DNA from: Xanthocytophaga agilis
GTDB lineage: Bacteria > Bacteroidota > Bacteroidia > Cytophagales > 172606-1
Assembly (NCBI RefSeq): GCF_030068605.1
Contig: NZ_JASJOU010000015.1
Coordinates: forward strand, 124,001-188,000
Length of the DNA stretch: 64,000 nt
Direction: 5' to 3'
The notes below the pieces were generated by a model that saw nothing but the letters and a program-made list of their open reading frames with translations, had not been told where the DNA came from and did not search any database. This document shows, piece after piece, positions 1 through 64,000 of the stretch. A program made the translations under genes and the position numbers. Each line of letters begins with the position of its first letter. Within the stretch, counting starts at the first letter, position 1.

Positions 1-2621
1 GAAGTGTTGGTACTTACATCAAGGGTCTGATACAACAGGCCGTTGGGATTATAAACCTGTATGAGTGCCTTTTTGCTTTCAGCAGGCTTTTGGAAGGAAA
101 TGGTCGTCTCTGATTCAAAAGCATTTGGATAGTTGCTTAAGACCTCTGCGCTGACAGCCGCAGACGCAGGAATCAGAGTCAGCTTCCAGCTTTGACTGGC
201 TCCGGAGTTGGCAGTCTTGCTTACAGCCCTCGTTTCATTATTTAGTAATCCAATGTCCAGGCGCTTTCCTATGGCACACTGGGGTTCCAGTTCATAAATA
301 GTATTTCCTTTGCTGATTAATTTCCAGCGTTGGTTCAGGCCACCATTTGAAGCATAGATCTGTACAGCTGCATTGTCTGCACTACTCTGGCCTTTGACAT
401 CCAGTCGTGTGTTAGGTGCATGCTGAGGTTCCAGTTCATAGATATTATTTCCTCTGTCAATAAACTTCCAGCGTTGATTCAGACCACTGTTACTTTGATA
501 CAACTCCACTACTGTGCCATTGGCCGTGTTGACGCCTCGTACATCCAGTCGTTGGCCTAAAGCATTTTGGGGTTCGAGTTCATAGATCCCTCCTGCCACA
601 ATGCTGCCTGATGTAGCCGGAACAAAAGTAGCGGTAAGAATAGTATTGGCAGAAGGGGTAGAAATAGAATGCGCTTTAGCACCTGCATCCGACCAGGAGG
701 AGAATACATACGTGACACCATTGACAGTTTGGGGCGAAACAGCATCCAGTTCACGCTGAATGCGGCTGGCACCCACGAACGAATAAGGAGCAGTAACCGT
801 GCTTCCGTCCAGTCGAAGCAACAATCCAGCCGGAGAGGAAGCCAGCGTAATGGTAGAGGTGATAGGGGTAATGTCTCTGTATGTGGTAGAGCTAGCGCCT
901 TTAGAATCCACTACAGTGAGGTAAATCCGGAAAAATACATTAGGAGAAGTCTCCATTTCTGTTGGAACGGTAAAAGCTCCCGAGGTAATGCCACCAGTAG
1001 CTTCCATGGCAGGATGTGTATGAACCGGAGGATCAACGTGATGAAGATCAATTTTCCAGGTAAACGCACTGGCGGGTAATGTGCCATCTTCTGTATCCGT
1101 ACCGGTACCGGTAAAGGTAATTACATCCCCACCTGAATAGGTTTTTCCGGAAGCGGGCGAGGTAATGGTTGCTACCGGCAGCTGATTATTTAGCACGGTC
1201 AGGGTAGCTTCGCTGCTGGTAACCGTTCCTGCCGAGTTCTGTACAATCACGCTGAACTTAGCCCCATTGTCACTTAATGAGGTAGCAGGGATTGTATAGC
1301 TGGCAGAGGTAGCCCCTGTAATGTTTACTCCATTCCGTTGCCATTGATACGTTGGAGGCGGATTGCCCGAGGTAACTATGGTAAAGGTAACAGACTGTCC
1401 GGCTGATACAGTTTGGCTGGCAGGCTGTACACCGATCACAGGAATTCCGTTTCCTGTGTAATTTACTTTCCACAACACACCATTGTTGCTGGAGGTATTG
1501 GCATCATCAGAACCTCCGGGAACACCCCCTCTTGCAATAAAATACAAAGTTCCATTGTTGGCTACAGCTACTTCCAGCGGACGGTTAATACCTGTAGCAA
1601 AGGTAGCTACTGCTTTGGTAGCAGGATCAATAGTCCGGAGCCAGCCATTGCAGTAATCACCAAAAAAGTATTTCCCAGTGTAGGAAGCGGGGAAAGTAGA
1701 AGTAATAGGATTGTAGAAACCCCCAGCTGTGATGGAACAACCCTGGCTATGATTGTAGGCATAGAAAGGGTCCTGATAGTTGGCAGGAGGCGTTTGTGTA
1801 GTCCGGACGCCTTCAATGGCAGGCCAACCGTAGTTTTTGCCGGCTATGCCTTCATTAATTTCTTCCCATGCTCCTGCTCCCACCTCATTGATGAAAAGCC
1901 GTCCTGTCCCCTGCTGTACACTGATTCGGAAGGGATTTCGAAAACCCAGTGCCCAGATAGCTCGGTTTACACCTGTTGCAGTGGTATAAAAAGGATTATC
2001 ATTAGGAATGCTTCCGTCCGTATTGATGCGCAGGATCTTGCCTTTCAGTGTAGTAAGGGATTGTGAGTTTGAAGTTACTGTATTTTCACCAACAGAAATA
2101 AACAACTGATCATTTCTGATAGCCAGTCCCCCTCCATTGTGATAACCTACCGAACCCAGCGGGTCTATGTCAATCAGAACCAGTTCACTGCCTGGTACCA
2201 CCAGATCTCCATTAGCCGTAAAACGACTTACCCGATTGTTGCTCACTGTACTACTGGCTGGTTTATAAGTATAGTATACATACACATACTTGTTGGTACT
2301 AAAATTTGGGTCCAGCAATACCTTAAGCAATCCTCTTTCGTTCCAGTTGTCTACATTGGGAATGGTAATAAAAGGAGTAGGTAACAATACATCATTTTTA
2401 ATGATTCGAATTTTTCCGTTTTTCTCAGCTAGAAAAATACGTCCGTCAGGGGCTACATCTATACCTACCGGATCAAGACCTGTCGCAATCTGAACGCCGG
2501 CGAAGTTAGTCGGAAAGCTCTGTGCCATGACCATCTGCATGGAAAGCCACAACAGGCAGCTTAGCAATATACTGTTCTTAAATGATCCTTTGGGAAGGTG
2601 TGTGTGTAAGCGATTGTTCAT
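1..2621 (-). CDS. Secreted PQQ-type glucose/sorbosone dehydrogenase with Ig-like, RICIN and T9SS sorting domains (3' end cut by window edge)
   Basis: An open frame of 873 codons runs from the ATG at 2621 to the left edge without a stop. Residues 1-34 look like a signal peptide ending MVMAQ. Residues 35-375 form a PQQ sugar-dehydrogenase beta-propeller, with the HNGGG motif (His near residue 161) and ALGFRNPFR. An Ig-like module starting IPVIGVQPASQTVSAGQS, a PKD-like stretch and a SSPAGLLLRLDG module follow. Near residues 685-815 are three RICIN repeats, each built on YELEPQ-x-RLD. The end (LSNYPNAFESETTISF) matches a T9SS type A sorting domain, so the protein is probably secreted or surface-anchored and bound to glycans while oxidising sugars. 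The family assignment is strong; the substrate is unknown. Only the last residues are missing. Confidence 0.9.
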   Translation of the reverse strand, partial: MNNRLHTHLPKGSFKNSILLSCLLWLSMQMVMAQSFPTNFAGVQIATGLDPVGIDVAPDGRIFLAEKNGKIRIIKNDVLLPTPFITIPNVDNWNERGLLKVLLDPNFSTNKYVYVYYTYKPASSTVSNNRVSRFTANGDLVVPGSELVLIDIDPLGSVGYHNGGGLAIRNDQLFISVGENTVTSNSQSLTTLKGKILRINTDGSIPNDNPFYTTATGVNRAIWALGFRNPFRISVQQGTGRLFINEVGAGAWEEINEGIAGKNYGWPAIEGVRTTQTPPANYQDPFYAYNHSQGCSITAGGFYNPITSTFPASYTGKYFFGDYCNGWLRTIDPATKAVATFATGINRPLEVAVANNGTLYFIARGGVPGGSDDANTSSNNGVLWKVNYTGNGIPVIGVQPASQTVSAGQSVTFTIVTSGNPPPTYQWQRNGVNITGATSASYTIPATSLSDNGAKFSVIVQNSAGTVTSSEATLTVLNNQLPVATITSPASGKTYSGGDVITFTGTGTDTEDGTLPASAFTWKIDLHHVDPPVHTHPAMEATGGITSGAFTVPTEMETSPNVFFRIYLTVVDSKGASSTTYRDITPITSTITLASSPAGLLLRLDGSTVTAPYSFVGASRIQRELDAVSPQTVNGVTYVFSSWSDAGAKAHSISTPSANTILTATFVPATSGSIVAGGIYELEPQNALGQRLDVRGVNTANGTVVELYQSNSGLNQRWKFIDRGNNIYELEPQHAPNTRLDVKGQSSADNAAVQIYASNGGLNQRWKLISKGNTIYELEPQCAIGKRLDIGLLNNETRAVSKTANSGASQSWKLTLIPASAAVSAEVLSNYPNAFESETTISFQKPAESKKALIQVYNPNGLLYQTLDVSTNT

Positions 2622-3179
2622 CTGGTTGATAGTAAAAGTGTAAAAAATAAATAATATAAAGGTTCATGGTTAAAAAATAGCTACCAAAGCCTCTTGGTCA
2701 ATTCACAAAATAGAGCGGATAGCAACGATGGAATCACAAACTTATTCAAATCTGTTTCAGCATACAGTCAGATGACCTGCTGCAGAAAGTATCAGATTAC
2801 ATGTAATGAGAGTCACTTCTTTCTCAAATCAGATTAGCTCAACAAAAAATATAGAAGCAGTTGGTAACTTGCTAAAAGTAAGAAAAAAGAAAATGCAAAA
2901 GTAGACAGATAAATTAAAATTGTGTTTTTAAAACAATAGTACCCATCAGAGGGAAAGATTGAATATAGAAAGAAGGCTAAAATATACTCCTTTTCTGATT
3001 ATTTTACATATTATGTACTACAGGATTTTCGCAACGATGAACCGAAATCCTTTATTTTAAGGCAGAGATCTTTATAGATCAGACGGCTACCTTGCTTTAC
3101 TATACAACGAGAATAATGGGTGCTCCATATATATAAAACCAAACTATCCTGTTTACCTACCTGAGAGATAATCCTTCCG
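2622..3179. other. Intergenic stretch upstream of the dehydrogenase; no convincing gene
   Basis: This AT-rich stretch must contain the promoter of the leftward dehydrogenase gene. A 60-codon minus-strand frame (3011-3193) overlaps the end of the coupling-protein gene by 14 bases. It has no recognisable domain, so it is not called as a gene. No hairpin with a T-tract was seen. Confidence 0.5.
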
Positions 3180-5072
3180 CTAGGATAGAACACCTTCCAG
3201 TAGAGCGGACGATTCCAAGATAATGCGGTTGTAGTTTTCTAGTATGTCTTTCTGATCAATTTGCCTGATTGGTGGAATACTATCAGATTTGTAGCGGGGT
3301 GGGACAAATGACATGGAAAAACTGGTTTGTACTGTTTCCACAGTAGTTCCTACAAAATGACCTACTGCTAAATTAAGCAGCTCCTGTGGATGAATGACTG
3401 TTCGTTCCTGAAGGGAATGACTAACCGAGCTTCCCTGCGAACCGTTTCCTTTCTGACCCATCAAAAAGCCTCTGGGACGATTATCACTTGAGCTTTCTGA
3501 GCGAATAACCCGTTCTTCTTTGCCAAACAAACGTGATACATATTCGGCCGTATGCAGATTGGCCACTCTGCCAAAAAACTGATTGTTCAGATTGGAAATC
3601 AGTACCTCTGCTTCATTTTGCCCATACTGCTTACGCATCTGGGAAAAGTCCTGCGCCATGTAAATGGTAGCTACTTTATTGGAGCGGGCAGTGGCGGGCA
3701 GCTGATCCAGATGCGGAATATAGAGGGTAGGCGCTTCATCCAATAGGACATAACTATGCCGTTTGCCTTGCTGATTCATTAGCTTGAGGGCGACTGTAAC
3801 CAGACAGGAAATAACAGGCGAGAAGGTTTCACTAAGGGTTGGCGAGGTGCCAATACACAATACCTTCGGTGACTTTGGATCGTTTAAATCCAGGCTCACT
3901 TCATCGCCACTGAGCACATAACAGATTTCAGGGGTATTGATCCTACCCAGTCCGAGCTGAAGGGTAGATACCATACCTGCTGTCTGGTTGGATGCCTTCA
4001 TTTCCACAGCCGTCAGAATCGAACGGATCATGGAAGCGCATTCAAAGTCAGTAGCCAGCTTTTCAAGTAATACCGTATAGTCTTTGTATACAATCAAGTT
4101 CACCGCATGCGGAATCGTGCAATAGCGTGGATAATATTTTTTCAGATACCAGATCGTCGCTGTCAGAAGCGACTGGGCAGAACGAGACCAGAAGTCGGGT
4201 TTGGCAATCGTTTCTGGTAAAAGGTTATTGATAATCGAGAGAGCATACTCAGAGGCGTAGGAAGCTACCGGAATATACGCCGGATTGAGTGGATTGATCC
4301 GGTGGGTGCGTTGCATATCTTCAAAGTTTACAATCCAAAATGATAGTTTATCTTCCTGGTTTGCTTGCTGATTTGTATTCTGATACTGGCTGTAGGCAAA
4401 ATTAGTCAGAGTGGGAAACTTAAAATCATAAAGAATGCCACAATACCCTTTCTGGGCGGCCTGCGCTAATATAGGTTCAGCAACTGAGTGAGATTTGCCA
4501 CTGCCTGCTCCCCCGATAACAAGCGTTCCCCGAAAAGGATTGACAATATTCACCCAGCTTCCTGCTCTACCGTGTAAGTCCTTTCCCTGAAAGTGAAACG
4601 AATAGGCATTTTCATTTTTTTTGTGATCATTCTTTAAAACGGATCTGCTGACAGGCTGTCTCCGCATCCACTGCCCAGTGAAATACCCACCCAAAGCGAT
4701 CATACTCATTGACAGTGGGAAGCTTATCCTAAAGTAGGGATTGTAATGAAGACTGCAGAGCACACAAGCGCCAAGGATAAAGAAGGCAACCAAGAACAGT
4801 TTTCTCCATACAGACTTTTTTCTGCGAACTTTTTCGTTTTTCCTGCCCTGCTGATCCTGTAGCCTTATAGGACGCATGGCAAAAGCGAGTGGATAGAGAA
4901 TACAAAACAGGGCTCTAACTGGCAAACCAGCCTTGGCAAACAGCTTTAATCCCATTAAGTATAATTTCGAATCCGATGGGATTAATCCCAAAAAGAAATA
5001 CTCTGCTGTACAAAAACCAGCCAGTAAAATAAGCAGAAAGTAAAACTGAAGTTGCTGGGAATGAGATTGCAT
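3180..5072 (-). CDS. TraG/VirD4-type coupling protein (T4CP) of a mobilization module
   Basis: The 630-residue protein is a membrane-anchored ATPase that links a relaxase-DNA complex to a type IV secretion channel. The N-terminus has several hydrophobic segments (about residues 8-30, 50-67, 91-107 and 113-133). Walker A GGAGSGKS lies at about 187-194 and Walker B YVLLDEAP at about 441-448; the C-terminal part resembles the TraM-recognition/TraG-D region (IYMAQDFSQMRKQYG). Length and order fit the Bacteroidetes TraG/MobC group. It lies downstream of the relaxase and accessory genes on the same strand, the usual order in mobilizable plasmids. No other T4SS genes are visible, so the pore is probably supplied elsewhere. 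Confidence 0.9.
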   Translation of the reverse strand: MQSHSQQLQFYFLLILLAGFCTAEYFFLGLIPSDSKLYLMGLKLFAKAGLPVRALFCILYPLAFAMRPIRLQDQQGRKNEKVRRKKSVWRKLFLVAFFILGACVLCSLHYNPYFRISFPLSMSMIALGGYFTGQWMRRQPVSRSVLKNDHKKNENAYSFHFQGKDLHGRAGSWVNIVNPFRGTLVIGGAGSGKSHSVAEPILAQAAQKGYCGILYDFKFPTLTNFAYSQYQNTNQQANQEDKLSFWIVNFEDMQRTHRINPLNPAYIPVASYASEYALSIINNLLPETIAKPDFWSRSAQSLLTATIWYLKKYYPRYCTIPHAVNLIVYKDYTVLLEKLATDFECASMIRSILTAVEMKASNQTAGMVSTLQLGLGRINTPEICYVLSGDEVSLDLNDPKSPKVLCIGTSPTLSETFSPVISCLVTVALKLMNQQGKRHSYVLLDEAPTLYIPHLDQLPATARSNKVATIYMAQDFSQMRKQYGQNEAEVLISNLNNQFFGRVANLHTAEYVSRLFGKEERVIRSESSSDNRPRGFLMGQKGNGSQGSSVSHSLQERTVIHPQELLNLAVGHFVGTTVETVQTSFSMSFVPPRYKSDSIPPIRQIDQKDILENYNRIILESSALLEGVLS

Positions 5073-5215
5073 CTTTTAGCGGATTTGGTAAGTAAATAAA
5101 TACTATACAATCAGCTCAAAAAATACATCCGGGTAAATACCTGTTTCTACGTATTTTCCTACTCTTTATCAGGTATTATCAGGTTTTGAGTACCCACTCC
5201 GTTCTTCATCCCACT

Positions 5216-5281
5216 TACTCACCTTTTTACTCAATCATTAGTCTGCTTACTCACTAATCTACTCAATCACTGGTCTACTCA
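5216..5281. repeat. Short direct repeats (TACTCA) between relaxase and coupling-protein genes
   Basis: TACTCA occurs five times, at 5216, 5228, 5248, 5260 and 5276, with spacings of 12, 20, 12 and 16 bases, inside longer imperfect copies of CTACTCAATCA. The cluster sits in the 210-base gap after the relaxase stop codon. It may be a protein-binding site or simple repeat expansion; function is unknown. Confidence 0.5.
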
Positions 5282-5282
5282 A

Positions 5283-6854
5283 TTACCATTCCAGACCTGT
5301 ATCCTGCTCGGGAGTTAGGAAAGTCTTCTTTTTCTTTTGTTTTGGTTTTCTTGTATTCCACTCCTGATCCAAAGAAAAATCAGATTCACTCATTCCACTC
5401 AGAAACTTTTGTAATGTAGCGACACTGGATAGAATCTTATCACTTTTGATCTCTGCTGAAATGATCTCTGCTGAGATGTCTTTCTGATAACGCTCTCGAC
5501 CCGTTTGATGACGCTTTTGACCCGTTCCCTTTTCCTGCTGTTTGCTTTCTTTTGACATGTGTCTACTATAGGTAGGCTCCTGAGTAGCTTGTTCGGCAAA
5601 CGATTTGCGGGTATAAGATCTTTTCTGGCTTTGTGCAATCTCTTCTGCGTTTGCCTTCTGACTTAATCTCTGCTCAAAATCTACGGGCACATGTCCCTGC
5701 TGCAAAAGCGTTTGTTTTAATGCTTCCAGATTCTTGTAAAACTTCCATTTATGCTCATGTTCTGCATAGGCTTTTCTGATTGCATGTGAGGGAAGATCCA
5801 GTTCGGAAAGGCTCACCCCGTGTTGTTTTAAATAATCGGATCGCAGATTGACTATCTGACGGTGCAGCTTTTGTTCAGCCTTGCTATCAAAGTGGTAGTC
5901 TCTGAGCTTTTTAAACTCGGCATATAAATCCTTTCGGTCGAGTCCACTGTAGGGATCAGCGGGACGAATACCTTTTTCAAGCGTAGATTCCAGTGTTTTC
6001 AGATTGCGATAAAACCTGCGGTCAAAGTCCTGTTCTTTGCCCATCAGGGCAATGCGTCCTGCGGAAAGATACCCATCCAGTCCATGTTTTTTACTGAACG
6101 CCTCTACCCTTTCCTGTAGTTTTGCCTGTTTGTAAGCATCTTTGGAAAAATGCGTCTGTCTGGTATAGTCATACATACGCTGAAAATCTTCAGCGTTTCT
6201 TTTCTGCCAGGCTTTGATTGAAAAACGAGTCCTGCTACCAGTCGGACTCAGTGTCACTTTTTGCTGTGAGTCCCTTCGGGAAACGATAATATGAATATGG
6301 GTCTGATCTCCCTGTTTTTTCTGACCGGATCTGGCGCTTCCTTCCCGGACTTCTTTATCCCTGCCACTGTACTGTCTTTCCCTGTGTATCACACCAAACC
6401 AGACAAGGTCCTTACTTTGCAGCTTCTGACCGTTTTTGAGTGTAAACTCACTGGCATAGTTTTCCATCACCTGACGCGTATACGCTTTGAGTTTCTGAGC
6501 ATCACTGCCAATGTGAGCGAGCTCATCCTGGCTGGGAGAAATCACAAGAGAGTAAAACTTGGCATCCTCTTTTCCCAGCCCCTTTACATTGGTATCTATT
6601 CTTTCAATAACTTCTTTTTTGGAAAGATTCTCTCTATCCATACTAAAGTATTGTCCGTTTTTACTGTACTCTTGTCCTGATCCACATACTGTAGCGATTT
6701 CATGTTCTTTATACTCGTCTTGCTTATACTCATGATCCATATAGGTAACAAGACGCTCACTTGATCCCTTGTTATCATACACAGCTCCTGTTTTACTGAC
6801 GGCTTTACCTGTTAGGTGATTACCTGATTGCGCTTTAAGCACCTTACTTATCAT
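5283..6854 (-). CDS. Relaxase (MobB/BtgB-like, DUF5712-type)
   Basis: The 523-residue protein should nick DNA at the transfer origin and pilot the strand. The N-terminal half carries a relaxase-like core with SLVISPSQ near 102-109, VIHRER near 155-160 and a THIHIIVSRRD motif at about 185-195, giving the histidine cluster (H157, H186, H188) expected for metal binding. The C-terminal half is charged and helical with many Lys/Glu/Gln, typical of relaxase tails. It lies between the BfmA/BtgA-like accessory gene (73 bases upstream) and the coupling protein, which supports the role. I am confident it is a Bacteroidetes relaxase; the exact Mob subfamily is inference. Confidence 0.85.
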   Translation of the reverse strand: MISKVLKAQSGNHLTGKAVSKTGAVYDNKGSSERLVTYMDHEYKQDEYKEHEIATVCGSGQEYSKNGQYFSMDRENLSKKEVIERIDTNVKGLGKEDAKFYSLVISPSQDELAHIGSDAQKLKAYTRQVMENYASEFTLKNGQKLQSKDLVWFGVIHRERQYSGRDKEVREGSARSGQKKQGDQTHIHIIVSRRDSQQKVTLSPTGSRTRFSIKAWQKRNAEDFQRMYDYTRQTHFSKDAYKQAKLQERVEAFSKKHGLDGYLSAGRIALMGKEQDFDRRFYRNLKTLESTLEKGIRPADPYSGLDRKDLYAEFKKLRDYHFDSKAEQKLHRQIVNLRSDYLKQHGVSLSELDLPSHAIRKAYAEHEHKWKFYKNLEALKQTLLQQGHVPVDFEQRLSQKANAEEIAQSQKRSYTRKSFAEQATQEPTYSRHMSKESKQQEKGTGQKRHQTGRERYQKDISAEIISAEIKSDKILSSVATLQKFLSGMSESDFSLDQEWNTRKPKQKKKKTFLTPEQDTGLEW

Positions 6855-6927
6855 AGTATAAAGTCATAATTTACTATTTCACTTACATCGTATCCGGTTT
6901 TAGACTGTTCTCATCTGGCCTTGCACA

Positions 6928-7647
6928 TCAGGTTTCCTTTACATGGTTTTCTTCTATTTTGTTTTCTTCTATTTTGTTTCCTGCTTTTACCTGTATTTTA
7001 GCTAGCATCTGATTTACCTGAGTGTTGACAAAATCAGCATTGGCAGCTTTGATATTTTGTATTTCCTCTTCAGGCAAGTCCGAAATATGGAGCATGGTAG
7101 AAACCGAAACGGTTACCAGTCCCTGTATCTTATAGACAAGCAGATACAACTGCTTAAGCTGGTCTACCAGCTCACTAAGTGATTGTTGAGTTTGCTCAAG
7201 TGAGAACTCCATCTGTTCGATTGATCTTCCCTGTGAGAATACTTCCTTAAACATAGGCAGCATGTACTGCTGCTCCTGTTTTTGCAGAAACGAAAAAATA
7301 TGATTTCGTAACCGGACTACTTCTTTGGAAAGCTCTTCACTATGAATTTGTTCCGATGGGTTTAGTCCGTTTTTGACAAAGTAGAGCATTGCATTCTCGG
7401 CATACTCTTTCAGCGTTTTCATGCCCAGCTCGCGGGCATGTTGTTTACAGCGTTGGAGTACGGCCGCATTCACATTGACAGTTTTAAGAATGTATTCCCC
7501 TTGCTTTCTTTGAGCGAATTCTACAGACTGGCCGGGCTGTTTTTCTATATTACTGACCTCTGATTTTATCTGATTCATTCGCTTTCTTTTCTCACCTGTC
7601 CTTCTGGCCGGGCGCTTGGGAGTGATAGGTCTGTTGGAGTGTTTCAT
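6928..7647 (-). CDS. BfmA/BtgA-family mobilization accessory protein
   Basis: The 239-residue protein begins with a basic tail, followed by a ribbon-helix-helix-like segment (KTVNVNAAVLQRCKQHARELGMKTLKEYAENAMLYFVKNG, about residues 54-93) and then a long helical coiled region. This matches the DNA-binding accessory proteins BtgA/BfmA that assist the relaxase in Bacteroidetes mobilizable elements. It is the first gene of a leftward mob operon (accessory, relaxase, coupling protein). Three 20-bp repeats lie directly upstream of its start and are plausible binding sites. The end contains a small peptide repeat (KIEENKIEEN), matching a short DNA duplication at about 6951-6970. Confidence 0.8.
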   Translation of the reverse strand: MKHSNRPITPKRPARRTGEKRKRMNQIKSEVSNIEKQPGQSVEFAQRKQGEYILKTVNVNAAVLQRCKQHARELGMKTLKEYAENAMLYFVKNGLNPSEQIHSEELSKEVVRLRNHIFSFLQKQEQQYMLPMFKEVFSQGRSIEQMEFSLEQTQQSLSELVDQLKQLYLLVYKIQGLVTVSVSTMLHISDLPEEEIQNIKAANADFVNTQVNQMLAKIQVKAGNKIEENKIEENHVKET

Positions 7648-7667
7648 TTGCCTATTTCATTTAAGTT

Positions 7668-7806
7668 ATTTCCTATGTAATGGAGTTGTTTCCTGTGTAA
7701 TGGGGCTTTTTCCTATGTAAAAAACTGGTTTTCAAAAACTTATCTGCATATTAGTCCTTACCCAATAACTATGTTATTGTCTGCCAGTTTGTTAGCTTTA
7801 CTAACA
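7668..7806. promoter_or_regulatory. oriT / mob-operator candidate: three 20-bp direct repeats and a small hairpin
   Basis: TCCTATGTAA, TCCTGTGTAA and TCCTATGTAA recur at exact 20-base spacing (7671, 7691, 7711), 20-60 bases before the mobilization operon start. About 70 bases further is an inverted repeat TGTTAG-CTTTA-CTAACA (7790-7806), a size and shape typical near relaxase nick sites. Position and architecture fit an oriT with accessory-protein binding sites; the nick itself cannot be placed from sequence alone. Confidence 0.5.
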
Positions 7807-8029
7807 GCGGGCCTCTTGCTAAAACTGCGCGTAAGGTCACACAACATCGATACAACAAAAACATGCTCAATAACCGCAGACAATCGTTTACTGTATTTGT
7901 TTGTTTCATTTTTGTTGTGTGTTTGTTGTTTGAATGCATTTGCCGTTAACTGATTTGGTTTTTGTTGCATATTTGTTGTATTTTAGTTGGATAGCTATAA
8001 TTTTCATACTCTTAACTGATTCTATACAG

Positions 8030-8494
8030 ATGGACTCGATCACTAAAGATGATATCATTTCCGCATTTGCGCTCAAAAGAAAGGGTAAGCTCAATCTACT
8101 CTATCTGTATTTTAAGGATCAGTATTTTCACAAGGGATTATCTGCAGAGCTAATCGCGAGAAAGCTTTCTGAAGCACTGAATTTACCCATCACTCCTACC
8201 CATATCTATGACATTCACAGAAGATATGTTCCAGCTACTTCAGTTCAGGATAATAAGGCCCTGGAACTGAATCTTGATCAGCTCAAAGCGCTGATCCGGC
8301 AACAGGTGCTCTCTGAGCTCAGACAGGAGCAAATAAGCCAACAGCCCATCGACCTGATGAATGCTGACTCCTCTCCTGCCCTTTCCGATTCTGAAACTAC
8401 TACCGCACAAACTCACAAGCGATCCCTTACCTACGTTAATCAGGAAGATGAACCAAAAAAAAATCCGTATATCGATTTGATGAAAGGTTTATAA
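8030..8494 (+). CDS. Hypothetical plasmid protein
   Basis: The 154-residue protein is read from the ATG at 8030 (MDSITKDDII). The frame opens further upstream at 7934, but that segment is hydrophobic, low in quality and overlaps TTTGTTG repeats, so the inner start is preferred. The N-terminal 70 residues look helical and could be a small helix-turn-helix-like region (GLSAELIARKLSEALNLPITPTHIYDIHRRY). The C-terminus is polar and ends in PKKNPYIDLMKGL. It is divergent from the mobilization operon. I do not recognise the family; a plasmid regulatory role is only a guess. Confidence 0.55.
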   Translation: MDSITKDDIISAFALKRKGKLNLLYLYFKDQYFHKGLSAELIARKLSEALNLPITPTHIYDIHRRYVPATSVQDNKALELNLDQLKALIRQQVLSELRQEQISQQPIDLMNADSSPALSDSETTTAQTHKRSLTYVNQEDEPKKNPYIDLMKGL

Positions 8495-8595
8495 AAAGTA
8501 CTTATCCTCAGCCAGACTCTGTAGACATCCTTTACTGAGGCTACTCGCCTGCTTAAAACAATGTGTTAACGGCCTATCGCTTCTAAGTAACATTG

Positions 8596-8638
8596 GTGAA
8601 CCTATACTACGTTTTTAGTGAACCTACACTACTTTTTA
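8596..8638. repeat. Two 21-22-bp direct repeats
   Basis: GTGAACCTATACTACGTTTT at 8596 is repeated as GTGAACCTACACTACTTTTT at 8618. The pair sits in the 367-base gap between the hypothetical gene and the ATPase gene. It may be an operator; no gene is convincing in this gap. Confidence 0.5.
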
Positions 8639-8805
8639 AGAAAATACTACTGCTACCGGCTCATAAAGGGTCAGAATTCGTAGAAATAAGTAGAGAACTC
8701 CTCGAAATTGAGTATTTCATTTTCTTCTCTTTCCCTGCACCTTCGCCTCTAGGTATTTACCTAAAGAGCAACTAATCCATTGATTCTAGTTCATTAAACA
8801 GACTC

Positions 8806-8844
8806 GTTTAATGGATTTGTTTAATGGATCTTTTTAATGGATTA
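8806..8844. promoter_or_regulatory. Three 13-bp direct repeats (TTTAATGGAT) before the ATPase gene
   Basis: TTTAATGGAT occurs three times at 13-base spacing (core at 8807, 8820 and 8833), with an inverted copy AATCCATTGAT near 8774. The array ends 18 bases before the ATPase start. Phased repeats so close to a start suggest an operator, perhaps used by a plasmid-encoded repressor. Confidence 0.55.
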
Positions 8845-8861
8845 ACTACAAACCATTTCTG

Positions 8862-9539
8862 ATGAAAAAGCTTATTCTGATCACCCAGTCAAAAGGTGGA
8901 AGCGGAAAAAGTATTCTGACCTATTTGCTGGCAGAGAAGTATCCGCAAGCGGCTATTTTTGATATGGACGATGCCACCCGTACGACAAGCATTCAGCTAG
9001 CCTACCGTAGTCCGGTACTTGCCACCTTTCTTAATTCAAATAAAGTCATTGATCGCGGGCTTTTTAACTCCTTTCTGGAAGCGCTTACCTATGCCGAGAA
9101 TGAGCTGTTCATTGCCGATCTGGGCGCTTCGGTTTCTGAGCAGTTGCCGTATTACTTTAGTGAAGTCGCTGAGTATCTCCCCTCAGTGCTCGAAGAGCTG
9201 GGTATTGAAATCGAGATATTTGCCATTGTGGGTGGAGCTAATATTTTTACTCCCACCATGTCTTACCTGGAAGAACTATGCGAGTCAATCCGAAAAAAAT
9301 TTCCGATTCGGGTATACCAGAATGAGTATTATGAATTTTCTCAGGCCCAAAACACGACATTGGATACCTTTATCCGACTTCATAAGCTTAAAAGCCAATC
9401 TTTTACCATTTCCAGAGACAAAAACGAGTCCACGCAAAACCGTATCCGGGAGGTACTCAAATCCGGTCAGGGTCTGGCAAATGCGAGTGCTTTCTCAAGA
9501 ATGTATTTTATATCAGCTTTGAAAACAATTCAACTATGA
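8862..9539 (+). CDS. P-loop ATPase of the ParA/MinD/TraL type
   Basis: The 225-residue protein starts MKKLILITQSKGGSGKS with a deviant Walker A (SKGGSGKS, residues 10-17), followed by AAIFDMDD and LFIADLGAS, the usual order in small ParA-like or conjugation-type P-loop proteins. It is clearly different from the canonical ParA at 14718-15524 and has no ParB partner. It overlaps the next gene by four bases (ATGA), implying coupled translation with a membrane protein. A role in positioning or in a transfer-related membrane complex is inference. Confidence 0.75.
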   Translation: MKKLILITQSKGGSGKSILTYLLAEKYPQAAIFDMDDATRTTSIQLAYRSPVLATFLNSNKVIDRGLFNSFLEALTYAENELFIADLGASVSEQLPYYFSEVAEYLPSVLEELGIEIEIFAIVGGANIFTPTMSYLEELCESIRKKFPIRVYQNEYYEFSQAQNTTLDTFIRLHKLKSQSFTISRDKNESTQNRIREVLKSGQGLANASAFSRMYFISALKTIQL

Positions 9540-10330
9540 AAATAATGCTGGGTAGATTACCCGGTTGGATGGTACCTCCTCTTTTGCATTTTCTCTTTTC
9601 TATTTTCTCTTTTCTATTTTCTCTTTTCTATTTTCTCTTTTGTATCTTCTCTTTTGTATCTTCTCTTCCTGTTATGCAAAATATTCACATACCAGACTCT
9701 AGTCCGATAACCCATACTTCGGTAACAGAAGCACCTATACTTTCAGATCAGCAGAAAAGAGACTTCTGTGCCTTGCTACTCAGCATATATGGGATTCAGA
9801 TTGATCCGTGCAATGAACTTTTACCGGTATATTACCTTGCCTATTCTTCCTCTGCGCTAGCCAAAGATTCTATTGGAAAAAGTATTCAATCGCTTTCTGA
9901 ATCTGTATCCAGGTTTGATTCGCAGCTAAGCCATCAGGTAAAGAAGATCCAGACTAACTCGTATGTATTCTCTTGCGCAAAAGATGCTTTTTGGTTTGGC
10001 TTTGGCAAATGGGGAATTCCGGCGAGTTTGTTTATAATACTCACTTTTGTAGCCTCGGCCTATGTCTATATTCAGAATCGGAATCACAAACAGGCAGCTA
10101 CCATTGCCATGTTACTTAACAGATATGGCAATATCGCTGTGTTTGATACTCTTTCAGGTACTGCCCAGATTAAACAGGAGCCCTCTCCTAAGGGATCAGT
10201 AGAGTATATCGAACTTATTCCGGTGAAAGATTTCTCATCTGTTAAGGTAGGTAAAAACGCAGTGGTTGATTTAAAGGCTAAAACGATTAAAATTCCTCTG
10301 CGTTTTTATCCGGGTGTGGATACACCTTAA
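9536..10330 (+). CDS. Hypothetical membrane protein starting within a 14-bp tandem repeat
   Basis: Read from the ATG at 9536, the protein has 264 residues. Residues 17-42 are a hydrophobic Phe/Leu/Ser-rich stretch encoded by five 14-bp repeats. A second possible start at 9674 (MQNIHIPD) would skip this stretch. The central part is helical (SIGKSIQSLSESVSRFDSQLSHQVKKI), followed by a clear membrane segment (WGIPASLFIILTFVASAYVYI, about residues 161-181) and a short soluble tail. It overlaps the ATPase gene by ATGA, so the two probably act together. The family is not recognised; the helix-TM layout recalls small conjugation membrane proteins. Confidence 0.6.
   Translation: MKIMLGRLPGWMVPPLLHFLFSIFSFLFSLFYFLFCIFSFVSSLPVMQNIHIPDSSPITHTSVTEAPILSDQQKRDFCALLLSIYGIQIDPCNELLPVYYLAYSSSALAKDSIGKSIQSLSESVSRFDSQLSHQVKKIQTNSYVFSCAKDAFWFGFGKWGIPASLFIILTFVASAYVYIQNRNHKQAATIAMLLNRYGNIAVFDTLSGTAQIKQEPSPKGSVEYIELIPVKDFSSVKVGKNAVVDLKAKTIKIPLRFYPGVDTP
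9592..9670 (+). repeat. 14-bp tandem repeat, five copies, inside a reading frame
   Basis: The unit TCTCTTTTCTATTT is repeated three times perfectly (9592-9633), then twice as TCTCTTTTGTATCT (9634-9661), followed by a partial copy. Fourteen is not a multiple of three, so gain or loss of one unit would shift the frame that starts at 9536 while leaving the start at 9674 intact. Confidence 0.9.
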
Positions 10331-11261
10331 CTCATACCTCTTACCTACTATCCTTTAACTGATATGTTTTAACAGCTATTCATTCCCTAGCTGATAAGTC
10401 ACTGATATAGCGTATACTCTTTCCTGGAATGGACTCATAAGCAGGCTTTCGACGATTCTCTCATAGTACATGAAAAATCTTCTTACCTGATGAGTAAGCG
10501 TATATTCTTTTGTCTGAACCGAACCAGGTGGAATCCGAATAGCCATTATAGGATGTCAAAGTATGCTTTCTTTTTACAAAGCTAGATGATACTACTATGA
10601 GAAAACCGTCGAAACAATAGAGGCAGTTCGATTAGCTCCATAAGCGAAACAGCGGTACAAATACATGTTTGTACCGCTTTCCTGTTTTGTGGGAAACCCA
10701 ATATAATAATCCTTCTGTGTATCTAGTTGCACAATACATAACATACAGCTAGCTGTACACCAGTTTGAAACAAGCTCCTGCAAGCCGATTCTGCAAGCCG
10801 ATTTTAGAAGCATTCTTCCATCTTTTATGCAAAATCTTTTGACTTTAACAAATCAAAAATTCATAACACACTCTAATTATAAAAGTCGCAGTGGGATCAG
10901 CTACGATCTGTAATGCACATGGTCTCACATAGACGTTTCGACCCATAGACGGGTCGATATATTTCGCCAACTGAAACTTCGCTCTCGGCTTGCTTCAATG
11001 CCAGAGCCGATGTTATGAAGCAGATCTTCTTCATTCATGTAGCAGGTGGCAATCTGCGCTTCGGTAAACTATTGTATCAGAGATGATTATTTATCGGAGA
11101 TGATTGTTTAGTAGAGATGATCCGTTTTTCATGGTGGCTTTTTGGTTAATTGAAACTAATGGATCATATACGATCAGCCATCATATACGATTTATTAATC
11201 ACCGATTTTTTCTACTTCCCTATCATATCCTGTAAAAGGTCATATACCGTAGAAGGTCACT
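10331..11261. other. Gene-free 931-bp stretch with short repeats
   Basis: No credible gene was found. Visible structure: a 15-bp tandem duplication (CTGCAAGCCGATT) near 10777-10803; an inverted repeat TCGACCC-ATAGAC-GGGTCGA at 10938-10957; three GAGATGAT repeats at exact 17-base spacing (11080, 11097, 11114); and several TCATATAC words at about 11164-11250. The last lie past the end of the abiEii gene. Some may be binding or replication sites; none can be assigned. Confidence 0.5.
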
Positions 11262-12116
11262 TTACTGAAATTTTAGCCTTTGGATAAGGTCACTAAAATA
11301 TTTCTCTCCCCAAATGGTAAGCACACTTTCATCTTTTATAAACCGTACAATATCTTCCCGGATTGACGCATAGGAGACGCTGGTAATCTTAGCTTGCAGT
11401 AATGCCAAAACCTGTTCCTGCGTGATGGTATCTGTTTCCCAGTCGCCTGTATCTTTTGCCCTGAGTGCAAAATGACGCAGATCCAGTGGGACACCTTTTT
11501 TGATGTACCATTCCAAATCATACCAATCCCGTCCTTTGACACGGTTTTGCCACTTCCTAAACAACAAAGCATGCATTTTACCGGCAAACAGACTCGGCAA
11601 ATCAAAACATTTAACATAGAAGGAAAAAGGCTTCACCAGCAGCTTCTCCTCTGTTGAAAATCCCAGTGGAGGCTGGCGATCTGCTTCAATTTTAATGGTC
11701 ACCGTTCTGTTGGTCGGTTTTAATCCTGCCTGTTTTACAATTTCTTCCAGTACGAGTTCTTTCCATATTGTTTCTGTTTTAAGGAAGGCCGATTCAACAG
11801 TGGTTTGTTGCTTTTTATCTTTTTCCCGGATACTGACCCTCATTCCTATGGCTTGAAACTCGGTAATGATCGCTTGAAAATAAGGTTCAAAAGAAAAATC
11901 CGGATTGGCCTGTAGCAGTGAAAAGTCCATGTCTTCTGAAAAACGGTCTAGTCCATAAAATATGCGTAGTGCCGTCCCCCCATAAAAAGCCGCTTTTTCA
12001 AAAAAATCGGTACGTGACAACCCAGCCAGTGTGACTTCCTGCATAATCTCGCGTAGCGCCGAAAGGGTTTGTTCAGTATCCTGCGGCTTGTATTGAGCTA
12101 TCCATTCCTTTATCAT
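11262..12116 (-). CDS. abiEii: AbiEii/AbiGii-family nucleotidyltransferase toxin
   Basis: The 284-residue protein has the nucleotidyltransferase core of AbiEii toxins: GGTALR at residues 46-51, SEDMDFS with the metal-binding Asp pair near 62 and 64, then AGKMHALLFRKW and KGRDWYDLEWY around residues 190-215. Known AbiEii proteins bind GTP and inhibit growth, giving phage abortive infection and plasmid stability. The antitoxin gene lies 99 bases upstream in the same direction, the normal abiE order. All visible motifs are intact, so the toxin is probably functional. Confidence 0.88.
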   Translation of the reverse strand: MIKEWIAQYKPQDTEQTLSALREIMQEVTLAGLSRTDFFEKAAFYGGTALRIFYGLDRFSEDMDFSLLQANPDFSFEPYFQAIITEFQAIGMRVSIREKDKKQQTTVESAFLKTETIWKELVLEEIVKQAGLKPTNRTVTIKIEADRQPPLGFSTEEKLLVKPFSFYVKCFDLPSLFAGKMHALLFRKWQNRVKGRDWYDLEWYIKKGVPLDLRHFALRAKDTGDWETDTITQEQVLALLQAKITSVSYASIREDIVRFIKDESVLTIWGEKYFSDLIQRLKFQ

Positions 12117-12215
12117 ATCCCTTAGTCTAACTTGTGTATTTATTCTAAATTTATTCTAACTTACTGCCCTATACATCTTCCTATACATCTATTAGTATGT
12201 TTTATGTTTATTCTG

Positions 12216-12854
12216 TCATAGGGCTTTGAGCGCCTTAACCAGCATATGTATACTGTTGCTTTTGGGGGCATCATCTGCCCATGAGAGTATGACTTTTTTA
12301 TCAAGCTTCTTCAACTTGTCGTAATCTATCCGAAGATCATCCAGCAAAAAATCCATTACCTGCCTGGAGCTACGTAGAGAAATCCCTGATGTAGTAACGA
12401 TCTTATCACAAAGCGCCTTTTCGGGACTTGCCAGCAGCGCCACCTGGTTAGGTTGTAATTCAACACTTCGCAGCCCAAAGCTGTAATAGGGAGAAGGAAT
12501 ATGCTGATAACTAAATCTGCCTTTGGGTGTTTTATAGGTTTTTGAGGCTTTCAGTGTCACAGAGCTTATTTCATAGACACGTTCAGGAATTAGCTCCCAG
12601 TACGATAAAGCAGATTCGAGAGAAACATAACTGGGTCCGTACAGGTGATTAGCTATCAGGAAAGGGTGTGGTCCTGGCAGTTCTGCGTTTGCTCCAGGTA
12701 TGTAAAGGCCTTTCTTTAGCGAGATCAACAGGCCAGCTTTTATCAATTCACTGATCTTATCGTTTGGCCGCTTATACTCTTTAAGCATTTCCAGCATGAG
12801 CTGCCTGGAAAATGGAGCATTGGTAAACTGTCTGGCTTTTCTAGTAAAATCCAT
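12216..12854 (-). CDS. abiEi: AbiEi-family antitoxin/transcriptional repressor
   Basis: The 212-residue protein has an N-terminal winged-helix-like region (FSRQLMLEMLKEYKRPNDKISELIKAGLLISLKKGLYIP) and the typical AbiEi middle motif GPSYVSLESALSYWELIPERVYEISSVT, followed by SPEKALCDKIV. AbiEi antitoxins are type IV: they do not bind the toxin but neutralise it in trans and repress the operon through inverted repeats. A strong palindrome 22 bases upstream of the start fits this. The pair may serve as both addiction module and phage defence on this replicon. Confidence 0.87.
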   Translation of the reverse strand: MDFTRKARQFTNAPFSRQLMLEMLKEYKRPNDKISELIKAGLLISLKKGLYIPGANAELPGPHPFLIANHLYGPSYVSLESALSYWELIPERVYEISSVTLKASKTYKTPKGRFSYQHIPSPYYSFGLRSVELQPNQVALLASPEKALCDKIVTTSGISLRSSRQVMDFLLDDLRIDYDKLKKLDKKVILSWADDAPKSNSIHMLVKALKAL

Positions 12855-12875
12855 TATGTTAAATATTCTGGCAAT

Positions 12876-12894
12876 AATCGGAAATATTCCGATT
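12876..12894. promoter_or_regulatory. Palindromic operator of the abiE operon
   Basis: Perfect inverted repeat AATCGGAA-ATA-TTCCGATT just upstream of the abiEi start (12854). AAATATTC recurs 21 bases apart (12861 and 12882), so there may be a second weaker site. AbiEi proteins are known to repress their own promoter by binding such repeats. Confidence 0.65.
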
Positions 12895-13803
12895 TAAATC
12901 AATTTTTTTAACATGGCATATTGTTGTATTTTTAATTCATAGTATTGCTGGTTTGGTTTTGTGTATTGATTAGACTTATCTCCTGAATGGAAGTAAGGGC
13001 ATTGTGAAAGTGAACAGAATCCGATTATTTCTGAAAAGCGGCTGGTACTCCCATCAAACTAAAAAGTGATTCAAAGTACGGTTACTACTTAATGTTCACA
13101 TAGCTCCATGTGAACATAGCTCCGGCAGATGACATAAAATCAAAAAATATTTTTTCAAACTTGAAATCAACCCAAAAAATAGTGTCTATTTTCCCTGAGA
13201 CTGGTAGGGACTATTTCCAAAAAAGCTAAATGAAGCTCTCAAAGATGGCAGAGAGGAAAAAAAATTGTATCTTTTAGCAGAGAAATATCTTTTGCAAATA
13301 TTCAAAAAAGCCTTACCATTGGCAGATGCAGTAGAGAATCTTTCAGCAAAAGCCTATATCCTGCAGGGGCTGGCCCGAAATTACTTTTTAAAAAAGCAAC
13401 TTCTCTTCGCTGTTGCTACAGCTGAGCTTTTCATATAAAATTGTACTAATACAGATTGGGATCTTTCGTTAACCTATATTCTCAATCAGATAAGATAAAT
13501 CAGATAAGATAAATCAGATAAGATTTACGTATGCAAATTAAGCAGTGGAAGTTAAATAATTGACCCTAAACTTTTTGTATTATTGAAAATAGAATTATGT
13601 CAATGTCTGGTGAAGCAAATGTGGAAGGAAGAACTTCAATGTGGAATAACGCCAAAACTTATTAAACAATAAGTTAGATTAAAGACTAAAATATAGATTT
13701 TACTTTTTATTGTTTAATGGTGCATTCCAACAGGAATGTGGAGCTTTCTCTTACTTTCTAACAAATACTCCCCCTTTGTGCATAGTAAGCATAGATAAAA
13801 TTC
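12895..13803. other. Gene-poor stretch with 14-bp repeats and an inverted repeat
   Basis: No intact gene. Visible: AATCAGATAAGATA repeated three times at 14-base spacing (13484-13524), and an 11-bp inverted repeat TTAAACAATAA (13662-13672) / TTATTGTTTAA (13707-13717). A decayed open frame is listed separately. Confidence 0.5.
13229..13438 (+). pseudogene. Possible decayed fragment of a TPR-like protein
   Basis: A 70-codon open stretch without a start codon reads NEALKDGREEKKLYLLAEKYLL and continues through SAKAYILQGLARNYFLKKQ, with helix-pair spacing like a tetratricopeptide repeat. It is probably a remnant of a larger gene. Support is weak because it is short and unmatched. Confidence 0.25.
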
Positions 13804-13839
13804 ATAACAAAGGCAGATAAGTAAACCTGCCTTTGTTAT
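13804..13839. terminator. Hairpin downstream of the par operon
   Basis: Perfect 13-bp arms ATAACAAAGGCAG and CTGCCTTTGTTAT separated by 10 bases, 125 bases past the end of the parB-like gene. There is no strong T-tract, so it may be a terminator or an RNA-stabilising hairpin. Confidence 0.55.
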
Positions 13840-13963
13840 AAAGAGCTAATTTTTACTTTCAGAAAATCCTTTCCGGATAGTCTAGTTTTAATTACTCTGA
13901 TTGAATTACTCAAATGGTAGCATCTGCTAGTACATACTGAAAAATCAGCTCCAATGGTAGAAT

Positions 13964-14752
13964 TCAACCAAGATCGTATCCTATCTTTTTTGCATACATA
14001 GACAGAATTTTTTCCAGCCACTCATTTTTATCTCTGTATCGTTCCTGTAAAGATACTTCATCGATCATCTCGAGGTATTTGGCTTGAAGAGTTGTTGTAA
14101 ACTTAATCCTAGGTGCGTCTTCTTTCTTTCGTTTTGCCTTTCTATTTTTCTGATTTAATTTACTTGTATTCAGCATCTTACCACCTTTTCCATACGCATT
14201 ATACTCTTCATCCGTATAATATTCCTTACCCTCACTATACTCATTATCCGTATATACTTTACCAGTAGATGCAAATGCGTTTTCTTTCTCCACTCTTTCT
14301 TTCTCCACTCTTTCTTTCGCGCTTTCACCACTATCCGGCGACTGACTTAACTGACTAGTCACACTTTCCTCTGGTATTACTTTTTCAGGCTGCTCTCGCC
14401 TATCCTCTCTCTCAATCTTAGTAACAGCTATCATTGACTGCTCAACCGGCTTAGACTCTGATTGCTCTGCCTCTACCGGTTGCGAATCCCTTACCAGTTG
14501 AGCTTCTGCTATCAGTTCAGCTTGTGTTACCGATTCAACACCTGTTACCAGCTTAGCCTCCTTTACAAGCGTAGAAGCTTGTGAACTATCACTTTGAGTA
14601 CTATCTACCGTGCCAGAAATCTGTGTTTGTTCACTCTGCTCAGCAACCTCTGGCTCAGCATCACCCGGCTCAGCATCTAAGAGTGCGTGCAGATTTATCT
14701 CCTGCCGCATGATCGGTTTACGCGTGAGTGTTCGTTTGGAGGGATTGCTCAT
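13964..14752 (-). CDS. parB: ParB-like partition partner (small DNA-binding C-terminus)
   Basis: The 262-residue protein is encoded immediately after parA and overlaps it by 35 bases if the ATG at 14752 is used (an inner ATG at 14710 would avoid this). Residues 25-180 are acidic and low in complexity (repeats of EAEQSE and VEKERVEKE), likely disordered. The last 60 residues (PRIKFTTTLQAKYLEMIDEVSLQERYRDKNEWLEKILSMYAKKIG) look like a ribbon-helix-helix or small helical DNA-binding domain. There is no canonical ParB/Srx box, so it resembles the non-homologous centromere-binding proteins paired with ParA in Bacteroidetes plasmids. The symbol is by position. Confidence 0.65.
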   Translation of the reverse strand: MSNPSKRTLTRKPIMRQEINLHALLDAEPGDAEPEVAEQSEQTQISGTVDSTQSDSSQASTLVKEAKLVTGVESVTQAELIAEAQLVRDSQPVEAEQSESKPVEQSMIAVTKIEREDRREQPEKVIPEESVTSQLSQSPDSGESAKERVEKERVEKENAFASTGKVYTDNEYSEGKEYYTDEEYNAYGKGGKMLNTSKLNQKNRKAKRKKEDAPRIKFTTTLQAKYLEMIDEVSLQERYRDKNEWLEKILSMYAKKIGYDLG

Positions 14753-15524
14753 GGGAAGTTACATTTAGGATCTGTAGTATATTTTTAGCCAGTTGATCGT
14801 AGTCCAGTGCAGGTTTACTTTCTGCCGCCCATTCAAAGATGGTCATTCCTTCATTCTGGGATTCAGGCACTGTAACAGCTGTTCGTATCAGTGGACGGAG
14901 CACCTTATCGGGAAAGGTAGCTTCCAGATCTTCCAGATTCAGTTTACCAAGTTTTGTCTGCATGATGGCCGAGGACTTACAGACAATGAATCCCATAAAG
15001 TTCAGATTCGGATTTACCTTCTTGCGGATATCCAGTAGGGTCTGTATCATCTTTTCAATTCCTTTCATATCAAAACTTTCCAGAATCAGCGGACAAATAA
15101 CCTGATCGGCGGCTACCAGTGCATTTACAGTAAGCGCTTCCAGAGAAGGTGGGCAATCCAGAATCACAAAGTCATACTGATCGCGGATAGCATCCAGGTA
15201 ATCATTGAGAAACGTATGGGATAAATGCTTGGATCCAATCTCACGCTGCTTGTCAAACATCTCATCAGAAGCAGGCAAGATATCAATGCCACGGCTTTGC
15301 AGAATGATATCCTGAATTGGAAATTCACCGAGCATCATCCGGCCTACATGTTTAAGGTTTCCTTTATTGGAGAAACCAAAGTTCATCGTAGAATTGGCCT
15401 GGGGATCCATATCAATAAACAAAATTTTATATCCCATTCTTTGCAGGGAAACCGCCAGCGATACTGCGCTTGTTGTCTTTCCAACTCCTCCTTTATTGAA
15501 AGCAAATGCAATTGTATGAGCCAT
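14718..15524 (-). CDS. parA: ParA partition ATPase
   Basis: Walker-type partition ATPase of about 268 residues when read from MAHTIAFAFNKGG at 15524; a frame-matched ATG at 15545 adds seven residues. Visible motifs: KGGVGKTTSAVSLA (Walker A), LFIDMDPQANSTMNFG (switch I) and FVILDCPPSLEALTVNAL (Walker B). The short N-terminus without an HTH fits the ParA type that leaves autoregulation to its partner. It forms an operon with the parB-like gene, next to the rep/origin region, and should segregate the replicon. The repeat-rich DNA directly upstream is the likely centromere. Confidence 0.92.
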   Translation of the reverse strand: MAHTIAFAFNKGGVGKTTSAVSLAVSLQRMGYKILFIDMDPQANSTMNFGFSNKGNLKHVGRMMLGEFPIQDIILQSRGIDILPASDEMFDKQREIGSKHLSHTFLNDYLDAIRDQYDFVILDCPPSLEALTVNALVAADQVICPLILESFDMKGIEKMIQTLLDIRKKVNPNLNFMGFIVCKSSAIMQTKLGKLNLEDLEATFPDKVLRPLIRTAVTVPESQNEGMTIFEWAAESKPALDYDQLAKNILQILNVTSHEQSLQTNTHA

Positions 15525-15660
15525 ATATTTAATGTAATTTACCAATTTTCAATAAAGAAAAGAACAATAGTAATATTATGCAAATTTTATTATAATTATC
15601 TTACATTACTCAAAACAAAAAAGTAAATATTACATATATAAACAGCTGAAAATAAGCAAA

Positions 15661-16230
15661 ATAATATACACATTATACGTACAAAACTTACAACACACAT
15701 TATACCCTATATTAACCTTAGAAGTATTACACACGCGACACATATAAGTACTACAATACGTATTGTAAGGACCAAGAGCATAAGAAGTTTAACACTTACC
15801 ATCCTGTTAAAGAGTATGAAAAATATAATAAGTGCGATACGTTTAAAACTGATAAATAGTACAAAGCGTATAATACGGAGTGAGTGTATAGTACTTCCGA
15901 TAAGTATTTGACGCATTAGAAGTAGGAGACAGGTAAAGTGTATGAGTAGTATAAGAAGTAGAATATGTATATAACGTATCAACCCTACCAGGTGTAATCA
16001 ACATATGAAGTGTAAAAACAGTTTGTTACGTTAGAGAAGGTTCAGACACATTATATAGTCGAAGCGTCTGGCTCGTACAAAGCGTCTGGCTCGTACAAAG
16101 CGTTTAATCTTTCCCAGCGGTCTAAGAAAGATATTCTTTCACAAACGTAAAAAGAATCCAAAACATACCAGGAGTACAAACTGTATAAGAAGTATCAAAT
16201 GTCAGGTACGGCTCAACTATCAAAGGCCTC
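15661..16230. promoter_or_regulatory. Centromere (parS-like) candidate: many degenerate AAGTAT/AGTGTAT repeats
   Basis: Upstream of parA, words such as GAAGTATTACACAC, TAAGTACTACAATAC, AAAGCGTATAATAC, AAGTGTATGAG, AGTAGTATAAGAAGTAG and ACTGTATAAGAAGTAT recur over about 500 bases with little coding content. An exact 18-bp tandem repeat (AGCGTCTGGCTCGTACAA) lies at 16063-16098. Dense imperfect repeats beside parA are typical of plasmid centromeres bound by ribbon-helix-helix ParB proteins. The exact unit needs computation. Confidence 0.5.
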
Positions 16231-16489
16231 ATCGGAATACCTAAAATCCGGCAGGGAAGGCTCTTTATAATTCAAGATAGATCAGCTATCTAAGCTGTAT
16301 AGCATAAAACTGTTTCATAGCCTATTTAGTACCGATACCTGGGTAGAGATATATTCGGGTAGAGAGATATTTTGATAGAGATACCTGATTGGCAAGAGCG
16401 ATACAATCAATAAAAGTGATACAATAAAAAAGATGAAAAGCGCGCCTGCAATAACATTAGCTCAATCAGTAAAGCGTTGCTACCAAAGA

Positions 16490-16537
16490 AGATCACATGA
16501 GAGTTTATCTCATAGAGTAAATCTACCATGTGATCTC
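16490..16537. terminator. Inverted repeat downstream of rep
   Basis: AGATCACATG (16490-16499) and CATGTGATCT (16528-16537) form 10-bp arms with a 28-base loop, about 125 bases past the rep stop codon. It could end the rep transcript or be a binding site. A 17-bp tandem repeat (CAGTTGCTTAACCGAAT, twice) covers 16630-16663, where rep ends. Confidence 0.4.
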
Positions 16538-16662
16538 ATAAAACAATATACCGTATGCTATTGGTAGATGGTCAGTTGGATAAGCTTTTTTTACTATAAC
16601 AGCTACTTTTAACAGAATCCTGCCATAAACAGTTGCTTAACCGAATCAGTTGCTTAACCGAA

Positions 16663-17856
16663 TCAGTTGCTTTTAACCAGGTAGAACTGGTTTCCATCAA
16701 GTACTTTAATAAATCCATTGCTAAAAAAGATTTCCTCCATATACTGCTCCAAATCATGGGCATACCCACGTCGTTTCTGGGCATCCTGATACATAAGCAG
16801 TACTTCCTGCTCTTTGTAGGTAATGGTTGCCGATGGGGAAGGAGAGGAGGATTGCCTGGAGTTCTTCTTTTTGGTGGCAGGTTCTACTTGTTCAGGTAGT
16901 GGCAGAGAAGGATTGACCGAATCCAGGTATGCCTGGTAGAGACTTTTATCCTTTAGGCGGTTGAGAATATATCCTCCATCGAGTTTTTTGTTTGACTTTT
17001 TGGACGAGTTTTCTGCAGCGGTATGTTTGAGTACGAATGCCACATATTCCTCTTCAACTTCATTGGCCGTGATTAGCTTTACCACCGTTGCCAGATTAAC
17101 ATTGTAGGATTTAAGCTGCTTTTCCAGGAGCGTAGGAAGGTTATAGCGATCTGAGGCTTTCTTAAGTGGTTTAAAGGTTAATTCAACGACAGTCTTACCC
17201 TTTTTATGTTCTTCAAATTCAAATGCGCTCAGCGTATTCTCAAGGGCTTTCTGATGGCGAAGCAGAAAATCGCGTTTAAAGACTTTATACTCTTCGTATT
17301 TTTCTTCCTTGCCAAAGAACATCCCACGTATGTTATCAAGTGTATCCCGAAAGTGAATACCGGCATCGATACAGGATTTGATCATGATATAAAAACGCAT
17401 GGCTCCTGAGGTTTTCAAAGAAAAAAGTTCAAAGAGCTCAACAGTGGTAAAATTCCCTTTCATCTGGATCAGATACGGTTTGATTTCTTCTGAGAACTTG
17501 GCCTCAATGAAATCATTCCCATCCAGATAGTCGATAAAGGAGATAGCCGAAATAAGACGAAACCCTTCCTTACCATTAACCAGACGATTGATTTCCACTG
17601 AGTCAAACTTGCGTTTAAGTTCACGGCACGCTTGTTTGATTCGTGGATAGCGCTCCCCGCTGTGGTAGGGGATAACATCTTTCACAGCAATGCGGCACAC
17701 AGGTAATTCTTCTATATTCCAGGGCAAATGGGCAAACATCAACAGAAAAATCTTCATTTCGGATTCTTCCAGATACGGAAAGCGCGCCCAGACAATGTTA
17801 TTGTGCATCCGGACTGCCGGATTTTTCTGCTCCTGAAAGATGGATAATTGTGCCAT
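16663..17856 (-). CDS. Rep_3/RepB-family plasmid replication initiator
   Basis: The 397-residue protein begins MAQLSIFQEQKNPAVRMHNNIVWARFPYLEESEMKIFLLMFAHL, the typical start of Rep_3 initiators, and continues with two winged-helix-like halves (RYPRIKQACRELKRKFDSVEI; FFGKEEKYEEYKVFKRDFLLRHQKALE). Such proteins bind iterons as monomers to open the origin and bind an inverted operator as dimers to repress themselves. Both site types are found directly upstream (operator 17887-17916, iterons 17931-18644). The C-terminal 120 residues are longer and more charged than in minimal Rep_3 proteins. This marks the window as part of a plasmid or chromid. Confidence 0.92.
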   Translation of the reverse strand: MAQLSIFQEQKNPAVRMHNNIVWARFPYLEESEMKIFLLMFAHLPWNIEELPVCRIAVKDVIPYHSGERYPRIKQACRELKRKFDSVEINRLVNGKEGFRLISAISFIDYLDGNDFIEAKFSEEIKPYLIQMKGNFTTVELFELFSLKTSGAMRFYIMIKSCIDAGIHFRDTLDNIRGMFFGKEEKYEEYKVFKRDFLLRHQKALENTLSAFEFEEHKKGKTVVELTFKPLKKASDRYNLPTLLEKQLKSYNVNLATVVKLITANEVEEEYVAFVLKHTAAENSSKKSNKKLDGGYILNRLKDKSLYQAYLDSVNPSLPLPEQVEPATKKKNSRQSSSPSPSATITYKEQEVLLMYQDAQKRRGYAHDLEQYMEEIFFSNGFIKVLDGNQFYLVKSN

Positions 17857-17886
17857 AGGGGTTTGTTTGGTTTAAAAATACATACA

Positions 17887-17916
17887 AGGTGAGTAGTATC
17901 CAAATAAATCTCACCT
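17887..17916. promoter_or_regulatory. Putative rep operator (inverted iteron half-sites)
   Basis: AGGTGAG (17887-17893) and CTCACCT (17910-17916) are the distal halves of the iteron, placed as an inverted repeat 30-60 bases before the rep start. Rep_3 initiators classically repress their own gene at such inverted iteron-derived sites. Confidence 0.7.
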
Positions 17917-17930
17917 GAATTTTCCAGCTG

Positions 17931-18449
17931 CGGCTGTTTGCCTCACCTATCGGTCGGCTGTTTACCTCACCTAACAGCCGACCGGATGCTAACATCTGAT
18001 AGATAGCACGCTCACAGTTTGGACAAGAAGCAGGAAAGCTATCTGATCCAGCAAAAAACCGGCTGTTTATCTCACCTAACAGCTACGTTGTCGGCAAGCA
18101 AAAGCAGCAGTCAAAGCCTGCAGAGGACATTTTTACAAAAAAAGTCGGCTGTTTACCTCACTTATCACCATCACAAATCAAAGGTAGCAAAGCAATTTAG
18201 CAGCCTTTAGCTAGTTTACCTACCAGCTTCGGCTGTTTGTCTCACCTATCGGGAATAGATAGCGTATCTAAACCGGCTGTTTATCTCACCTATAAAGCAG
18301 CTCGGTCAGCAAAACGGCTGTTTTACTCACCTACCGGCTGTTTGCCTCACGTAAGTGGCTGTTTATCTCACCTAAAGCGGCTATTTACCTTACCTATCAA
18401 GGTGTAAAGCGGCTGTTTATCTCACTTACAGCGGCTGTTTGCCTCACCT
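17931..18449 (+). repeat. Twelve direct iterons of the replication origin
   Basis: Consensus CGGCTGTTTRYCTCACCT. Copies begin at 17931, 17955, 18060, 18146, 18230, 18274, 18315, 18335, 18356, 18378, 18410 and 18432. Most differ at only one or two positions (for example CACTT at 18146 and 18410, CACGT at 18335). Spacing is irregular on the left and close to 20-22 bases for 18315-18373, consistent with phased binding on one DNA face. Confidence 0.95.
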
Positions 18450-18644
18450 GAACAGTGTTTATAGCATTGATTTTCAACGGGTTATGCTGCCTTAATTTAT
18501 TAATTTAATATTTAATTCAGTAAATTCAGCTAAGGGTTTTAAAAGAGTTTAGTAAAAAAAAGAAAAGAAAAAGCAGGTTCAATCAAAAAGCGACTATGCC
18601 GAAGGTGAGTAAAACAGCCGGCCGATAGGTGAGGCAAACAGCCG

Positions 18645-20013
18645 CCAGCCAGACTCTTTTCAGAGCCCACAAAGGGTATTTGTACAAGTTAGCATAGCTA
18701 TTTTAGCAATCTATCCTGCTGACTGGCAGTTGTGGACTGGCAACAAACGAAGGGTCTAAGCCTGATGCAAACCAATTTCAGGCTATAGAAAGGAAGCTTG
18801 TGGCATATATGGCTACGGATCTGAACGGAAAGAGATTATCAAGCGTAAAGCCAAAAGAACAAGTATAGTGTAAGTAAATGAGGTTCTTACAGCAGGGTAG
18901 GGGGCTGGCAACTTGTGACAGAGTTGAAAAAAGAAAGTTGCCTGCTTGGCAGATTGACGAATAAAAGACATTAGGCTAAAAAGATTTAATAATAAAAAGA
19001 TTGAATAACTAGAAACAGAAATAAGTTTGAGTGATTGGTTTACTAATCGGATAGGCATACAGCAAAGATGTATGCTGCTGGTATACAAAGCTGATCAGGC
19101 AAAAGCACAGTAAGAGCTTGAATGAGAGCTTACATGAACCAGGGCAAAAATGAACGGAAATGGCAAAAGAGGAAATACTCAATCCTATGTATTTGTCTAC
19201 CTAATTATGTGCATTTTAATTATGTGTATTACCGAGTGGTAAAGTGTAAAAGAAACCATTTGCGACTCGGCGGACTGTTAAGGCGACTGGTTTGAAGTGG
19301 AAACGGCGTCCCAATAATGGCATACTTTATTAACTTGTAGATTGTAGTGACCGAAATACCATTTCTATATTTAGTCAATAATGGCAGACTTTATTATCTT
19401 GGAATTAGAAATTGCAGTGCTCGAAATACCATTTCTATATTTAGCTAGAAGAATAAGTATATTTATATACTAAATATACTTATAGTAAAAAAGTTATATT
19501 TATATATATTATATTGATTAATATAACAAATTGACTTACAGTATATAAAAATATATTTGATGTTGAAGAAAGTAAGATAAGGGGATTACAAGAACAGCGT
19601 TTACTTGGCATAGCAAGATAAATAAGGAAATCAGTAAGCCGTCAGAGGGAGGTAAGCTACCAATATTGACTAGTGAACGTCTGACAATCAAGGTTTGTAC
19701 TAAGCGTTTAAACAAAGTCACCTTATTTGTGTTGTCTTTGAGCCGTTATACCAGAAAGGACAACCAGGTAGCTTTTTGTATATACAAAAAGCTACCTGGT
19801 TGTCGTAGAGCAATGGAAAAGGGTAGACGTATGCGAAGAGTAAACTACAGGAAAAAAGTATTTTTCTACTGTCACCATTCACAATTCTGGGCTGGTATTC
19901 ACAGATGAAAAATGAGCTGGAACACCCTATGCCCGAGCACACCAGATGTTCTTTTTACAAGGCTCAACCCCGTCTTTCTGGTGCAAAAGTTATGCATTGA
20001 ACCGATATCCGAT
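18645..20013. other. Gene-free 1.37-kb stretch between the origin and the TonB receptor
   Basis: Open frames here are short and of poor composition. Structures: an imperfect 64-70-bp tandem duplication at 19313-19444 (each copy has AATAATGGCA-x-ACTTTATTA and ends GAAATACCATTTCTATATTTAG), a very AT-rich block at 19445-19555, and a 46-bp perfect palindrome listed separately. It may hold non-coding or stability functions. Confidence 0.5.
19759..19804. repeat. Perfect 46-bp palindrome
   Basis: Two 22-base arms (starting GACAACCAGGTAGC) are perfectly complementary around a central TA, so there is essentially no loop. Such DNA tends to extrude as a cruciform and is usually unstable, so its exactness suggests selection or recent origin. 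It lies 210 bases beyond the TonB receptor stop codon, without a T-tract. Confidence 0.95.
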
Positions 20014-22386
20014 CTAGAACTGGTATCCCAGTGTGAGTCGGAAGGAGCGAGGCATTCCTGCCCAAAAAATCCCACGGCCGTACCCGCCGGTATAATACCG
20101 GATATTGGTCAGGTTGTTGCCATTCAAGCCCAGACTGATAGCCTTAATTTTATACGAAAGGCCAGCATCCAGTGTGGTAAAACCAGGCAGTACAAAACCT
20201 TCGGTGAAGGTATTTCGCTTGCTCACATGTTGCAAACCTGTATTGAGGCTCAGCCCGTTCAGCGGCCCATTTGTAAAACTGTATTTCACCCAGGCATTGG
20301 CTGTGTGATTGGGTGCCATCGGATACAAGGAGCCTTCAGGAGCCCCAAACTCGCCCCCTTTCTGGTTTTTGGTCTGGTTGTAGGCATAGGAAGTGATCAG
20401 GCTGAGCTGAGTAGTCAAATTGCCCTGCAGGGTAACTTCTACCCCCTTACTGCGTGCCTTCCCATCTGAGCGCTGCCGTAACCCGTTCGGATCGGTTGGA
20501 TCAGGGACAAGGATATTTTTCTTGTCCAGATGATAAAAGGCAATGGTAGGAACAAGTTTACCGCCCAGCAACTCCGCCTTAGCTCCGATTTCATACTGCA
20601 CGCCCCGTTCAGGATCGAAGGGACCGCCTGCATTGTTCAAATTAGAGTATTGGGGTTGAAAGCCTTCACTGTAACTGGCATAAAGCGAAAGCATATTCAC
20701 AGGCTGGTAAACCAGTCCGAGCCGGGGTAGTACTACAGTAGCCGTTGACGCATCCCGACCGGAGTAGGCAGCATCAAAGTCATCGGTTGAAGAGTTTTTA
20801 TAGTGGTAGGTGTCATAGCGAAGCCCCAGCAAGGCTTTCAATCCCCTGGCCAGGCTGATCTGGTCCTGCACATACCCACCCAATAACCATGTATTTTCAG
20901 TGGTATATCCACCAAAGCTTTGATTGGCTTGCGAGCGATCAACAGGATAATCCCGACTGAAGTTCGGGTTATAAATACTCAGAGAGGGAGCCCTCCAGGA
21001 TCCGTAGTAGTAGGTCCGGCCCATATTGGCCAGATCCGTTCCGGCAATGAGCAGGTGTTCGAATGGTCCTGTCTGCAGCCGTGCCTGGACATAGAGGTTG
21101 GCCTGGAAGCTGAATAATGGCTTTTGTTTAAAATACTGGTAACTGCGGTTAATGAGCGAATCCACCCCTGCGATAACTAACTCCCCAAATCCACTGGTAA
21201 TATCCTGTTGCTCCTGATCGGAATGTACTGAACGAGCCATCGCGTGCAGACTTAGCAGGGAAGAGAACTGGTGAGAGAATCGTAGCTGAGCCGATAGGCC
21301 CCTGGTTTTGCTGAAGTCGTTTTCATTGTGGCGTGTCCAGCGGATGGGCAGTGCATTCAGGTTATAGGTGCCATCAGCCTGCTGGGGAGCAAGCAATCCA
21401 CGTTCAAAGCCTACCGTGCGGCGGTCATTATACAGGTTTATTTCCAGTGTAGCCTGGGTGCGGTCAGAGAACTGGTAGCGTAGGGAGGGAGCCAGGAACA
21501 GATGGCGGATGTGTTGCACACGGCTGAGGGCATCACTGTTTTCATAGCCGGCAATCAAGCGGTAAAAGAGTTTGGGTGAAAGCGGTCCGGTTGCGTCTGC
21601 CATCAGTCGAAACTGGTTGTAGGTGCCGTAGGAGGCTGAAAGTTCGTAGCGTCGGGTGGTTAAGGGCTGTTTTGTAACGATGTTGATAATACCACCCGGA
21701 CTGGCATTGCTGAACAGGGAGGAGGCAGGTCCTTTGATGGCCTCTATTTTCTCTACGTTGAACAGCTGACCCGGCTGGTCAAACTGGTAAAGGGCTCCCC
21801 GTACACCGTTGTAGGCAAAATTACCGTCATTGGAGCGGAAGCCCCGCATTGTATAATCCTGATAAACCGAAAACAGGTTCATTCCGGCTACATTGCGAAT
21901 GGCTTCATTGATGGTAAAAGCCTGCTGATCACGCAGTACCTGCTGTGGGATAACCTGGATCGACTGAGGTATTTCCAAAATGGGTGTAGCTGTACGAGTG
22001 GCCAGATTGGTCACCTCGTTGCGGTAAGCCACATACCCATTTACCACTATTTCGTTGAGTTGCTGACTGGTTTCTTTCAGCGTAATTTCTACCTTAGTAA
22101 TTTCACCGGCGCGGACAGTTACTGTCTGACTGGCAGGTTCAAACCCAACAAGCCGTGCCTGAATGGTCTGCTGACCTATAGCAATCTTGGCAAAACGAAA
22201 CGAGCCTGTCTGATCCGTTTGCTCACTTAAGCCCAGGGCGGGTAAGAATACACCCACATAGGATGCAGGTTGGCCATCGGCGCTACGGACTTTGCCTATA
22301 AGGGTGCCTGTTTCCAGGATACGGGTTTGCGCATAAAGAGACAAATAGCTGTTAATCAGTAAAAACAGGAGTAGTAATTTTTTCAT
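20014..22386 (-). CDS. TonB-dependent siderophore receptor
   Basis: The 790-residue outer-membrane receptor should take up ferric siderophores using TonB energy. It has a signal peptide (residues 1-20, ending LYAQ), a carboxypeptidase-regulatory-like domain (about 25-105: GTLIGKVRSADGQPASYVGVFLPALG), a plug (about 120-240, with QSIQVIPQQVLRDQQAFTINEAIRNVAG and GGIINIVTKQP) and a 22-strand type barrel ending in aromatic F (LTLGYQF). The DQQAF/NVAG plug motif is typical of siderophore rather than SusC receptors. No siderophore synthesis or reductase genes are nearby; a small palindrome upstream may be an iron-regulator site. Confidence 0.9.
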   Translation of the reverse strand: MKKLLLLFLLINSYLSLYAQTRILETGTLIGKVRSADGQPASYVGVFLPALGLSEQTDQTGSFRFAKIAIGQQTIQARLVGFEPASQTVTVRAGEITKVEITLKETSQQLNEIVVNGYVAYRNEVTNLATRTATPILEIPQSIQVIPQQVLRDQQAFTINEAIRNVAGMNLFSVYQDYTMRGFRSNDGNFAYNGVRGALYQFDQPGQLFNVEKIEAIKGPASSLFSNASPGGIINIVTKQPLTTRRYELSASYGTYNQFRLMADATGPLSPKLFYRLIAGYENSDALSRVQHIRHLFLAPSLRYQFSDRTQATLEINLYNDRRTVGFERGLLAPQQADGTYNLNALPIRWTRHNENDFSKTRGLSAQLRFSHQFSSLLSLHAMARSVHSDQEQQDITSGFGELVIAGVDSLINRSYQYFKQKPLFSFQANLYVQARLQTGPFEHLLIAGTDLANMGRTYYYGSWRAPSLSIYNPNFSRDYPVDRSQANQSFGGYTTENTWLLGGYVQDQISLARGLKALLGLRYDTYHYKNSSTDDFDAAYSGRDASTATVVLPRLGLVYQPVNMLSLYASYSEGFQPQYSNLNNAGGPFDPERGVQYEIGAKAELLGGKLVPTIAFYHLDKKNILVPDPTDPNGLRQRSDGKARSKGVEVTLQGNLTTQLSLITSYAYNQTKNQKGGEFGAPEGSLYPMAPNHTANAWVKYSFTNGPLNGLSLNTGLQHVSKRNTFTEGFVLPGFTTLDAGLSYKIKAISLGLNGNNLTNIRYYTGGYGRGIFWAGMPRSFRLTLGYQF

Positions 22387-23063
22387 ACCGAATGAGTAGG
22401 TGGTTATTTAAAATTAATCTAATTAAAGACGAAAATACAAGCGCGCATTGACAATCAAAATATTTTTAGAATTATTCTATATAAGGTTTTTGTAGTGATC
22501 ATCAGTGCAGGATCAGCATATGGGAAAAGAGTAAGCTGAGTGAGGACGAGAGTATGAGGACAAGAGTACGTTTTCGTGAGCTAATCGATTGCGATTTGGT
22601 AGGGTTACTAACCAGACAGGACTAGGGGAGAGGGACGACCAGCGTAGATCTTGTCAGGAGCTTAGAGGGTGAAAAGTGTTTTGGTGATTAAACTTTACTC
22701 AATTACGAATAAACCTACGCATAAGGGAGTGAGTACTTGCGAGAGCTTTGAGAGAAATTGCAAGAGGGCAAACCTTTTCTGTTTACAGCGTTTTGTTCAC
22801 AGCATTTTGTATTAGTTGTGGCCCGGTGGGGATAGTGTGAAGGTAGGAGGGAGGGTTTGCTGTCCGCTTTTTTTGGACTATCCGGTAATTGTAGCTCTAA
22901 ATACAACAGGAATAAAATCCATATCACAAGCCTTTAGAAAGCTTTTTGAAGGAAGTTTTTCTGATTTTATCTGTTGTCACAAATCCTGGGTATGCAGGAG
23001 CACTTGAGTCTGGTGTCATATAAGCCTGTAAGCTCTGAGCTAAAACGTTGTGATAGAAACAGC
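22387..23063. other. Intergenic stretch upstream of the TonB receptor; no gene seen
   Basis: Two overlapping short frames on opposite strands (22715-22927 and 22816-23007) have poor composition and no domain. The receptor promoter should lie in the first 150 bases. Confidence 0.5.
22467..22479. promoter_or_regulatory. Possible Fur-like operator of the TonB receptor
   Basis: TAGAAT-T-ATTCTA is a perfect palindrome about 80 bases before the receptor start. Its 6-1-6 layout and AT-richness recall Fur boxes, but it does not match the GATAAT consensus, so the link to iron is tentative. Confidence 0.35.
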
Positions 23064-23390
23064 TCAGTCTTCTTTCTTTTTTCGGGTACCTCTGGCTGCT
23101 CCACGTTTGGGTTGGTAGTTGGTCAGTTGTATATGCTCATATTTTGACCCATGAATCCGTTTGTATTCGCGGATTATCTGGTTAATGACTTCCTTTTCAA
23201 ACCTGCGATCAAACCAGGCAATTTGTTTAATGAAATAATCCAGGTCAGCATCCAGCTCTACCGTCAGGCGAACCGTATCGATCTGATGCTGGTCGCCTAT
23301 GGAATGATTTTTATCCTCTTTTGCCAGAATTTTTTCTATAGGGGTGGCAGATTCATCTTTCTGGGTTGAGGTGCTTTGTTTTTTTGCCAT
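23064..23390 (-). CDS. Small probable ribbon-helix-helix DNA-binding protein
   Basis: The 108-residue basic protein has a polar N-terminus (MAKKQSTSTQKDESATPIEKIL), a core (DTVRLTVELDADLDYFIKQIAWFDRRFEKEVINQIIREYKRIHG) with the strand-helix-helix pattern of CopG/Arc-like proteins, and a basic tail (PKRGAARGTRKKKED). It stands alone. A cluster of 9-10-base-phased AATATG repeats lies upstream and may be its operator. It could be a second plasmid copy-control, partition or stability regulator. The family is inferred from pattern only. Confidence 0.55.
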   Translation of the reverse strand: MAKKQSTSTQKDESATPIEKILAKEDKNHSIGDQHQIDTVRLTVELDADLDYFIKQIAWFDRRFEKEVINQIIREYKRIHGSKYEHIQLTNYQPKRGAARGTRKKKED

Positions 23391-23450
23391 ATAACAGATT
23401 GGGTTTAGTTAGACAAATATGTGAAATAAAGTTTAAAAATAAAAGAATTC

Positions 23451-23579
23451 AAATATGTTTAATATGCTAAATATGCCTCCCGTGAAGTAAGCAATCAAAA
23501 AGGAAAAGAAGGAAAACGGGAGGGTTGATTATCAAAACTGGGAAGCATATTTACTGTTTAATATGCTTAATATGTTTAT
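23451..23579. promoter_or_regulatory. Phased AATATG repeats upstream of the small DNA-binding protein
   Basis: Two clusters: AAATATGTTTAATATGCTAA and onward to 23476, and GTTTAATATGCTTAATATG at 23556-23574 with an inverted GCATATTTA at 23544. The AATATG core recurs every 9-10 bases, about 60 and 160 bases before the start. Phased short repeats are typical operators of ribbon-helix-helix proteins. Confidence 0.5.
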
Positions 23580-23649
23580 TTATGGACGAAAAATGAATCT
23601 TCAATCTTGTATTGTCCTATTAGAGCCGTACAAGAAAAATATCTGAGCT

Positions 23650-23943
23650 ATACACGAAACATTAGACTATGGTATTAATTTTTTAAACACAAGAGATTTT
23701 TATGGAGCGGGTCATAATGAGCTGTTGGTAGGTAAAGCCGTTAAAGGAAGGCGGGATCAGGCTTTTATCAGCGTAAAATTCGAAGCTATCTTTCATAACG
23801 GTCAGCCGTTGGGAATGGATCTGCGTCCGATTGCTATCAAAAATTTTATCAACTACTCTCTGACCCGTCTGGGTATCCAGACCATTGATCTGTATCAGCC
23901 CAGCCGGATGGATGGCAACGTACCGGTTGAAGACATCATTGGA
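23650..23943 (+). pseudogene. Aldo/keto reductase fragment
   Basis: The frame reads IHETLDYGINFLNTRDFYG, then HNELLVGKAVKGRRDQAFISVKF and, after about 20 residues, SLTRLGIQTIDLYQPSRMDGNVPVEDIIG, a clear internal piece of an aldo/keto reductase with the catalytic-type Asp/Tyr (DFYG). Both N- and C-terminal parts of this usually ~330-residue enzyme are missing, and the frame then enters IS3-like sequence. It is non-functional. Confidence 0.75.
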
Positions 23944-23989
23944 CAGTTTCTCCAACCGATTTCTACAAATTCTTATGCTAAATCCATGA

Positions 23990-24560
23990 AAAAAGATTGG
24001 CAAAACAAGCTCAGCAATTGGCACAAGCTCAAACTAAAATCAAAGACTTAATCCTTCAGAATCAGGCATTTAACACAGCTATTGACCTGACCGAAGAACA
24101 ACTTAACGTTTCCATCCGAAAAAGTCTGGTACCAAACGGATCTGTGAGCTCAGTAACCCGCCTGAGTGAGCAATATCCATTAATCAGTGTGGAAAAGCTC
24201 TGTGGATGCTCTCACAGAGACGTTTGGTCTGACTCGTCAGGCGTGATTGAGCCAAGACGGTACGAAGCCAATTGGCGTCAGGAAAAAGAAACCATGCAGG
24301 ATTGTCTGGTTTTGGAGCAAATTCAGCTGATTCGCCAACACTTACCCAAATGACATCGCAGTAGATGGCACTGCCAAACTGTATTTCATGTTGAAGGATT
24401 TTCTGTAGTGCACCAAATTGAACTCGGAAGGGACAAATTGTATACCTTGCTAAGAAACAATCAACTGCTCAAACAACGAATCCGCCGAAAAGTAAAAACT
24501 CTCTTTGCGCAATCACCTACTCCCATCCACATTTTTACCAGTATCCGAATCTAACTGCTA
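23990..24560 (+). pseudogene. Decayed IS3-family transposase remnant
   Basis: The frame at 23997-24353 reads QLAQAQTKIKDLILQNQAFNTAIDLTEEQLNVSIRK, like the leucine-zipper end of an IS3 OrfA, then an OrfB-like start (YPLISVEKLCG) and VLEQIQLIRQHLP. After a stop and frameshifts, FVVHQIELGRDKLYTLLRNNQL-like sequence continues (about 24395-24480), followed by RRKVKTLFAQ. The catalytic core is missing. It abuts the aldo/keto reductase fragment, so insertion and deletion probably destroyed that gene. Confidence 0.65.
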
Positions 24561-24895
24561 ATTTACTAGTTTTCCATTTAAAGTACAGTCAAACTCATAG
24601 GTGCCATCGAGCAAAGTGATCTTGTTTTACTGGTCACCCAAACCAACGCGCCGCATTTTGATGGGGGCATGTACAGCAGCAACCTGAAATAGCATATCTC
24701 CTGGCTGATTATCTATCCGTTGTGGAATCTTCCTCAAGACAGATTATCAAAAATAGTCTAGTTTCAAAACAAAACCCCACCCTATTATAGACACTATAAC
24801 ACGAAGCACTACAATAGTGATCTGATACAAGTTTCTCCGCGTTTGCTTCCCCACCTTTGTATTGTCAATCAGAAACAAGTTTAAAACATAAAAAA

Positions 24896-25792
24896 ATGAA
24901 AAAGAAAATTGTAGTACTCGGCGCCACAGGCACTATCGGAAGTAAAATTTCAGAAATTCTCCTGAGCGAAGGTCATCAGGTAACTTTGATTGCCCGACAC
25001 ACCGACAAACTGGAAAAATACCGCAGCTTGGGTGCTCAGATCGTTGCAGGTGATATTACTGATACCGAAATACTCGCCAAGGCATTCAAAGATGCCGATA
25101 GCGCCTTTGTGTTAGTACCCGATAATGTGAAAGCCGAAAACACAAGAGTCTACCAGAGAAGTGTAACCAGGACGCTAATCAAAGCCATTGAACGGTCAGG
25201 AATCCGCCACATCGTTAATATGAGTAGCGTAGGGTCGCATATGCATGAAGGCAATGGCATGATGGGTGGCACCGCCGAGCAGGAAGTGCGGCTGAATCAA
25301 CTCGAAGGTGTGAATGTGTTGCACATCCGTTCGGCTTATTTTATGGAAAACATATTACGGACCATCGGTCTGGTCAAGAAAATGGGTATCAACGGGTCAG
25401 CCGCCGATGGTGACTACGCCATTCCAATGGTAGCCACCCAAGATGTAGCCCAGGTTGCATCCATTCATTTGGCGAATCTTGACTTCACAGGAAAAAGTGT
25501 ACATGCCGTGATGGGACCTAGAAATTACACCCTCCGCGAGATAACTAGCATTGTGGGAAAAGCTGTTGGCAATCCGGATTTGCCTTATGTGCAACTCCCG
25601 GTTGAACAGGCCAGACAAGCGTTTTTAAACAATGGCTTTTCGGAAGACTTTGCCCAAAACCTGATCGATATGGCATCCGCGATCCAAACCGGATTCATGA
25701 ACTATCAGAAAAGAGATGAGTCTACGACCACGCCAACCACCGCTGAAGAGTTTGCTAATCAGATATATGCCCCTGCTTACCAGAAACAATAA
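24896..25792 (+). CDS. NmrA-like NAD(P)-binding oxidoreductase (atypical SDR)
   Basis: The 298-residue protein is read from MKKKIVVLGATGTIGSK at 24896; a frame-matched ATG at 24857 adds 13 residues with no family-like features. The GATGTIG glycine motif marks a Rossmann fold, followed by LIARHTDKLEKY (NADP-type basic region), AGDITD, NMSSVGSH and HIRSAYFMENIL, as in NmrA/azoreductase-like SDRs. These proteins reduce quinone-like substrates or sense NADP. The stretch CACCTTTG about 40 bases upstream resembles a Bacteroidetes -7 box. It is followed by an Old Yellow Enzyme fragment, suggesting that a reductase operon was once here. Confidence 0.85.
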   Translation: MKKKIVVLGATGTIGSKISEILLSEGHQVTLIARHTDKLEKYRSLGAQIVAGDITDTEILAKAFKDADSAFVLVPDNVKAENTRVYQRSVTRTLIKAIERSGIRHIVNMSSVGSHMHEGNGMMGGTAEQEVRLNQLEGVNVLHIRSAYFMENILRTIGLVKKMGINGSAADGDYAIPMVATQDVAQVASIHLANLDFTGKSVHAVMGPRNYTLREITSIVGKAVGNPDLPYVQLPVEQARQAFLNNGFSEDFAQNLIDMASAIQTGFMNYQKRDESTTTPTTAEEFANQIYAPAYQKQ

Positions 25793-25839
25793 ACCAAACC
25801 TATTCATCTATCACCTATCCAACACTTGAAAACACAACA

Positions 25840-25929
25840 ATGAAATTATTCGAGAAAACCCACCCAGGCAATCTAACGCTTAAAAACCGAATGGTGATCT
25901 CAGCCATGACCCAAAGCCGGGGCAATTGA
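25840..25929 (+). pseudogene. Old Yellow Enzyme (alkene reductase) N-terminal fragment
   Basis: Thirty codons: MKLFEKTHPGNLTLKNRMV followed by ISAMTQSRGN and a stop, exactly the conserved start of NADH:flavin oxidoreductases of the OYE family, which normally have about 360 residues. The rest is deleted. Part of a decayed redox gene group. Confidence 0.8.
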
Positions 25930-26018
25930 ATAAAATACAAGAAAACAAGCGGCGTTTCTGCGCTGCACTTATCAAGGCTGCACTTATCAAACCGTTTCAT
26001 TCTTAAAAACAAACCAAC

Positions 26019-26921
26019 ATGAACACACTATCAAAATCATATTTTCTTCTAAGTTTATTCATACTCCTTTTTTCAGCTACTCAGGCACAGAACATTCCGG
26101 ACAGCACCATGCGAAAGATCAAAAATTTTCGGGCAGTGTATGAAACCATGGGTAAAGTATATCCGCCCGATAGCACAGTCAGTGTTGATGCAACAGAAAT
26201 TGCCGGTGTTAAGACTTACTGGTTTAATCAAAATTTACTCAATCAAAACCACCTGATTATTTACCTGCACGGTGGTGTCTATACATATGGCAACATCCAT
26301 GCATACCAAGCTATGGTAAGCCGTTTGGCCAAGGAATTCCATTTGCCAATTCTGTATGTAGAGTATTCTTTATCGCCTGAGCATCAGTTTCCTACAGCCA
26401 ACAATGAAATTCTGGGCGTTTATCGCCAGATTCAAAAGAAATACCCCAACCATGAAATCACCCTTATTGGAGACAGTGCAGGAGGCGGTTTGGCAGTGTC
26501 TCTGGTAAAGGATGCCATAAAAGCAAGCCTGCCATTGCCGTCTTCTTTAGCTCTGATTTCTCCGTGGATAGATTTGGAGTGTACTAATAAATCGTATGAA
26601 ACCAAGCAGGCCGTTGACCCGATTCTGAGTAAGAAATTCCTATACGATCATGCGTTGTTATATGCGCCCAATAAAATCAAAGAAGCTGACCCAAGTGAAA
26701 TAAAGTTCACGAAATTCCCTCCTGTTCTGTTGCTGGTAGGTACCGATGAAGTGTTGAATGATGATTCCAAAAACTTCTATGCGGCTATCAAACCCATCCA
26801 AAAAAACGCAAAACTGAAGGAGTTTGACGGGCAAAAGCACGTTTGGGTGTTTTCACACATTGCTTCGAAAGCATCTATGGAAGCAGTTTCCGATATAAAG
26901 AAGTTTATTAATGCATTCTAA
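26019..26921 (+). CDS. Secreted alpha/beta hydrolase (hormone-sensitive lipase-like esterase)
   Basis: The 300-residue protein has a signal peptide (residues 1-24, ending ATQAQ). The oxyanion motif HGGVYTYG, the nucleophile elbow GDSAGGG, an Asp in VGTDEVLND and His in GQKHVWVF make a complete catalytic triad of the Abhydrolase_3/HSL type. The oxyanion motif is HGGV rather than the usual HGGG. It probably hydrolyses short-chain esters in the periplasm. It is monocistronic, with a strong terminator 26 bases past the stop. Confidence 0.88.
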   Translation: MNTLSKSYFLLSLFILLFSATQAQNIPDSTMRKIKNFRAVYETMGKVYPPDSTVSVDATEIAGVKTYWFNQNLLNQNHLIIYLHGGVYTYGNIHAYQAMVSRLAKEFHLPILYVEYSLSPEHQFPTANNEILGVYRQIQKKYPNHEITLIGDSAGGGLAVSLVKDAIKASLPLPSSLALISPWIDLECTNKSYETKQAVDPILSKKFLYDHALLYAPNKIKEADPSEIKFTKFPPVLLLVGTDEVLNDDSKNFYAAIKPIQKNAKLKEFDGQKHVWVFSHIASKASMEAVSDIKKFINAF

Positions 26922-26946
26922 TTGAAGAATATCAGCATCTTTAGAC

Positions 26947-26993
26947 AAAAGCGTTAGACTTTGTCCGTGTTCTGGCAAAGTCTAACGCTTTTT
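26947..26993. terminator. Rho-independent terminator of the esterase gene
   Basis: AAGCGTTAGACTTTG and CAAAGTCTAACGCTT form perfect 15-bp arms around a 12-base loop, followed by TTT. Confidence 0.85.
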
Positions 26994-27461
26994 AGTATGA
27001 TGTATCATCAGTTTATGCTTATCGGGCAAATTCCTCATAATCTGAACTGAGTGTAAGAAAGATAGAAGCAGAAAGATGGAAAGACATAAATATTCTATTG
27101 AATTGTTGATATCCAAGTTGTATCTGAATTTTACAAATGGCATTTATATACCTTGTTCATTTCATATAGGTTAGCACACACAAACTTGTTTTTCAGGAAA
27201 TAGCTGTAAAACGAAATCCGCTTGTTGGTATGTAAACGTATGTATAAAGTGAATTTATGAACAGAGTGAAGATATTAAATAGCATGACTCATAACATTTA
27301 TTTGTAGCATTCATAGATAACATAGTTATTATATAACACTTATCCAGGTAATTTCTTGACTAAACACTATCGAAAGCATTGTCTATACTAGTTCAGGTAA
27401 TACCCTGATTGTCAACTAGTCATTGTCACTTAACTGATAAGTTTCTATCTATAGTACCTTA
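26994..27461. other. AT-rich intergenic stretch; no gene seen
   Basis: There are no open frames of useful length and no clear repeats between the esterase terminator and the next hypothetical gene. Confidence 0.5.
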
Positions 27462-27839
27462 GTGGAAAATCCAATCATTCTGCATCGTAAAATCTTAACC
27501 CGCTTTCAAAGTCAGTTGCATGAAATGATGTCACTGAATGAAGAAATATATCTGGCTGCATCCCCTCATCTAATTGGTATACTTGCAAGCTGCATTGAAA
27601 TGATCAAAGCTTTTCCACATCCTAGCCCAAAAGACAAAGAAAATGCCCTAAACAAACTCAGCTTAATTCATAAGAACATAGTTGAATTTGACCCACATAA
27701 AGCATTTACTCAGAGAGTATATCCTACAGATGAGGCTCCGCCAGCTGGTTCACCTGTAGCTAATTCCTATAGGGAATGGAAGCAAATCGTTTCCCAAGCG
27801 GAGAAGACCATTCATTTATATCTGATGATTTTAGTATAG
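27462..27839 (+). CDS. Hypothetical protein
   Basis: A 125-codon frame from a GTG at 27462, or 104 codons from the ATG at 27525 (MMSLNEEIYLAASPHLIG). The protein looks helical and soluble, with EMIKAFPHPSPKDKENALNKLSLIHKNIVEFDPHKAF. No family was recognised, and the weak start makes the 5' end uncertain. It stands alone upstream of another small frame. Confidence 0.4.
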   Translation: MENPIILHRKILTRFQSQLHEMMSLNEEIYLAASPHLIGILASCIEMIKAFPHPSPKDKENALNKLSLIHKNIVEFDPHKAFTQRVYPTDEAPPAGSPVANSYREWKQIVSQAEKTIHLYLMILV

Positions 27840-27966
27840 CCATCCCCAGAAACCAGTCACAAAAAGCAATAACAACGAAAGGGAGATAAATATGATTAGG
27901 TTATTTATACTTAACATAAACAAAATTATATAACAAAATCAGTTCTGAACAGGTGAACCTCAAATA

Positions 27967-28101
27967 ATGTACAGTAGAACATCTTACATAATCGAAGATC
28001 TAAACCGACTGCTCTTATTAAAATACATCATCCGGAGATACTCTAGAAAAAAGAGAAGCCAGCTTCTAAAAAGAAAGGGCAGACTGATGTTAGTTAAATA
28101 A
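27967..28101 (+). CDS. Possible small basic protein (44 residues)
   Basis: The frame MYSRTSYIIEDLNRLLLLKY continues IIRRYSRKKRSQLLKRKGRLMLVK, very rich in Lys/Arg with an amphipathic first half. Its stop codon abuts a strong terminator (28099-28130), which suggests that a transcript ends here. It could instead be a chance frame in an untranslated RNA. Confidence 0.35.
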   Translation: MYSRTSYIIEDLNRLLLLKYIIRRYSRKKRSQLLKRKGRLMLVK

Positions 28102-28130
28102 AAAATCCGGTACTGGTTACCGGATTTTTT
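28099..28130. terminator. Rho-independent terminator
   Basis: AAAAAATCCGGTA and TACCGGATTTTTT form perfect arms around a 6-base loop, with A- and T-tracts on both sides, so it can work in both directions. Confidence 0.85.
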
Positions 28131-28187
28131 ATATCTAAGGGAAGTGATTATTTTTCAATCCAACTTAGTTTATAGCCACATTTTAGC

Positions 28188-28670
28188 ATGCATACAACCC
28201 TTAAAAAAACATTCTGGTGGATAGGTGTTTCTATCGGTGCGCTGATTCTTTTCATTGGTTGGGTATTTGTATGTGCGTTTTTATTAACCTTAGTTCATGG
28301 ACCGTATTATCAAACACTCTATGACATTCTTTTAAGTGGGTATACCTATGAGCAGTTTGGTGGTTTTTTCTGTTCAGACGGCTATTTAACTGCCAGAGAC
28401 ATACTACTTTTTCTTTTAAGTCCTGTTATCTTTCCATTTCTACTATTTTTCTCGTACAAAACCAGTCCTTACACAGGATGGAAAGTATGTGTATTATACG
28501 GAGTATTACTAGTAATTGGTTTTTTAATGGGATTGACCGTACGAACTAAGTATCTGATATCCTTATCGGTATATCATAATTTCGTCTCTATTTTTAAGGA
28601 AAATATTTGTTCTATATTAAAAGGTATTGTGTTCTTATCAATCCGCTTCAAAAAGTCATATTCACCATGA
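28188..28670 (+). CDS. Hypothetical membrane protein
   Basis: The 160-residue protein has about four membrane segments: WWIGVSIGALILFIGWVFVCAFLLTL (residues 10-35), DILLFLLSPVIFPFLLFFSY (68-87), VCVLYGVLLVIGFLMGL (95-111) and a weaker last one. It ends in a basic tail (RFKKSYSP). No family was recognised. It sits just outside the large transposon. Confidence 0.5.
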   Translation: MHTTLKKTFWWIGVSIGALILFIGWVFVCAFLLTLVHGPYYQTLYDILLSGYTYEQFGGFFCSDGYLTARDILLFLLSPVIFPFLLFFSYKTSPYTGWKVCVLYGVLLVIGFLMGLTVRTKYLISLSVYHNFVSIFKENICSILKGIVFLSIRFKKSYSP

Positions 28671-28858
28671 AAATTCATATGTAACCAAGTAATAATCGAT
28701 CCACTTCGAATAATATCGAGTAAGTTCTGTTTTTTATCTTCACTTTCACAATGAGGTTCTCGTTACATTTGGACAATAAAGGGCGGTTTTCAAAGAATTA
28801 GTTTCTTAGAGTTATTCATTTACCTCTGTACTATGAAAACCTCAATATGATTTATTGT

Positions 28859-28894
28859 TACAAGAAGCTGATGGCGGTACAGCAGCTTCTTGTA
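28859..28894. terminator. Inverted repeat near the transposon left end
   Basis: TACAAGAAGCTG and CAGCTTCTTGTA form 12-bp perfect arms with a 12-base loop, about 40 bases outside the transposon. It may terminate the membrane-protein transcript. Confidence 0.5.
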
Positions 28895-28936
28895 TGCACT
28901 TGATGAAGTACAGCCACTCTGATGAAGCCGTACTAG

Positions 28937-29101
28937 GGGGTATCTTCCAGAAAATCAGAAAAAGCGCCACACTTATGCTATAGTAGGTTATTTATCAGTT
29001 ACTTACGAGGGGAATTTTGTATTTAAGCTCTTATTCTGGCTTGTAACTTAGTAAATTTCTGAGTTCTTCTTCGAAAGCTTCTCGCGTTATAGTCTCCATG
29101 A
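28937..29101 (+). repeat. Left terminal inverted repeat of the transposon
   Basis: The first 34 bases match the right tip with a few changes (shared core AATCAGAAAAAGCGCCACA). After a ~30-base divergent part, 73 bases from CTTACGAGGGG onward are identical to the right end, including the last 22 codons of the transposase. Confidence 0.9.
29031..29099 (-). pseudogene. Transposase C-terminal fragment at the left transposon end
   Basis: The frame METITREAFEEELRNLL then SYKPE and stop repeats the last residues of the full transposase (METMPREAFEEELRNLL-type ending). It shows that the left end derives from a transposase-side end of a sister element. The frame opens upstream to 29246 but without further homology. 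Confidence 0.85.
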
Positions 29102-29650
29102 AGCAATATTTATTTTCGATAAGACTATTCTTGCAAAGAAAGACATCATGTCTGTAATTGGAAAAAGAGAAAAAAAAGCGATAAGAGTTTATGCACCCTG
29201 GATAAAACCTGTAGTAAAACAGGTAATTCAGACTCAAGCATGGCAAACTCCATACCTCTTTCCTATGGATTCCGCAAATGAATTCCGCAAATGGTCATAA
29301 CTTAGTATATTCCAGACGCTTTTTGTAGAGTAAGTCTTCTGTTAATGTCTACTCGTGCACACCTGTGGACAGTATACCTATTACATTTACTTGACGCATA
29401 AAAAGATTACTTAAGCACAACTAACCCTATGCGTAAAGCTATTACAAAGTAACTGTGGCTCTTTTTCTGTATCTGTGCGACGAACCAGTACTGCTAGAGA
29501 AGGTACTTTTTTTAGTAAGAATACACAATAAGGCTAGTTCATTGTCCGAATATGATACATTAGAATAACCATTGCCTTCCCTATGGCAATCAGCTACATC
29601 CCAGAATGACTACTTTAGCTAATGGACACATAAATGTCTTTCAGTTTTAC
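29102..29650. other. Transposon interior without genes
   Basis: No credible open frame between the left terminal repeat and the LysR gene. A resolution site could lie here but was not recognised. Confidence 0.4.
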
Positions 29651-30544
29651 TCATTCTCTGCAACCAGCAGCAACTCCTGTCTGCTCTTTATACAGGTTAA
29701 TAAAAGCTTCCAATATTCTGGACTGAACTACATTATTTCTGTAGATCAGGACTGTGGTCATTGTCCCTAATTCCTTATTCAATGAAAACGTTTTGATATT
29801 CCTTCCTGCATAGTAACTAGTGAGAATTTCCTCAGGCAGTATGCTGATACCAAGGCCAGCCTCTACAAAGTTAATAATGCCGTCTATGGAATTGACAATG
29901 ATTGGTTTATATTGTACAATACCTTTACCACTAAGCCAGGACTCCAACCGAGCCCGGAATATACATCCTTGGTCAAAAACAATGATTTTCGGGAAAGTAT
30001 GCTGATTCAAAACAGCTGAAAGAGAAGCTGTATTCGACGGTCCGAGTATGACCAATTGCTCTTCTCTGATCAGTTGCTGCTGCAAACCGGACACGCTGAT
30101 CGGGCCGGAAACAAAAGCAGCATCGACCCTGTAATCCAGCACATCCTGAATAAGTACAGAGCGCATAGCGGATTTAAACTCCAAGTCAATATGCGGATAG
30201 GCAGCACCGAAATCAGTAAGTATCTGGGGTACTTTAAGGGCCATAGTTGTTTCAATACATCCGATTTTCAGCAAGCCAGTCAAAACCTGTGTACTTTTAA
30301 TATTGCTTTTGGCTTCGTCAAGCAGATTTGCAATTTGTTTGGAATAGTGCATAAGCACCTCGCCTGCAGGGGTAAGCAATACTTTCCTGGCATTGCGCAC
30401 AAACAGAGTAGCCCCAAACTCCTCTTCAAGATTCTTCACGCGGGCTGTAACATTCGATTGTACAGTAAACATAGCTTCTGCAGCCTTTGTAAAGCTGTTG
30501 TAAGAGGCAACTGCCTCAAATAGTTTCAGATCATTTGTATTCAT
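29651..30544 (-). CDS. LysR-family transcriptional regulator
   Basis: The 297-residue protein has a classic LysR N-terminal winged HTH (MNTNDLKLFEAVASYNSFTKAAEAMFTVQSNVTARVKNLEEEFGATLFVRNARKVLLTPAGE) and a periplasmic-binding-like effector domain (about 90-290). It is divergently transcribed from the alpha/beta hydrolase gene, and a T-N11-A box lies between them. It therefore probably controls that hydrolase and itself in response to a small ligand. Confidence 0.9.
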   Translation of the reverse strand: MNTNDLKLFEAVASYNSFTKAAEAMFTVQSNVTARVKNLEEEFGATLFVRNARKVLLTPAGEVLMHYSKQIANLLDEAKSNIKSTQVLTGLLKIGCIETTMALKVPQILTDFGAAYPHIDLEFKSAMRSVLIQDVLDYRVDAAFVSGPISVSGLQQQLIREEQLVILGPSNTASLSAVLNQHTFPKIIVFDQGCIFRARLESWLSGKGIVQYKPIIVNSIDGIINFVEAGLGISILPEEILTSYYAGRNIKTFSLNKELGTMTTVLIYRNNVVQSRILEAFINLYKEQTGVAAGCRE

Positions 30545-30559
30545 AAATCATAAATAGTG

Positions 30560-30580
30560 ATTAAACTCATCATAATTAAT
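30560..30580. promoter_or_regulatory. LysR-type box (ATTAA-N11-TTAAT)
   Basis: A palindrome with T-N11-A spacing, 16-36 bases before the LysR gene start and about 55 bases before the divergent hydrolase start: the normal position of an autoregulatory LysR site. Confidence 0.65.
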
Positions 30581-30635
30581 CGTTTTTAATAATCAAATAT
30601 CTGAAATACTTTTGAATCATCAAAAAAGAAAAATC

Positions 30636-31601
30636 ATGGAAAAAAGCATAGCCTTGTTAGTGAGCCTTATTCTATCAGGGACATATCTAACGGGATATGC
30701 ACAAATAGTAGATCATTTAAATCAGAAAAGTATGAAAACTAATTCAGTTCATTTCCACACTACTAGTGTCAATGGGATCAACATCTTTTATCGTGAGGCA
30801 GGTCTTCTGGGTGCTCCGGTTATCCTTTTATTGCATGGCTATCCGACCTCGTCGCATATGTTCCGAAATCTGATACCGATGCTGGCTGCCCACTATCATG
30901 TGATTGCACCTGATCTACCCGGCTTTGGCTACTCCGATATGCCAGATCGTAAACAATTTATCTATTCATTCGATAACCTGACCAAGACCATGCAGGGATT
31001 TATTGATAAACTAGAACTTAAACGTTTTGCTCTATACGTATTTGATTATGGTGCGCCAACAGGTTATAGACTGGCCATCGCAAATCCGGAAAAGATCACT
31101 GGCATCATCTCCCAGAATGGTAATGCGTATAAGGAAGGACTAAGTGAGGGCTGGAGTGAGATCCGGAAATACTGGCAAAATCCAACTCAGGAAAACAGGG
31201 AAGCATTAAGGAAATTTACTGCTTTAAAAATCACCCGCTGGCAGTATGAGGAAGGCGTAGATGACAAATCGCTTATCGCACCAGAAACGTACACCTTAGA
31301 TCAGCATTTTTTGGACCGGCCGGGAAATGTAGAGATTCAGCTCGACCTCTTAAGCGATTACCGCAACAACGTTGACTTATATCCAACGTTTCATACCTAC
31401 TTCAAAGTCCATCAGCCTCGACTACTAGCAGTCTGGGGAAACAAGGATCCTTATTTTCTGCCCCAAGGAGCACAAGCATACAAAAGGGACATTCCTGGAG
31501 CCGAAGTAAAATTTTACAATACTGGTCATTTCGCTCTTGAAACCCATTTAAAAGAGATAGGTGCAGACATCCTGGCTTTTATGGAAGCCTTGCCAAAATA
31601 A
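30636..31601 (+). CDS. Secreted alpha/beta hydrolase (epoxide hydrolase/haloalkane dehalogenase-like)
   Basis: Read from MEKSIALLVSLILSGTYLTGYAQ at 30636, which gives a signal peptide; an earlier ATG at 30612 adds eight residues. HGYPTSSHMFRNLIP and APDLPGFGYSD are typical of the family. The nucleophile position is Asp in FDYGAPTGYR rather than Ser, and the His lies in TGHFALETH. The Asp nucleophile points to epoxide hydrolases or dehalogenases rather than esterases. Under LysR control; likely detoxification of a reactive substrate. Confidence 0.85.
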   Translation: MEKSIALLVSLILSGTYLTGYAQIVDHLNQKSMKTNSVHFHTTSVNGINIFYREAGLLGAPVILLLHGYPTSSHMFRNLIPMLAAHYHVIAPDLPGFGYSDMPDRKQFIYSFDNLTKTMQGFIDKLELKRFALYVFDYGAPTGYRLAIANPEKITGIISQNGNAYKEGLSEGWSEIRKYWQNPTQENREALRKFTALKITRWQYEEGVDDKSLIAPETYTLDQHFLDRPGNVEIQLDLLSDYRNNVDLYPTFHTYFKVHQPRLLAVWGNKDPYFLPQGAQAYKRDIPGAEVKFYNTGHFALETHLKEIGADILAFMEALPK

Positions 31602-31954
31602 GGCCATTATGCACAATAAAGCTCTTTGCTGATATCGGTTTAACTAGTTAAGTATAACTATATAAGAAGTGAAAATTTTGGGTAGAAATTGCAGTATGTT
31701 TACTATCAGATACTTGTATTGCATTTCTTTCCCGAAAATCAGGTTTTATGCTTCAAAGTACTACTTATTCAGTTAGAAACTGCCGTTTTTAGTCAGGTTG
31801 TAAGAAGAACCTCATTAACGAGTATGGAAATAGACATAGATTATGTAAATATAGATTATTTTTCTACACGCAAGTTATAGCACTTTTGTACGATCTTTTA
31901 ATTTAACCTAATAAATAAAATTTTACGAGGTAATTTTTATCCTACATTGTAAGA
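31602..31954. other. Intergenic stretch; no gene seen
   Basis: A 63-codon frame at 31689-31880 has no features beyond chance. The tetR promoter should lie near the 3' end of this gap. Confidence 0.4.
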
Positions 31955-32589
31955 ATGACTAATGGCCAGTTTATGAAAGCGGGTTCAAAACATTTTCCTA
32001 AATCGCACAGAAAACAACAAATTATCACAACAACAGATACTGTTTTAAAAGAAGTAGGCGCCACTGATTTCACGGTTGACCAGATAGTTGACCGCAGTGG
32101 CGTGGCCGAAGGTATCAGTTATAAATACTATAAAAGTAAAGACGATATCCTTGCCGAAGTGAGCGTTAAAGCCTTGGAGCTGTTATTAGATTATTTCAAA
32201 ACTGCTCTCCAGAAAGAGAAGAATTTACCGGAGGCCACAAAAGGATTAATCATGGCCTACTATCACTATTATTTAGATCATCCCAGATACTTTGAGCTTA
32301 TTCTTTATATGGAAAGACCTGACTTCAATAGCAGCATCAGGAACTATTTAGTGATAAGCAGGGAATTAAGAGACTTTTTCACAAAACATATAGAGAACTG
32401 CCAGGCCGCAAATGTAATTAAAAAAGACGTAGATGCGACCTATTGTACGTATATGATATGGGGAAGCTTATGAGATTAATGAATTTTATTGAATCAAAGC
32501 AGGTCTTTATTGAAGACATCGAAAAGATAAAGAGAAAGCAACTATTTGAAGCATATGCTGAAACAGTGATGGTTGGATTGAGGGCATAA
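31955..32589 (+). pseudogene. TetR/AcrR-family regulator, broken by a frameshift near its end
   Basis: The first frame (172 codons, to a TGA at 32471-32473) has the TetR HTH (KQQIITTTDTVLKEVGATDFTVDQIVDRSGVAEGISYKYYKSKDDIL) and most of a ligand domain. A second frame starts at the overlapping ATG (32470) and adds 39 codons (MRLMNFIESKQVFIEDIEKI, ending AETVMVGLRA), which look like the missing C-terminal helices. Together they give the usual ~210 residues, so a one-base indel near 32468 is likely. The truncated protein may still bind DNA. A large palindrome follows directly. Confidence 0.7.
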
Positions 32590-32597
32590 TTTTTTTG

Positions 32598-32628
32598 TGC
32601 ATAAAATGACTGACAGTCATTTTATGCA
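32598..32628. promoter_or_regulatory. Perfect 31-bp palindrome after tetR
   Basis: TGCATAAAATGACTG-A-CAGTCATTTTATGCA. The TGACTG-n-CAGTCA core is typical of TetR-family operators. No T-tract follows in either direction, so an operator is more likely than a terminator; the gene it controls is not obvious. Confidence 0.55.
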
Positions 32629-32991
32629 GTTATGTACATGGCACATAAGCTCAAACCTGAAACACAACAGAAAAGTAAAGCCAGGTAAGTACTTGCCCTA
32701 TGATAGTTTAACTTATTAATAAGTGCTTTTTTGACTTAACTATTTAAGAATCAGACAATAAAGCAAAATGAATAATATAAACTAATTAGGCTTAAGTACT
32801 TATCTAGTTACAAGTAAGCAAAAGAAGAATACCGGTTAACTACTTTCATCTTAAGTGATTGGTTTAACCAACTGTCCACCGCGATCATTCATTGATTTTG
32901 CAAAAGAACATGAAAAGGAATTTTTGAATTTACAATAAACGAGGAAATCAGAGGGATTTTATGAATTGTACTCTCTGATGGAGGCTGTTAA
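32629..32991. other. Intergenic stretch; no gene seen
   Basis: Only very short frames are present. A promoter or a deleted target gene of the TetR regulator would be expected here. Confidence 0.4.
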
Positions 32992-33561
32992 TCAACAAAT
33001 TTTGTCCTCTAATAACTGACACTCAAAACCCATATTGTTGATCAGTTTGATAATAGCGGATATATTAATTTGCAATCCTTCTACTCTTAAAATATTATGC
33101 TGACATGGAAACAAGTGTATTTTTTCATATTCTACATCATAATTAATTTTCAAATCAGGAAAAAAATCTTTTAGCTTCCTTACTACATGGTTATTTTCAG
33201 TATCACTTTCAATGTTTGTTATTAAAACTTCTACTAAACTCTCATTCACCACAGCTCCAGTTAAATTGCCTTCATAAACAGCATGCGTTACTGATGGCTT
33301 CATGCTATTGTTTTCACCACAGGCAAATACACTCATAATGGTATCTTTTTGAAATGGACTCACTTTGATATGCCCTTGCTTACTGTATTTACAACCTGGC
33401 AAGATGGACATTAAAAAAGGTTTCTTAATGAGTGAAGAGGCATAAAGGGTATTAAAACCTTTTTTAAAACTATCTGTAACAAATACCTGCTTCATTTTTT
33501 CTTTTTCATATTCTATTTCCATAATCGGATTAGCCTCGGCCATAATAGGTGTTACTATCAT
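32992..33561 (-). CDS. Hypothetical protein, possibly truncated at its N-terminus
   Basis: The 189-residue frame from the ATG at 33561 has no recognised domain (VFVTDSFKKGFNTLYASSLIKKPFLMSILPGCKYSKQG; C-terminal INISAIIKLINNMGFECQLLE). In-frame sequence without a start extends upstream (GLLTSGKANCTEEKAIKISKQSVE) to a double stop, suggesting that the original N-terminus was lost or that an unusual start is used. There are no membrane segments. Its function is unknown. Confidence 0.5.
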   Translation of the reverse strand: MIVTPIMAEANPIMEIEYEKEKMKQVFVTDSFKKGFNTLYASSLIKKPFLMSILPGCKYSKQGHIKVSPFQKDTIMSVFACGENNSMKPSVTHAVYEGNLTGAVVNESLVEVLITNIESDTENNHVVRKLKDFFPDLKINYDVEYEKIHLFPCQHNILRVEGLQINISAIIKLINNMGFECQLLEDKIC

Positions 33562-33969
33562 TTCAACACTCTGCTTGCTTATCTTTATAGCTTTTTCTTC
33601 TGTACAATTTGCCTTGCCACTCGTAAGTAGACCTGTTTATTATTATACCTAAATGCATTTAGGTATGCTATCCACTACAATTTGTTCTTGTTTTGCGGAC
33701 TTTTGCATTAAGATCAAAATGATTTCTATTTTCTGTTCAACAATAGATCATTATTGGTCAGCGTTAAGCAATCTTTCAATCAAAGGAAACATCTCTTTTT
33801 CAGTTCTGATTTTTTCTGGTCGTATTGATCTCATTTTTTGTCACTCTGCTATTTTAGCCACTTTACTATTTTAGCCACTCTGCTATGCTGACTTGCTTTA
33901 TGTACTTTGATTGTCTTACAGTGAAAAAAGTTTATATAGTTGTTGACTTATGATGAATTCAACTCCGTT
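33562..33969. other. Intergenic stretch; no gene seen
   Basis: A short hydrophobic plus-strand frame (33653-33874) is probably chance. Three near-copies of CACTCTGCTATTTTAGC / CACTTTACTATTTTAGC / CACTCTGCTATGC lie at about 33841-33890. Confidence 0.4.
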
Positions 33970-34578
33970 TTATGGTACTCTTTTAAAACATGTGATCAAA
34001 TAAAATGGATGATTTTCGGTCACTTCTGTAATATGGGTTAATCCATACTTTCCAAACTCCTTTTGAACTGAAGTTTCGTCATAGAAAAAGATTTTAACTC
34101 CACCAAACTGTTCATAACGATCTTTACTCAGATACGTACCCTGACCATATGAATGCGCTTTCTTAGATATTGCTGTAAAGACCATATACCCACTGTCAGA
34201 TAATTGCTTGTAGCAATCCTTAATAAATTTAGTTCTTTCATTTTCGTCTAGAAGATGAATTAAAGCATGGCTAAAAATACCTTCATAACGATCACTGTCA
34301 AAAGGCATATCGGTTACAGAACCATGGTAAATTTTCATGGTTGAGCCAAAATGCTTTTCAGCCAGCTCGATTGCTGTTTTTGAGATCTCGATACCTGTAA
34401 CCTCCATTGTTTTGATCAGAAAGGCCTGTGCGTTTCGGCCATATCCTATTCCGGGGATGAGTACCTTTTTCACTCCTTTGTCAACAAACATCTCGGCTGT
34501 CAACAAAGCTGAGTGAGTAGGATCAAAGCCCCACATTTCCTGCTTGTCTTTAAATGCCTCTTCCCAAAATTCTCTCAT
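33970..34578 (-). CDS. Class I SAM-dependent methyltransferase (TPMT/TehB-like)
   Basis: Read from MREFWEEAFKDKQEMWGFDPTHSA at 34578, the usual start of this group; a frame-matched ATG at 34641 adds 21 residues. Motif I is VLIPGIGYGRNAQAF, with the acidic residue of motif II in VTGIEISKTAIELA and motif IV in YEGIFSHALIHLL. The 202-residue size and W-GF-P start recall thiopurine S-methyltransferase-like enzymes that methylate thiols or metalloids for detoxification. It follows the MFS gene on the same strand after a 217-base gap. Confidence 0.82.
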   Translation of the reverse strand: MREFWEEAFKDKQEMWGFDPTHSALLTAEMFVDKGVKKVLIPGIGYGRNAQAFLIKTMEVTGIEISKTAIELAEKHFGSTMKIYHGSVTDMPFDSDRYEGIFSHALIHLLDENERTKFIKDCYKQLSDSGYMVFTAISKKAHSYGQGTYLSKDRYEQFGGVKIFFYDETSVQKEFGKYGLTHITEVTENHPFYLITCFKRVP

Positions 34579-34795
34579 TCTATTCTCTATTTTGCTTTGA
34601 AGAAATGCCCTGATATAGTAAGATAAACTCTGATATGGCAAGATCTATTAATGAACTGATCTCCATTTTAAAAGAAGTGACTCTGTTTTTTTTTGATTCG
34701 AAAACAACTTTATTGACAAAAATGAGTTTTGGAAAGTTGTGTCCAGGTATTTTAATTCAACTTCTTTTTAGCTCATGGATTGATTCTAAAAGTTA

Positions 34796-36397
34796 TCAGA
34801 AACCGTTTTCATTAGTGATGGACGGAACTGTAGTGTAATGAGTTGCTTCCTTATTTTTTTCAGGGCCTTTTATCAATATATAAATAAACAAAGCACTCAT
34901 AAATCCCACACCAATCCACATCGCTTGTTGCCAGCCGCTTACAAAAGACTCACGGGCAATACGAATAACAATTTCAGCCTTTGTTCCTGTACTCGGAGCA
35001 ACTGCCTGTGCATGTGCCAGTCCTTCTTTTACTCTAGTAATCAATTCCTTTGGAAACCCAGACAGCTTTTCACCAATGGCTACCCTGTATTGCGCACTTA
35101 CCAATGGTCCCAAAAGGGCTACCCCTAAAGCTGTTCCCAATTCTCGTGTAATATCATTTAAAGCAGAGGCCACGCCTTGCCGATCCGCCGGCAATGAAGA
35201 AGTAATGGCTTCTGTAGATGGTGTCATCGAAAACCCCATTCCTAAGCCCATTACAAGCATACCTGGCAGAATGGATACATAACCGCCTTCGACAGAAACC
35301 AACTGCCCCATTAATAGCGCACCTATTGCTCCCAACGCGATTCCAAAAGCAATTGTATATCGGCTACCCACTTTTAGTACCAATTTGGGGGCTAAAGCTG
35401 AGCTAAGCATCATTAACACAGCCATAGGCATCATCCCTATTGTGGATCGTAAGCCTGACCAACCCAGTACACCTTGAAAGAAAGGAAACAACACGATGAA
35501 TATGCCTGCCTGTACACCAAAAACAGTTAACAAGGTGATAGAGCCACCTGACAAATTACGTTTACCAAACAAACGTACATCCAATAGTGCACCCTGATAA
35601 CCAAGTTCCCAAATGATAAATCCAATGACAGCGAGGATTCCAATAAAAAGACTTGAAAGTACCAAAGGGGCAGTCCAGCCAAGCCCTGGTGCTTCATGTA
35701 AACCATATACCAGAAACGCAATAGCTATAACAGATAATAGCGAACCCACAATGTCAAATCTATGCTCCGATTTTTCTATTGAATCAGGTATAAAACGTAT
35801 TGTCATGATAATGGATATCACCCCCAATACAACAGGCAGTAAAAACAGCCACCTCCAGCTTGCAACATCGACCAGCAGGGCAGACAGGTACATACCCAAA
35901 ATTCCACCGCCACCAGCCACGCCGGTCCAGATACCTATTGCTTTGGAGCGTTCTTCGCTGGGAAAAGTTGAGGTAATTACAGCTAATGTTATAGGCATAA
36001 TCAAGGCAGCTCCAATACCTGTCATTAAACGAGCTAGTAACATAATAGCAACATTTGTGGCTATTGCTGACAACATACTGGCAGCTCCGAATATAACAAG
36101 CCCCATTAGTAACATCTTCTTCCTTCCCAAACGGTCGCCAACCGCGCTCAATGGCAATAGTAATGCTGCCAGTGTAAGAGCATATATATTGATGATCCAA
36201 AGTACAGTGCTCTGGGAGATGTCAAATTCTAAAGCAAGCATAGGTTGTGCAACGTTTAGTCCGCTCACAGAAGCAATAACAGCCATTAACGCTATACACA
36301 CTGAAATGAGTATTTTTTTTAAATTAACAGGAGTTGTTTGACTGAGAAGCACCTGCTGCTTACTTTCTATTATTGTATGGTTTATTGTAGGTTTCAT
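34796..36397 (-). CDS. MFS efflux transporter, DHA2 (EmrB/QacA) family, 14 TM
   Basis: The 533-residue inner-membrane protein has about 14 membrane segments. ISQSTVLWIINIYALTLAALLLPLSAVGDRLGRKKMLL holds the DHA motif A (GDRLGRKK), and TGIGAALIMPITLAVITSTFP is motif C-like. DHA2 pumps export drugs, dyes or bile-type compounds using the proton gradient. The upstream gene is a GbsR/MarR-like regulator on the same strand, and an RRTTCA-N8-TGAAC palindrome lies 88 bases before the start, suggesting repression by that regulator. It is the likely resistance determinant of the transposon. Confidence 0.9.
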   Translation of the reverse strand: MKPTINHTIIESKQQVLLSQTTPVNLKKILISVCIALMAVIASVSGLNVAQPMLALEFDISQSTVLWIINIYALTLAALLLPLSAVGDRLGRKKMLLMGLVIFGAASMLSAIATNVAIMLLARLMTGIGAALIMPITLAVITSTFPSEERSKAIGIWTGVAGGGGILGMYLSALLVDVASWRWLFLLPVVLGVISIIMTIRFIPDSIEKSEHRFDIVGSLLSVIAIAFLVYGLHEAPGLGWTAPLVLSSLFIGILAVIGFIIWELGYQGALLDVRLFGKRNLSGGSITLLTVFGVQAGIFIVLFPFFQGVLGWSGLRSTIGMMPMAVLMMLSSALAPKLVLKVGSRYTIAFGIALGAIGALLMGQLVSVEGGYVSILPGMLVMGLGMGFSMTPSTEAITSSLPADRQGVASALNDITRELGTALGVALLGPLVSAQYRVAIGEKLSGFPKELITRVKEGLAHAQAVAPSTGTKAEIVIRIARESFVSGWQQAMWIGVGFMSALFIYILIKGPEKNKEATHYTTVPSITNENGF

Positions 36398-36484
36398 TGT
36401 TATCCTGATTTTTTATTTTAAAGCTTACTTCTTAAAGCGTTTATGATGAATCAATCTTCTTTTTAAGTTCATTTTAAACTATTT

Positions 36485-36504
36485 AGTTCAATAAAAAATG
36501 AACC
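36485..36504. promoter_or_regulatory. GbsR/MarR-type operator before the MFS gene
   Basis: AGTTCA-N8-TGAACC in the gap between the regulator stop codon and the MFS start. Same layout as sites at 37029, 40967 and 41022. Confidence 0.7.
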
Positions 36505-36519
36505 AATAAGGCAAAAAAA

Positions 36520-36981
36520 TCATTTTTTATCTTCCCATTTTTTAATTGCAATCATCAACTCTTTGTAAATAAAATCTAAAAATTCAGTAACCTGTTTCAG
36601 GTCATGGTTAAATGTCTGCGTTTTGGGGTCTCTAACTTCCAATATTTCCTTTAATATGCTGTTGAGTTCATCAAACTTTTCAAAATTGTCTTTAGTCATA
36701 CTCGTCCAGTTATTCATCTTACAACGGAAATACCTCTTCTTATCACCTAATTTGGTAATATATTCAACATGATTTGTCATCATCAGTCTGTTCAAAGCTG
36801 TACTTGTTCCACCTTTGCTAAGGTGCAAGGTCTCCATAATTTCTTCAAAGGTTAATTCAACTTTATCTGCCACTAAAAAAAGCCCCCACACTCGGCATTC
36901 TGCTGGAGGTAGTCCATATTTTTCATTCAGGACGCCAAACCGCTCAATTAACTCTTTTTGTTTTTCGGTTAAAACCATAGT
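36520..36981 (-). CDS. GbsR/MarR-like transcriptional regulator
   Basis: Read from MVLTEKQKELIERFGVLNEKYGLPPAECRVWGLFLVADK at 36981 (153 residues). A frame-matched ATG at 37038 would place the start inside a palindromic operator and is rejected. The winged HTH is TFEEIMETLHLSKGGTSTALNRLMMTNHVEYITKLGDKKRYFRC, matching GbsR-type regulators. It is probably a ligand-controlled repressor of itself, the MFS pump and an SDR gene, based on four shared palindromes. Confidence 0.85.
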   Translation of the reverse strand, partial: TMVLTEKQKELIERFGVLNEKYGLPPAECRVWGLFLVADKVELTFEEIMETLHLSKGGTSTALNRLMMTNHVEYITKLGDKKRYFRCKMNNWTSMTKDNFEKFDELNSILKEILEVRDPKTQTFNHDLKQVTEFLDFIYKELMIAIKKWEDKK

Positions 36982-37028
36982 TTTAGTTACTCTTCTTAAG
37001 TATGATGTAAAAGTAACAGGGTTTTTAC

Positions 37029-37048
37029 AGTTCAGCAAATAATGAACT
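37029..37048. promoter_or_regulatory. Autoregulatory operator of the GbsR/MarR-like gene
   Basis: AGTTCA-GCAAATAA-TGAACT, a perfect 6-8-6 palindrome 48 bases before the regulator start. Confidence 0.75.
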
Positions 37049-37121
37049 AACTTTTTTTATTTTTTGTGTAAAATCAAATTCACTTCACACAAATAACAAG
37101 TTGTAAGTTCCTAACAAACCT

Positions 37122-37149
37122 AAAAGAGGTTGGCAAGCCAACCTCTTTT
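37122..37149. terminator. Bidirectional terminator after the first SDR gene
   Basis: AAAAGAGGTTGGC-AA-GCCAACCTCTTTT, perfect 13-bp arms with A and T tracts on both sides, 20 bases past the SDR stop codon. Confidence 0.85.
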
Positions 37150-37168
37150 TTCATCAGACAGATACATT

Positions 37169-37909
37169 TTACCAGGCGATTTCACCCGTCTGGGGATTTG
37201 TTTCTTCACTGAAAAATTTACCTGTCGGTCCATCCTGGTCAATCAATGCATATTTAATAATTCTGTTGGCGGCAATATCTACTTCACCGCCATTGAAGAA
37301 TGTAAAATCAGTCTTTGTCAGTCCTGGACAAACCGCATTTACTTTAAAATTTGTATTACGCAACTCATATGCTAACTGTACCGTGTACATATTCAATGCC
37401 GCTTTGGATATGGCATAAACGCCGTATTTGGCATAATTATAGGCAGGCCATTGTGGATCACTTTGTAAGGATAGAGATCCTACACTGGTACTCACATTAA
37501 CGATTCTTGGTTGTGAAGCATTCCGTAATAAATCTATAAACGTCTGTGTGACACTTGCTACCCCGATTACATTGGTTGTAAGTGCATCCAGATATTGACT
37601 GGTTGTGGCCTCAAGAACAGTATATGGACTACTTCCTCCATTGATACCCGCATTATTAATGAGAATGTCAAGTACCTGTGTTTTTATACCCATTTCTTTT
37701 CGTGCATTCCGGATGGATGTATCATCGGTGACATCTAATTGTATTGCCTGAGCATGGATTAATCCTTCTTCATGCAATTTCTTTACAGCTTCTAAACCAT
37801 TTTCTAATTTTCGGCTGCCGATAAATACAGAAAAACCTTTCTGTAAAAATTGTCTGGCTGTTTCAAAGCCAATACCCTTGTTAGCGCCTGTGATTAATAC
37901 TGTTTTCAT
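37169..37909 (-). CDS. Short-chain dehydrogenase/reductase (SDR)
   Basis: The 246-residue classical SDR has TGANKGIGFETARQ (cofactor motif), NNAGI near residue 88, the catalytic Ser in VNVSTSVGSLS and YNYAKYGVYAISKAAL, with the Y-x3-K pair. The C-terminus (CPGLTKTDFTFFNGGEV) resembles carbonyl-reductase-like SDRs that reduce reactive aldehydes or quinones. A palindrome shared with the SDR at 38715 lies in its promoter, next to a Crp-like regulator gene. Confidence 0.88.
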   Translation of the reverse strand: MKTVLITGANKGIGFETARQFLQKGFSVFIGSRKLENGLEAVKKLHEEGLIHAQAIQLDVTDDTSIRNARKEMGIKTQVLDILINNAGINGGSSPYTVLEATTSQYLDALTTNVIGVASVTQTFIDLLRNASQPRIVNVSTSVGSLSLQSDPQWPAYNYAKYGVYAISKAALNMYTVQLAYELRNTNFKVNAVCPGLTKTDFTFFNGGEVDIAANRIIKYALIDQDGPTGKFFSEETNPQTGEIAW

Positions 37910-37937
37910 ATTTTATAATTGTTACGTTTTCCATGCA

Positions 37938-37982
37938 AAATTGAGGGATTCAACTGCCTAATTTTTTACCAAATGGTAAAAA
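37938..37982. promoter_or_regulatory. Promoter/operator of the SDR at 37169: AAATTGAG plus palindrome
   Basis: TTTTTACC-AAAT-GGTAAAAA (37963-37982) lies 54 bases before the SDR start, with AAATTGAG 27 bases from the palindrome core. On the minus strand this reads ATTTGG, then TCAATTTTG, resembling -33 and -7 boxes, so the operator would cover the -33 box. Confidence 0.65.
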
Positions 37983-37987
37983 GTAAA

Positions 37988-38554
37988 TTACCGGATGTTT
38001 TTTCGTATTCTGCTTAAGGATTGTTGTGTTATTCCCAAGTAGGAGGCAATATAGGAGAGAGGAACACGATTGATAATTGAGGGATAATTTTCCAGGAACT
38101 CTAAATATCTTGTAGTAGCGTCTTGCGATATGACAGGACCTTTCCTGGATTTTTGGTACATACATAGTTGTACCATCTTACCTTTAATGTTATCCCATCC
38201 AACTATAGTATGAGAGAGTTCCTCCCAATCTCTTTTGGAAAAGACAATGAGACTGCAATCTGTAACAGCTTGAAGATACTCAGCAGAAGAAGTATTTGCC
38301 TCAAAGTTAACATAGTCACAGACTAAGCTGTTTTCACTAATAAAACAACGTGTAATTTCTTCACCCTTGTTATTATAGTAACAACCCCGAATAACACCAT
38401 CAAAAATAAATCCAACCTGTTTCGGAATTTTTCCAGCTTCCGAAAAATAGTTATCTTTATCTATTTTTAGTGTTTTTCCTTTATTTTCGATAAGTTCAAT
38501 TTGTTGCTTGTTAAGGCTTCCAAATTTGAGAATATATTGAATCAGCTCTTCCAT
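37988..38554 (-). CDS. Crp/Fnr-family transcriptional regulator
   Basis: The 188-residue protein has a cyclic-nucleotide-binding-like beta-roll (about 10-125: GFIFDGVIRGCYYNNKGEEITRCFISENSLVCDY) and a C-terminal HTH (RVPLSYIASYLGITQQSLSRIRKNIR). This is the short Bacteroidetes type lacking cAMP-contact residues. It ends close to the palindrome before the SDR at 37169; the same palindrome precedes the SDR at 38715. It is therefore the best candidate regulator of both, by inference. Confidence 0.87.
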   Translation of the reverse strand: MEELIQYILKFGSLNKQQIELIENKGKTLKIDKDNYFSEAGKIPKQVGFIFDGVIRGCYYNNKGEEITRCFISENSLVCDYVNFEANTSSAEYLQAVTDCSLIVFSKRDWEELSHTIVGWDNIKGKMVQLCMYQKSRKGPVISQDATTRYLEFLENYPSIINRVPLSYIASYLGITQQSLSRIRKNIR

Positions 38555-38714
38555 GAAAACAGATTGAAATACTATTGTTCTCCTTTACTATTGTTTTCTT
38601 ATATGATTATACATCCAGTTCATGTTTAGGGATAGGTATGTGTTATAACTTGATGGTGGTCATACAACTTTAATTTTTTATTTAGTTCACTCCCTTCCAC
38701 TTATTGAATGATAG

Positions 38715-39473
38715 TTATTGAATGATAACACTCATACCTCCATCAGCCATTACGATAGATCCTACCATGAAACTAGCCCTGTCAGAAGCTAAAAATGCAA
38801 CGACTTCTGCGATTTCTTCAGGTTGGGCAGCTCTTTTAATTGGAGCACGCTTACCATGATCAGCTAAAAATTTGCGTCCATCGGGATTATGCTCATTGAT
38901 AAGATTTGTGATAACATCTCCCACACCGACAGCGTTTACTCTAATATTATGTTCGATACTTTCTACAGCCATCGTTCTGGTCAGTTGAGCCAATGCCCCT
39001 TTGGAACTTGCATATGCGGCTATTGTTGGGAAAGTATAAAAGCAAGCATAAGATCCGATGTTGACAATAGACCCTGTTTTGTTAGATATCATCACTTTAA
39101 GTGCTTCCCGCGAGTGAAGAAATGCACCCGTTGTGTTGGTATTCATCACCATATTCCACTCTTCCAATGTAGTATCCACTGTAAGCTTGTTAATAATACG
39201 CCCTGCATTATTGATCAGAATGTCCAACTGACCAAATTTTTCTATTGCAAATGCTACTACATTGATCGCTGTCTCCTCAAGAGTTACATCCCCAACAAAA
39301 GGCACTATATTTTCATAATCCTTTCCGAGATCTTTAACATCATCGTTGTAATCTTCAGCTATAACTTTTGCACCCATCTGATGGAACAAAATAGCAATTG
39401 CTTTACCAATGCCACTGGCTGCACCCGTAACGATAACTACTTTGTCTTTAAATTCTAAGTTTCTATTTTCCAT
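38715..39473 (-). CDS. Short-chain dehydrogenase/reductase (SDR), paralog of the one at 40161
   Basis: The 252-residue classical SDR has VTGAASGIGKAIA, NNAGRI, SIVNIGSYACFYTFPTIAAYASSKGAL (Ser/Tyr/Lys) and the C-terminal EVVAFLASDRASFMVGSIVMADGGMS common to glucose-1-dehydrogenase/FabG-like enzymes. It is strikingly similar along its length to the SDR at 40161, so the two arose by duplication. Its promoter carries the palindrome also seen before the SDR at 37169. Confidence 0.9.
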   Translation of the reverse strand: MENRNLEFKDKVVIVTGAASGIGKAIAILFHQMGAKVIAEDYNDDVKDLGKDYENIVPFVGDVTLEETAINVVAFAIEKFGQLDILINNAGRIINKLTVDTTLEEWNMVMNTNTTGAFLHSREALKVMISNKTGSIVNIGSYACFYTFPTIAAYASSKGALAQLTRTMAVESIEHNIRVNAVGVGDVITNLINEHNPDGRKFLADHGKRAPIKRAAQPEEIAEVVAFLASDRASFMVGSIVMADGGMSVIIQ

Positions 39474-39502
39474 ACGTTTGTTGTTTAAAATTTCTCAATA
39501 CG

Positions 39503-39548
39503 AAATTGAGTCATTAAACACAGATGTTATTTATCAAATGGTAAAAAA
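39503..39548. promoter_or_regulatory. Promoter/operator of the SDR at 38715
   Basis: AAATTGAG at 39503 and TTTATC-AAAT-GGTAAA at 39530-39545. The distance between the two elements (27 bases) is identical to that at 37938-37982. One arm has a single mismatch. Confidence 0.65.
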
Positions 39549-39994
39549 TAAGTGATGCAAAATACCTTATGCAAAATACCTTTGATCATCCCGCTGTTGA
39601 AATCAAGGAAGCTATTAATAAAACTAGCATCATCTTTAGCTTACACCATAAGCCAGAGACTGGTCCTAAAGCTTGTCCTCCACTCTAATCTAAGACTTGG
39701 TAAATCACGATGTATTCTTTCACCACTTTTGGGAAAAATCCTATTTTTCGTGCTTGATTCGTTGCTGCAAGTCCCAACGGATAAGACTATGCACTAATGA
39801 ATTTCGAGCGGTATTGGCTTAGAGAACTGCTTTGTGGTAGACTCAGTTGTAGAAGACAATAATATAGTATTTTCCCACTACTACTTGCCCTTCTTTTGTA
39901 GACTTGTCTAGGATAGATGGTATAATAAAAAGAAAACAAAAGGGGTAGAACTAAATAATTATAAAGGCAAAAATTATAAAGGTAAAAGTAAGGC
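39549..39994. other. Intergenic stretch between SDR paralogs; no convincing gene
   Basis: Two short frames (39552-39797 plus, 39787-39996 minus) have unusual composition and no domain. Duplication debris is possible. Confidence 0.4.
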
Positions 39995-40028
39995 ACTTAT
40001 GGGTAACTCTAAACAGTTACCCATAAGT
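39995..40028. terminator. Hairpin downstream of the SDR at 40161
   Basis: ACTTATGGGTAACT-CTAAAC-AGTTACCCATAAGT: perfect 14-bp arms, 6-base loop, 133 bases past the SDR stop codon. There is no T-tract. Confidence 0.5.
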
Positions 40029-40160
40029 ACATCAGTAACATAGACATAGACCAGCAATGTTATGGAATAGCAATAAGTTCAGATACTTAAAACGCATTAC
40101 CCTTATCCTATTCCTAAAACTTTTATACTGTGATCTAATTCTATGGAGAGATTCGATAGT

Positions 40161-40925
40161 TTATTGAATAATGGTACTCATACCTCCATCAGCCATTACG
40201 ATAGATCCCACCATGAAGCTGGCTCGATCGGAGGCAAGAAAAGAGACAATTTCGGCAATTTCCATTGGATCAGCGGCCCGTTTAATCGGAGCAAGCTTAC
40301 CATGCTCAGCTAAGAATTCGCGTCCATCCTCTCTTAGTTCATTAATCAGGTTAGTAACCACATCACCCACACCAATTGCGTTAACACGAATACCATGCTC
40401 TATGTTTTCCACAGCAGCTGTTCTGGTTAGTTGAGCCAATGCCCCTTTTGATGCAGTATAAGCAGATATTGTTGGGAATACGAAAAAACTAGCATACGAA
40501 GCGATATTAACAATTGCGCCTGTTTTGTTCGGGATCATTGCTTTTAAAGCTTCCTTTGTATGAAGGAAAGCACCCGTCACATTCGTGTCCATGATCAACT
40601 GCCACTCTTCAAGGGTGGTTTCTGTAACTAGTTTGTTAACAATACGTCCAGCATTATTTACTAGAATGTCAAGCTTACCGAATCTCTCCAGAGCAAGTTG
40701 AACTACCTTTTTTGCACTCTGCTCTTGTGTTACATCAGCCTGAAGAGGAACAATACCTGTGTATTCTTCTGCAAGTTTGTGGACATCTGCCTTATAATCC
40801 TCAGCGATCACTTTTACACCACGTGAGTGAAGCAAAACGGCAGTAGCTTTGCCGATTCCATTTGCAGCGCCTGTGACAATTGCCACTTTACCCTCAAGCT
40901 CATTTGTTACAAAGTTGTTTTTCAT
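40161..40925 (-). CDS. Short-chain dehydrogenase/reductase (SDR), paralog of the one at 38715
   Basis: The 254-residue protein has the same motif order as its neighbour (VTGAANGIGKATA, NNAGRI, AIVNIASYASFFVFPTISAYTASKGAL, FLASDRASFMVGSIVMADGGMS). The substrate-loop region differs only modestly, so the substrate may be related. Unlike its paralog, it has two RRTTCA-N8-TGAAC palindromes upstream and so appears to belong to the GbsR/MarR-like circuit. Confidence 0.9.
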   Translation of the reverse strand: MKNNFVTNELEGKVAIVTGAANGIGKATAVLLHSRGVKVIAEDYKADVHKLAEEYTGIVPLQADVTQEQSAKKVVQLALERFGKLDILVNNAGRIVNKLVTETTLEEWQLIMDTNVTGAFLHTKEALKAMIPNKTGAIVNIASYASFFVFPTISAYTASKGALAQLTRTAAVENIEHGIRVNAIGVGDVVTNLINELREDGREFLAEHGKLAPIKRAADPMEIAEIVSFLASDRASFMVGSIVMADGGMSTIIQ

Positions 40926-40966
40926 GGTTTGTTAACATTTAGGTTAAAGAACTTTATTTAACTATT

Positions 40967-41041
40967 AATTCATTTATTTATGAACTGAAAAAACCATTTT
41001 TCAAATATAGTTAGTTTTATTGGTTCATAAAATTATGAACA
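40967..41041. promoter_or_regulatory. Two GbsR/MarR-type operators before the SDR at 40161
   Basis: AATTCA-N8-TGAACT at 40967-40986 and GGTTCA-N8-TGAACA at 41022-41041, centred 55 bases apart. Both have the layout found before the regulator gene itself. Confidence 0.7.
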
Positions 41042-41258
41042 AGATATATTTTAAGGATACTCAGAAAAAAGACTTATTTTCCTCACTTTTATAAACCAAC
41101 CTTTTAATAATTAACTACTTACATACAGCCCTTTGACAGTCTGAACCAATGTGAAAATTTTTTCTATGCAGATGAAAGCCTAAAGAGGACCGTCTTTAAA
41201 TCCATGAAAGAAATCTAACCTGACTGTCAACTATTCTGATCCATTAACTGTGCGAATG

Positions 41259-41290
41259 AAAAAGTATTTAACCGTTGCAGAATACTTTTT
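41259..41290. terminator. Terminator of the MBL/peptidase/RidA operon
   Basis: AAAAAGTATT and AATACTTTTT arms around a 12-base loop, 49 bases beyond the RidA stop codon, with a T-run on the transcribed strand. Confidence 0.75.
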
Positions 41291-41338
41291 AAATGTAAAA
41301 TAGGTTAAATCAATTCAATGAAGCATTTATTTTTCGAA

Positions 41339-41767
41339 CTACTTATTCTTCTCAGAAGCAACAACGGAGATCTCAACCGATGCGCCCATCACCAGTTCTT
41401 TGACAGCAATGCAGGTCCGAGCAGGGAACGGAGCATGAAAGTATTGCTGATAGACCTTATTAAATTCCTCATATTGCTTTATATCTGTTAGATATACCGT
41501 CGTACTTACTACCTGTTCAAGAGTAAGGCCTGCCTCTTTAAGTACAGACTCTACATTTTCAATACTTTGACGGACTTCCAATGAAAAGTTACTATTGGGT
41601 AATTCTTTTTTGTGAGAAAGGCCAATCTGTCCGGAAACAAAAACCAGTCCATTCTGAACAACATAGGAACTAAAAGCTGGTTTGGTACGGTTTGACACCT
41701 GCGCGAAAGAAGGATAAAAAACAAAGGTAGTAAAAACCAGTAGTATTACTTTAATTACTGTAATCAT
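41339..41767 (-). CDS. Exported RidA/YjgF-family protein
   Basis: The 142-residue protein starts with a signal peptide (MITVIKVILLVFTTFVFYPSFAQ) followed by a full Rid domain: NGLVFVSGQIGL, ESVLKEAGLTLEQVVSTTVYLTDIKQYEEFNKVYQQYF and FPARTCIAVKELVMGASVEI. The conserved Arg of RidA deaminases (in ARTC) is present. RidA enzymes hydrolyse reactive enamines or imines, but a signal peptide is unusual for the cytosolic form. Last gene of the operon with the MBL and peptidase genes. Confidence 0.87.
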   Translation of the reverse strand: MITVIKVILLVFTTFVFYPSFAQVSNRTKPAFSSYVVQNGLVFVSGQIGLSHKKELPNSNFSLEVRQSIENVESVLKEAGLTLEQVVSTTVYLTDIKQYEEFNKVYQQYFHAPFPARTCIAVKELVMGASVEISVVASEKNK

Positions 41768-41829
41768 AGTAGAAGCTTGTAAAAACAGATATTAGATATT
41801 TTAATCAGATTAGGGACTCTGGTTAAATG

Positions 41830-41880
41830 TCAGACCAGAAATAAGTTCAGACCAGAAATAAGTTCAGATCAGAAATAGGT
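41830..41880. repeat. 17-bp tandem repeat, three copies
   Basis: TCAGACCAGAAATAAGT at 41830 and 41847, then TCAGATCAGAAATAGGT at 41864. It lies in the 217-base gap between the peptidase and RidA genes; it may be simple expansion or a processing site. Confidence 0.85.
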
Positions 41881-41984
41881 TAAGAGTCAGGAGTAGCATT
41901 GGGTATTGATACTGAGAACGAACTGAAAAGCGTAAACAGCTTTTATGCAAAATCAGGAAATAGTGTTCTGTGCTTGCAATAACA

Positions 41985-43409
41985 CTACAATCCATGTTTA
42001 CTGAGCAGGTAACAAAGCGAGGCCATGGCTGCGGTTCCAAGTTGAAGCTCACGACGATTAATCTTGTCAAACGTATCAGCAGCCGTGTGGTGAATATCAA
42101 AAAAACGCTGATCATCACAATCAAGACTGATTAGTGCCTTGGCAATTCCTTTCAGAGGTGCAATGTCTATTCCCCGCTGGTTTGGCCTGATCCGCTCAAC
42201 CTGATAGGGTTTAAACAACATATCCCACATACAGATACGTTCCGCTACTTCATCTGAGGCATCAATCCGGAAGCCTTTAGGTGTGAAACCACCTGCATCT
42301 GATTCAATGGCTGCCAGTTGCTTTTCCGGGCTCAGCTTTGCCAACTCTGCGTATTTGACTCCTCCACTGGCACCATTTTCTTCATTGACATAGAGTACGG
42401 CGCGAACAGTCCTTTCCGGGTGCAAGCCTTTCATAATTCGCATTACTTCAATTGTTTGAACAATCCCGGTTCCATCATCGCTGGCACCTTCTGCCAGATC
42501 CCAGGAGTCAATGTGTGCGCCAACTGTTAGTATTTCCGTTGGATAGCTTCTGCCATTGATCTGGCCAATCACATTAAAGGATTGAATATCGGGCAGCTGC
42601 TGACAGTTCATTTCCAGTTCAACCAGCAGGTTGGGTGTAGTCTGTAAGGCCTGGCTCAGTTTGTCGGCACTATTAGTACTGAGAGCAGCGGCAGGAATTT
42701 TTTTTATTTTTTCCTCATAACTTACTGCTCCTGTATGCGGCAAGTCATCTTTTGCCAATGTGAGCGAGCGGACTAATGTGCCAACGGCTCCACGTTTTGC
42801 TGCGGCAATGGCTCCCTTACTGCGTTGATCAACAGCTTCAAGGTACGAATCAAACACTTCCACATGAGATGGATTCATGGGCCGGTTAAAAAAGACAATC
42901 TTACCCTTAATCTGCTGTTCCGAAAGTGCAGCCAGTTCCGCCCAGGACTTGATTTCAACCACCCTGGCCCTCAGTTTTCCATGAGTAGCTACCGAACCAC
43001 CCAAAGCGCAAACATCAAGACGGATGGCCTTACCTTCAGTTGTTATCAGACGGGCCTTCTCTTTTACTCCTCTTACCCAGTGTGGCACTGTCACTGCCTG
43101 TAAATAGACACTGTCCAGCCCCAGTTGTTCCAGAAGCGATTTTATCCATACTACCGCCTGGGCTTCCTGGTTAGATCCACTCAATCGCCCCCCAATTTTG
43201 TGGGTTAAGTAGCGCAGGTTATCATAACTCTGATGGGTGGTTAAAGCGCTTTCATATATTTTTTGAATAACAGTGGAATCCTCTACTCGAGCATTCTGCT
43301 GGGCCAGAGTAAGCTTACGCTGAGCCAGGGCTGTGTTTGTAATGATATCTACTAAAGTAAAAGCAGCCAATAACAGTATTCTAAAAGGGTTTTTAGTATA
43401 AAGACACAT
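41985..43409 (-). CDS. Secreted M28-family metallopeptidase (carboxypeptidase Q-like)
   Basis: Read from the ATG at 43409 (MCLYTKNPFRILLLAAFTLVDIITNTALAQ gives a signal peptide); a longer frame starts at 43484. A PA-like inserted domain (about 130-260 of the long form) precedes the metal site GAHIDSWDLAEGASDDGTG, NEENGASGG and a late His (FDIHHTAADTFDKI). All di-zinc ligands seem present. Such enzymes cleave dipeptides or amidated amino acids in the periplasm or outside. Middle gene of the MBL/peptidase/RidA operon, 33 bases after the MBL gene. Confidence 0.87.
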   Translation of the reverse strand: MCLYTKNPFRILLLAAFTLVDIITNTALAQRKLTLAQQNARVEDSTVIQKIYESALTTHQSYDNLRYLTHKIGGRLSGSNQEAQAVVWIKSLLEQLGLDSVYLQAVTVPHWVRGVKEKARLITTEGKAIRLDVCALGGSVATHGKLRARVVEIKSWAELAALSEQQIKGKIVFFNRPMNPSHVEVFDSYLEAVDQRSKGAIAAAKRGAVGTLVRSLTLAKDDLPHTGAVSYEEKIKKIPAAALSTNSADKLSQALQTTPNLLVELEMNCQQLPDIQSFNVIGQINGRSYPTEILTVGAHIDSWDLAEGASDDGTGIVQTIEVMRIMKGLHPERTVRAVLYVNEENGASGGVKYAELAKLSPEKQLAAIESDAGGFTPKGFRIDASDEVAERICMWDMLFKPYQVERIRPNQRGIDIAPLKGIAKALISLDCDDQRFFDIHHTAADTFDKINRRELQLGTAAMASLCYLLSKHGL

Positions 43410-43517
43410 GAGGATAAATGCTTTTATTTTGGAATCATAGTATAAAAGAGGTCCTATAAAAGGCATAGAAGGCATAAATGGCACTGTTGCAACTCCATTC
43501 TAACATAAGCTGAAAGG

Positions 43518-44495
43518 TCATTGACCAGTACCCAATGTGCTGTAGGTGATAGGAATCCAAACGAATTGGGAACCTTCCGTTCTTAAATGACCGATTCCCG
43601 GATAAGAAATATGTGCTACAGCCACCAGGTAACCTTGTCTGGCCGCCTCATCGTAAGCTCTTTTACGTTGAAGCGCGGCCTTTTTAGGGTCTACATCAAA
43701 AGCAATGGTTACCGAGGGATTGGCAAATTGAATAGCGGCTGCATGCATGATATCCCCCCAAAAAACCAGTTTCTGCCCTTTGCTCTCTAAGACATAGAAA
43801 GTGTGGCCAGGAGTGTGCCCGGGAGAAGCAACTGGGGTAATGCCGGGAAACAATTCAGCCCCATAGCCAAAGGTCTTTACTTTACCCGCTTTCAGGTATG
43901 GACCTACTTTGACTTCCGCTTCATGAAACCATTTTTGCAGACGTTCGGGCGCTTTGGCTTTACTTTCTTCACCCAACCAGAAATCCACTTCCGGCTGGCT
44001 AATGTAAAGGGTGGCATTGGGGAAGACCATTCTATTTTCTTCCATTAATCCTCCGGTATGGTCTGTATGAATATGGGTAACGAGTATAGCGTCGATTTGT
44101 TCCGGCGTGTACCCACTCCTTTTAATACTTTCCGATAAATGCCCCAGAGTGGGTCCGTAGAGTTCGGCCGTACCTGCATCAACCAGAATCAGTTTACCAT
44201 TAAGTTTGATCAGGTAGGCATTCACAGAGGCTTCAATCGGATTTGTCTCATAATTATGTTTGAGTAACAGATCAATTTCACCTGGCTGAGTATTGGTTAA
44301 AACCTTATGCAGGTCTAAGGGAACAGTCCCATCGGAAAGCGCGATGACTTCAACATCTCCGATTTGTAGCCGATAATACCCTGGTTGGGCTAGTGTTACC
44401 GGGTTTGAACGTTGGGCGAGTACATCCAGGTCGCTGCTTAAATACAGAAAGGCCGTGCAACTTATTTTGAATAGAGATCTGACAAAAGTTTTCAT
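43518..44495 (-). CDS. Exported MBL-fold metallohydrolase
   Basis: The 325-residue protein has a signal peptide (MKTFVRSLFKISCTAFLYLSSDLDVLAQ). Metal motif THIHTDHTGG (HxHxDH), later His in SPGHTPGHTFY, and Asp in FWGDIMH fit the lactonase/glyoxalase-like MBL group rather than class B beta-lactamases. It could cleave lactones or other cyclic esters outside the cytoplasm. First gene of the operon, divergent from hxlR with a 52-bp palindrome between. Confidence 0.85.
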   Translation of the reverse strand: MKTFVRSLFKISCTAFLYLSSDLDVLAQRSNPVTLAQPGYYRLQIGDVEVIALSDGTVPLDLHKVLTNTQPGEIDLLLKHNYETNPIEASVNAYLIKLNGKLILVDAGTAELYGPTLGHLSESIKRSGYTPEQIDAILVTHIHTDHTGGLMEENRMVFPNATLYISQPEVDFWLGEESKAKAPERLQKWFHEAEVKVGPYLKAGKVKTFGYGAELFPGITPVASPGHTPGHTFYVLESKGQKLVFWGDIMHAAAIQFANPSVTIAFDVDPKKAALQRKRAYDEAARQGYLVAVAHISYPGIGHLRTEGSQFVWIPITYSTLGTGQ

Positions 44496-44635
44496 GGGAT
44501 TAAGGATCAGAAGATTTTAAAATCTGCTCAGAAAGTAATTTATTTCCTTTCAGAGCAATGGGTTATTTTAATCGAATAGTGATGCAATCGAATAGTGATG
44601 CAAACGTATAGCAAAGCTTACATTGATACAATTAC

Positions 44636-44687
44636 GTACTTACTTATCATATAGGGATAAAATTAGCCCTATATGATAAGTAAGTAC
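44636..44687. promoter_or_regulatory. 52-bp palindromic operator between the MBL operon and hxlR gene
   Basis: Perfect 21-bp arms (starting GTACTTACTTATCATATAGG) around the loop ATAAAATTAG. It lies 141 bases before the MBL gene and 40 bases before the chosen HxlR start. HxlR proteins commonly bind long palindromes in such divergent gaps. Confidence 0.75.
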
Positions 44688-44726
44688 ATTCTTATAGCTA
44701 AATTTGCGCTGACTAAATTAATCTGT

Positions 44727-45089
44727 ATGCAAGAGCGGAAAATACCCAAAGACCTCACCTGTGGCATGTCTATGATCATGGATATTATTGGTGGTAAATG
44801 GAAACCCTGCCTGATCTTTAATATCAGTCAGGGCTATCGAAGACCCAGCCAATTGCAACGTCTCAATCCAAAAGCAACCCGACGGGTTCTCAACCAGCAA
44901 CTCAAAGAGCTTGAAGAGCACGGTGTCCTTCGGCGGGTAGTATATGCTGAACTACCGTTAAAGGTAGAGTATTTCCTAACCGAGATTGGAGAGTCTTTAA
45001 TGCCAGTAATCCGGACGATGGATAACTGGGGATCGCAGTATTTAAAGGATCCCTATCATCTGCCTATGGTAAGAGAAATGGCTTCTTAA
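44727..45089 (+). CDS. HxlR-family transcriptional regulator
   Basis: The 120-residue protein is read from MQERKIPKDLTCGMSMIMDIIGGKWKPCLIF at 44727; the upstream ATG at 44673 lies inside the palindrome and is less likely. The winged HTH (GYRRPSQLQRLNPKATRRVLNQQLKELEEHGVLRRVVYAELPLKVEYFLTEIGESLMPV) is typical of HxlR. One Cys (TCGM) precedes the core, as in redox- or electrophile-sensing members. It probably senses a reactive compound and controls the divergent operon. Confidence 0.9.
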   Translation: MQERKIPKDLTCGMSMIMDIIGGKWKPCLIFNISQGYRRPSQLQRLNPKATRRVLNQQLKELEEHGVLRRVVYAELPLKVEYFLTEIGESLMPVIRTMDNWGSQYLKDPYHLPMVREMAS

Positions 45090-45305
45090 TATGGTTAATT
45101 TTACTTAATTTAGTTCTCCTAAGCGAAGCAGTTAAGCGAAGTAGTAAAAATGTAAATATGTAATAACCCAGCTTTGCCTGTCATCTCTCAAAGAAGACAA
45201 ATAGGTAGTTTGTCTCATTGCAGGGTATTATGAAGTAGATAGTCCCCATTGAGTTGTATTATTAGGAAAAGGCTGACTTTTTCCTGCATCTCTACCTGTA
45301 GGCTC

Positions 45306-45720
45306 ACTGCTCAACCTGGTCATAATCTTTACTTTTCTAGCGGGAATGTTGGCGGTCCTATTTTGGGCCATTATCTGGCAAAACAGAGAAAGAAAAAACA
45401 AAATTTACAGCGATTACCATCATGTTTGGATTCAGAACATCATCTGTTAATGGATTGTTTATAATGTTTCTGTTTATGGGTTTAGTAAAGTTTTTAGAAT
45501 TCAGTTTAGTTTGCCTATGGCCACCTCCGATAAAGTAGCAAACCAACTAAACGGATTTGAACTGACCTGGCTTTATTTTGGATATTCCTATTCACTTGCC
45601 CTGACGATTGGCCTGATTCAACTAATAGGCGCTATCGTTGTACTTTACAAAAGAAGCAGTTTATTAGGGCTATTTTTCCTGTTGCCAACCATTATTATTA
45701 TTACACTCAGCATTTTATAA
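45306..45720 (+). pseudogene. Frameshifted DoxX-like small membrane protein
   Basis: Across three frames the sequence reads LLNLVIIFTFLAGMLAVLFWAIIW, then KFTAITIMFGFRTSSVNGLFIMFLFMGLVKFLEF, then QFSLPMATSDKVANQLNGFELTWLYFGYSYSLALTIGLIQLIGAIVVLYKRSSLLGLFFLLP, which joins into one ~140-residue multi-pass protein. The GLIQLIGA part resembles DoxX-like proteins. At least two frameshifts break it. It lies between hxlR and the transposase gene. Confidence 0.6.
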
Positions 45721-45868
45721 ATTTAAATCTGCTTTTGACAAGACTGTTATTGAAGGCCTATACTAGCCTGAATGTCAAACGCATGGATACATTGGTAGGA
45801 CTCTGCTAGGTGGATAGTACCTCTTTTACTATAATTCATTTAATTTTGGTTATTTTAAAAGATCCATA

Positions 45869-48800
45869 ATGGCTTATTATAAAGATGTGATTGATCAGAG
45901 TTCTCAAAAAGAATTCGATACACCACCTGTTTTAGATTACCAGCTCAGAAAACATTTTTTTTCATTACCTCCGTGGGCAGAAAATATAGTATCGGGGTTA
46001 AGCTCATCAGTCAATAAAGTTGGATTTATCCTCCAGTTAGGCTATTTTAAAGCAACTGGCCGCTTTTTTAAACCTATTACTTTTCGCAAAGGAGATATTA
46101 GTTTTATTACTCAACGTATCTTACAGGTAGGATCAGTCCAAATAAGAGACTATGCGGATGCTACCCGAAGGCGTCATCAGGAAGAGATTTTACGTCAGTG
46201 TCATGTTTTGCCTTTTACAGGAGAGGCTCGCCTGCTTTGTGAACAGGAGGCTCTGCAACTAGTCAGCCACTTACAAAAGCGACAACTAGTGTTTGCTGCC
46301 TTGGCTTCCTTTATCCGGGAACACCGCATTCAACTTCCTTCTTATACCACATTCGCTATTATCATTAATCAGGCATATAGCATCTTACGCAATAATCTTT
46401 TAACAGTAGTAGATCAACAATTAACGCCACAACTCAGGAAAAGTCTGGATGAATTACTAGAAAAACAAGCTGATTTACAACAAGAAACAACGAAAACGAG
46501 TCCTTACCGGTTAACCCGATTAAAAAATAATCCGGAACTAATTAGACAAAAAGCCGTTCGGGAAAACGTAGTCCATTTTCTCTATCTCAAAAAGCTTTAC
46601 CTGGAGATTTTACCTATCCTTAATCTGCTTACGATTGGAGATAATTTAGTAGAAGAGTATGCCCGCTATGTTAAAAGAAGCCATAGCTATCAAGTCAAAG
46701 AATGGAATGATAGATATCTGCTTTTAATCTGCTTTGTCAAATCGGAGTATTTTCATCTTACCGATCTTCTCACCGAGACGTTTCGGACTTTGGTAGAGCA
46801 GAATATCAATCAATGTGAAAAAGCCTATAAAGAAGAACGACTTCTAACCCATGAAAGAAGCCTGACTCAACTAGATACTATCCTGGCCAGTTACCTGAGC
46901 ACAGGAAAAAGTATTCAACTCTTACAGGATATTTTATTCAATTTTACCCTGACCGAAACGGAGAAACTAGCTCATTTTTCTCATATTTTACAAAACCCGG
47001 AAACAAGCTCTTTTCTTGCATCGCTCCCTCAGGTCCTAGAGCTTTATCAGCAGACCAAAGGCCAAATCAAAAATGAAGATTATTATCAGCATATCACTCA
47101 GGGATCACAACGTCTGCAGCTAAAAGTTTCTGACCTTGTCAGACACTTACAGTGGGAAGCAGCTCAGTCAGAAACCCATTTACTGGAGGCGGTTGAATTC
47201 TTTCAGAAAAGCAATGGACAAATCACGCCAAAAGCCCCAACCGGGTTTCTTAAATCATCCGAGCGGAAAGCAGTGATTGATCAGGAAGGGAAAATAAAAG
47301 TAAGCCTATACAAATCACTCTTATTTCGCCATCTGCATCGAGCACTTAGGGCCGGATTCATAACCCTTCCTCACTCTCATCTTCATAAATCAATTAACAA
47401 TTACTTGATTCCCTTTCAGGAGTGGCAATCAAATAAGCAAACCCTTCTGCAGCGGGCAAATCTAAGAACAATGGAGTGTTGGTCTACTGTAAAACAGGAT
47501 TTGCAAACTCAACTAGCGGCTCAGTATGAACATACCTTTTCCCGTATCAGCAATGGAGAGAATCTATGGGTTGTCAAACGAAAGGATGACACCTTACGTT
47601 TCCGTATTCCTACTCAAAAGCAGGAAAAAGAGGAAGTAGATCTATATCCCAAAGATCGGTTAATCTCTATTTACGAAGCGCTTGTCACCATTAATCGAAG
47701 CTGTCACTTCTTAAAAGATTTTCGCTCCTACAAGCCTGATTCTGAGAAGTCTACTTTAAATGAACGTTTGGTGATGGCTGCTATCATTGCCTATGGCTGC
47801 AATCTTTCTTTAAGTAGAATTGCAAAATCTTCCAAAGACATTAACCAGAGTAGTCTGGAAACCATGGTGAATACCTATTTTTTTAAGGAAAATCTGGTCA
47901 AAGCCAATGATCATGTCAGTGCATTAATCGAAAAGCTTGGCATCAGTCGCTTGTTTAGAAAGCAGTCCGATAAAGTGCATACTTCTAGTGATGGACAAAA
48001 ATACAGTGTGGCGCTGGATTCTATTCATGCCAATTATTCGTATAAATACTTTGGAAAAGAGAAAGGAGTAACGATCTATAGCTTTATTAATGAAAGTCAT
48101 AACATATTTTCATCAACTGTATTTTCTGCAAAAAATAAAGAGGCATGGTATATTTTTGATGGATTAATGCACAATGAGGTGGTACAATCCGATTTCCATT
48201 CTACCGATACCGATGGGGCAACTACTCCAATCTTTGCTCTTTCGTATTTGTTAGGAATCCTGTTTCAACCCCGTATAAAAGGTTTTAGCAAACTCAATTT
48301 TTATGGGCTGGAATCTCTATCTGTTGAGGATCACAGACAGTACCTGATTAAAGAAGGGATGGATATTAATCTGTCACTGATTGAGAAACAATGGGATGAA
48401 ATCTTACGACTGGCTGTGAGTATAAAACTAAAATACACTAAACCTTCACAGGTATTGAAAAGACTGACCTCCTCTGCCTTACAAAATCCTTTGTACAGTG
48501 CCTTAAACGAGTTAGGAAAGGTAATTCGTAGCCTATACCTGCTTGAGTATATGGATGATGAAAACCTTCGTCAGCGAGTAGATGGGCAATTAAATAAAAT
48601 TGAAAGCATACATGCCCTGGCTAGTGCGGTTAGTTATGGGACTAATGGTATTCTCCCACATGCCAGTTTACAGGACTTACAAATAGCCGACCAATGTAAA
48701 CGCTTAGTGATGAATGTAGTGATCTGTTGGAACTACCTGTATCTGACCAAACAGTTAATCAAAGCATCTTCACAAGAACGCAAGCAACTGGAAGAGGCTA

Positions 48801-48928
48801 TCGGTCATAGTTCAACCGTTGCCTGGAAGCACTTCAATTTTCAGGGTGAATTTAATTTTATAGAGACTATGCCACGAGAAGCCTTCGAAGAAGAACTCAG
48901 AAATTTACTAAGTTACAAGCCAGAATAA
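45869..48928 (+). CDS. tnpA: Tn3-family transposase
   Basis: The 1019-residue protein has an N-terminal DUF4158-like region (about 1-170), a long helical middle and the DDE catalytic core: first Asp in VALDSIHANYSYKYFG (about residue 718), second in FHSTDTDGATTPIFALSYLLGILFQPRIKGFSKLNFY (about 775-785), and the Glu expected in the segment near 840 (IEKQWDEILRLAVSI). It ends EEELRNLLSYKPE 94 bases before the right transposon tip. It is intact, so the element may still be mobile. No tnpR or tnpI gene is adjacent. Confidence 0.93.
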   Translation: MAYYKDVIDQSSQKEFDTPPVLDYQLRKHFFSLPPWAENIVSGLSSSVNKVGFILQLGYFKATGRFFKPITFRKGDISFITQRILQVGSVQIRDYADATRRRHQEEILRQCHVLPFTGEARLLCEQEALQLVSHLQKRQLVFAALASFIREHRIQLPSYTTFAIIINQAYSILRNNLLTVVDQQLTPQLRKSLDELLEKQADLQQETTKTSPYRLTRLKNNPELIRQKAVRENVVHFLYLKKLYLEILPILNLLTIGDNLVEEYARYVKRSHSYQVKEWNDRYLLLICFVKSEYFHLTDLLTETFRTLVEQNINQCEKAYKEERLLTHERSLTQLDTILASYLSTGKSIQLLQDILFNFTLTETEKLAHFSHILQNPETSSFLASLPQVLELYQQTKGQIKNEDYYQHITQGSQRLQLKVSDLVRHLQWEAAQSETHLLEAVEFFQKSNGQITPKAPTGFLKSSERKAVIDQEGKIKVSLYKSLLFRHLHRALRAGFITLPHSHLHKSINNYLIPFQEWQSNKQTLLQRANLRTMECWSTVKQDLQTQLAAQYEHTFSRISNGENLWVVKRKDDTLRFRIPTQKQEKEEVDLYPKDRLISIYEALVTINRSCHFLKDFRSYKPDSEKSTLNERLVMAAIIAYGCNLSLSRIAKSSKDINQSSLETMVNTYFFKENLVKANDHVSALIEKLGISRLFRKQSDKVHTSSDGQKYSVALDSIHANYSYKYFGKEKGVTIYSFINESHNIFSSTVFSAKNKEAWYIFDGLMHNEVVQSDFHSTDTDGATTPIFALSYLLGILFQPRIKGFSKLNFYGLESLSVEDHRQYLIKEGMDINLSLIEKQWDEILRLAVSIKLKYTKPSQVLKRLTSSALQNPLYSALNELGKVIRSLYLLEYMDDENLRQRVDGQLNKIESIHALASAVSYGTNGILPHASLQDLQIADQCKRLVMNVVICWNYLYLTKQLIKASSQERKQLEEAIGHSSTVAWKHFNFQGEFNFIETMPREAFEEELRNLLSYKPE

Positions 48929-49022
48929 GAGCTTAAATACAAAATTCCCCTCGTAAGTAGTTGTGTGATAGCATATTGTAAGATACTTGTGGCGCTTTTT
49001 CTGATTTCCTGGGAGTTACCCC
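48858..49022 (-). repeat. Right terminal inverted repeat of the transposon
   Basis: Counterpart of the left repeat, read from 49022 leftward. It overlaps the transposase 3' end and carries the tip GGGGTAACTCCCAG. Confidence 0.9.
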
Positions 49023-49034
49023 TACTAGGGGTTA

Positions 49035-50069
49035 TTATATTTTGGAATTAATTTCCATCACCACACGGCCGTCGATTTGTCCGGCTTTCATGCGTTCAAA
49101 GATCTGATTAATGTTTTCCAATTTATCTACTGAATAATGAGGTTTTATCAGTCCTTCAGCCGCAAAGTCAAGACTTTCTAACAAATCCATTCGGGTACCT
49201 ACAATGGAACCACGAATGGTTTTCCGAGACAATACGATATCAAAAATATTTAAATTAAAGTCTCCCGGAGGTAAACCCACTAATGACATAGTCCCCCGAC
49301 GACGCAACATAGCTACTCCTTGAGCAAAGGCCATGCGTGAAACCGCTGTAACCAATACCCCTTGTGCCCCTTTTATTTCTTTCATAATTTTCTCTGTTGG
49401 ATCTTCCACCGCAGCATTCACGACTAGTTCGGCTCCTAACGTTTTGGCTAAGGTTAGTTTATCTTCGGAAATATCTACTGCCGCTACATGCATTCCCATA
49501 GCCTTAGCATATTGCACCGCCATATGTCCCAATCCTCCGATACCGGAAATTACTACCCATTCTCCTGGTTTTACTTCCGTTTCCTTTAGTCCTTTGTATA
49601 CAGTCACACCGGCACAAAGTACAGGAGCAGCCTCTAGAAAAGAAAGCCTATCCGGAATATGTCCTACATATCTTGGATCAGCTACCACATATTCGGCATA
49701 GCCTCCGTTCACCGAATAGCCGGTATTTTGTTGAGACTCACACAAAGTTTCCCAACCAGTCATGCAGTGCGGACAATGGCCGCATGTGGTATATAACCAA
49801 GGCACCCCTACCCTATCTCCTTCTCTTACTTGGCTTACCCCGGCACCCACAGCTACTACCCGACCTACACCTTCATGACCTGGTATCAAGGGTAAATGTG
49901 CTTTTACAGGCCAGTCTCCATCTACTGCATGTAAATCAGTATGACAAACACCGGAAGCTGCTATTTGTACCAATATTTGTCCGGCTTTTACTTCCGGCAC
50001 AGCTACTTCTTCAATTTGTAATGGTTTCCCGTATTGACGAGCTACGGCGGCTTTCATTAGTTTAGTCAT
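49035..50069 (-). CDS. adhP: Zinc-dependent alcohol dehydrogenase (AdhP-type)
   Basis: The 344-residue protein shows the catalytic zinc ligands CHTDLHAVDGDWP and PGHEGVGRV, the structural zinc cysteines in TCGHCPHCMTGWETLC, and the NAD motif GIGGLGHMAVQYAKAMG. It oxidises primary alcohols or reduces aldehydes with NAD(H). All catalytic residues are present. The stop codon lies 12 bases from the right end of the Tn3 element, so the insertion spared the coding region but probably removed or altered its terminator. Confidence 0.93.
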   Translation of the reverse strand: MTKLMKAAVARQYGKPLQIEEVAVPEVKAGQILVQIAASGVCHTDLHAVDGDWPVKAHLPLIPGHEGVGRVVAVGAGVSQVREGDRVGVPWLYTTCGHCPHCMTGWETLCESQQNTGYSVNGGYAEYVVADPRYVGHIPDRLSFLEAAPVLCAGVTVYKGLKETEVKPGEWVVISGIGGLGHMAVQYAKAMGMHVAAVDISEDKLTLAKTLGAELVVNAAVEDPTEKIMKEIKGAQGVLVTAVSRMAFAQGVAMLRRRGTMSLVGLPPGDFNLNIFDIVLSRKTIRGSIVGTRMDLLESLDFAAEGLIKPHYSVDKLENINQIFERMKAGQIDGRVVMEINSKI

Positions 50070-50467
50070 ATTATCTAAAAGAAATAAGGTATGATCGTAA
50101 GAATTATTTATATCCAGATCTTGCTCTTGTCAAGTATTTATTAAAAAGTCAATAGCCATGGGTTTACATGGAATACAGTTAAAGGAAGGCTATTTAAAAT
50201 TCATTTTTACAACGACAGTTAAGCAAGGTCTCCAAACAGAAATCAAAAATGGGCGATAGGAGTCCGATAAAGAATTGCATCAATCAACTTTTTTCATGAT
50301 AGATATCATGGGTAGGCTAGAGAGGAATTGATATTTTTATAAAGGTAAATTACTCCTATACATTTAAATATTAATTGCCGTGAAAGCTCACAATCAATCT
50401 CTTCTCACTTCAATTCACCTTGGTGAACCAGCTCCGTACTTTCAAGCAGAAAGTCAGTTAGGTAGGG
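50070..50467. other. Intergenic stretch between adhP and the IS3 remnant; no gene seen
   Basis: This must contain the adhP promoter near 50080-50160. No repeats or hairpins stand out. Confidence 0.4.
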
Positions 50468-51770
50468 TGAGGTACTCCCTATTCTTAGGACCAACAAGTA
50501 GTAATTCTTAGTTGAAAACGGATTCTATCTTCATTGGATAAAATCGCGAAGCGGGTGTGCTTCGATCAATGCCTTGATGGTATTTGTGATAATTGTATCT
50601 TTCAAAGAATCCTTCTAGTCCTTGATACAATTGCCAGCCATCTTCTGGAGGAGTCAGGTAAAGATACTCGTATTTTACCGTTCTCCATAACCGTTCAATG
50701 TAAACATTATCAATGGCTCAATCCCAGATCAAGCTTGGTTGAGGTTTTCCTTTCCCATCCATAGAAATTTGAATGCTTTCATTTTTCAGATACTCAACCC
50801 ATTTTTTGCAAGTAAATTGACTACCCTGGTCATCGGAGCGTCATGCTCCATTTGATAATTTGACATTTTCCATAACAGACAATAGCCATCTGTAAGGTTT
50901 CAATAACCCAATCGGCCTGCATACTATTGGAAATATCCCAACCAACCACAAAACGAGAATATACATCCAGAATTGCTACCAGATACATAAACCCCTTACT
51001 CATCGGCAGATACGTTATGTCTATTTGCCAAACCTGATTCTTTTCTGTTATGGACAGGTTCTTAAGTAAATACGGATAAATATATTCCGCTTTTCCTATT
51101 TTACTTAGATTAGGTTTAGGATAAATAGCCAAAATCCCCATTTCTCGTAAAAGCCTTCTTACTCGTTTATGATTAACTACATATCCTTCGGATCGCAGAT
51201 AATCCTGCATTTGCAAAACGCCCTCGGTTGGAAAGTTTAAATACCGCTCATCCAATAATCGCATTAACCTGCGACAGAGCCTGCATCTGGGTTCGCTAAA
51301 TTTTCGCTTGTTTCTGTCGCTGCCTGGTAGTATAGTCCACTTCGATGAAAATCCAGCCAAGAAGCTTCAAGAGTGCACATTGAGCCCGTATGCTAAGTTG
51401 ATTTTCTGGTTCTATCATAGCTTTACGCTCGATTAGTGAAGCTTTTTCAAGCTTTTTTTTAGAAACTCATTCTCCAGTTCCAATCTTCCAATTCGGGCAT
51501 ATAATGGATCGGGATCAACCTTTTCTTCCGAGTCCTGCTCTGACTCTTTCTCAAAAACAGAGGTGGCTTTTTCCAAAAACGCTTGCTTCCAACCTGCTAC
51601 GAGCGTGGCATTGGATAATTCTGCTAAAGTGTGTTTGTCTTTAATGGCTTCCAAGGCAACTTTTGCCTTAAAACTGGCGGTGTATTTTTTGCGTTTTCCT
51701 TTCATTTGATCACTAGTTTAGTCTTTATTTTTCATCTTAACTAGTGGCCCTAAATCTGGGGAGTAGCACA
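50468..51770 (-). mobile_element. Decayed IS3-family insertion sequence
   Basis: Matching ends: TGAGGTACTCCCTATTCTTA at 50468 and, on the other strand from 51770, TGTGCTACTCCCCAGATTTA. TG...CA tips are normal for IS3. No flanking duplication is visible (GGG against TAA). The length (~1.3 kb) is right, but the transposase is broken. Confidence 0.75.
50508..51705 (-). pseudogene. IS3-family transposase orfA/orfB, disrupted
   Basis: OrfA (51705-51433) starts MKGKRKKYTASFKAKVALEAI and continues KDKHTLAEL, with part of the HTH missing. OrfB (51360-50830) has the first catalytic Asp in QVWQIDITYLPMSKGF and D in ILDVYSRFVVGWDIS, then a frameshift after KCQIIKWSMTLR. The rest (SDDQGSQFTCKKWVEYL, DNVYIERLWRTVKYEYLYL, FERYNYHKYHQGI) lies in another frame with an extra stop. 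It is inactive. Confidence 0.8.
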
Positions 51771-52145
51771 TAACAGCCTCTCCCTGTGCAACCAAAAGAG
51801 AAGTTGTTAAACAAAACAACGGATGATGTGTTCTGCATAGAATACGCTGAGTAGAAGCAAGCTTAGGCTGGAAAATCATTACCTATTTTTAAACCCCTTG
51901 TTCATTTTACTCAGAAAAGCCAGAAGTGATACTGGAGAATAATGCCAAAAATATACAGCATCAGTGTAAGTAAAACCAGATGAATGGCGTAGTGAATCAA
52001 GGAGGTTAGAAAGGTGAAGTATAAAAAACGAGAATAACGGATTTGGTGTACTACCGTTTGATAAGGCAATCATACTAAAGGTAAGTATGAAGTAGAGGTA
52101 CTGTTTTTTTGCTTAAGAAAAACCCAAAGTTGACTTTTATCAATT
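51771..52145. other. Intergenic stretch before the TPR regulator; no convincing gene
   Basis: A 64-codon minus-strand frame (51879-52073) has no recognisable domain. Confidence 0.4.
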
Positions 52146-52184
52146 AAACGAATTCGTTTTAATATTGCCGGTTTTATAATTTTG
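52146..52184 (+). promoter_or_regulatory. Promoter of the TPR regulator with palindrome at the -33 region
   Basis: TAATTTTG at 52177-52184 matches the Bacteroidetes TAnnTTTG -7 box. A perfect palindrome AAACGAA-TTCGTTT (52146-52159) covers the -33 area and could be an operator. The gene starts 30 bases after the -7 box. Confidence 0.6.
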
Positions 52185-52213
52185 CCTTTTACTCAATCAT
52201 CCTGGCATATAGT

Positions 52214-54031
52214 ATGCAGTTATCATTATCTACCCTTTTCTTCTTGATTTTTACTCAGATAATCTATCAGAAAGACTCTTATCCTACTCAGTCAAAGATA
52301 CAAGAGCAATTAAATACACTTTCAACTGATACGGCCAGAATATCCTACCTTCATACTATTGCAAAACAATATCCCATGGAGCTCAGCTCTAAAAAGGAGA
52401 AGGAAATCATTTCCTTTTTGGCTTTTAAAGCCATGGAATTAAGTAATCATATTCACTCAGTAAAACATACCTTTTTGGCACTTAATCTTATGCAGCGAAG
52501 TTTGATTACCTACCAGCAGTATAAAAAGGCACAACAATATGGATTAAAAATACTGGATTTGACCAAAAAAGTGAGAGATCCTGAACTAAAGGCACAGATG
52601 TTCAATTCCGTTGCTATTAGTTATTTCTATCAAAATGACTGGAAAAACTATTTTGAATATCAGTTTAAAGCATTGAGATTGTTTGAATCACTGAGAATGA
52701 CTAGCGATGTTGCAAAAGTATATTCGGCTTTAGGAAAAGCCTCTTATTATACTAATGATCCCAAAGAAGGTGTACATTATAACCATAAAGCATTAGACTA
52801 TTATCTTTCCAAAGGGGATAATGAAAAGGTGGCAGATGTATATAATGATATGGGCACGTTGTTTATGAGCCAGGAGGGGGGATCTGACTCTGCTATTTAT
52901 TATTTAAATAAGTCAATTCAATACGCGCGAAAAGGAACAGATCATAATCTACTCACAACTCCTCAGTTTAATCTGGCAGGAATATATGTTGAGCAAAAAA
53001 AATACAAACAAGCTCTGGAACTGGTGCAAAGCGCACTCGAAACAGCCCGAAAAGCTGAGAATATGAACTCGTTTACATTGTATTCAGTCGGGTTGAGTTA
53101 TGTTTATACAGAAATGCATCAGTACAAGGAGGCAGAAGAGGTATTGCAGAATGCGTTAAAAACCAGTCAGGTAGAAGGTACACCCTATTTGAAAATCCAG
53201 ATATACAAAGCTCTGAATGAATTATATACCCAAAGTGGAGATGCTGAACGTAATGTAGAAATACTTCATAAATACATAGCTCTGCGTGATTCAGTATTTA
53301 ACGAAGAAAAAGCTGAGGCTATCTCACAGATGAAGGTTGAATATGAAACAGAAAAGAAAGAAGCGCAAATTCATATTCTGGAAGATAGTGTACGTACCCG
53401 AAACTGGCTCATGGGTATCTCTGCTCTGGCAGGGTTGCTGGCATTCGGACTTTTCTGGGGGTATTGGCGGGCTTTCCGGTTGCAGAAGCAATTGCGCCTT
53501 CAGCAACAGCAATCATTTGAGCAGCAGCAAGAAAATATGAAGCTTGAACAACAGGCACTTCAGGCTCAGAAAGACCTCGCAGAACAGAAAAACCTGACCT
53601 TACAGACCGAAATGGAAGCCAAACAACGAGAACTTACTACAGCTACGATGTTTATTCAACAGAAAAATGAACTGCTGGAGTCGCTGCAGCAGCAGATCCG
53701 GGAGGTGTCCGTAAATGAAACCAACCATAAACAAATCCATCAGATCAGCCAGACTATTCGCCGAAATATGAATTTTGATGATGACTGGGATAAGATTAAA
53801 ATTCACTTTGAAGGAGTGCATCCCGATTTTTTTGAAAAGCTGGCAACTACCAGCCTCACCGATCACGAATTGCGCCACTGTGCCTATATCAAAATGAAAT
53901 TTAATCCCAAAGAGATTGCCAGCCTGCTCAATATTGATGTCAACAGCGTCCGTGTATCACGGTATCGCATTAAAAAGAAGCTGGGCCTTGATGCCGAACA
54001 AGATCTTCCTGACTATATAAGTTCTATCTGA
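52214..54031 (+). CDS. TPR sensor protein with TM segment and C-terminal HTH regulator domain
   Basis: The 605-residue protein has an N-terminal signal or anchor (residues 1-18), about six to eight tetratricopeptide repeats (about 70-370), one membrane segment (RNWLMGISALAGLLAFGLFWGYW, about 396-418), a Gln/Glu-rich coiled coil (about 425-505) and a LuxR-like HTH (LTDHELRHCAYIKMKFNPKEIASLLNIDVNSVRVSRYRIKKKLGL). This TPR-TM-HTH layout is common in Bacteroidetes as one-component membrane regulators. A strong terminator follows. Its targets are unknown; the immunity-like cluster downstream is a candidate. Confidence 0.88.
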   Translation: MQLSLSTLFFLIFTQIIYQKDSYPTQSKIQEQLNTLSTDTARISYLHTIAKQYPMELSSKKEKEIISFLAFKAMELSNHIHSVKHTFLALNLMQRSLITYQQYKKAQQYGLKILDLTKKVRDPELKAQMFNSVAISYFYQNDWKNYFEYQFKALRLFESLRMTSDVAKVYSALGKASYYTNDPKEGVHYNHKALDYYLSKGDNEKVADVYNDMGTLFMSQEGGSDSAIYYLNKSIQYARKGTDHNLLTTPQFNLAGIYVEQKKYKQALELVQSALETARKAENMNSFTLYSVGLSYVYTEMHQYKEAEEVLQNALKTSQVEGTPYLKIQIYKALNELYTQSGDAERNVEILHKYIALRDSVFNEEKAEAISQMKVEYETEKKEAQIHILEDSVRTRNWLMGISALAGLLAFGLFWGYWRAFRLQKQLRLQQQQSFEQQQENMKLEQQALQAQKDLAEQKNLTLQTEMEAKQRELTTATMFIQQKNELLESLQQQIREVSVNETNHKQIHQISQTIRRNMNFDDDWDKIKIHFEGVHPDFFEKLATTSLTDHELRHCAYIKMKFNPKEIASLLNIDVNSVRVSRYRIKKKLGLDAEQDLPDYISSI

Positions 54032-54053
54032 TCAGAAGATAGTTTTAAGTTGT

Positions 54054-54095
54054 TAGTCCCGTAATAGTACAATCTATTACGGGACTATTTTTTTT
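54054..54095 (+). terminator. Rho-independent terminator after the TPR regulator
   Basis: TAGTCCCGTAATAG-TACAAT-CTATTACGGGACTA, perfect 14-bp arms, followed by eight T. Confidence 0.93.
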
Positions 54096-54408
54096 ATGGG
54101 CGAGGTCATGTCGTGAGTGTTTCATATAGCTTGGTATAAGGCTGTTTTATAAAAAACTATCCTGAAAAATAAAGTTGTGTTTTGTGTGCTTTTCCTGATT
54201 ATACATCCATATGCTCCTGTGAACCTCTTCTATGTTATAATGAAAATTGTATTTATGTCCCTTACTTTTGTATTTAGCTAAGAAAAAAAACCTTGTATAT
54301 GTTTTGTAACGCTGTTTTTGATACAACTTTAGCCTTTTCAGGAATACATTCGCAAAGAAATCATTACACGATTTTCTAAACTTTTCAACCAACTTATTTT
54401 ATTCAATT

Positions 54409-54933
54409 ATGAGAGCACTCGTTATTGTAATCGTTTCTTTGTTTATCTCTGTTCAATCATTTGGTCAATTGGGAGGTGTCTTGAAAAAAGCCAAAGATAA
54501 AGCTGCCAGTGAAGCAACATCCATGGATGGAAAAGGCGTTCAACCTGATGCTTGTATCAGCAATGTGGAAGGACGATTGAAGTCCATTAATGATTCTTAT
54601 TATCCCAAGTTTCAGAAAGATGCCAAAGGATATCTGGGTAGTCCAAGTGCATTATGGTTTGCCCGAAAGGATTTTGAAGCTGCCCGCTATTTTTATACAG
54701 GTGGCAAACAAGGATATGGCAGACCCGGTGCAGTAACATGCGATCAGGGCCCTGCTACGATTGATCCTCGTTACAAAGCTTTGAAAGATAAAATGGATGC
54801 GGCAGAAGCCAAGGTAAAGGAAATGGAAAAAGCGAAAGGCTATGAGTTTGTAGGAGTGAAAGACAATAATATCCTTTACAAAGATATTAAAACCGGAAAA
54901 GAATTGTCTGCTGACGAATCTGGAAATATTTAG
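54409..54933 (+). CDS. Secreted hypothetical protein (paralog A)
   Basis: The 174-residue protein has a signal peptide (MRALVIVIVSLFISVQSFGQ). The mature part has no recognised domain: ACISNVEGRLKSINDSYYPKFQKD, then ALWFARKDFEAARYFYTGGKQGYG, and a C-terminal helix VKEMEKAKGYEFVGVKDNNILYKD. It is clearly related to the next gene, sharing DNA identity over about 40 bases near 54813. First gene of the downstream array. Function is unknown. Confidence 0.65.
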   Translation: MRALVIVIVSLFISVQSFGQLGGVLKKAKDKAASEATSMDGKGVQPDACISNVEGRLKSINDSYYPKFQKDAKGYLGSPSALWFARKDFEAARYFYTGGKQGYGRPGAVTCDQGPATIDPRYKALKDKMDAAEAKVKEMEKAKGYEFVGVKDNNILYKDIKTGKELSADESGNI

Positions 54934-55098
54934 TGATAACAATAGGATCTCTTTTCGGATGGGTAGTCTGAGAAGAGATCTTCTTTATTTAATTCTCTGT
55001 TCTGGTTTAAGTTCCCCAATCGATATCTTTCCCCAGAAACAATCGGCTTTCCTTAATAAAACAGAGTCATTCCAGACGTTTCAAACTTTTGTCATTTT

Positions 55099-55578
55099 GT
55101 GACTCTATTCAACCATTATGAACTCACTGATTTCTTTTTTATTGATCTCTTTCAATCCCTGCTGGGGCCCTCAGCTGATAAGGTGAACCGACTCAATGTA
55201 AACCTTGAAAATGCAGAAAAGAGACTCAAAACAATTGAGGGCACGTACTATGTCCGTTTCCAAAAGGATTCTTCTTTTTTGACTCAAACCGGAGCAGTAT
55301 GGTTTGCCCGTAAAGACATTGAATCGGCTCGTTATTATGCTACCGGAGGGAGAGAAGGCTATGCCGTTTCTGATCGGGTGCAGGATGATGCCGGATTAAA
55401 CCGGTTTGATCCAAGAGTGAAGAAGTTGTTACAAGAAATAACAGACGTGGAAAGTAAGGTAAAGGAAATGGAAAAAGCGAAAGGCTATGAGTTTGTAGCC
55501 GTTCGTGATAACAACATCATTTACAAAGACACCGAAACCGGAAAAGAATTGTCTGCTAAAGAATCGTCTCAGATCTGA
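55099..55578 (+). CDS. Paralog B of the preceding gene, signal peptide out of frame
   Basis: The 159-residue frame shares VWFARKDIESARYYATGGREGYA and KVKEMEKAKGYEFVAVRDNNIIYKD with paralog A. The N-terminus of this frame (MTLFNHYELTDFFFIDLF) is not a signal peptide, but the +1 frame at 55118 reads MNSLISFLLISF, a good signal start that would continue into QSLLGPSADKV after a one-base shift near 55155. The gene has probably lost its export signal, or a recoding event is used. Confidence 0.6.
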   Translation: MTLFNHYELTDFFFIDLFQSLLGPSADKVNRLNVNLENAEKRLKTIEGTYYVRFQKDSSFLTQTGAVWFARKDIESARYYATGGREGYAVSDRVQDDAGLNRFDPRVKKLLQEITDVESKVKEMEKAKGYEFVAVRDNNIIYKDTETGKELSAKESSQI

Positions 55579-55622
55579 TTCTCTTTTTTCCGTAAACCCA
55601 ATGTGTCATTATAAAGAAAAGT

Positions 55623-56474
55623 ATGAGTGTGCTTGCACCAACACCTTTATCAAAAAACCTGAAACAGAAATACAGAACTGAACTTCAGTACAATTCAGAG
55701 AAAGTTTTTCGGGAAGAGTATATACGTACAACCAATCTGGAATACCAGATTATACTCAAGCATGGATATAACGGTGTAAAGATGTTTCTGCAGAAGATAC
55801 ATACGGATGATTATTTGCGAGAAGGAAATGGCGAGTATTTTTCGTGGGGAGAATTGCCTGCGGATTGTCCCTGGTATCAGTTTAATGACTTAGAGCTTTT
55901 ATCGTTTATTGACCGGAATTTTAGCAGTATTCATACTCGGATTCCTGATTTACTAGCCGCCATGAAGCAGCGGTGTATCTACATTGTTGCTGAAAAACTA
56001 AGGGATCAGTGGTATCTGCATTACCTCTTTACCCGTCAGTTATACGATGGTCGGGAGTATTATTTCATCTACACTGGTGGGCCACCAAACCCTGCTCCTA
56101 CTCCCAGCCAGGAGTTGCAAAAATATGACTGGTACATTCCGGCTGATCTGAGAACCTTATATGCCATACATGATGGATTTGGGGCTGTTTCTGATCGTTT
56201 TAGTATACTTAGCAGTAATAAACTGAAAGTGCTGGCTAGCTTAATGGACCCTATCTGTAAAGATCAGAATGATTGGCCGGAAAAATACTCGTTTGAAAAT
56301 CTAATGGTGTTTTTTCCTTATATGGATGGCAATAGCAGGTGTTTTTACTGGTGTGATAAAACAGTTGATGAAATAGGTACGATTTACTGGGATCATGAAA
56401 CCTGGGATATTACTTCTCCTATTCCACTTTTTGAATGTATGAATCGGGAGCTGGCTAAAATGGATGAAGAATAG
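55623..56474 (+). CDS. SUKH (SMI1/KNR4)-superfamily immunity-like protein
   Basis: The 283-residue protein has a charged N-terminal region followed by a SUKH-like part (about 165-275): YIPADLRTLYAIHDGFGAV, then SSNKLKVLASLMDPIC, FENLMVFFPYMDGNSRCFYWC and GTIYWDHETWDIT. The LP-x-DLR-x-LY-x-IHDGFG pattern and the late D-x-x-TW-D are characteristic. SUKH proteins often neutralise toxins of polymorphic or contact-dependent systems. No toxin gene is adjacent; the gene lies in a same-strand cluster of similar proteins. Confidence 0.7.
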   Translation: MSVLAPTPLSKNLKQKYRTELQYNSEKVFREEYIRTTNLEYQIILKHGYNGVKMFLQKIHTDDYLREGNGEYFSWGELPADCPWYQFNDLELLSFIDRNFSSIHTRIPDLLAAMKQRCIYIVAEKLRDQWYLHYLFTRQLYDGREYYFIYTGGPPNPAPTPSQELQKYDWYIPADLRTLYAIHDGFGAVSDRFSILSSNKLKVLASLMDPICKDQNDWPEKYSFENLMVFFPYMDGNSRCFYWCDKTVDEIGTIYWDHETWDITSPIPLFECMNRELAKMDEE

Positions 56475-56516
56475 TACAAATAGCAATACCAATACTTCTT
56501 AAGTTAAAACATCTAT

Positions 56517-57398
56517 ATGGAAATTACTCCTGTCACTGAACAGTTACATCTTCAAATACAACAAGCTGAAGCTGCACAGCAATATCTGTCTCTGACATCC
56601 TACATTACAGAACTTCAGAAACAACCTGTTCTTTCTCCAGAAGATGTGGTGAACCTGAATGCGCTACAACAGCAACTGGCATTTTCTCCCCCAGAACAAA
56701 GGTATATTTGGTTATATCTTGGAAAATACTTTACTGAAAAAGATAATGCGTATGCTGAAACACTTTTGAAGAAGTCTGCTGCTGCAACTATTCAGACATT
56801 TGGAGAAAAAAGTTTTGATACTGGCATTCGTATTATTGATCTGGCTGAGTTTTATGCAAAAGTGAACATGTTGCCAGAAGCGATACAAGCCTACCGGATG
56901 GGTATTTTCATTCTGCAGGATACCAATGCCAATGGAGTCAGTGATTACAGTATTCCTGCTCATAGCCTGCAACTGGCTCAGTTGTATCTGCAAACAGAGG
57001 ATTTTAAGAACTATGAGACAACCTTGAAAGCCATTATTCTATGGTTTAAACAGCTACTGGAAAAAGAACCAGGTACAGCCACTCTTATAAAAGAACGTAT
57101 GGCAGAAGCTCAACTCAAACTAGCGGATTACTATCTGTCACATACACAGGAAACCGAGCCTGCATTGGAACTTTACCGACACTTGAAAGCCGGGTATCTG
57201 GAACGGGAAGGAGACACTATTCTGCAACCCATGTGTGATAATCGGATGGGTATTATCTATGAAAAATCCCGGCAATGGGAGCAAGCTGTTGCCCACTACC
57301 AAACCGCCCGTCAGGCATTGATGCGGTTGTTTGGTGAATCACATGGCGATATTGCCTGGGTAGATGAACGCATTGCCACTTGTCGACAAAATCAATAA
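56517..57398 (+). CDS. TPR-containing protein
   Basis: The 293-residue helical protein has repeats resembling tetratricopeptides: AETLLKKSAAATIQTFGEKSFDTGIRIIDLAEFYAKVNMLPEAIQAYRMGI, HSLQLAQLYLQTEDFKNYETTLKAI and QWEQAVAHYQTARQALMRLFGESHGD. There is no signal peptide or enzymatic motif, so it is probably a cytoplasmic scaffold. The start is 42 bases after the SUKH gene, and the next gene begins seven bases after its stop codon, consistent with one operon. Confidence 0.65.
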   Translation: MEITPVTEQLHLQIQQAEAAQQYLSLTSYITELQKQPVLSPEDVVNLNALQQQLAFSPPEQRYIWLYLGKYFTEKDNAYAETLLKKSAAATIQTFGEKSFDTGIRIIDLAEFYAKVNMLPEAIQAYRMGIFILQDTNANGVSDYSIPAHSLQLAQLYLQTEDFKNYETTLKAIILWFKQLLEKEPGTATLIKERMAEAQLKLADYYLSHTQETEPALELYRHLKAGYLEREGDTILQPMCDNRMGIIYEKSRQWEQAVAHYQTARQALMRLFGESHGDIAWVDERIATCRQNQ

Positions 57399-57405
57399 GT
57401 ACTCT

Positions 57406-57621
57406 ATGGCACAAACCCGTGATGAACGTATGGCTGCTATTCATGCATTTGCACAAGAATGGCTTGTTACAAATCATCCACAAAATACAGAAGAAGCTTT
57501 TGAAAAGCTTCGTACACTGATACACCAGCAGTTCTATGATAATTACAGTTCATGGGATACTGAGTATGACCTGGTTGAAAGAGTGATTTGGAAGGCAATA
57601 ACCTCTCATTCAAATTCCTAA
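57406..57621 (+). CDS. Small hypothetical protein of the array
   Basis: Read from MAQTRDERMAAIHAFAQEWL at 57406 (71 residues); a frame-matched ATG at 57364 lies inside the previous gene. It is helical and charged, with ENTEEAFEKLRTL-like and WDTEYDLVERVIWKAI segments. No family was recognised. Because it is only seven bases after the TPR gene, it is likely translated with it. Confidence 0.6.
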   Translation: MAQTRDERMAAIHAFAQEWLVTNHPQNTEEAFEKLRTLIHQQFYDNYSSWDTEYDLVERVIWKAITSHSNS

Positions 57622-57655
57622 AAAGAAAAGTTTATAAAAAGATTCTTTACCTGCT

Positions 57656-58393
57656 ATGAAAAAAACAATCCTGTCCGGCCTTATTATGGCCTCTTTACTT
57701 CTTTTTACAAATTGTAAGAAAGATGATTCTCCTTCTCCTGTTGACTTATCTAATGGGTTAGTGTTTTATAGTCCACTCTATCAGAATGCAGCAGATTCTA
57801 GTCTGAATGAAAATAATGGTACTACATTTAATGGTACACAAATTATTGATCGTTTTGGGGTACAAAACCAGGCTTTTACATTCAATGGAAGTTCCAGTTA
57901 TATCCGTCTTGCTAATACTAATCTGACCCAAAAGCTAACTTCAGCCAAAGCTTTTACAGTCATGGCAATTGTAAAGCCTGAGTAATCGAATTCTTATAAT
58001 ATTATCTCTCATGATAACAACTGGAATTATTTTGCCTATAATCTGAACATCACAGGAAGTGCAATTTATATCGGGTTACATAATGGTACATCTACAAATG
58101 TATGGGAGAAAAAACAAATTGATTTTACCAGAGACAATGGGTACATACAAATTATTTGGATACAAGATGACACAAAAAGCAAGATCTATGTAAATGGTGT
58201 CCTTGCTGGTGAACATGAGTTTTCGAATGTGGTATGGGAAGATAAAAAAGTGGATTATAGCTATATCGGAACATTCAAAAGTGCCTATGATCAAAGTTGG
58301 GGCGGATATTTTCAGGGCACTATGGATGAAGTTAGAATTTATGACAAGGTTTTAAATAATACAGAGTTAACTGCAATGTTTGCTTTGAAGTAA
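57656..58393 (+). pseudogene. LamG/concanavalin-like lipoprotein split by one in-frame stop
   Basis: The frame starts MKKTILSGLIMASLLLFTNC, a lipoprotein signal (Cys 20), then a LamG-like domain begins (GLVFYSPLYQNAADSSLNENNGT). A TAA at 57983-57985 interrupts it, but the same frame continues in perfect register for 135 codons to 58393: NITGSAIYIGLHNGTST, TKSKIYVNGVLAGEHEFSN, GYFQGTMDEVRIYDKVLNNTEL. Without the stop it is a complete ~245-residue lectin-fold lipoprotein. Either a recent nonsense mutation or readthrough. Confidence 0.8.
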
Positions 58394-58441
58394 TTTACTC
58401 AAGCCTTTGTTTTCTTACCTATACTTTACATTGATCAAACT

Positions 58442-58789
58442 ATGATGACTTTAGAAGATAAAGATAATTTATTTGCCGCTTTTGATATTGTCAAATGGGA
58501 AACTGAGCCTTACCAGGAAGGCACCATTTCCTTTTTTAATTCCCAGCATACACCTGTTGCCAAAGGAAAATACAGGAGGATTCTTGCCTTTTCTGCACCT
58601 AATGATATTACGCTGGTTCCAGGCATTGCCACTGCTGCCGCTATTTCCGGAATGCCTGACAAGTTAAATGGAGATGAAGCCCGTGCAGTTCATTTCGCTT
58701 CTGTTATCGCAGATCGTTTACAATTAGACTTATTGGTAAAAGTAGACAATGATTACCTGGGAGTTACAGAATTTACAGTACTCCAATAG
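58442..58789 (+). CDS. Hypothetical protein, paralog of the one at 59903
   Basis: The 115-residue protein: MMTLEDKDNLFAAFDIVKWETEPYQEGTISFFNSQHTPVAKGKY, then a Gly/Ala-rich middle and ASVIADRLQLDLLVKVDNDYLGVTEF. It shares start, W-x-P-x-x-G-x-ISF and the final FA-x-x-LQ-x-D-x-Y-x-GV-x-F pattern with the gene at 59903, so the two are duplicates separated by an LRR-like gene. No known family. Probably cytoplasmic. Confidence 0.6.
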   Translation: MMTLEDKDNLFAAFDIVKWETEPYQEGTISFFNSQHTPVAKGKYRRILAFSAPNDITLVPGIATAAAISGMPDKLNGDEARAVHFASVIADRLQLDLLVKVDNDYLGVTEFTVLQ

Positions 58790-58863
58790 ACTTTTGAAAG
58801 AGGAGCTTAATAAGAGTAACCAATCGCTGATTTACTATCAATCAAGGTCAATATTATTGAAAT

Positions 58864-59862
58864 ATGGATACATTAATCATTCGTTCATCCTCTCCCAATA
58901 TATGGGAACAAGTACAAACAGCACCTCGTGGAAGTCTTTATCTTCAGTGCGAAGATGCATCACATGATTTACTATCAGCCATTGTAACCTGTTTGACCGA
59001 TTTTGGTGCATCTGTTCAGAAGCTGGAACTTTCCCTGTATTTTCCTCAGGACCCTGTTTATCACGATATGGTGAATTTTGACTTTGTCACATCTTGTCCA
59101 AATCTTGAAGAACTCTCATTGAGATACTGTGAGGTTGGCGTGTCATTATTACAACATCCAAAACTAAAGCTGGAACTGGATAATTGCTGGTGGCGCACTG
59201 ACGATCTGGTTGGGATTGGGGTGAGTTCTATATCTGTATTAGAAGAAATGACTATTTATGATACCAATTGGTGTAATAGGGATGAAATAAGCATAGCAAA
59301 ATTAACCATTGGAGCAAAATCTTCTCTCAAGACTTTGAATTACTCACTGGATGAAGACTCCGTTGAGAACTATCCGGATGACATTGAAATAAATGGTTGT
59401 CCTTTACTTGAAAACATTCGTATTGATATTGATGCAACCTGGAGAGTAACACTAAAAGGCAATCTTCCAAAGCTTGTAAAGCATAGTTTTGGAAGCGGAC
59501 GTTTTGGTAATCATGAACTTGATTTTTCACAGATAGGTGATGGAAGTGCCAGTGATCTAATTCGTATTCGTAATGGAGAGGGTCCGCTTAAAGGGATGTT
59601 TTATGTATTTCTGGGTGAAAATGGCCGCTTCCAATTGGATAAAGCAAAGCATATCGTACAGGTGTATGGAGGTAGTTGGAAAGACACTATTAATGAACAG
59701 GTTACACACGCTGTACTATTAGGAGAAGCCAGTGATGAATGGGATTCGGAAGATCTCGTGAATGAAAATTTGCTGAAGCTGAGAGACTTGCTGGATGAAG
59801 GAAACGACATAGAGCTTATTATGGACAATGAGGCTGTCGAGCATTTTGAAGACTGGTATTAA
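58864..59862 (+). CDS. LRR-like protein with BRCT-like C-terminus
   Basis: The 332-residue protein has repeats like leucine-rich repeats in the first 230 residues (LEELSLRYCEVGVSLL, LKTLNYSLDEDSVENYPDDIEINGCPLLENIRIDIDATW). The last ~90 residues (GMFYVFLGENGRFQLDKAKHIVQVYGGSWKDTINEQVTHAVLLGEASDEWDSE, ending LLDEGNDIELIMDNEAVEHF) follow the BRCT pattern: a strand, a helix, GG-x-W, T-H-A-V, and the final D-E-x-x-F-like helix. BRCT domains bind phosphoproteins or DNA ends in repair and NAD-dependent ligases. An LRR-BRCT pairing is unusual. Its role is unknown. Confidence 0.6.
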   Translation: MDTLIIRSSSPNIWEQVQTAPRGSLYLQCEDASHDLLSAIVTCLTDFGASVQKLELSLYFPQDPVYHDMVNFDFVTSCPNLEELSLRYCEVGVSLLQHPKLKLELDNCWWRTDDLVGIGVSSISVLEEMTIYDTNWCNRDEISIAKLTIGAKSSLKTLNYSLDEDSVENYPDDIEINGCPLLENIRIDIDATWRVTLKGNLPKLVKHSFGSGRFGNHELDFSQIGDGSASDLIRIRNGEGPLKGMFYVFLGENGRFQLDKAKHIVQVYGGSWKDTINEQVTHAVLLGEASDEWDSEDLVNENLLKLRDLLDEGNDIELIMDNEAVEHFEDWY

Positions 59863-59902
59863 TGTACCTGTTTGGACTTAACTACATCACATTAAAATTT
59901 GA

Positions 59903-60367
59903 ATGAATATGATGACAATAGAAGATCGTAATGCCATGTTAGAGGTATTGAATATTTACCGCTGGAGTTTGATGCCCATTGAGAAAGGGATCATTTCATT
60001 CATTACCAAAGAGAATAAAAAAGTGGCAGAAGGGAACTACGAAATCATCCTTTCACATGGTCCCGAAGAAGAGTTTACAATGGCGTATGGCATTAGTATC
60101 TATACATCCATGAATGCGCCTGTTATTAAACCACTCCCTGATTGTCCTCTTGTGCACCCTGGTAGTCTGGCCGATGCTGAAGCATTTGCGTTTAAAGTGG
60201 GGGAACAGTTGCAGAAAGATTTTGTGCTGGATGTCATGCATGTGTATGTGGGTGTTTCAAATTTCCAGCTAACAGAGCCTGTTGATGTAGAAGCTTTAAA
60301 TATCAGTAAAAGTCTCAGTCAGATGCTCAGGGATCTTTCACGCATCAGAAAAGACCAACAGAGTTGA
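59903..60367 (+). CDS. Hypothetical protein, paralog of the one at 58442
   Basis: The 154-residue protein has the same core as the gene at 58442 (MMTIEDRNAMLEVLNIYRWSLMPIEKGIISFITKENKKVAEGNY, then DAEAFAFKVGEQLQKDFVLDVMHVYVGVSNF) with a 35-residue tail (ALNISKSLSQMLRDLSRIRKDQQS) that may be a helix. No known family. Together the two copies show expansion of the array. Confidence 0.6.
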   Translation: MNMMTIEDRNAMLEVLNIYRWSLMPIEKGIISFITKENKKVAEGNYEIILSHGPEEEFTMAYGISIYTSMNAPVIKPLPDCPLVHPGSLADAEAFAFKVGEQLQKDFVLDVMHVYVGVSNFQLTEPVDVEALNISKSLSQMLRDLSRIRKDQQS

Positions 60368-60453
60368 TTTGAAAATGCGCAACAGTAAAACTTTATTTGA
60401 AGCAAAGAATGAGTTATAAATTCAGAAAACATCTGTGTATAAGCGGGGGTGCT

Positions 60454-61026
60454 ATGGAAGCGCAGGAATGGATAAAGGCTTCTGTTCTGGAATCAAAAGA
60501 CAAAGCTGTGCTGAGCCGCTTTGTGAAGCGCTTTCCCGACCTGTCTTTTTATAAAGAAACCGAAGAGAGCTTAAATAATCTGGAAGCATCTCAAAAAATA
60601 AAGTTTCCCCAATGGTTGCGTAACCTGCTTACTACGGTTGGTTTTATTGCTCAGGATCAGCTTGAGTTCCGGGTTTCTGGTTTTGATGAGGACTATCGGT
60701 TTGGAAAGGATCGTTTGACTGGGTTTTGGTTTCTTCCCTGGTTTGTGTATGGAGAGGAACAGGAAAGAAACTGGCTGGAACTGCTTTCCTTTTACCCGAT
60801 CGCCCATGAAACAGACCGCCATACATCCCGGCTTATCGTCTCACTCAGGGAAGAAGATCAGGCCGTGTATGATTATTATTACATGGATATGATGGATGCA
60901 GAACTGGATGCAGAACCGATAGAGGATTGTATACAACTGGCATTTACTTCCTATATCTCCCTATTTGATCATGTTACAGAAGTGAAGCTGGAGGATGGGA
61001 CTATTATCATTGCCAGAGAGATATAA
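60454..61026 (+). CDS. SUKH (SMI1/KNR4)-like protein
   Basis: Read from MEAQEWIKASVLESKDKAVLSRF at 60454; an in-frame ATG at 60397 adds 19 residues. IKFPQWLRNLLTTVGFI matches the SUKH P-x-WL-x-x-LL-x-x-xGF start, followed by the GFWFLPWFVYGEE core and YYYMDMMDAELDAEP. SUKH folds serve as immunity proteins in many bacterial toxin systems. It has no adjacent toxin and lies between paralogous hypotheticals and the large propeller fusion. Confidence 0.55.
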   Translation: MEAQEWIKASVLESKDKAVLSRFVKRFPDLSFYKETEESLNNLEASQKIKFPQWLRNLLTTVGFIAQDQLEFRVSGFDEDYRFGKDRLTGFWFLPWFVYGEEQERNWLELLSFYPIAHETDRHTSRLIVSLREEDQAVYDYYYMDMMDAELDAEPIEDCIQLAFTSYISLFDHVTEVKLEDGTIIIAREI

Positions 61027-61156
61027 AAGCAGACTGTTTTGATTCCTGCAGCCTCTCTTTTCTGTAGATTTCGAATAAGGAGGGAACACGAATAAAGTTA
61101 TGGTATCCCCTATAATTGATACCAGTTATATCAAGGACGTTATTTAACATTTATAC

Positions 61157-63577
61157 ATGTATTTTAAGAAACTGGCAGAACTAAACATAGGGCTCAAACG
61201 CTTATCGGATGCTATCCGGATAGACAATAAACTGTATCTGAGAGATGATGAGCAGGTAACCTGTATCATGGCGGAACCAGACTTTACCCATGTATGGACA
61301 AAAAAGCTGGATTTAGGGCGTCCAAGTGGTAACCATAATTTCTTTCAGTGCCTCAGAGGTTCGTCACAGGCAATTGTAACCACCAAGGAAAAGGAAGATG
61401 TGAGCTTATTGGCACTGGACCCTACAGATGGGCGGTTGTTATGGGAAGTGTCCATCTCTCCCAAAAAACTGGCCGACAAGGGAGCTCCGGTGGTATGGGA
61501 AAACAGGGTATGCATTGCTATTCAACAAAGCAAATATGTTCGGTTTGTTGTCTATCATATCCTCACTGGTGAACGGGTTGCAGAGTTGAACCTACCTGAA
61601 TCGTCTGTTTCTGCTTTTGGAATATGGGCATTGCAATGTGGTTCCTGGGTTTATGGAAAAGAATGGGGGTATGAAAAAAGTACCTGCCTGTTACGATTCA
61701 ATCTTGCTGATGAAAGTCCGGTGCTGGAGCAGGTATTCACGCTGCCTTTGTCTGATCTTCAAACAAATGGAACAGATCTCTACGCCTTCGCTGCTGATCC
61801 TTTCCGGATTGTATGGTATGATGGGCAGACAGCTTTATTCAAGGGAGAATGCATACCGGATAACTTTACATATGATACTATAGTACCGTATTCCCCTCAT
61901 TCTCAGTTTGTATTGGTGTATTCTGAAGAAAAGCGGGCCATATGTTGTCTAAACCTACAGGAAGGCACCCTACACTGGCGCAAAGATTTTGAAGAAGACT
62001 GGGATGCAATATACTCAGGTAAGGGTACACTCAACGGATGGTATCTCACTATCCAATACAAAGGAACAGAGTTTAAACGAGCCTGCTTTTTTTGTCATTT
62101 GAATAGTGGAGAACTGGAAGAAGTACCTGAGGTCATACACTCTAGAAGCAGACTTGAACCTTTGGTTTTGACAAATGATTACTACCGCGATTACGATTTT
62201 TATGTGCCAGTGGCAGAAAAGCCCACAACTGACGACCCTATCCGTTTGCTGAAATGGGAAGATTTTGGTAAAGAGGCTGAAGAGATTGTTCTCCAAAAGA
62301 CACCCTTGCAAATACAGATTGAAAACATTCAGCAGATGCTGGCAACAGTCCATAGTGAGGCTGACTATGAGGCTATCTTTGTGGCTGTTGAAACATTGTT
62401 TGGGGTACCACTTAATCCTGAAGTCAAAGAATTTATCCGGGTTAATGAGTCTGTGGATGGGTACTATCGTATAGATTCTTTCTCCAGATCGTTGGGGTCT
62501 GCTCGGACTTGTGGCGAACTTTTCGGGGAAGATATTCCATTTGCTGACAGCATGTTTCCAGCAATATTAATTGGAGGCACTCCATATGGAGATTACTTCT
62601 GGTTGGATCTGGAATGGGGTAGTGTCATTTCACTGAATCATGATGACACTTTTACTGAAGTAGCGCTCGATATTATAGAAGATAACAAGCCTACCACAGC
62701 GTCTGGCTTTACCTTAGACTTTTCCATGAAAGGAAACGGGTTCTGGCTTTCTGAGTTGCTGGCGTTTACTACGGCTGCCCGACATATGAAACCTTACCCA
62801 TCTGCCGGATCTGATAAAGAAAAAGAACCATTTGAATTGGTAAAATGGGTCTGGAAAGCAAAGCGTTGGCCAATAAATACCTTACCCAACCATCGTTTTG
62901 CCCAAGCAGAGATGTTTCTTTGGGCTGTAACCCAGGATGCATTAGATAGCAACGATTGTAAAGAGAGAGTACTCGAGCTATACAATGCTGACTGTGAGGC
63001 CTTACTCACATGGCTAAATCAAGAGAATGAAAGCCTTGATCCTACACAGGCAATTACCACAGCACCTTTAAATTTAACAGACAAGTTTGTGGTTTGTGAT
63101 CCTCAACGAACGGAGGACTTGTATTATCCCTGGAATAACACCAGTATGCCTATCACTCCTGGTCAGTATGCTGCCACTATTTACAAGCAGAATGGCCTGG
63201 CTCATTCCATTGCCATCTGGTTTGAAAAAGGGAAAATTGCTTCATTGAAGGAGTATCGTAATTTCTCCTCCATTGGCTTTAATGGATTCAACTTTTTTAC
63301 AAAATATGTGGGCATCTTCGACAAAACGCTGGTTACTAACAGATTGCTGACCACATTGCCTGCAGAGAAATGGTCTTTGTTAGAAGAAGATACTACTGAT
63401 TGGATACGTTATGATGTGCCACAGGAAAACACAGATGAAGTACCTAAAAATATGCTTGTTTTTAAAGTAAGTCCGGAAACAGGCTTCTGTGATTCCTACT
63501 GGGGTTATGGAGAAGATAGGAATCTGCTTTGTTATGTGCTCAACTTCAGAAAGGTACAACCAGAGCCGCAAAAGTAA
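61157..63577 (+). CDS. Large fusion: PQQ-like beta-propeller, SUKH-like domain, DUF4241-like end
   Basis: The 806-residue protein has blade-like repeats in residues 1-370 (ALDPTDGRLLWEVSISPKKLADKGAPVVWENRVCIAIQ, CCLNLQEGTLHWRKDFEEDWDAIYSGKG), typical of PQQ/WD-like propellers. Residues about 375-560 resemble SUKH (ETLFGVPLNPEVKEFIRVNESVDGYY, GDYFWLDLEWGSVISLNHDD). Residues about 640-800 recall DUF4241 (MPITPGQYAATIYKQNGLAHSIAIWFEKGKIASLKEY, VSPETGFCDSYWGYGEDRNLLCYVL). There is no signal peptide, so it is cytoplasmic. The combination is unfamiliar to me; domain boundaries are approximate. Confidence 0.65.
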   Translation: MYFKKLAELNIGLKRLSDAIRIDNKLYLRDDEQVTCIMAEPDFTHVWTKKLDLGRPSGNHNFFQCLRGSSQAIVTTKEKEDVSLLALDPTDGRLLWEVSISPKKLADKGAPVVWENRVCIAIQQSKYVRFVVYHILTGERVAELNLPESSVSAFGIWALQCGSWVYGKEWGYEKSTCLLRFNLADESPVLEQVFTLPLSDLQTNGTDLYAFAADPFRIVWYDGQTALFKGECIPDNFTYDTIVPYSPHSQFVLVYSEEKRAICCLNLQEGTLHWRKDFEEDWDAIYSGKGTLNGWYLTIQYKGTEFKRACFFCHLNSGELEEVPEVIHSRSRLEPLVLTNDYYRDYDFYVPVAEKPTTDDPIRLLKWEDFGKEAEEIVLQKTPLQIQIENIQQMLATVHSEADYEAIFVAVETLFGVPLNPEVKEFIRVNESVDGYYRIDSFSRSLGSARTCGELFGEDIPFADSMFPAILIGGTPYGDYFWLDLEWGSVISLNHDDTFTEVALDIIEDNKPTTASGFTLDFSMKGNGFWLSELLAFTTAARHMKPYPSAGSDKEKEPFELVKWVWKAKRWPINTLPNHRFAQAEMFLWAVTQDALDSNDCKERVLELYNADCEALLTWLNQENESLDPTQAITTAPLNLTDKFVVCDPQRTEDLYYPWNNTSMPITPGQYAATIYKQNGLAHSIAIWFEKGKIASLKEYRNFSSIGFNGFNFFTKYVGIFDKTLVTNRLLTTLPAEKWSLLEEDTTDWIRYDVPQENTDEVPKNMLVFKVSPETGFCDSYWGYGEDRNLLCYVLNFRKVQPEPQK

Positions 63578-63624
63578 ATAGATAGGAATGAGTAGATTTT
63601 ACTTTAAATACATGTATAATCTCT

Positions 63625-64000
63625 ATGAAAACCTGTTTTGTTGCCCTTATATTCCTGAATAGTCATTTTCAGGAAAGCTTTATCCGGGATGCAATTCGGA
63701 AAACAGAAGCGACTTTTCCAATGGCACATCCCTTTAAGCGGGAAGTGTATACCAAAGTGGCTCTGTCCGCAACTATTTCGGTGGTGTTTTATGAGGTAGA
63801 GAAAACCCATGGACAGCAATCCAGCTGTGATGGGGCTATTGAATTTTTCAGAGAAGACAACTTTCTTTCCATTTTACAAAAAAGTGCCAGTGAGAAAAGT
63901 GCTTCGTTTGCCTTTTATGCCTGTATGTATGATCCAGAGGATAACTTTCTCATCACGAGTAAATATACGGAACAAGGTTTTGATGAAAGGCAGAACATCC
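63625..64000 (+). CDS. Hypothetical protein (5' part, cut by window edge)
   Basis: An open frame of 125 codons starts MKTCFVALIFLNSHFQESFI and runs to the right edge without a stop. No family was recognised; the stretch PFKREVYTKVALSATISVVFYEVEKTHGQQSSCDG looks like a soluble alpha/beta protein. Its start is 47 bases after the propeller fusion, continuing the same-strand array. A short signal-like start is possible but weak. Confidence 0.55.
   Translation, partial: MKTCFVALIFLNSHFQESFIRDAIRKTEATFPMAHPFKREVYTKVALSATISVVFYEVEKTHGQQSSCDGAIEFFREDNFLSILQKSASEKSASFAFYACMYDPEDNFLITSKYTEQGFDERQNI

Follow-up and report, generated by a model that had tools for sequence, protein, structure and literature searches.

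A putative polyimmunity-type protein joining a beta-propeller, a SUKH-like segment and a divergent DUF4241-like segment in a gene array of Xanthocytophaga agilis

What role might be served by a single protein chain that joins a beta-propeller to a SUKH-like segment and a relative of DUF4241? The question is raised by a gene of Xanthocytophaga agilis in a 64,000-nucleotide stretch of DNA (hereafter the window, C15:124001-188000), for which an earlier note, written without tools, had proposed an 806-residue cytoplasmic protein of this three-part architecture with a possible role in multivalent immunity, in which the propeller might be the sensor or scaffold. The open reading frame runs exactly as claimed, with an ATG start and no internal stops across its 806 codons (Table 1), and occurs once in the 9.77-Mb genome of 66 contigs. 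Since hydropathy shows neither a signal peptide nor a membrane segment (maximum 19-residue Kyte-Doolittle mean 1.04), a cytoplasmic location is a reasonable reading of this acidic protein (118 D/E vs 78 K/R). The proposed architecture also holds, with sequence evidence behind all three segments; to it we add a predicted helical stretch of about 80 residues between the SUKH and DUF4241 parts, missing from the earlier note, which gave no family match in Pfam or PHROG. NCBIfam, PHROG and PADLOC returned nothing useful for the protein. Because SUKH and DUF4241 had been named beforehand, the assignments below involved no search over families.

Table 1 Features of the 806-residue protein and neighboring genes (window coordinates).
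Feature	Position	Strand	Evidence or remark
Full open reading frame, 806 aa	61157-63577	+	propeller, SUKH-like segment, helical stretch and divergent DUF4241-like domain
BamB/PQQ-type beta-propeller, residues 1-330, about seven blades	61157-62146	+	PF13360, Foldseek, blade spacing by eye
SUKH-1-like domain, residues 383-530 (Pfam match 408-505)	62303-62746	+	PF09346 below cut-off
Mostly helical stretch, residues 546-628	62792-63040	+	AF2 secondary structure; no family match
Divergent DUF4241-like domain, residues 629-800	63041-63556	+	own profile, phmmer, alignment; AF2 core strands pLDDT 70-87
Best-conserved DUF4241 block, residues 765-797 (NMLVFKVSPETGFCDSYWGYGEDRNLLCYVLNF), GxGDGxY loop degenerated	63449-63547	+	phmmer alignment
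SUKH-like protein	55623-56474	+	PF09346 E 0.019; own SUKH profile 17.4 bits, E 6.6e-4
TPR protein	56517-57398	+	PF13424 E 8.8e-9
Weakly SUKH-like upstream neighbor, 130 bp before the gene	60397-61026	+	PF09346 E 0.012, 16.7 bits; own SUKH profile 11.2 bits
Downstream gene, 191 aa in total, runs beyond the window, 47 bp past the stop	63625-64000	+	no family

The N-terminal segment, searched as a fragment, matched PQQ_2 (PF13360) over residues 24-150 with 35.3 bits (E 1.2e-8), above the cut-off of 27.6. By eye, seven blade-like segments spanning residues 34-326 (for example LLALDPTDGRLLWE and CCLNLQEGTLHWRK) start at residues 34, 82, 130, 177, 217, 262 and 311, a spacing of 40-49, and AF2 predicts strands here with pLDDT 70-86. 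A Foldseek search with the full-length AF2 model, which is only partly confident, returned 383 PDB chains with E no greater than 1e-3; propellers headed the list, and BamB (8orr) was the best match (E 8.6e-8); in VIA-align, model residues 6-330 aligned to propellers with Z up to 9.8. The claim of a propeller is thus well founded, and the protein has the fold and blade motif of BamB and PQQ_2 propellers in common with them. We rejected an identity as the BAM lipoprotein BamB itself: NF008351 gave 13.7 bits vs 423, and, unlike BamB, the protein lacks a lipoprotein signal by hydropathy, and membership in the BAM complex is not indicated.

The middle segment is matched by SUKH-1/SMI1_KNR4 (PF09346) over residues 408-505 with 23.4 bits (E 9.5e-5; 23.2 bits in a whole-genome search), and the alignment covers model positions 7-118 of 125. 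Reversed and seven shuffled sequences gave no match. Since the score lies 2 bits below the gathering cut-off of 25.4, we call the segment SUKH-like, a label at which the earlier claim of a SUKH domain can stand; another 15 SUKH-1 matches in the same genome exceed the cut-off. Our own SUKH profile, built from 22 domains, scored the segment at the level of shuffled sequence, so the assignment rests on the Pfam model, and the blindness of our profile to residues 383-530 is a true weakness of it. AF2 predicts the first helices (residues 383-431) with pLDDT 77-87 and most of the remainder below 50, confidence being low for much of 432-630. The segment shares the profile match and the predicted first helices with SUKH-1 domains and differs from them in its sub-threshold score and in its placement between a propeller and a DUF4241-like domain.

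The C-terminus appears from sequence comparison to be a divergent relative, rather than a canonical member, of DUF4241. Our own profile (about 70 domains, drawn from 80 GTDB loci and the order) gave 17.6 bits (E 2.1e-4), where the highest-scoring of 1000 shuffles reached 5.8 bits and the highest-scoring unrelated open reading frame 6.2 bits. When the C-terminus was searched as a single sequence against 2027 open reading frames with phmmer, a Thermoactinomyces DUF4241 protein ranked first (E 7.6e-6) and DUF4241 proteins filled about 55 further ranks before any other frame. Blocks co-linear with DUF4241 include FVVCDP (CDP in the family), PGQY (PGxY) and a C-terminal block containing YWG, and a gapless 29-residue stretch, FKVSPETGFCDSYWGYGEDRNLLCYVLNF, aligns to FxSGxGDGxYPxYWGxDxxGxIxxLVIDF of the family. 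The earlier naming of DUF4241 is borne out by these searches, but PF14025, the Pfam model for the family, did not report the C-terminus at E <= 1 when this genome was searched, and the signature is mostly lost: five of the 11 residues invariant among 48 members are kept and six are gone, including most of GxGDGxY. A direct hhalign comparison to a DUF4241 profile of 14 sequences gave no significant result, and the larger profile and phmmer were used instead. A degenerate DUF4241 copy inside a fusion can therefore escape Pfam.

Little is recorded of DUF4241 in general. We found no literature naming it, and its profile matched none of the solved structures by sequence. A canonical member (loci L044-L123) gave a confident AF2 model (pLDDT 91) whose fold search yielded no significant PDB match; the top seven rows were UTRA/DasR-type effector-binding domains and DUF98 (Z 4.9-4.0), and this weak resemblance of the predicted model to chorismate-lyase-like folds and DUF98 is only a lead towards ligand binding. 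Canonical members that we checked are, unlike the fusion described here, mostly stand-alone. Their direct neighbors elsewhere (about 34 loci) include no SUKH, Imm or Rhs gene among the most frequent 25 of 111 families listed, and the families listed are mostly housekeeping or of unknown function. DUF4241 is hence no established immunity domain. Lipoprotein or Tat-like signals can be seen by eye in several members.

Taken as a whole, the full-length AF2 model is poor (pLDDT 55), its input alignment having covered the C-terminus only; SUKH paralogues were left out of this alignment because MAFFT placed them on the DUF4241 part. Relatives were sought with the full length and with segments, and the 395 Bacteroidota genomes with two segments. 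A homologue of the same architecture was found neither in 98 relatives nor in those 395 genomes, a GTDB peptide scan, plasmids or viral contigs, so a conserved interface cannot be shown. One weak match to the C-terminus, the short secreted protein L024 (E 0.002), was all that turned up, and we judged it a chance hit.

The gene lies in an array of co-oriented genes that extends from 55.6 kb to about 20 kb past the window, many of them tens of bases apart (74, 40, 29, 130 and 47 bp for the gaps near the gene itself). In addition to the neighbors in Table 1, the array includes a Tdi1_C domain (PF08906, E 1.1e-4, slightly under cut-off), LRR, TPR, HEAT, WD40-like and, by eye, NTF2-like proteins, and further downstream, past two opposite-strand genes, Imm5 (PF14423, E 2.5e-18). 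No toxin gene was recognized among the array genes scanned. A 12-kb stretch of the locus is absent from one same-genus genome of ~100% completeness, which fits expectation for accessory immunity islands. The contig encodes a Rep3 replication initiator (window 16663-17856, minus strand, E 7e-20), within a stretch that shares 93% identity with part of G001:C13, and is probably a plasmid or megaplasmid. Given this initiator and the missing 12-kb stretch, the locus is accessory and probably plasmid-borne. Just upstream of the array lie a Tn3-type transposase (window 45869-48928, plus strand) and an IS3-type integrase fragment (window 50830-51360, minus strand).

These features recall two described systems. 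In the available text of a published survey (Zhang et al. 2012, PMC3482391), heterogeneous polyimmunity loci are toxin-free arrays in which immunity genes of diverse kinds lie on the same strand with small gaps between them; Imm5, LRR, HEAT and SUKH are immunity classes and TPR is a fusion partner; and among polyimmunity proteins SUKH has at least eight other immunity domains as fusion partners. The array matches that description of polyimmunity loci in that no toxin was recognized among the genes scanned, and likewise in its same-strand arrangement, small gaps and LRR, HEAT, TPR and Imm5 content, with two opposite-strand genes interrupting it before Imm5, and the protein, like those described, is a fusion that includes SUKH. 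The same text, as far as available, names neither propeller nor DUF4241-like domains among fusion partners, places beta-propellers only in toxin delivery proteins, rather than in an immunity-type fusion as here, and suggests that polyimmunity proteins may be missing from bacteria with extended polyimmunity loci; the fused protein sits inside just such an array and would contradict this mutual exclusion. The rAID arrays of Bacteroidales are a second likeness, being sets of co-oriented immunity genes in Bacteroidota that include divergent SUKH proteins, and their SUKH orphan immunity proteins have been shown by experiment to bind and neutralize T6SS effectors (PMC12247911). Unlike rAID arrays, the array here has no tyrosine recombinase seen beside it, the Tn3 transposase and IS3-type fragment lying about 10 kb upstream, and the gene exceeds the rAID gene size of 100-300 codons.

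We therefore read the protein, at a probability of about one half, as a cytoplasmic polyimmunity-type protein whose gene belongs to an orphan-immunity array of an accessory replicon, and infer binding and neutralization of a toxin, the domain responsible and any coverage of more than one toxin. A toxin domain entering the cytoplasm from a rival would be captured by the SUKH-like domain and have its active site masked, with surfaces of the propeller or the DUF4241-like domain possibly also taking part in binding; the propeller would serve as a non-enzymatic scaffold or binding platform. Loss of most of the signature loop suggests that the DUF4241-like domain may keep a binding role rather than an ancestral activity. 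The immunity role proposed earlier is in keeping with the context (Imm5, Tdi1_C-like, SUKH-like and LRR/TPR/HEAT proteins in a strain-specific array with no toxin recognized) and with the precedent for SUKH fusions in the available text of the survey (PMC3482391). Also in favor of a polyimmunity role are the rAID precedent, the Rhs proteins of the genome and the acidic composition of the protein. Its multivalent character is unsupported because DUF4241 has no immunity record in the literature, structures or listed neighbors, leaving SUKH as the one part with such a record. Polyimmunity proteins carry at least two immunity domains per chain, and in this protein the SUKH-like domain counts as one, with neither the propeller nor DUF4241 an established immunity domain. 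Also counted against polyimmunity are the sub-threshold SUKH score, the blindness of our SUKH profile, the occurrence of DUF4241 elsewhere outside immunity neighborhoods, the failure to find a homologue of the same architecture in the sets searched and the survey's remark on mutual exclusion.

Several of these observations would also suit a scaffold for regulation or interactions inside the cell that plays no part against toxins; its three parts would bind a ligand or proteins of the cell, and its LRR, TPR, HEAT and WD40 neighbors would simply be interaction proteins. Generic repeat proteins do form the majority of array members, the most frequent families beside DUF4241 elsewhere are without immunity genes, and the faint UTRA/DasR and DUF98 resemblance of the canonical model would be at home in a ligand-binding protein. 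Set against these are Imm5 and the Tdi1-type domain in the array, the strain-specific presence of the locus and the absence of a conserved partner or regulator gene, and we consider such a scaffold possible though somewhat unlikely. Should it prove a mere scaffold, the protein would represent ordinary domain shuffling.

Divergence of the two smaller domains could instead mark decay, the protein having arisen by recent fusion on a mobile replicon, lost its SUKH and DUF4241 motifs and retained little function. The degenerate loop with its five retained invariant positions, the sub-threshold SUKH score and the failure to find relatives in any set searched are all compatible with this; yet the 806 codons remain open and free of stops and frameshifts, GC is 0.41-0.44 in every segment and near that of neighboring genes, and immunity proteins usually diverge fast (PMC12247911), such that we regard decay as improbable. 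The same divergence might mean that the propeller alone is real, with a middle part that is not SUKH and a C-terminus unrelated to DUF4241. The silence of PF14025, the PF09346 score, low AF2 confidence over much of 432-630 and the hhalign result lean that way, against which stand the margin of the DUF4241 profile over 1000 shuffles, the ranking of DUF4241 proteins first by phmmer, the SUKH match with silent controls and the naming of both families in advance by a reader without tools; this explanation, already disfavored, appears very unlikely.

Propeller and DUF4241-like domains as partner types of polyimmunity proteins appear to be new here, neither being described as such in the available text of the survey (PMC3482391). 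If the polyimmunity role is true, it would widen the set of domains in such proteins and give the widespread DUF4241 family its first lead on function. A bolder version, which we think unlikely, holds that DUF4241 is an unrecognized toxin- or ligand-binding fold recruited to immunity, with the propeller forming the core of an antitoxin that has several surfaces; if true, this would be an undescribed modular immunity architecture in which several unrelated binding faces are displayed by a single protein.

Other genes of the contig deserve mention. Rhs proteins are encoded in the genome, one of them on the same contig, where a 1907-residue open frame with RHS repeats (G000:C15:57845-57952, minus strand, locus L137) is a possible polymorphic toxin. 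Seven LRR paralogues with a common N-terminal EKENIIRLLLSGQ... (L026, C15:204000-222000, at 4336-8500 and 12374-14546) are a local gene-family expansion adjoining the array. An LRR protein at L025:18244-19998 and onwards has a BRCT-like segment (19.1 bits, slightly below cut-off), which the C-terminus of the protein at window 58864-59862 resembles by eye. Two small proteins at window 58442-58789 and 59903-60367 (MMTLEDKDNLFAAFDI and MNMMTIEDRNAMLEVLNI), without a family, are apparent divergent paralogues and possible immunity genes. Within the array, L025:4963-5487 (plus strand) encodes a small secreted protein with tandem FSDGSQW-like repeats.
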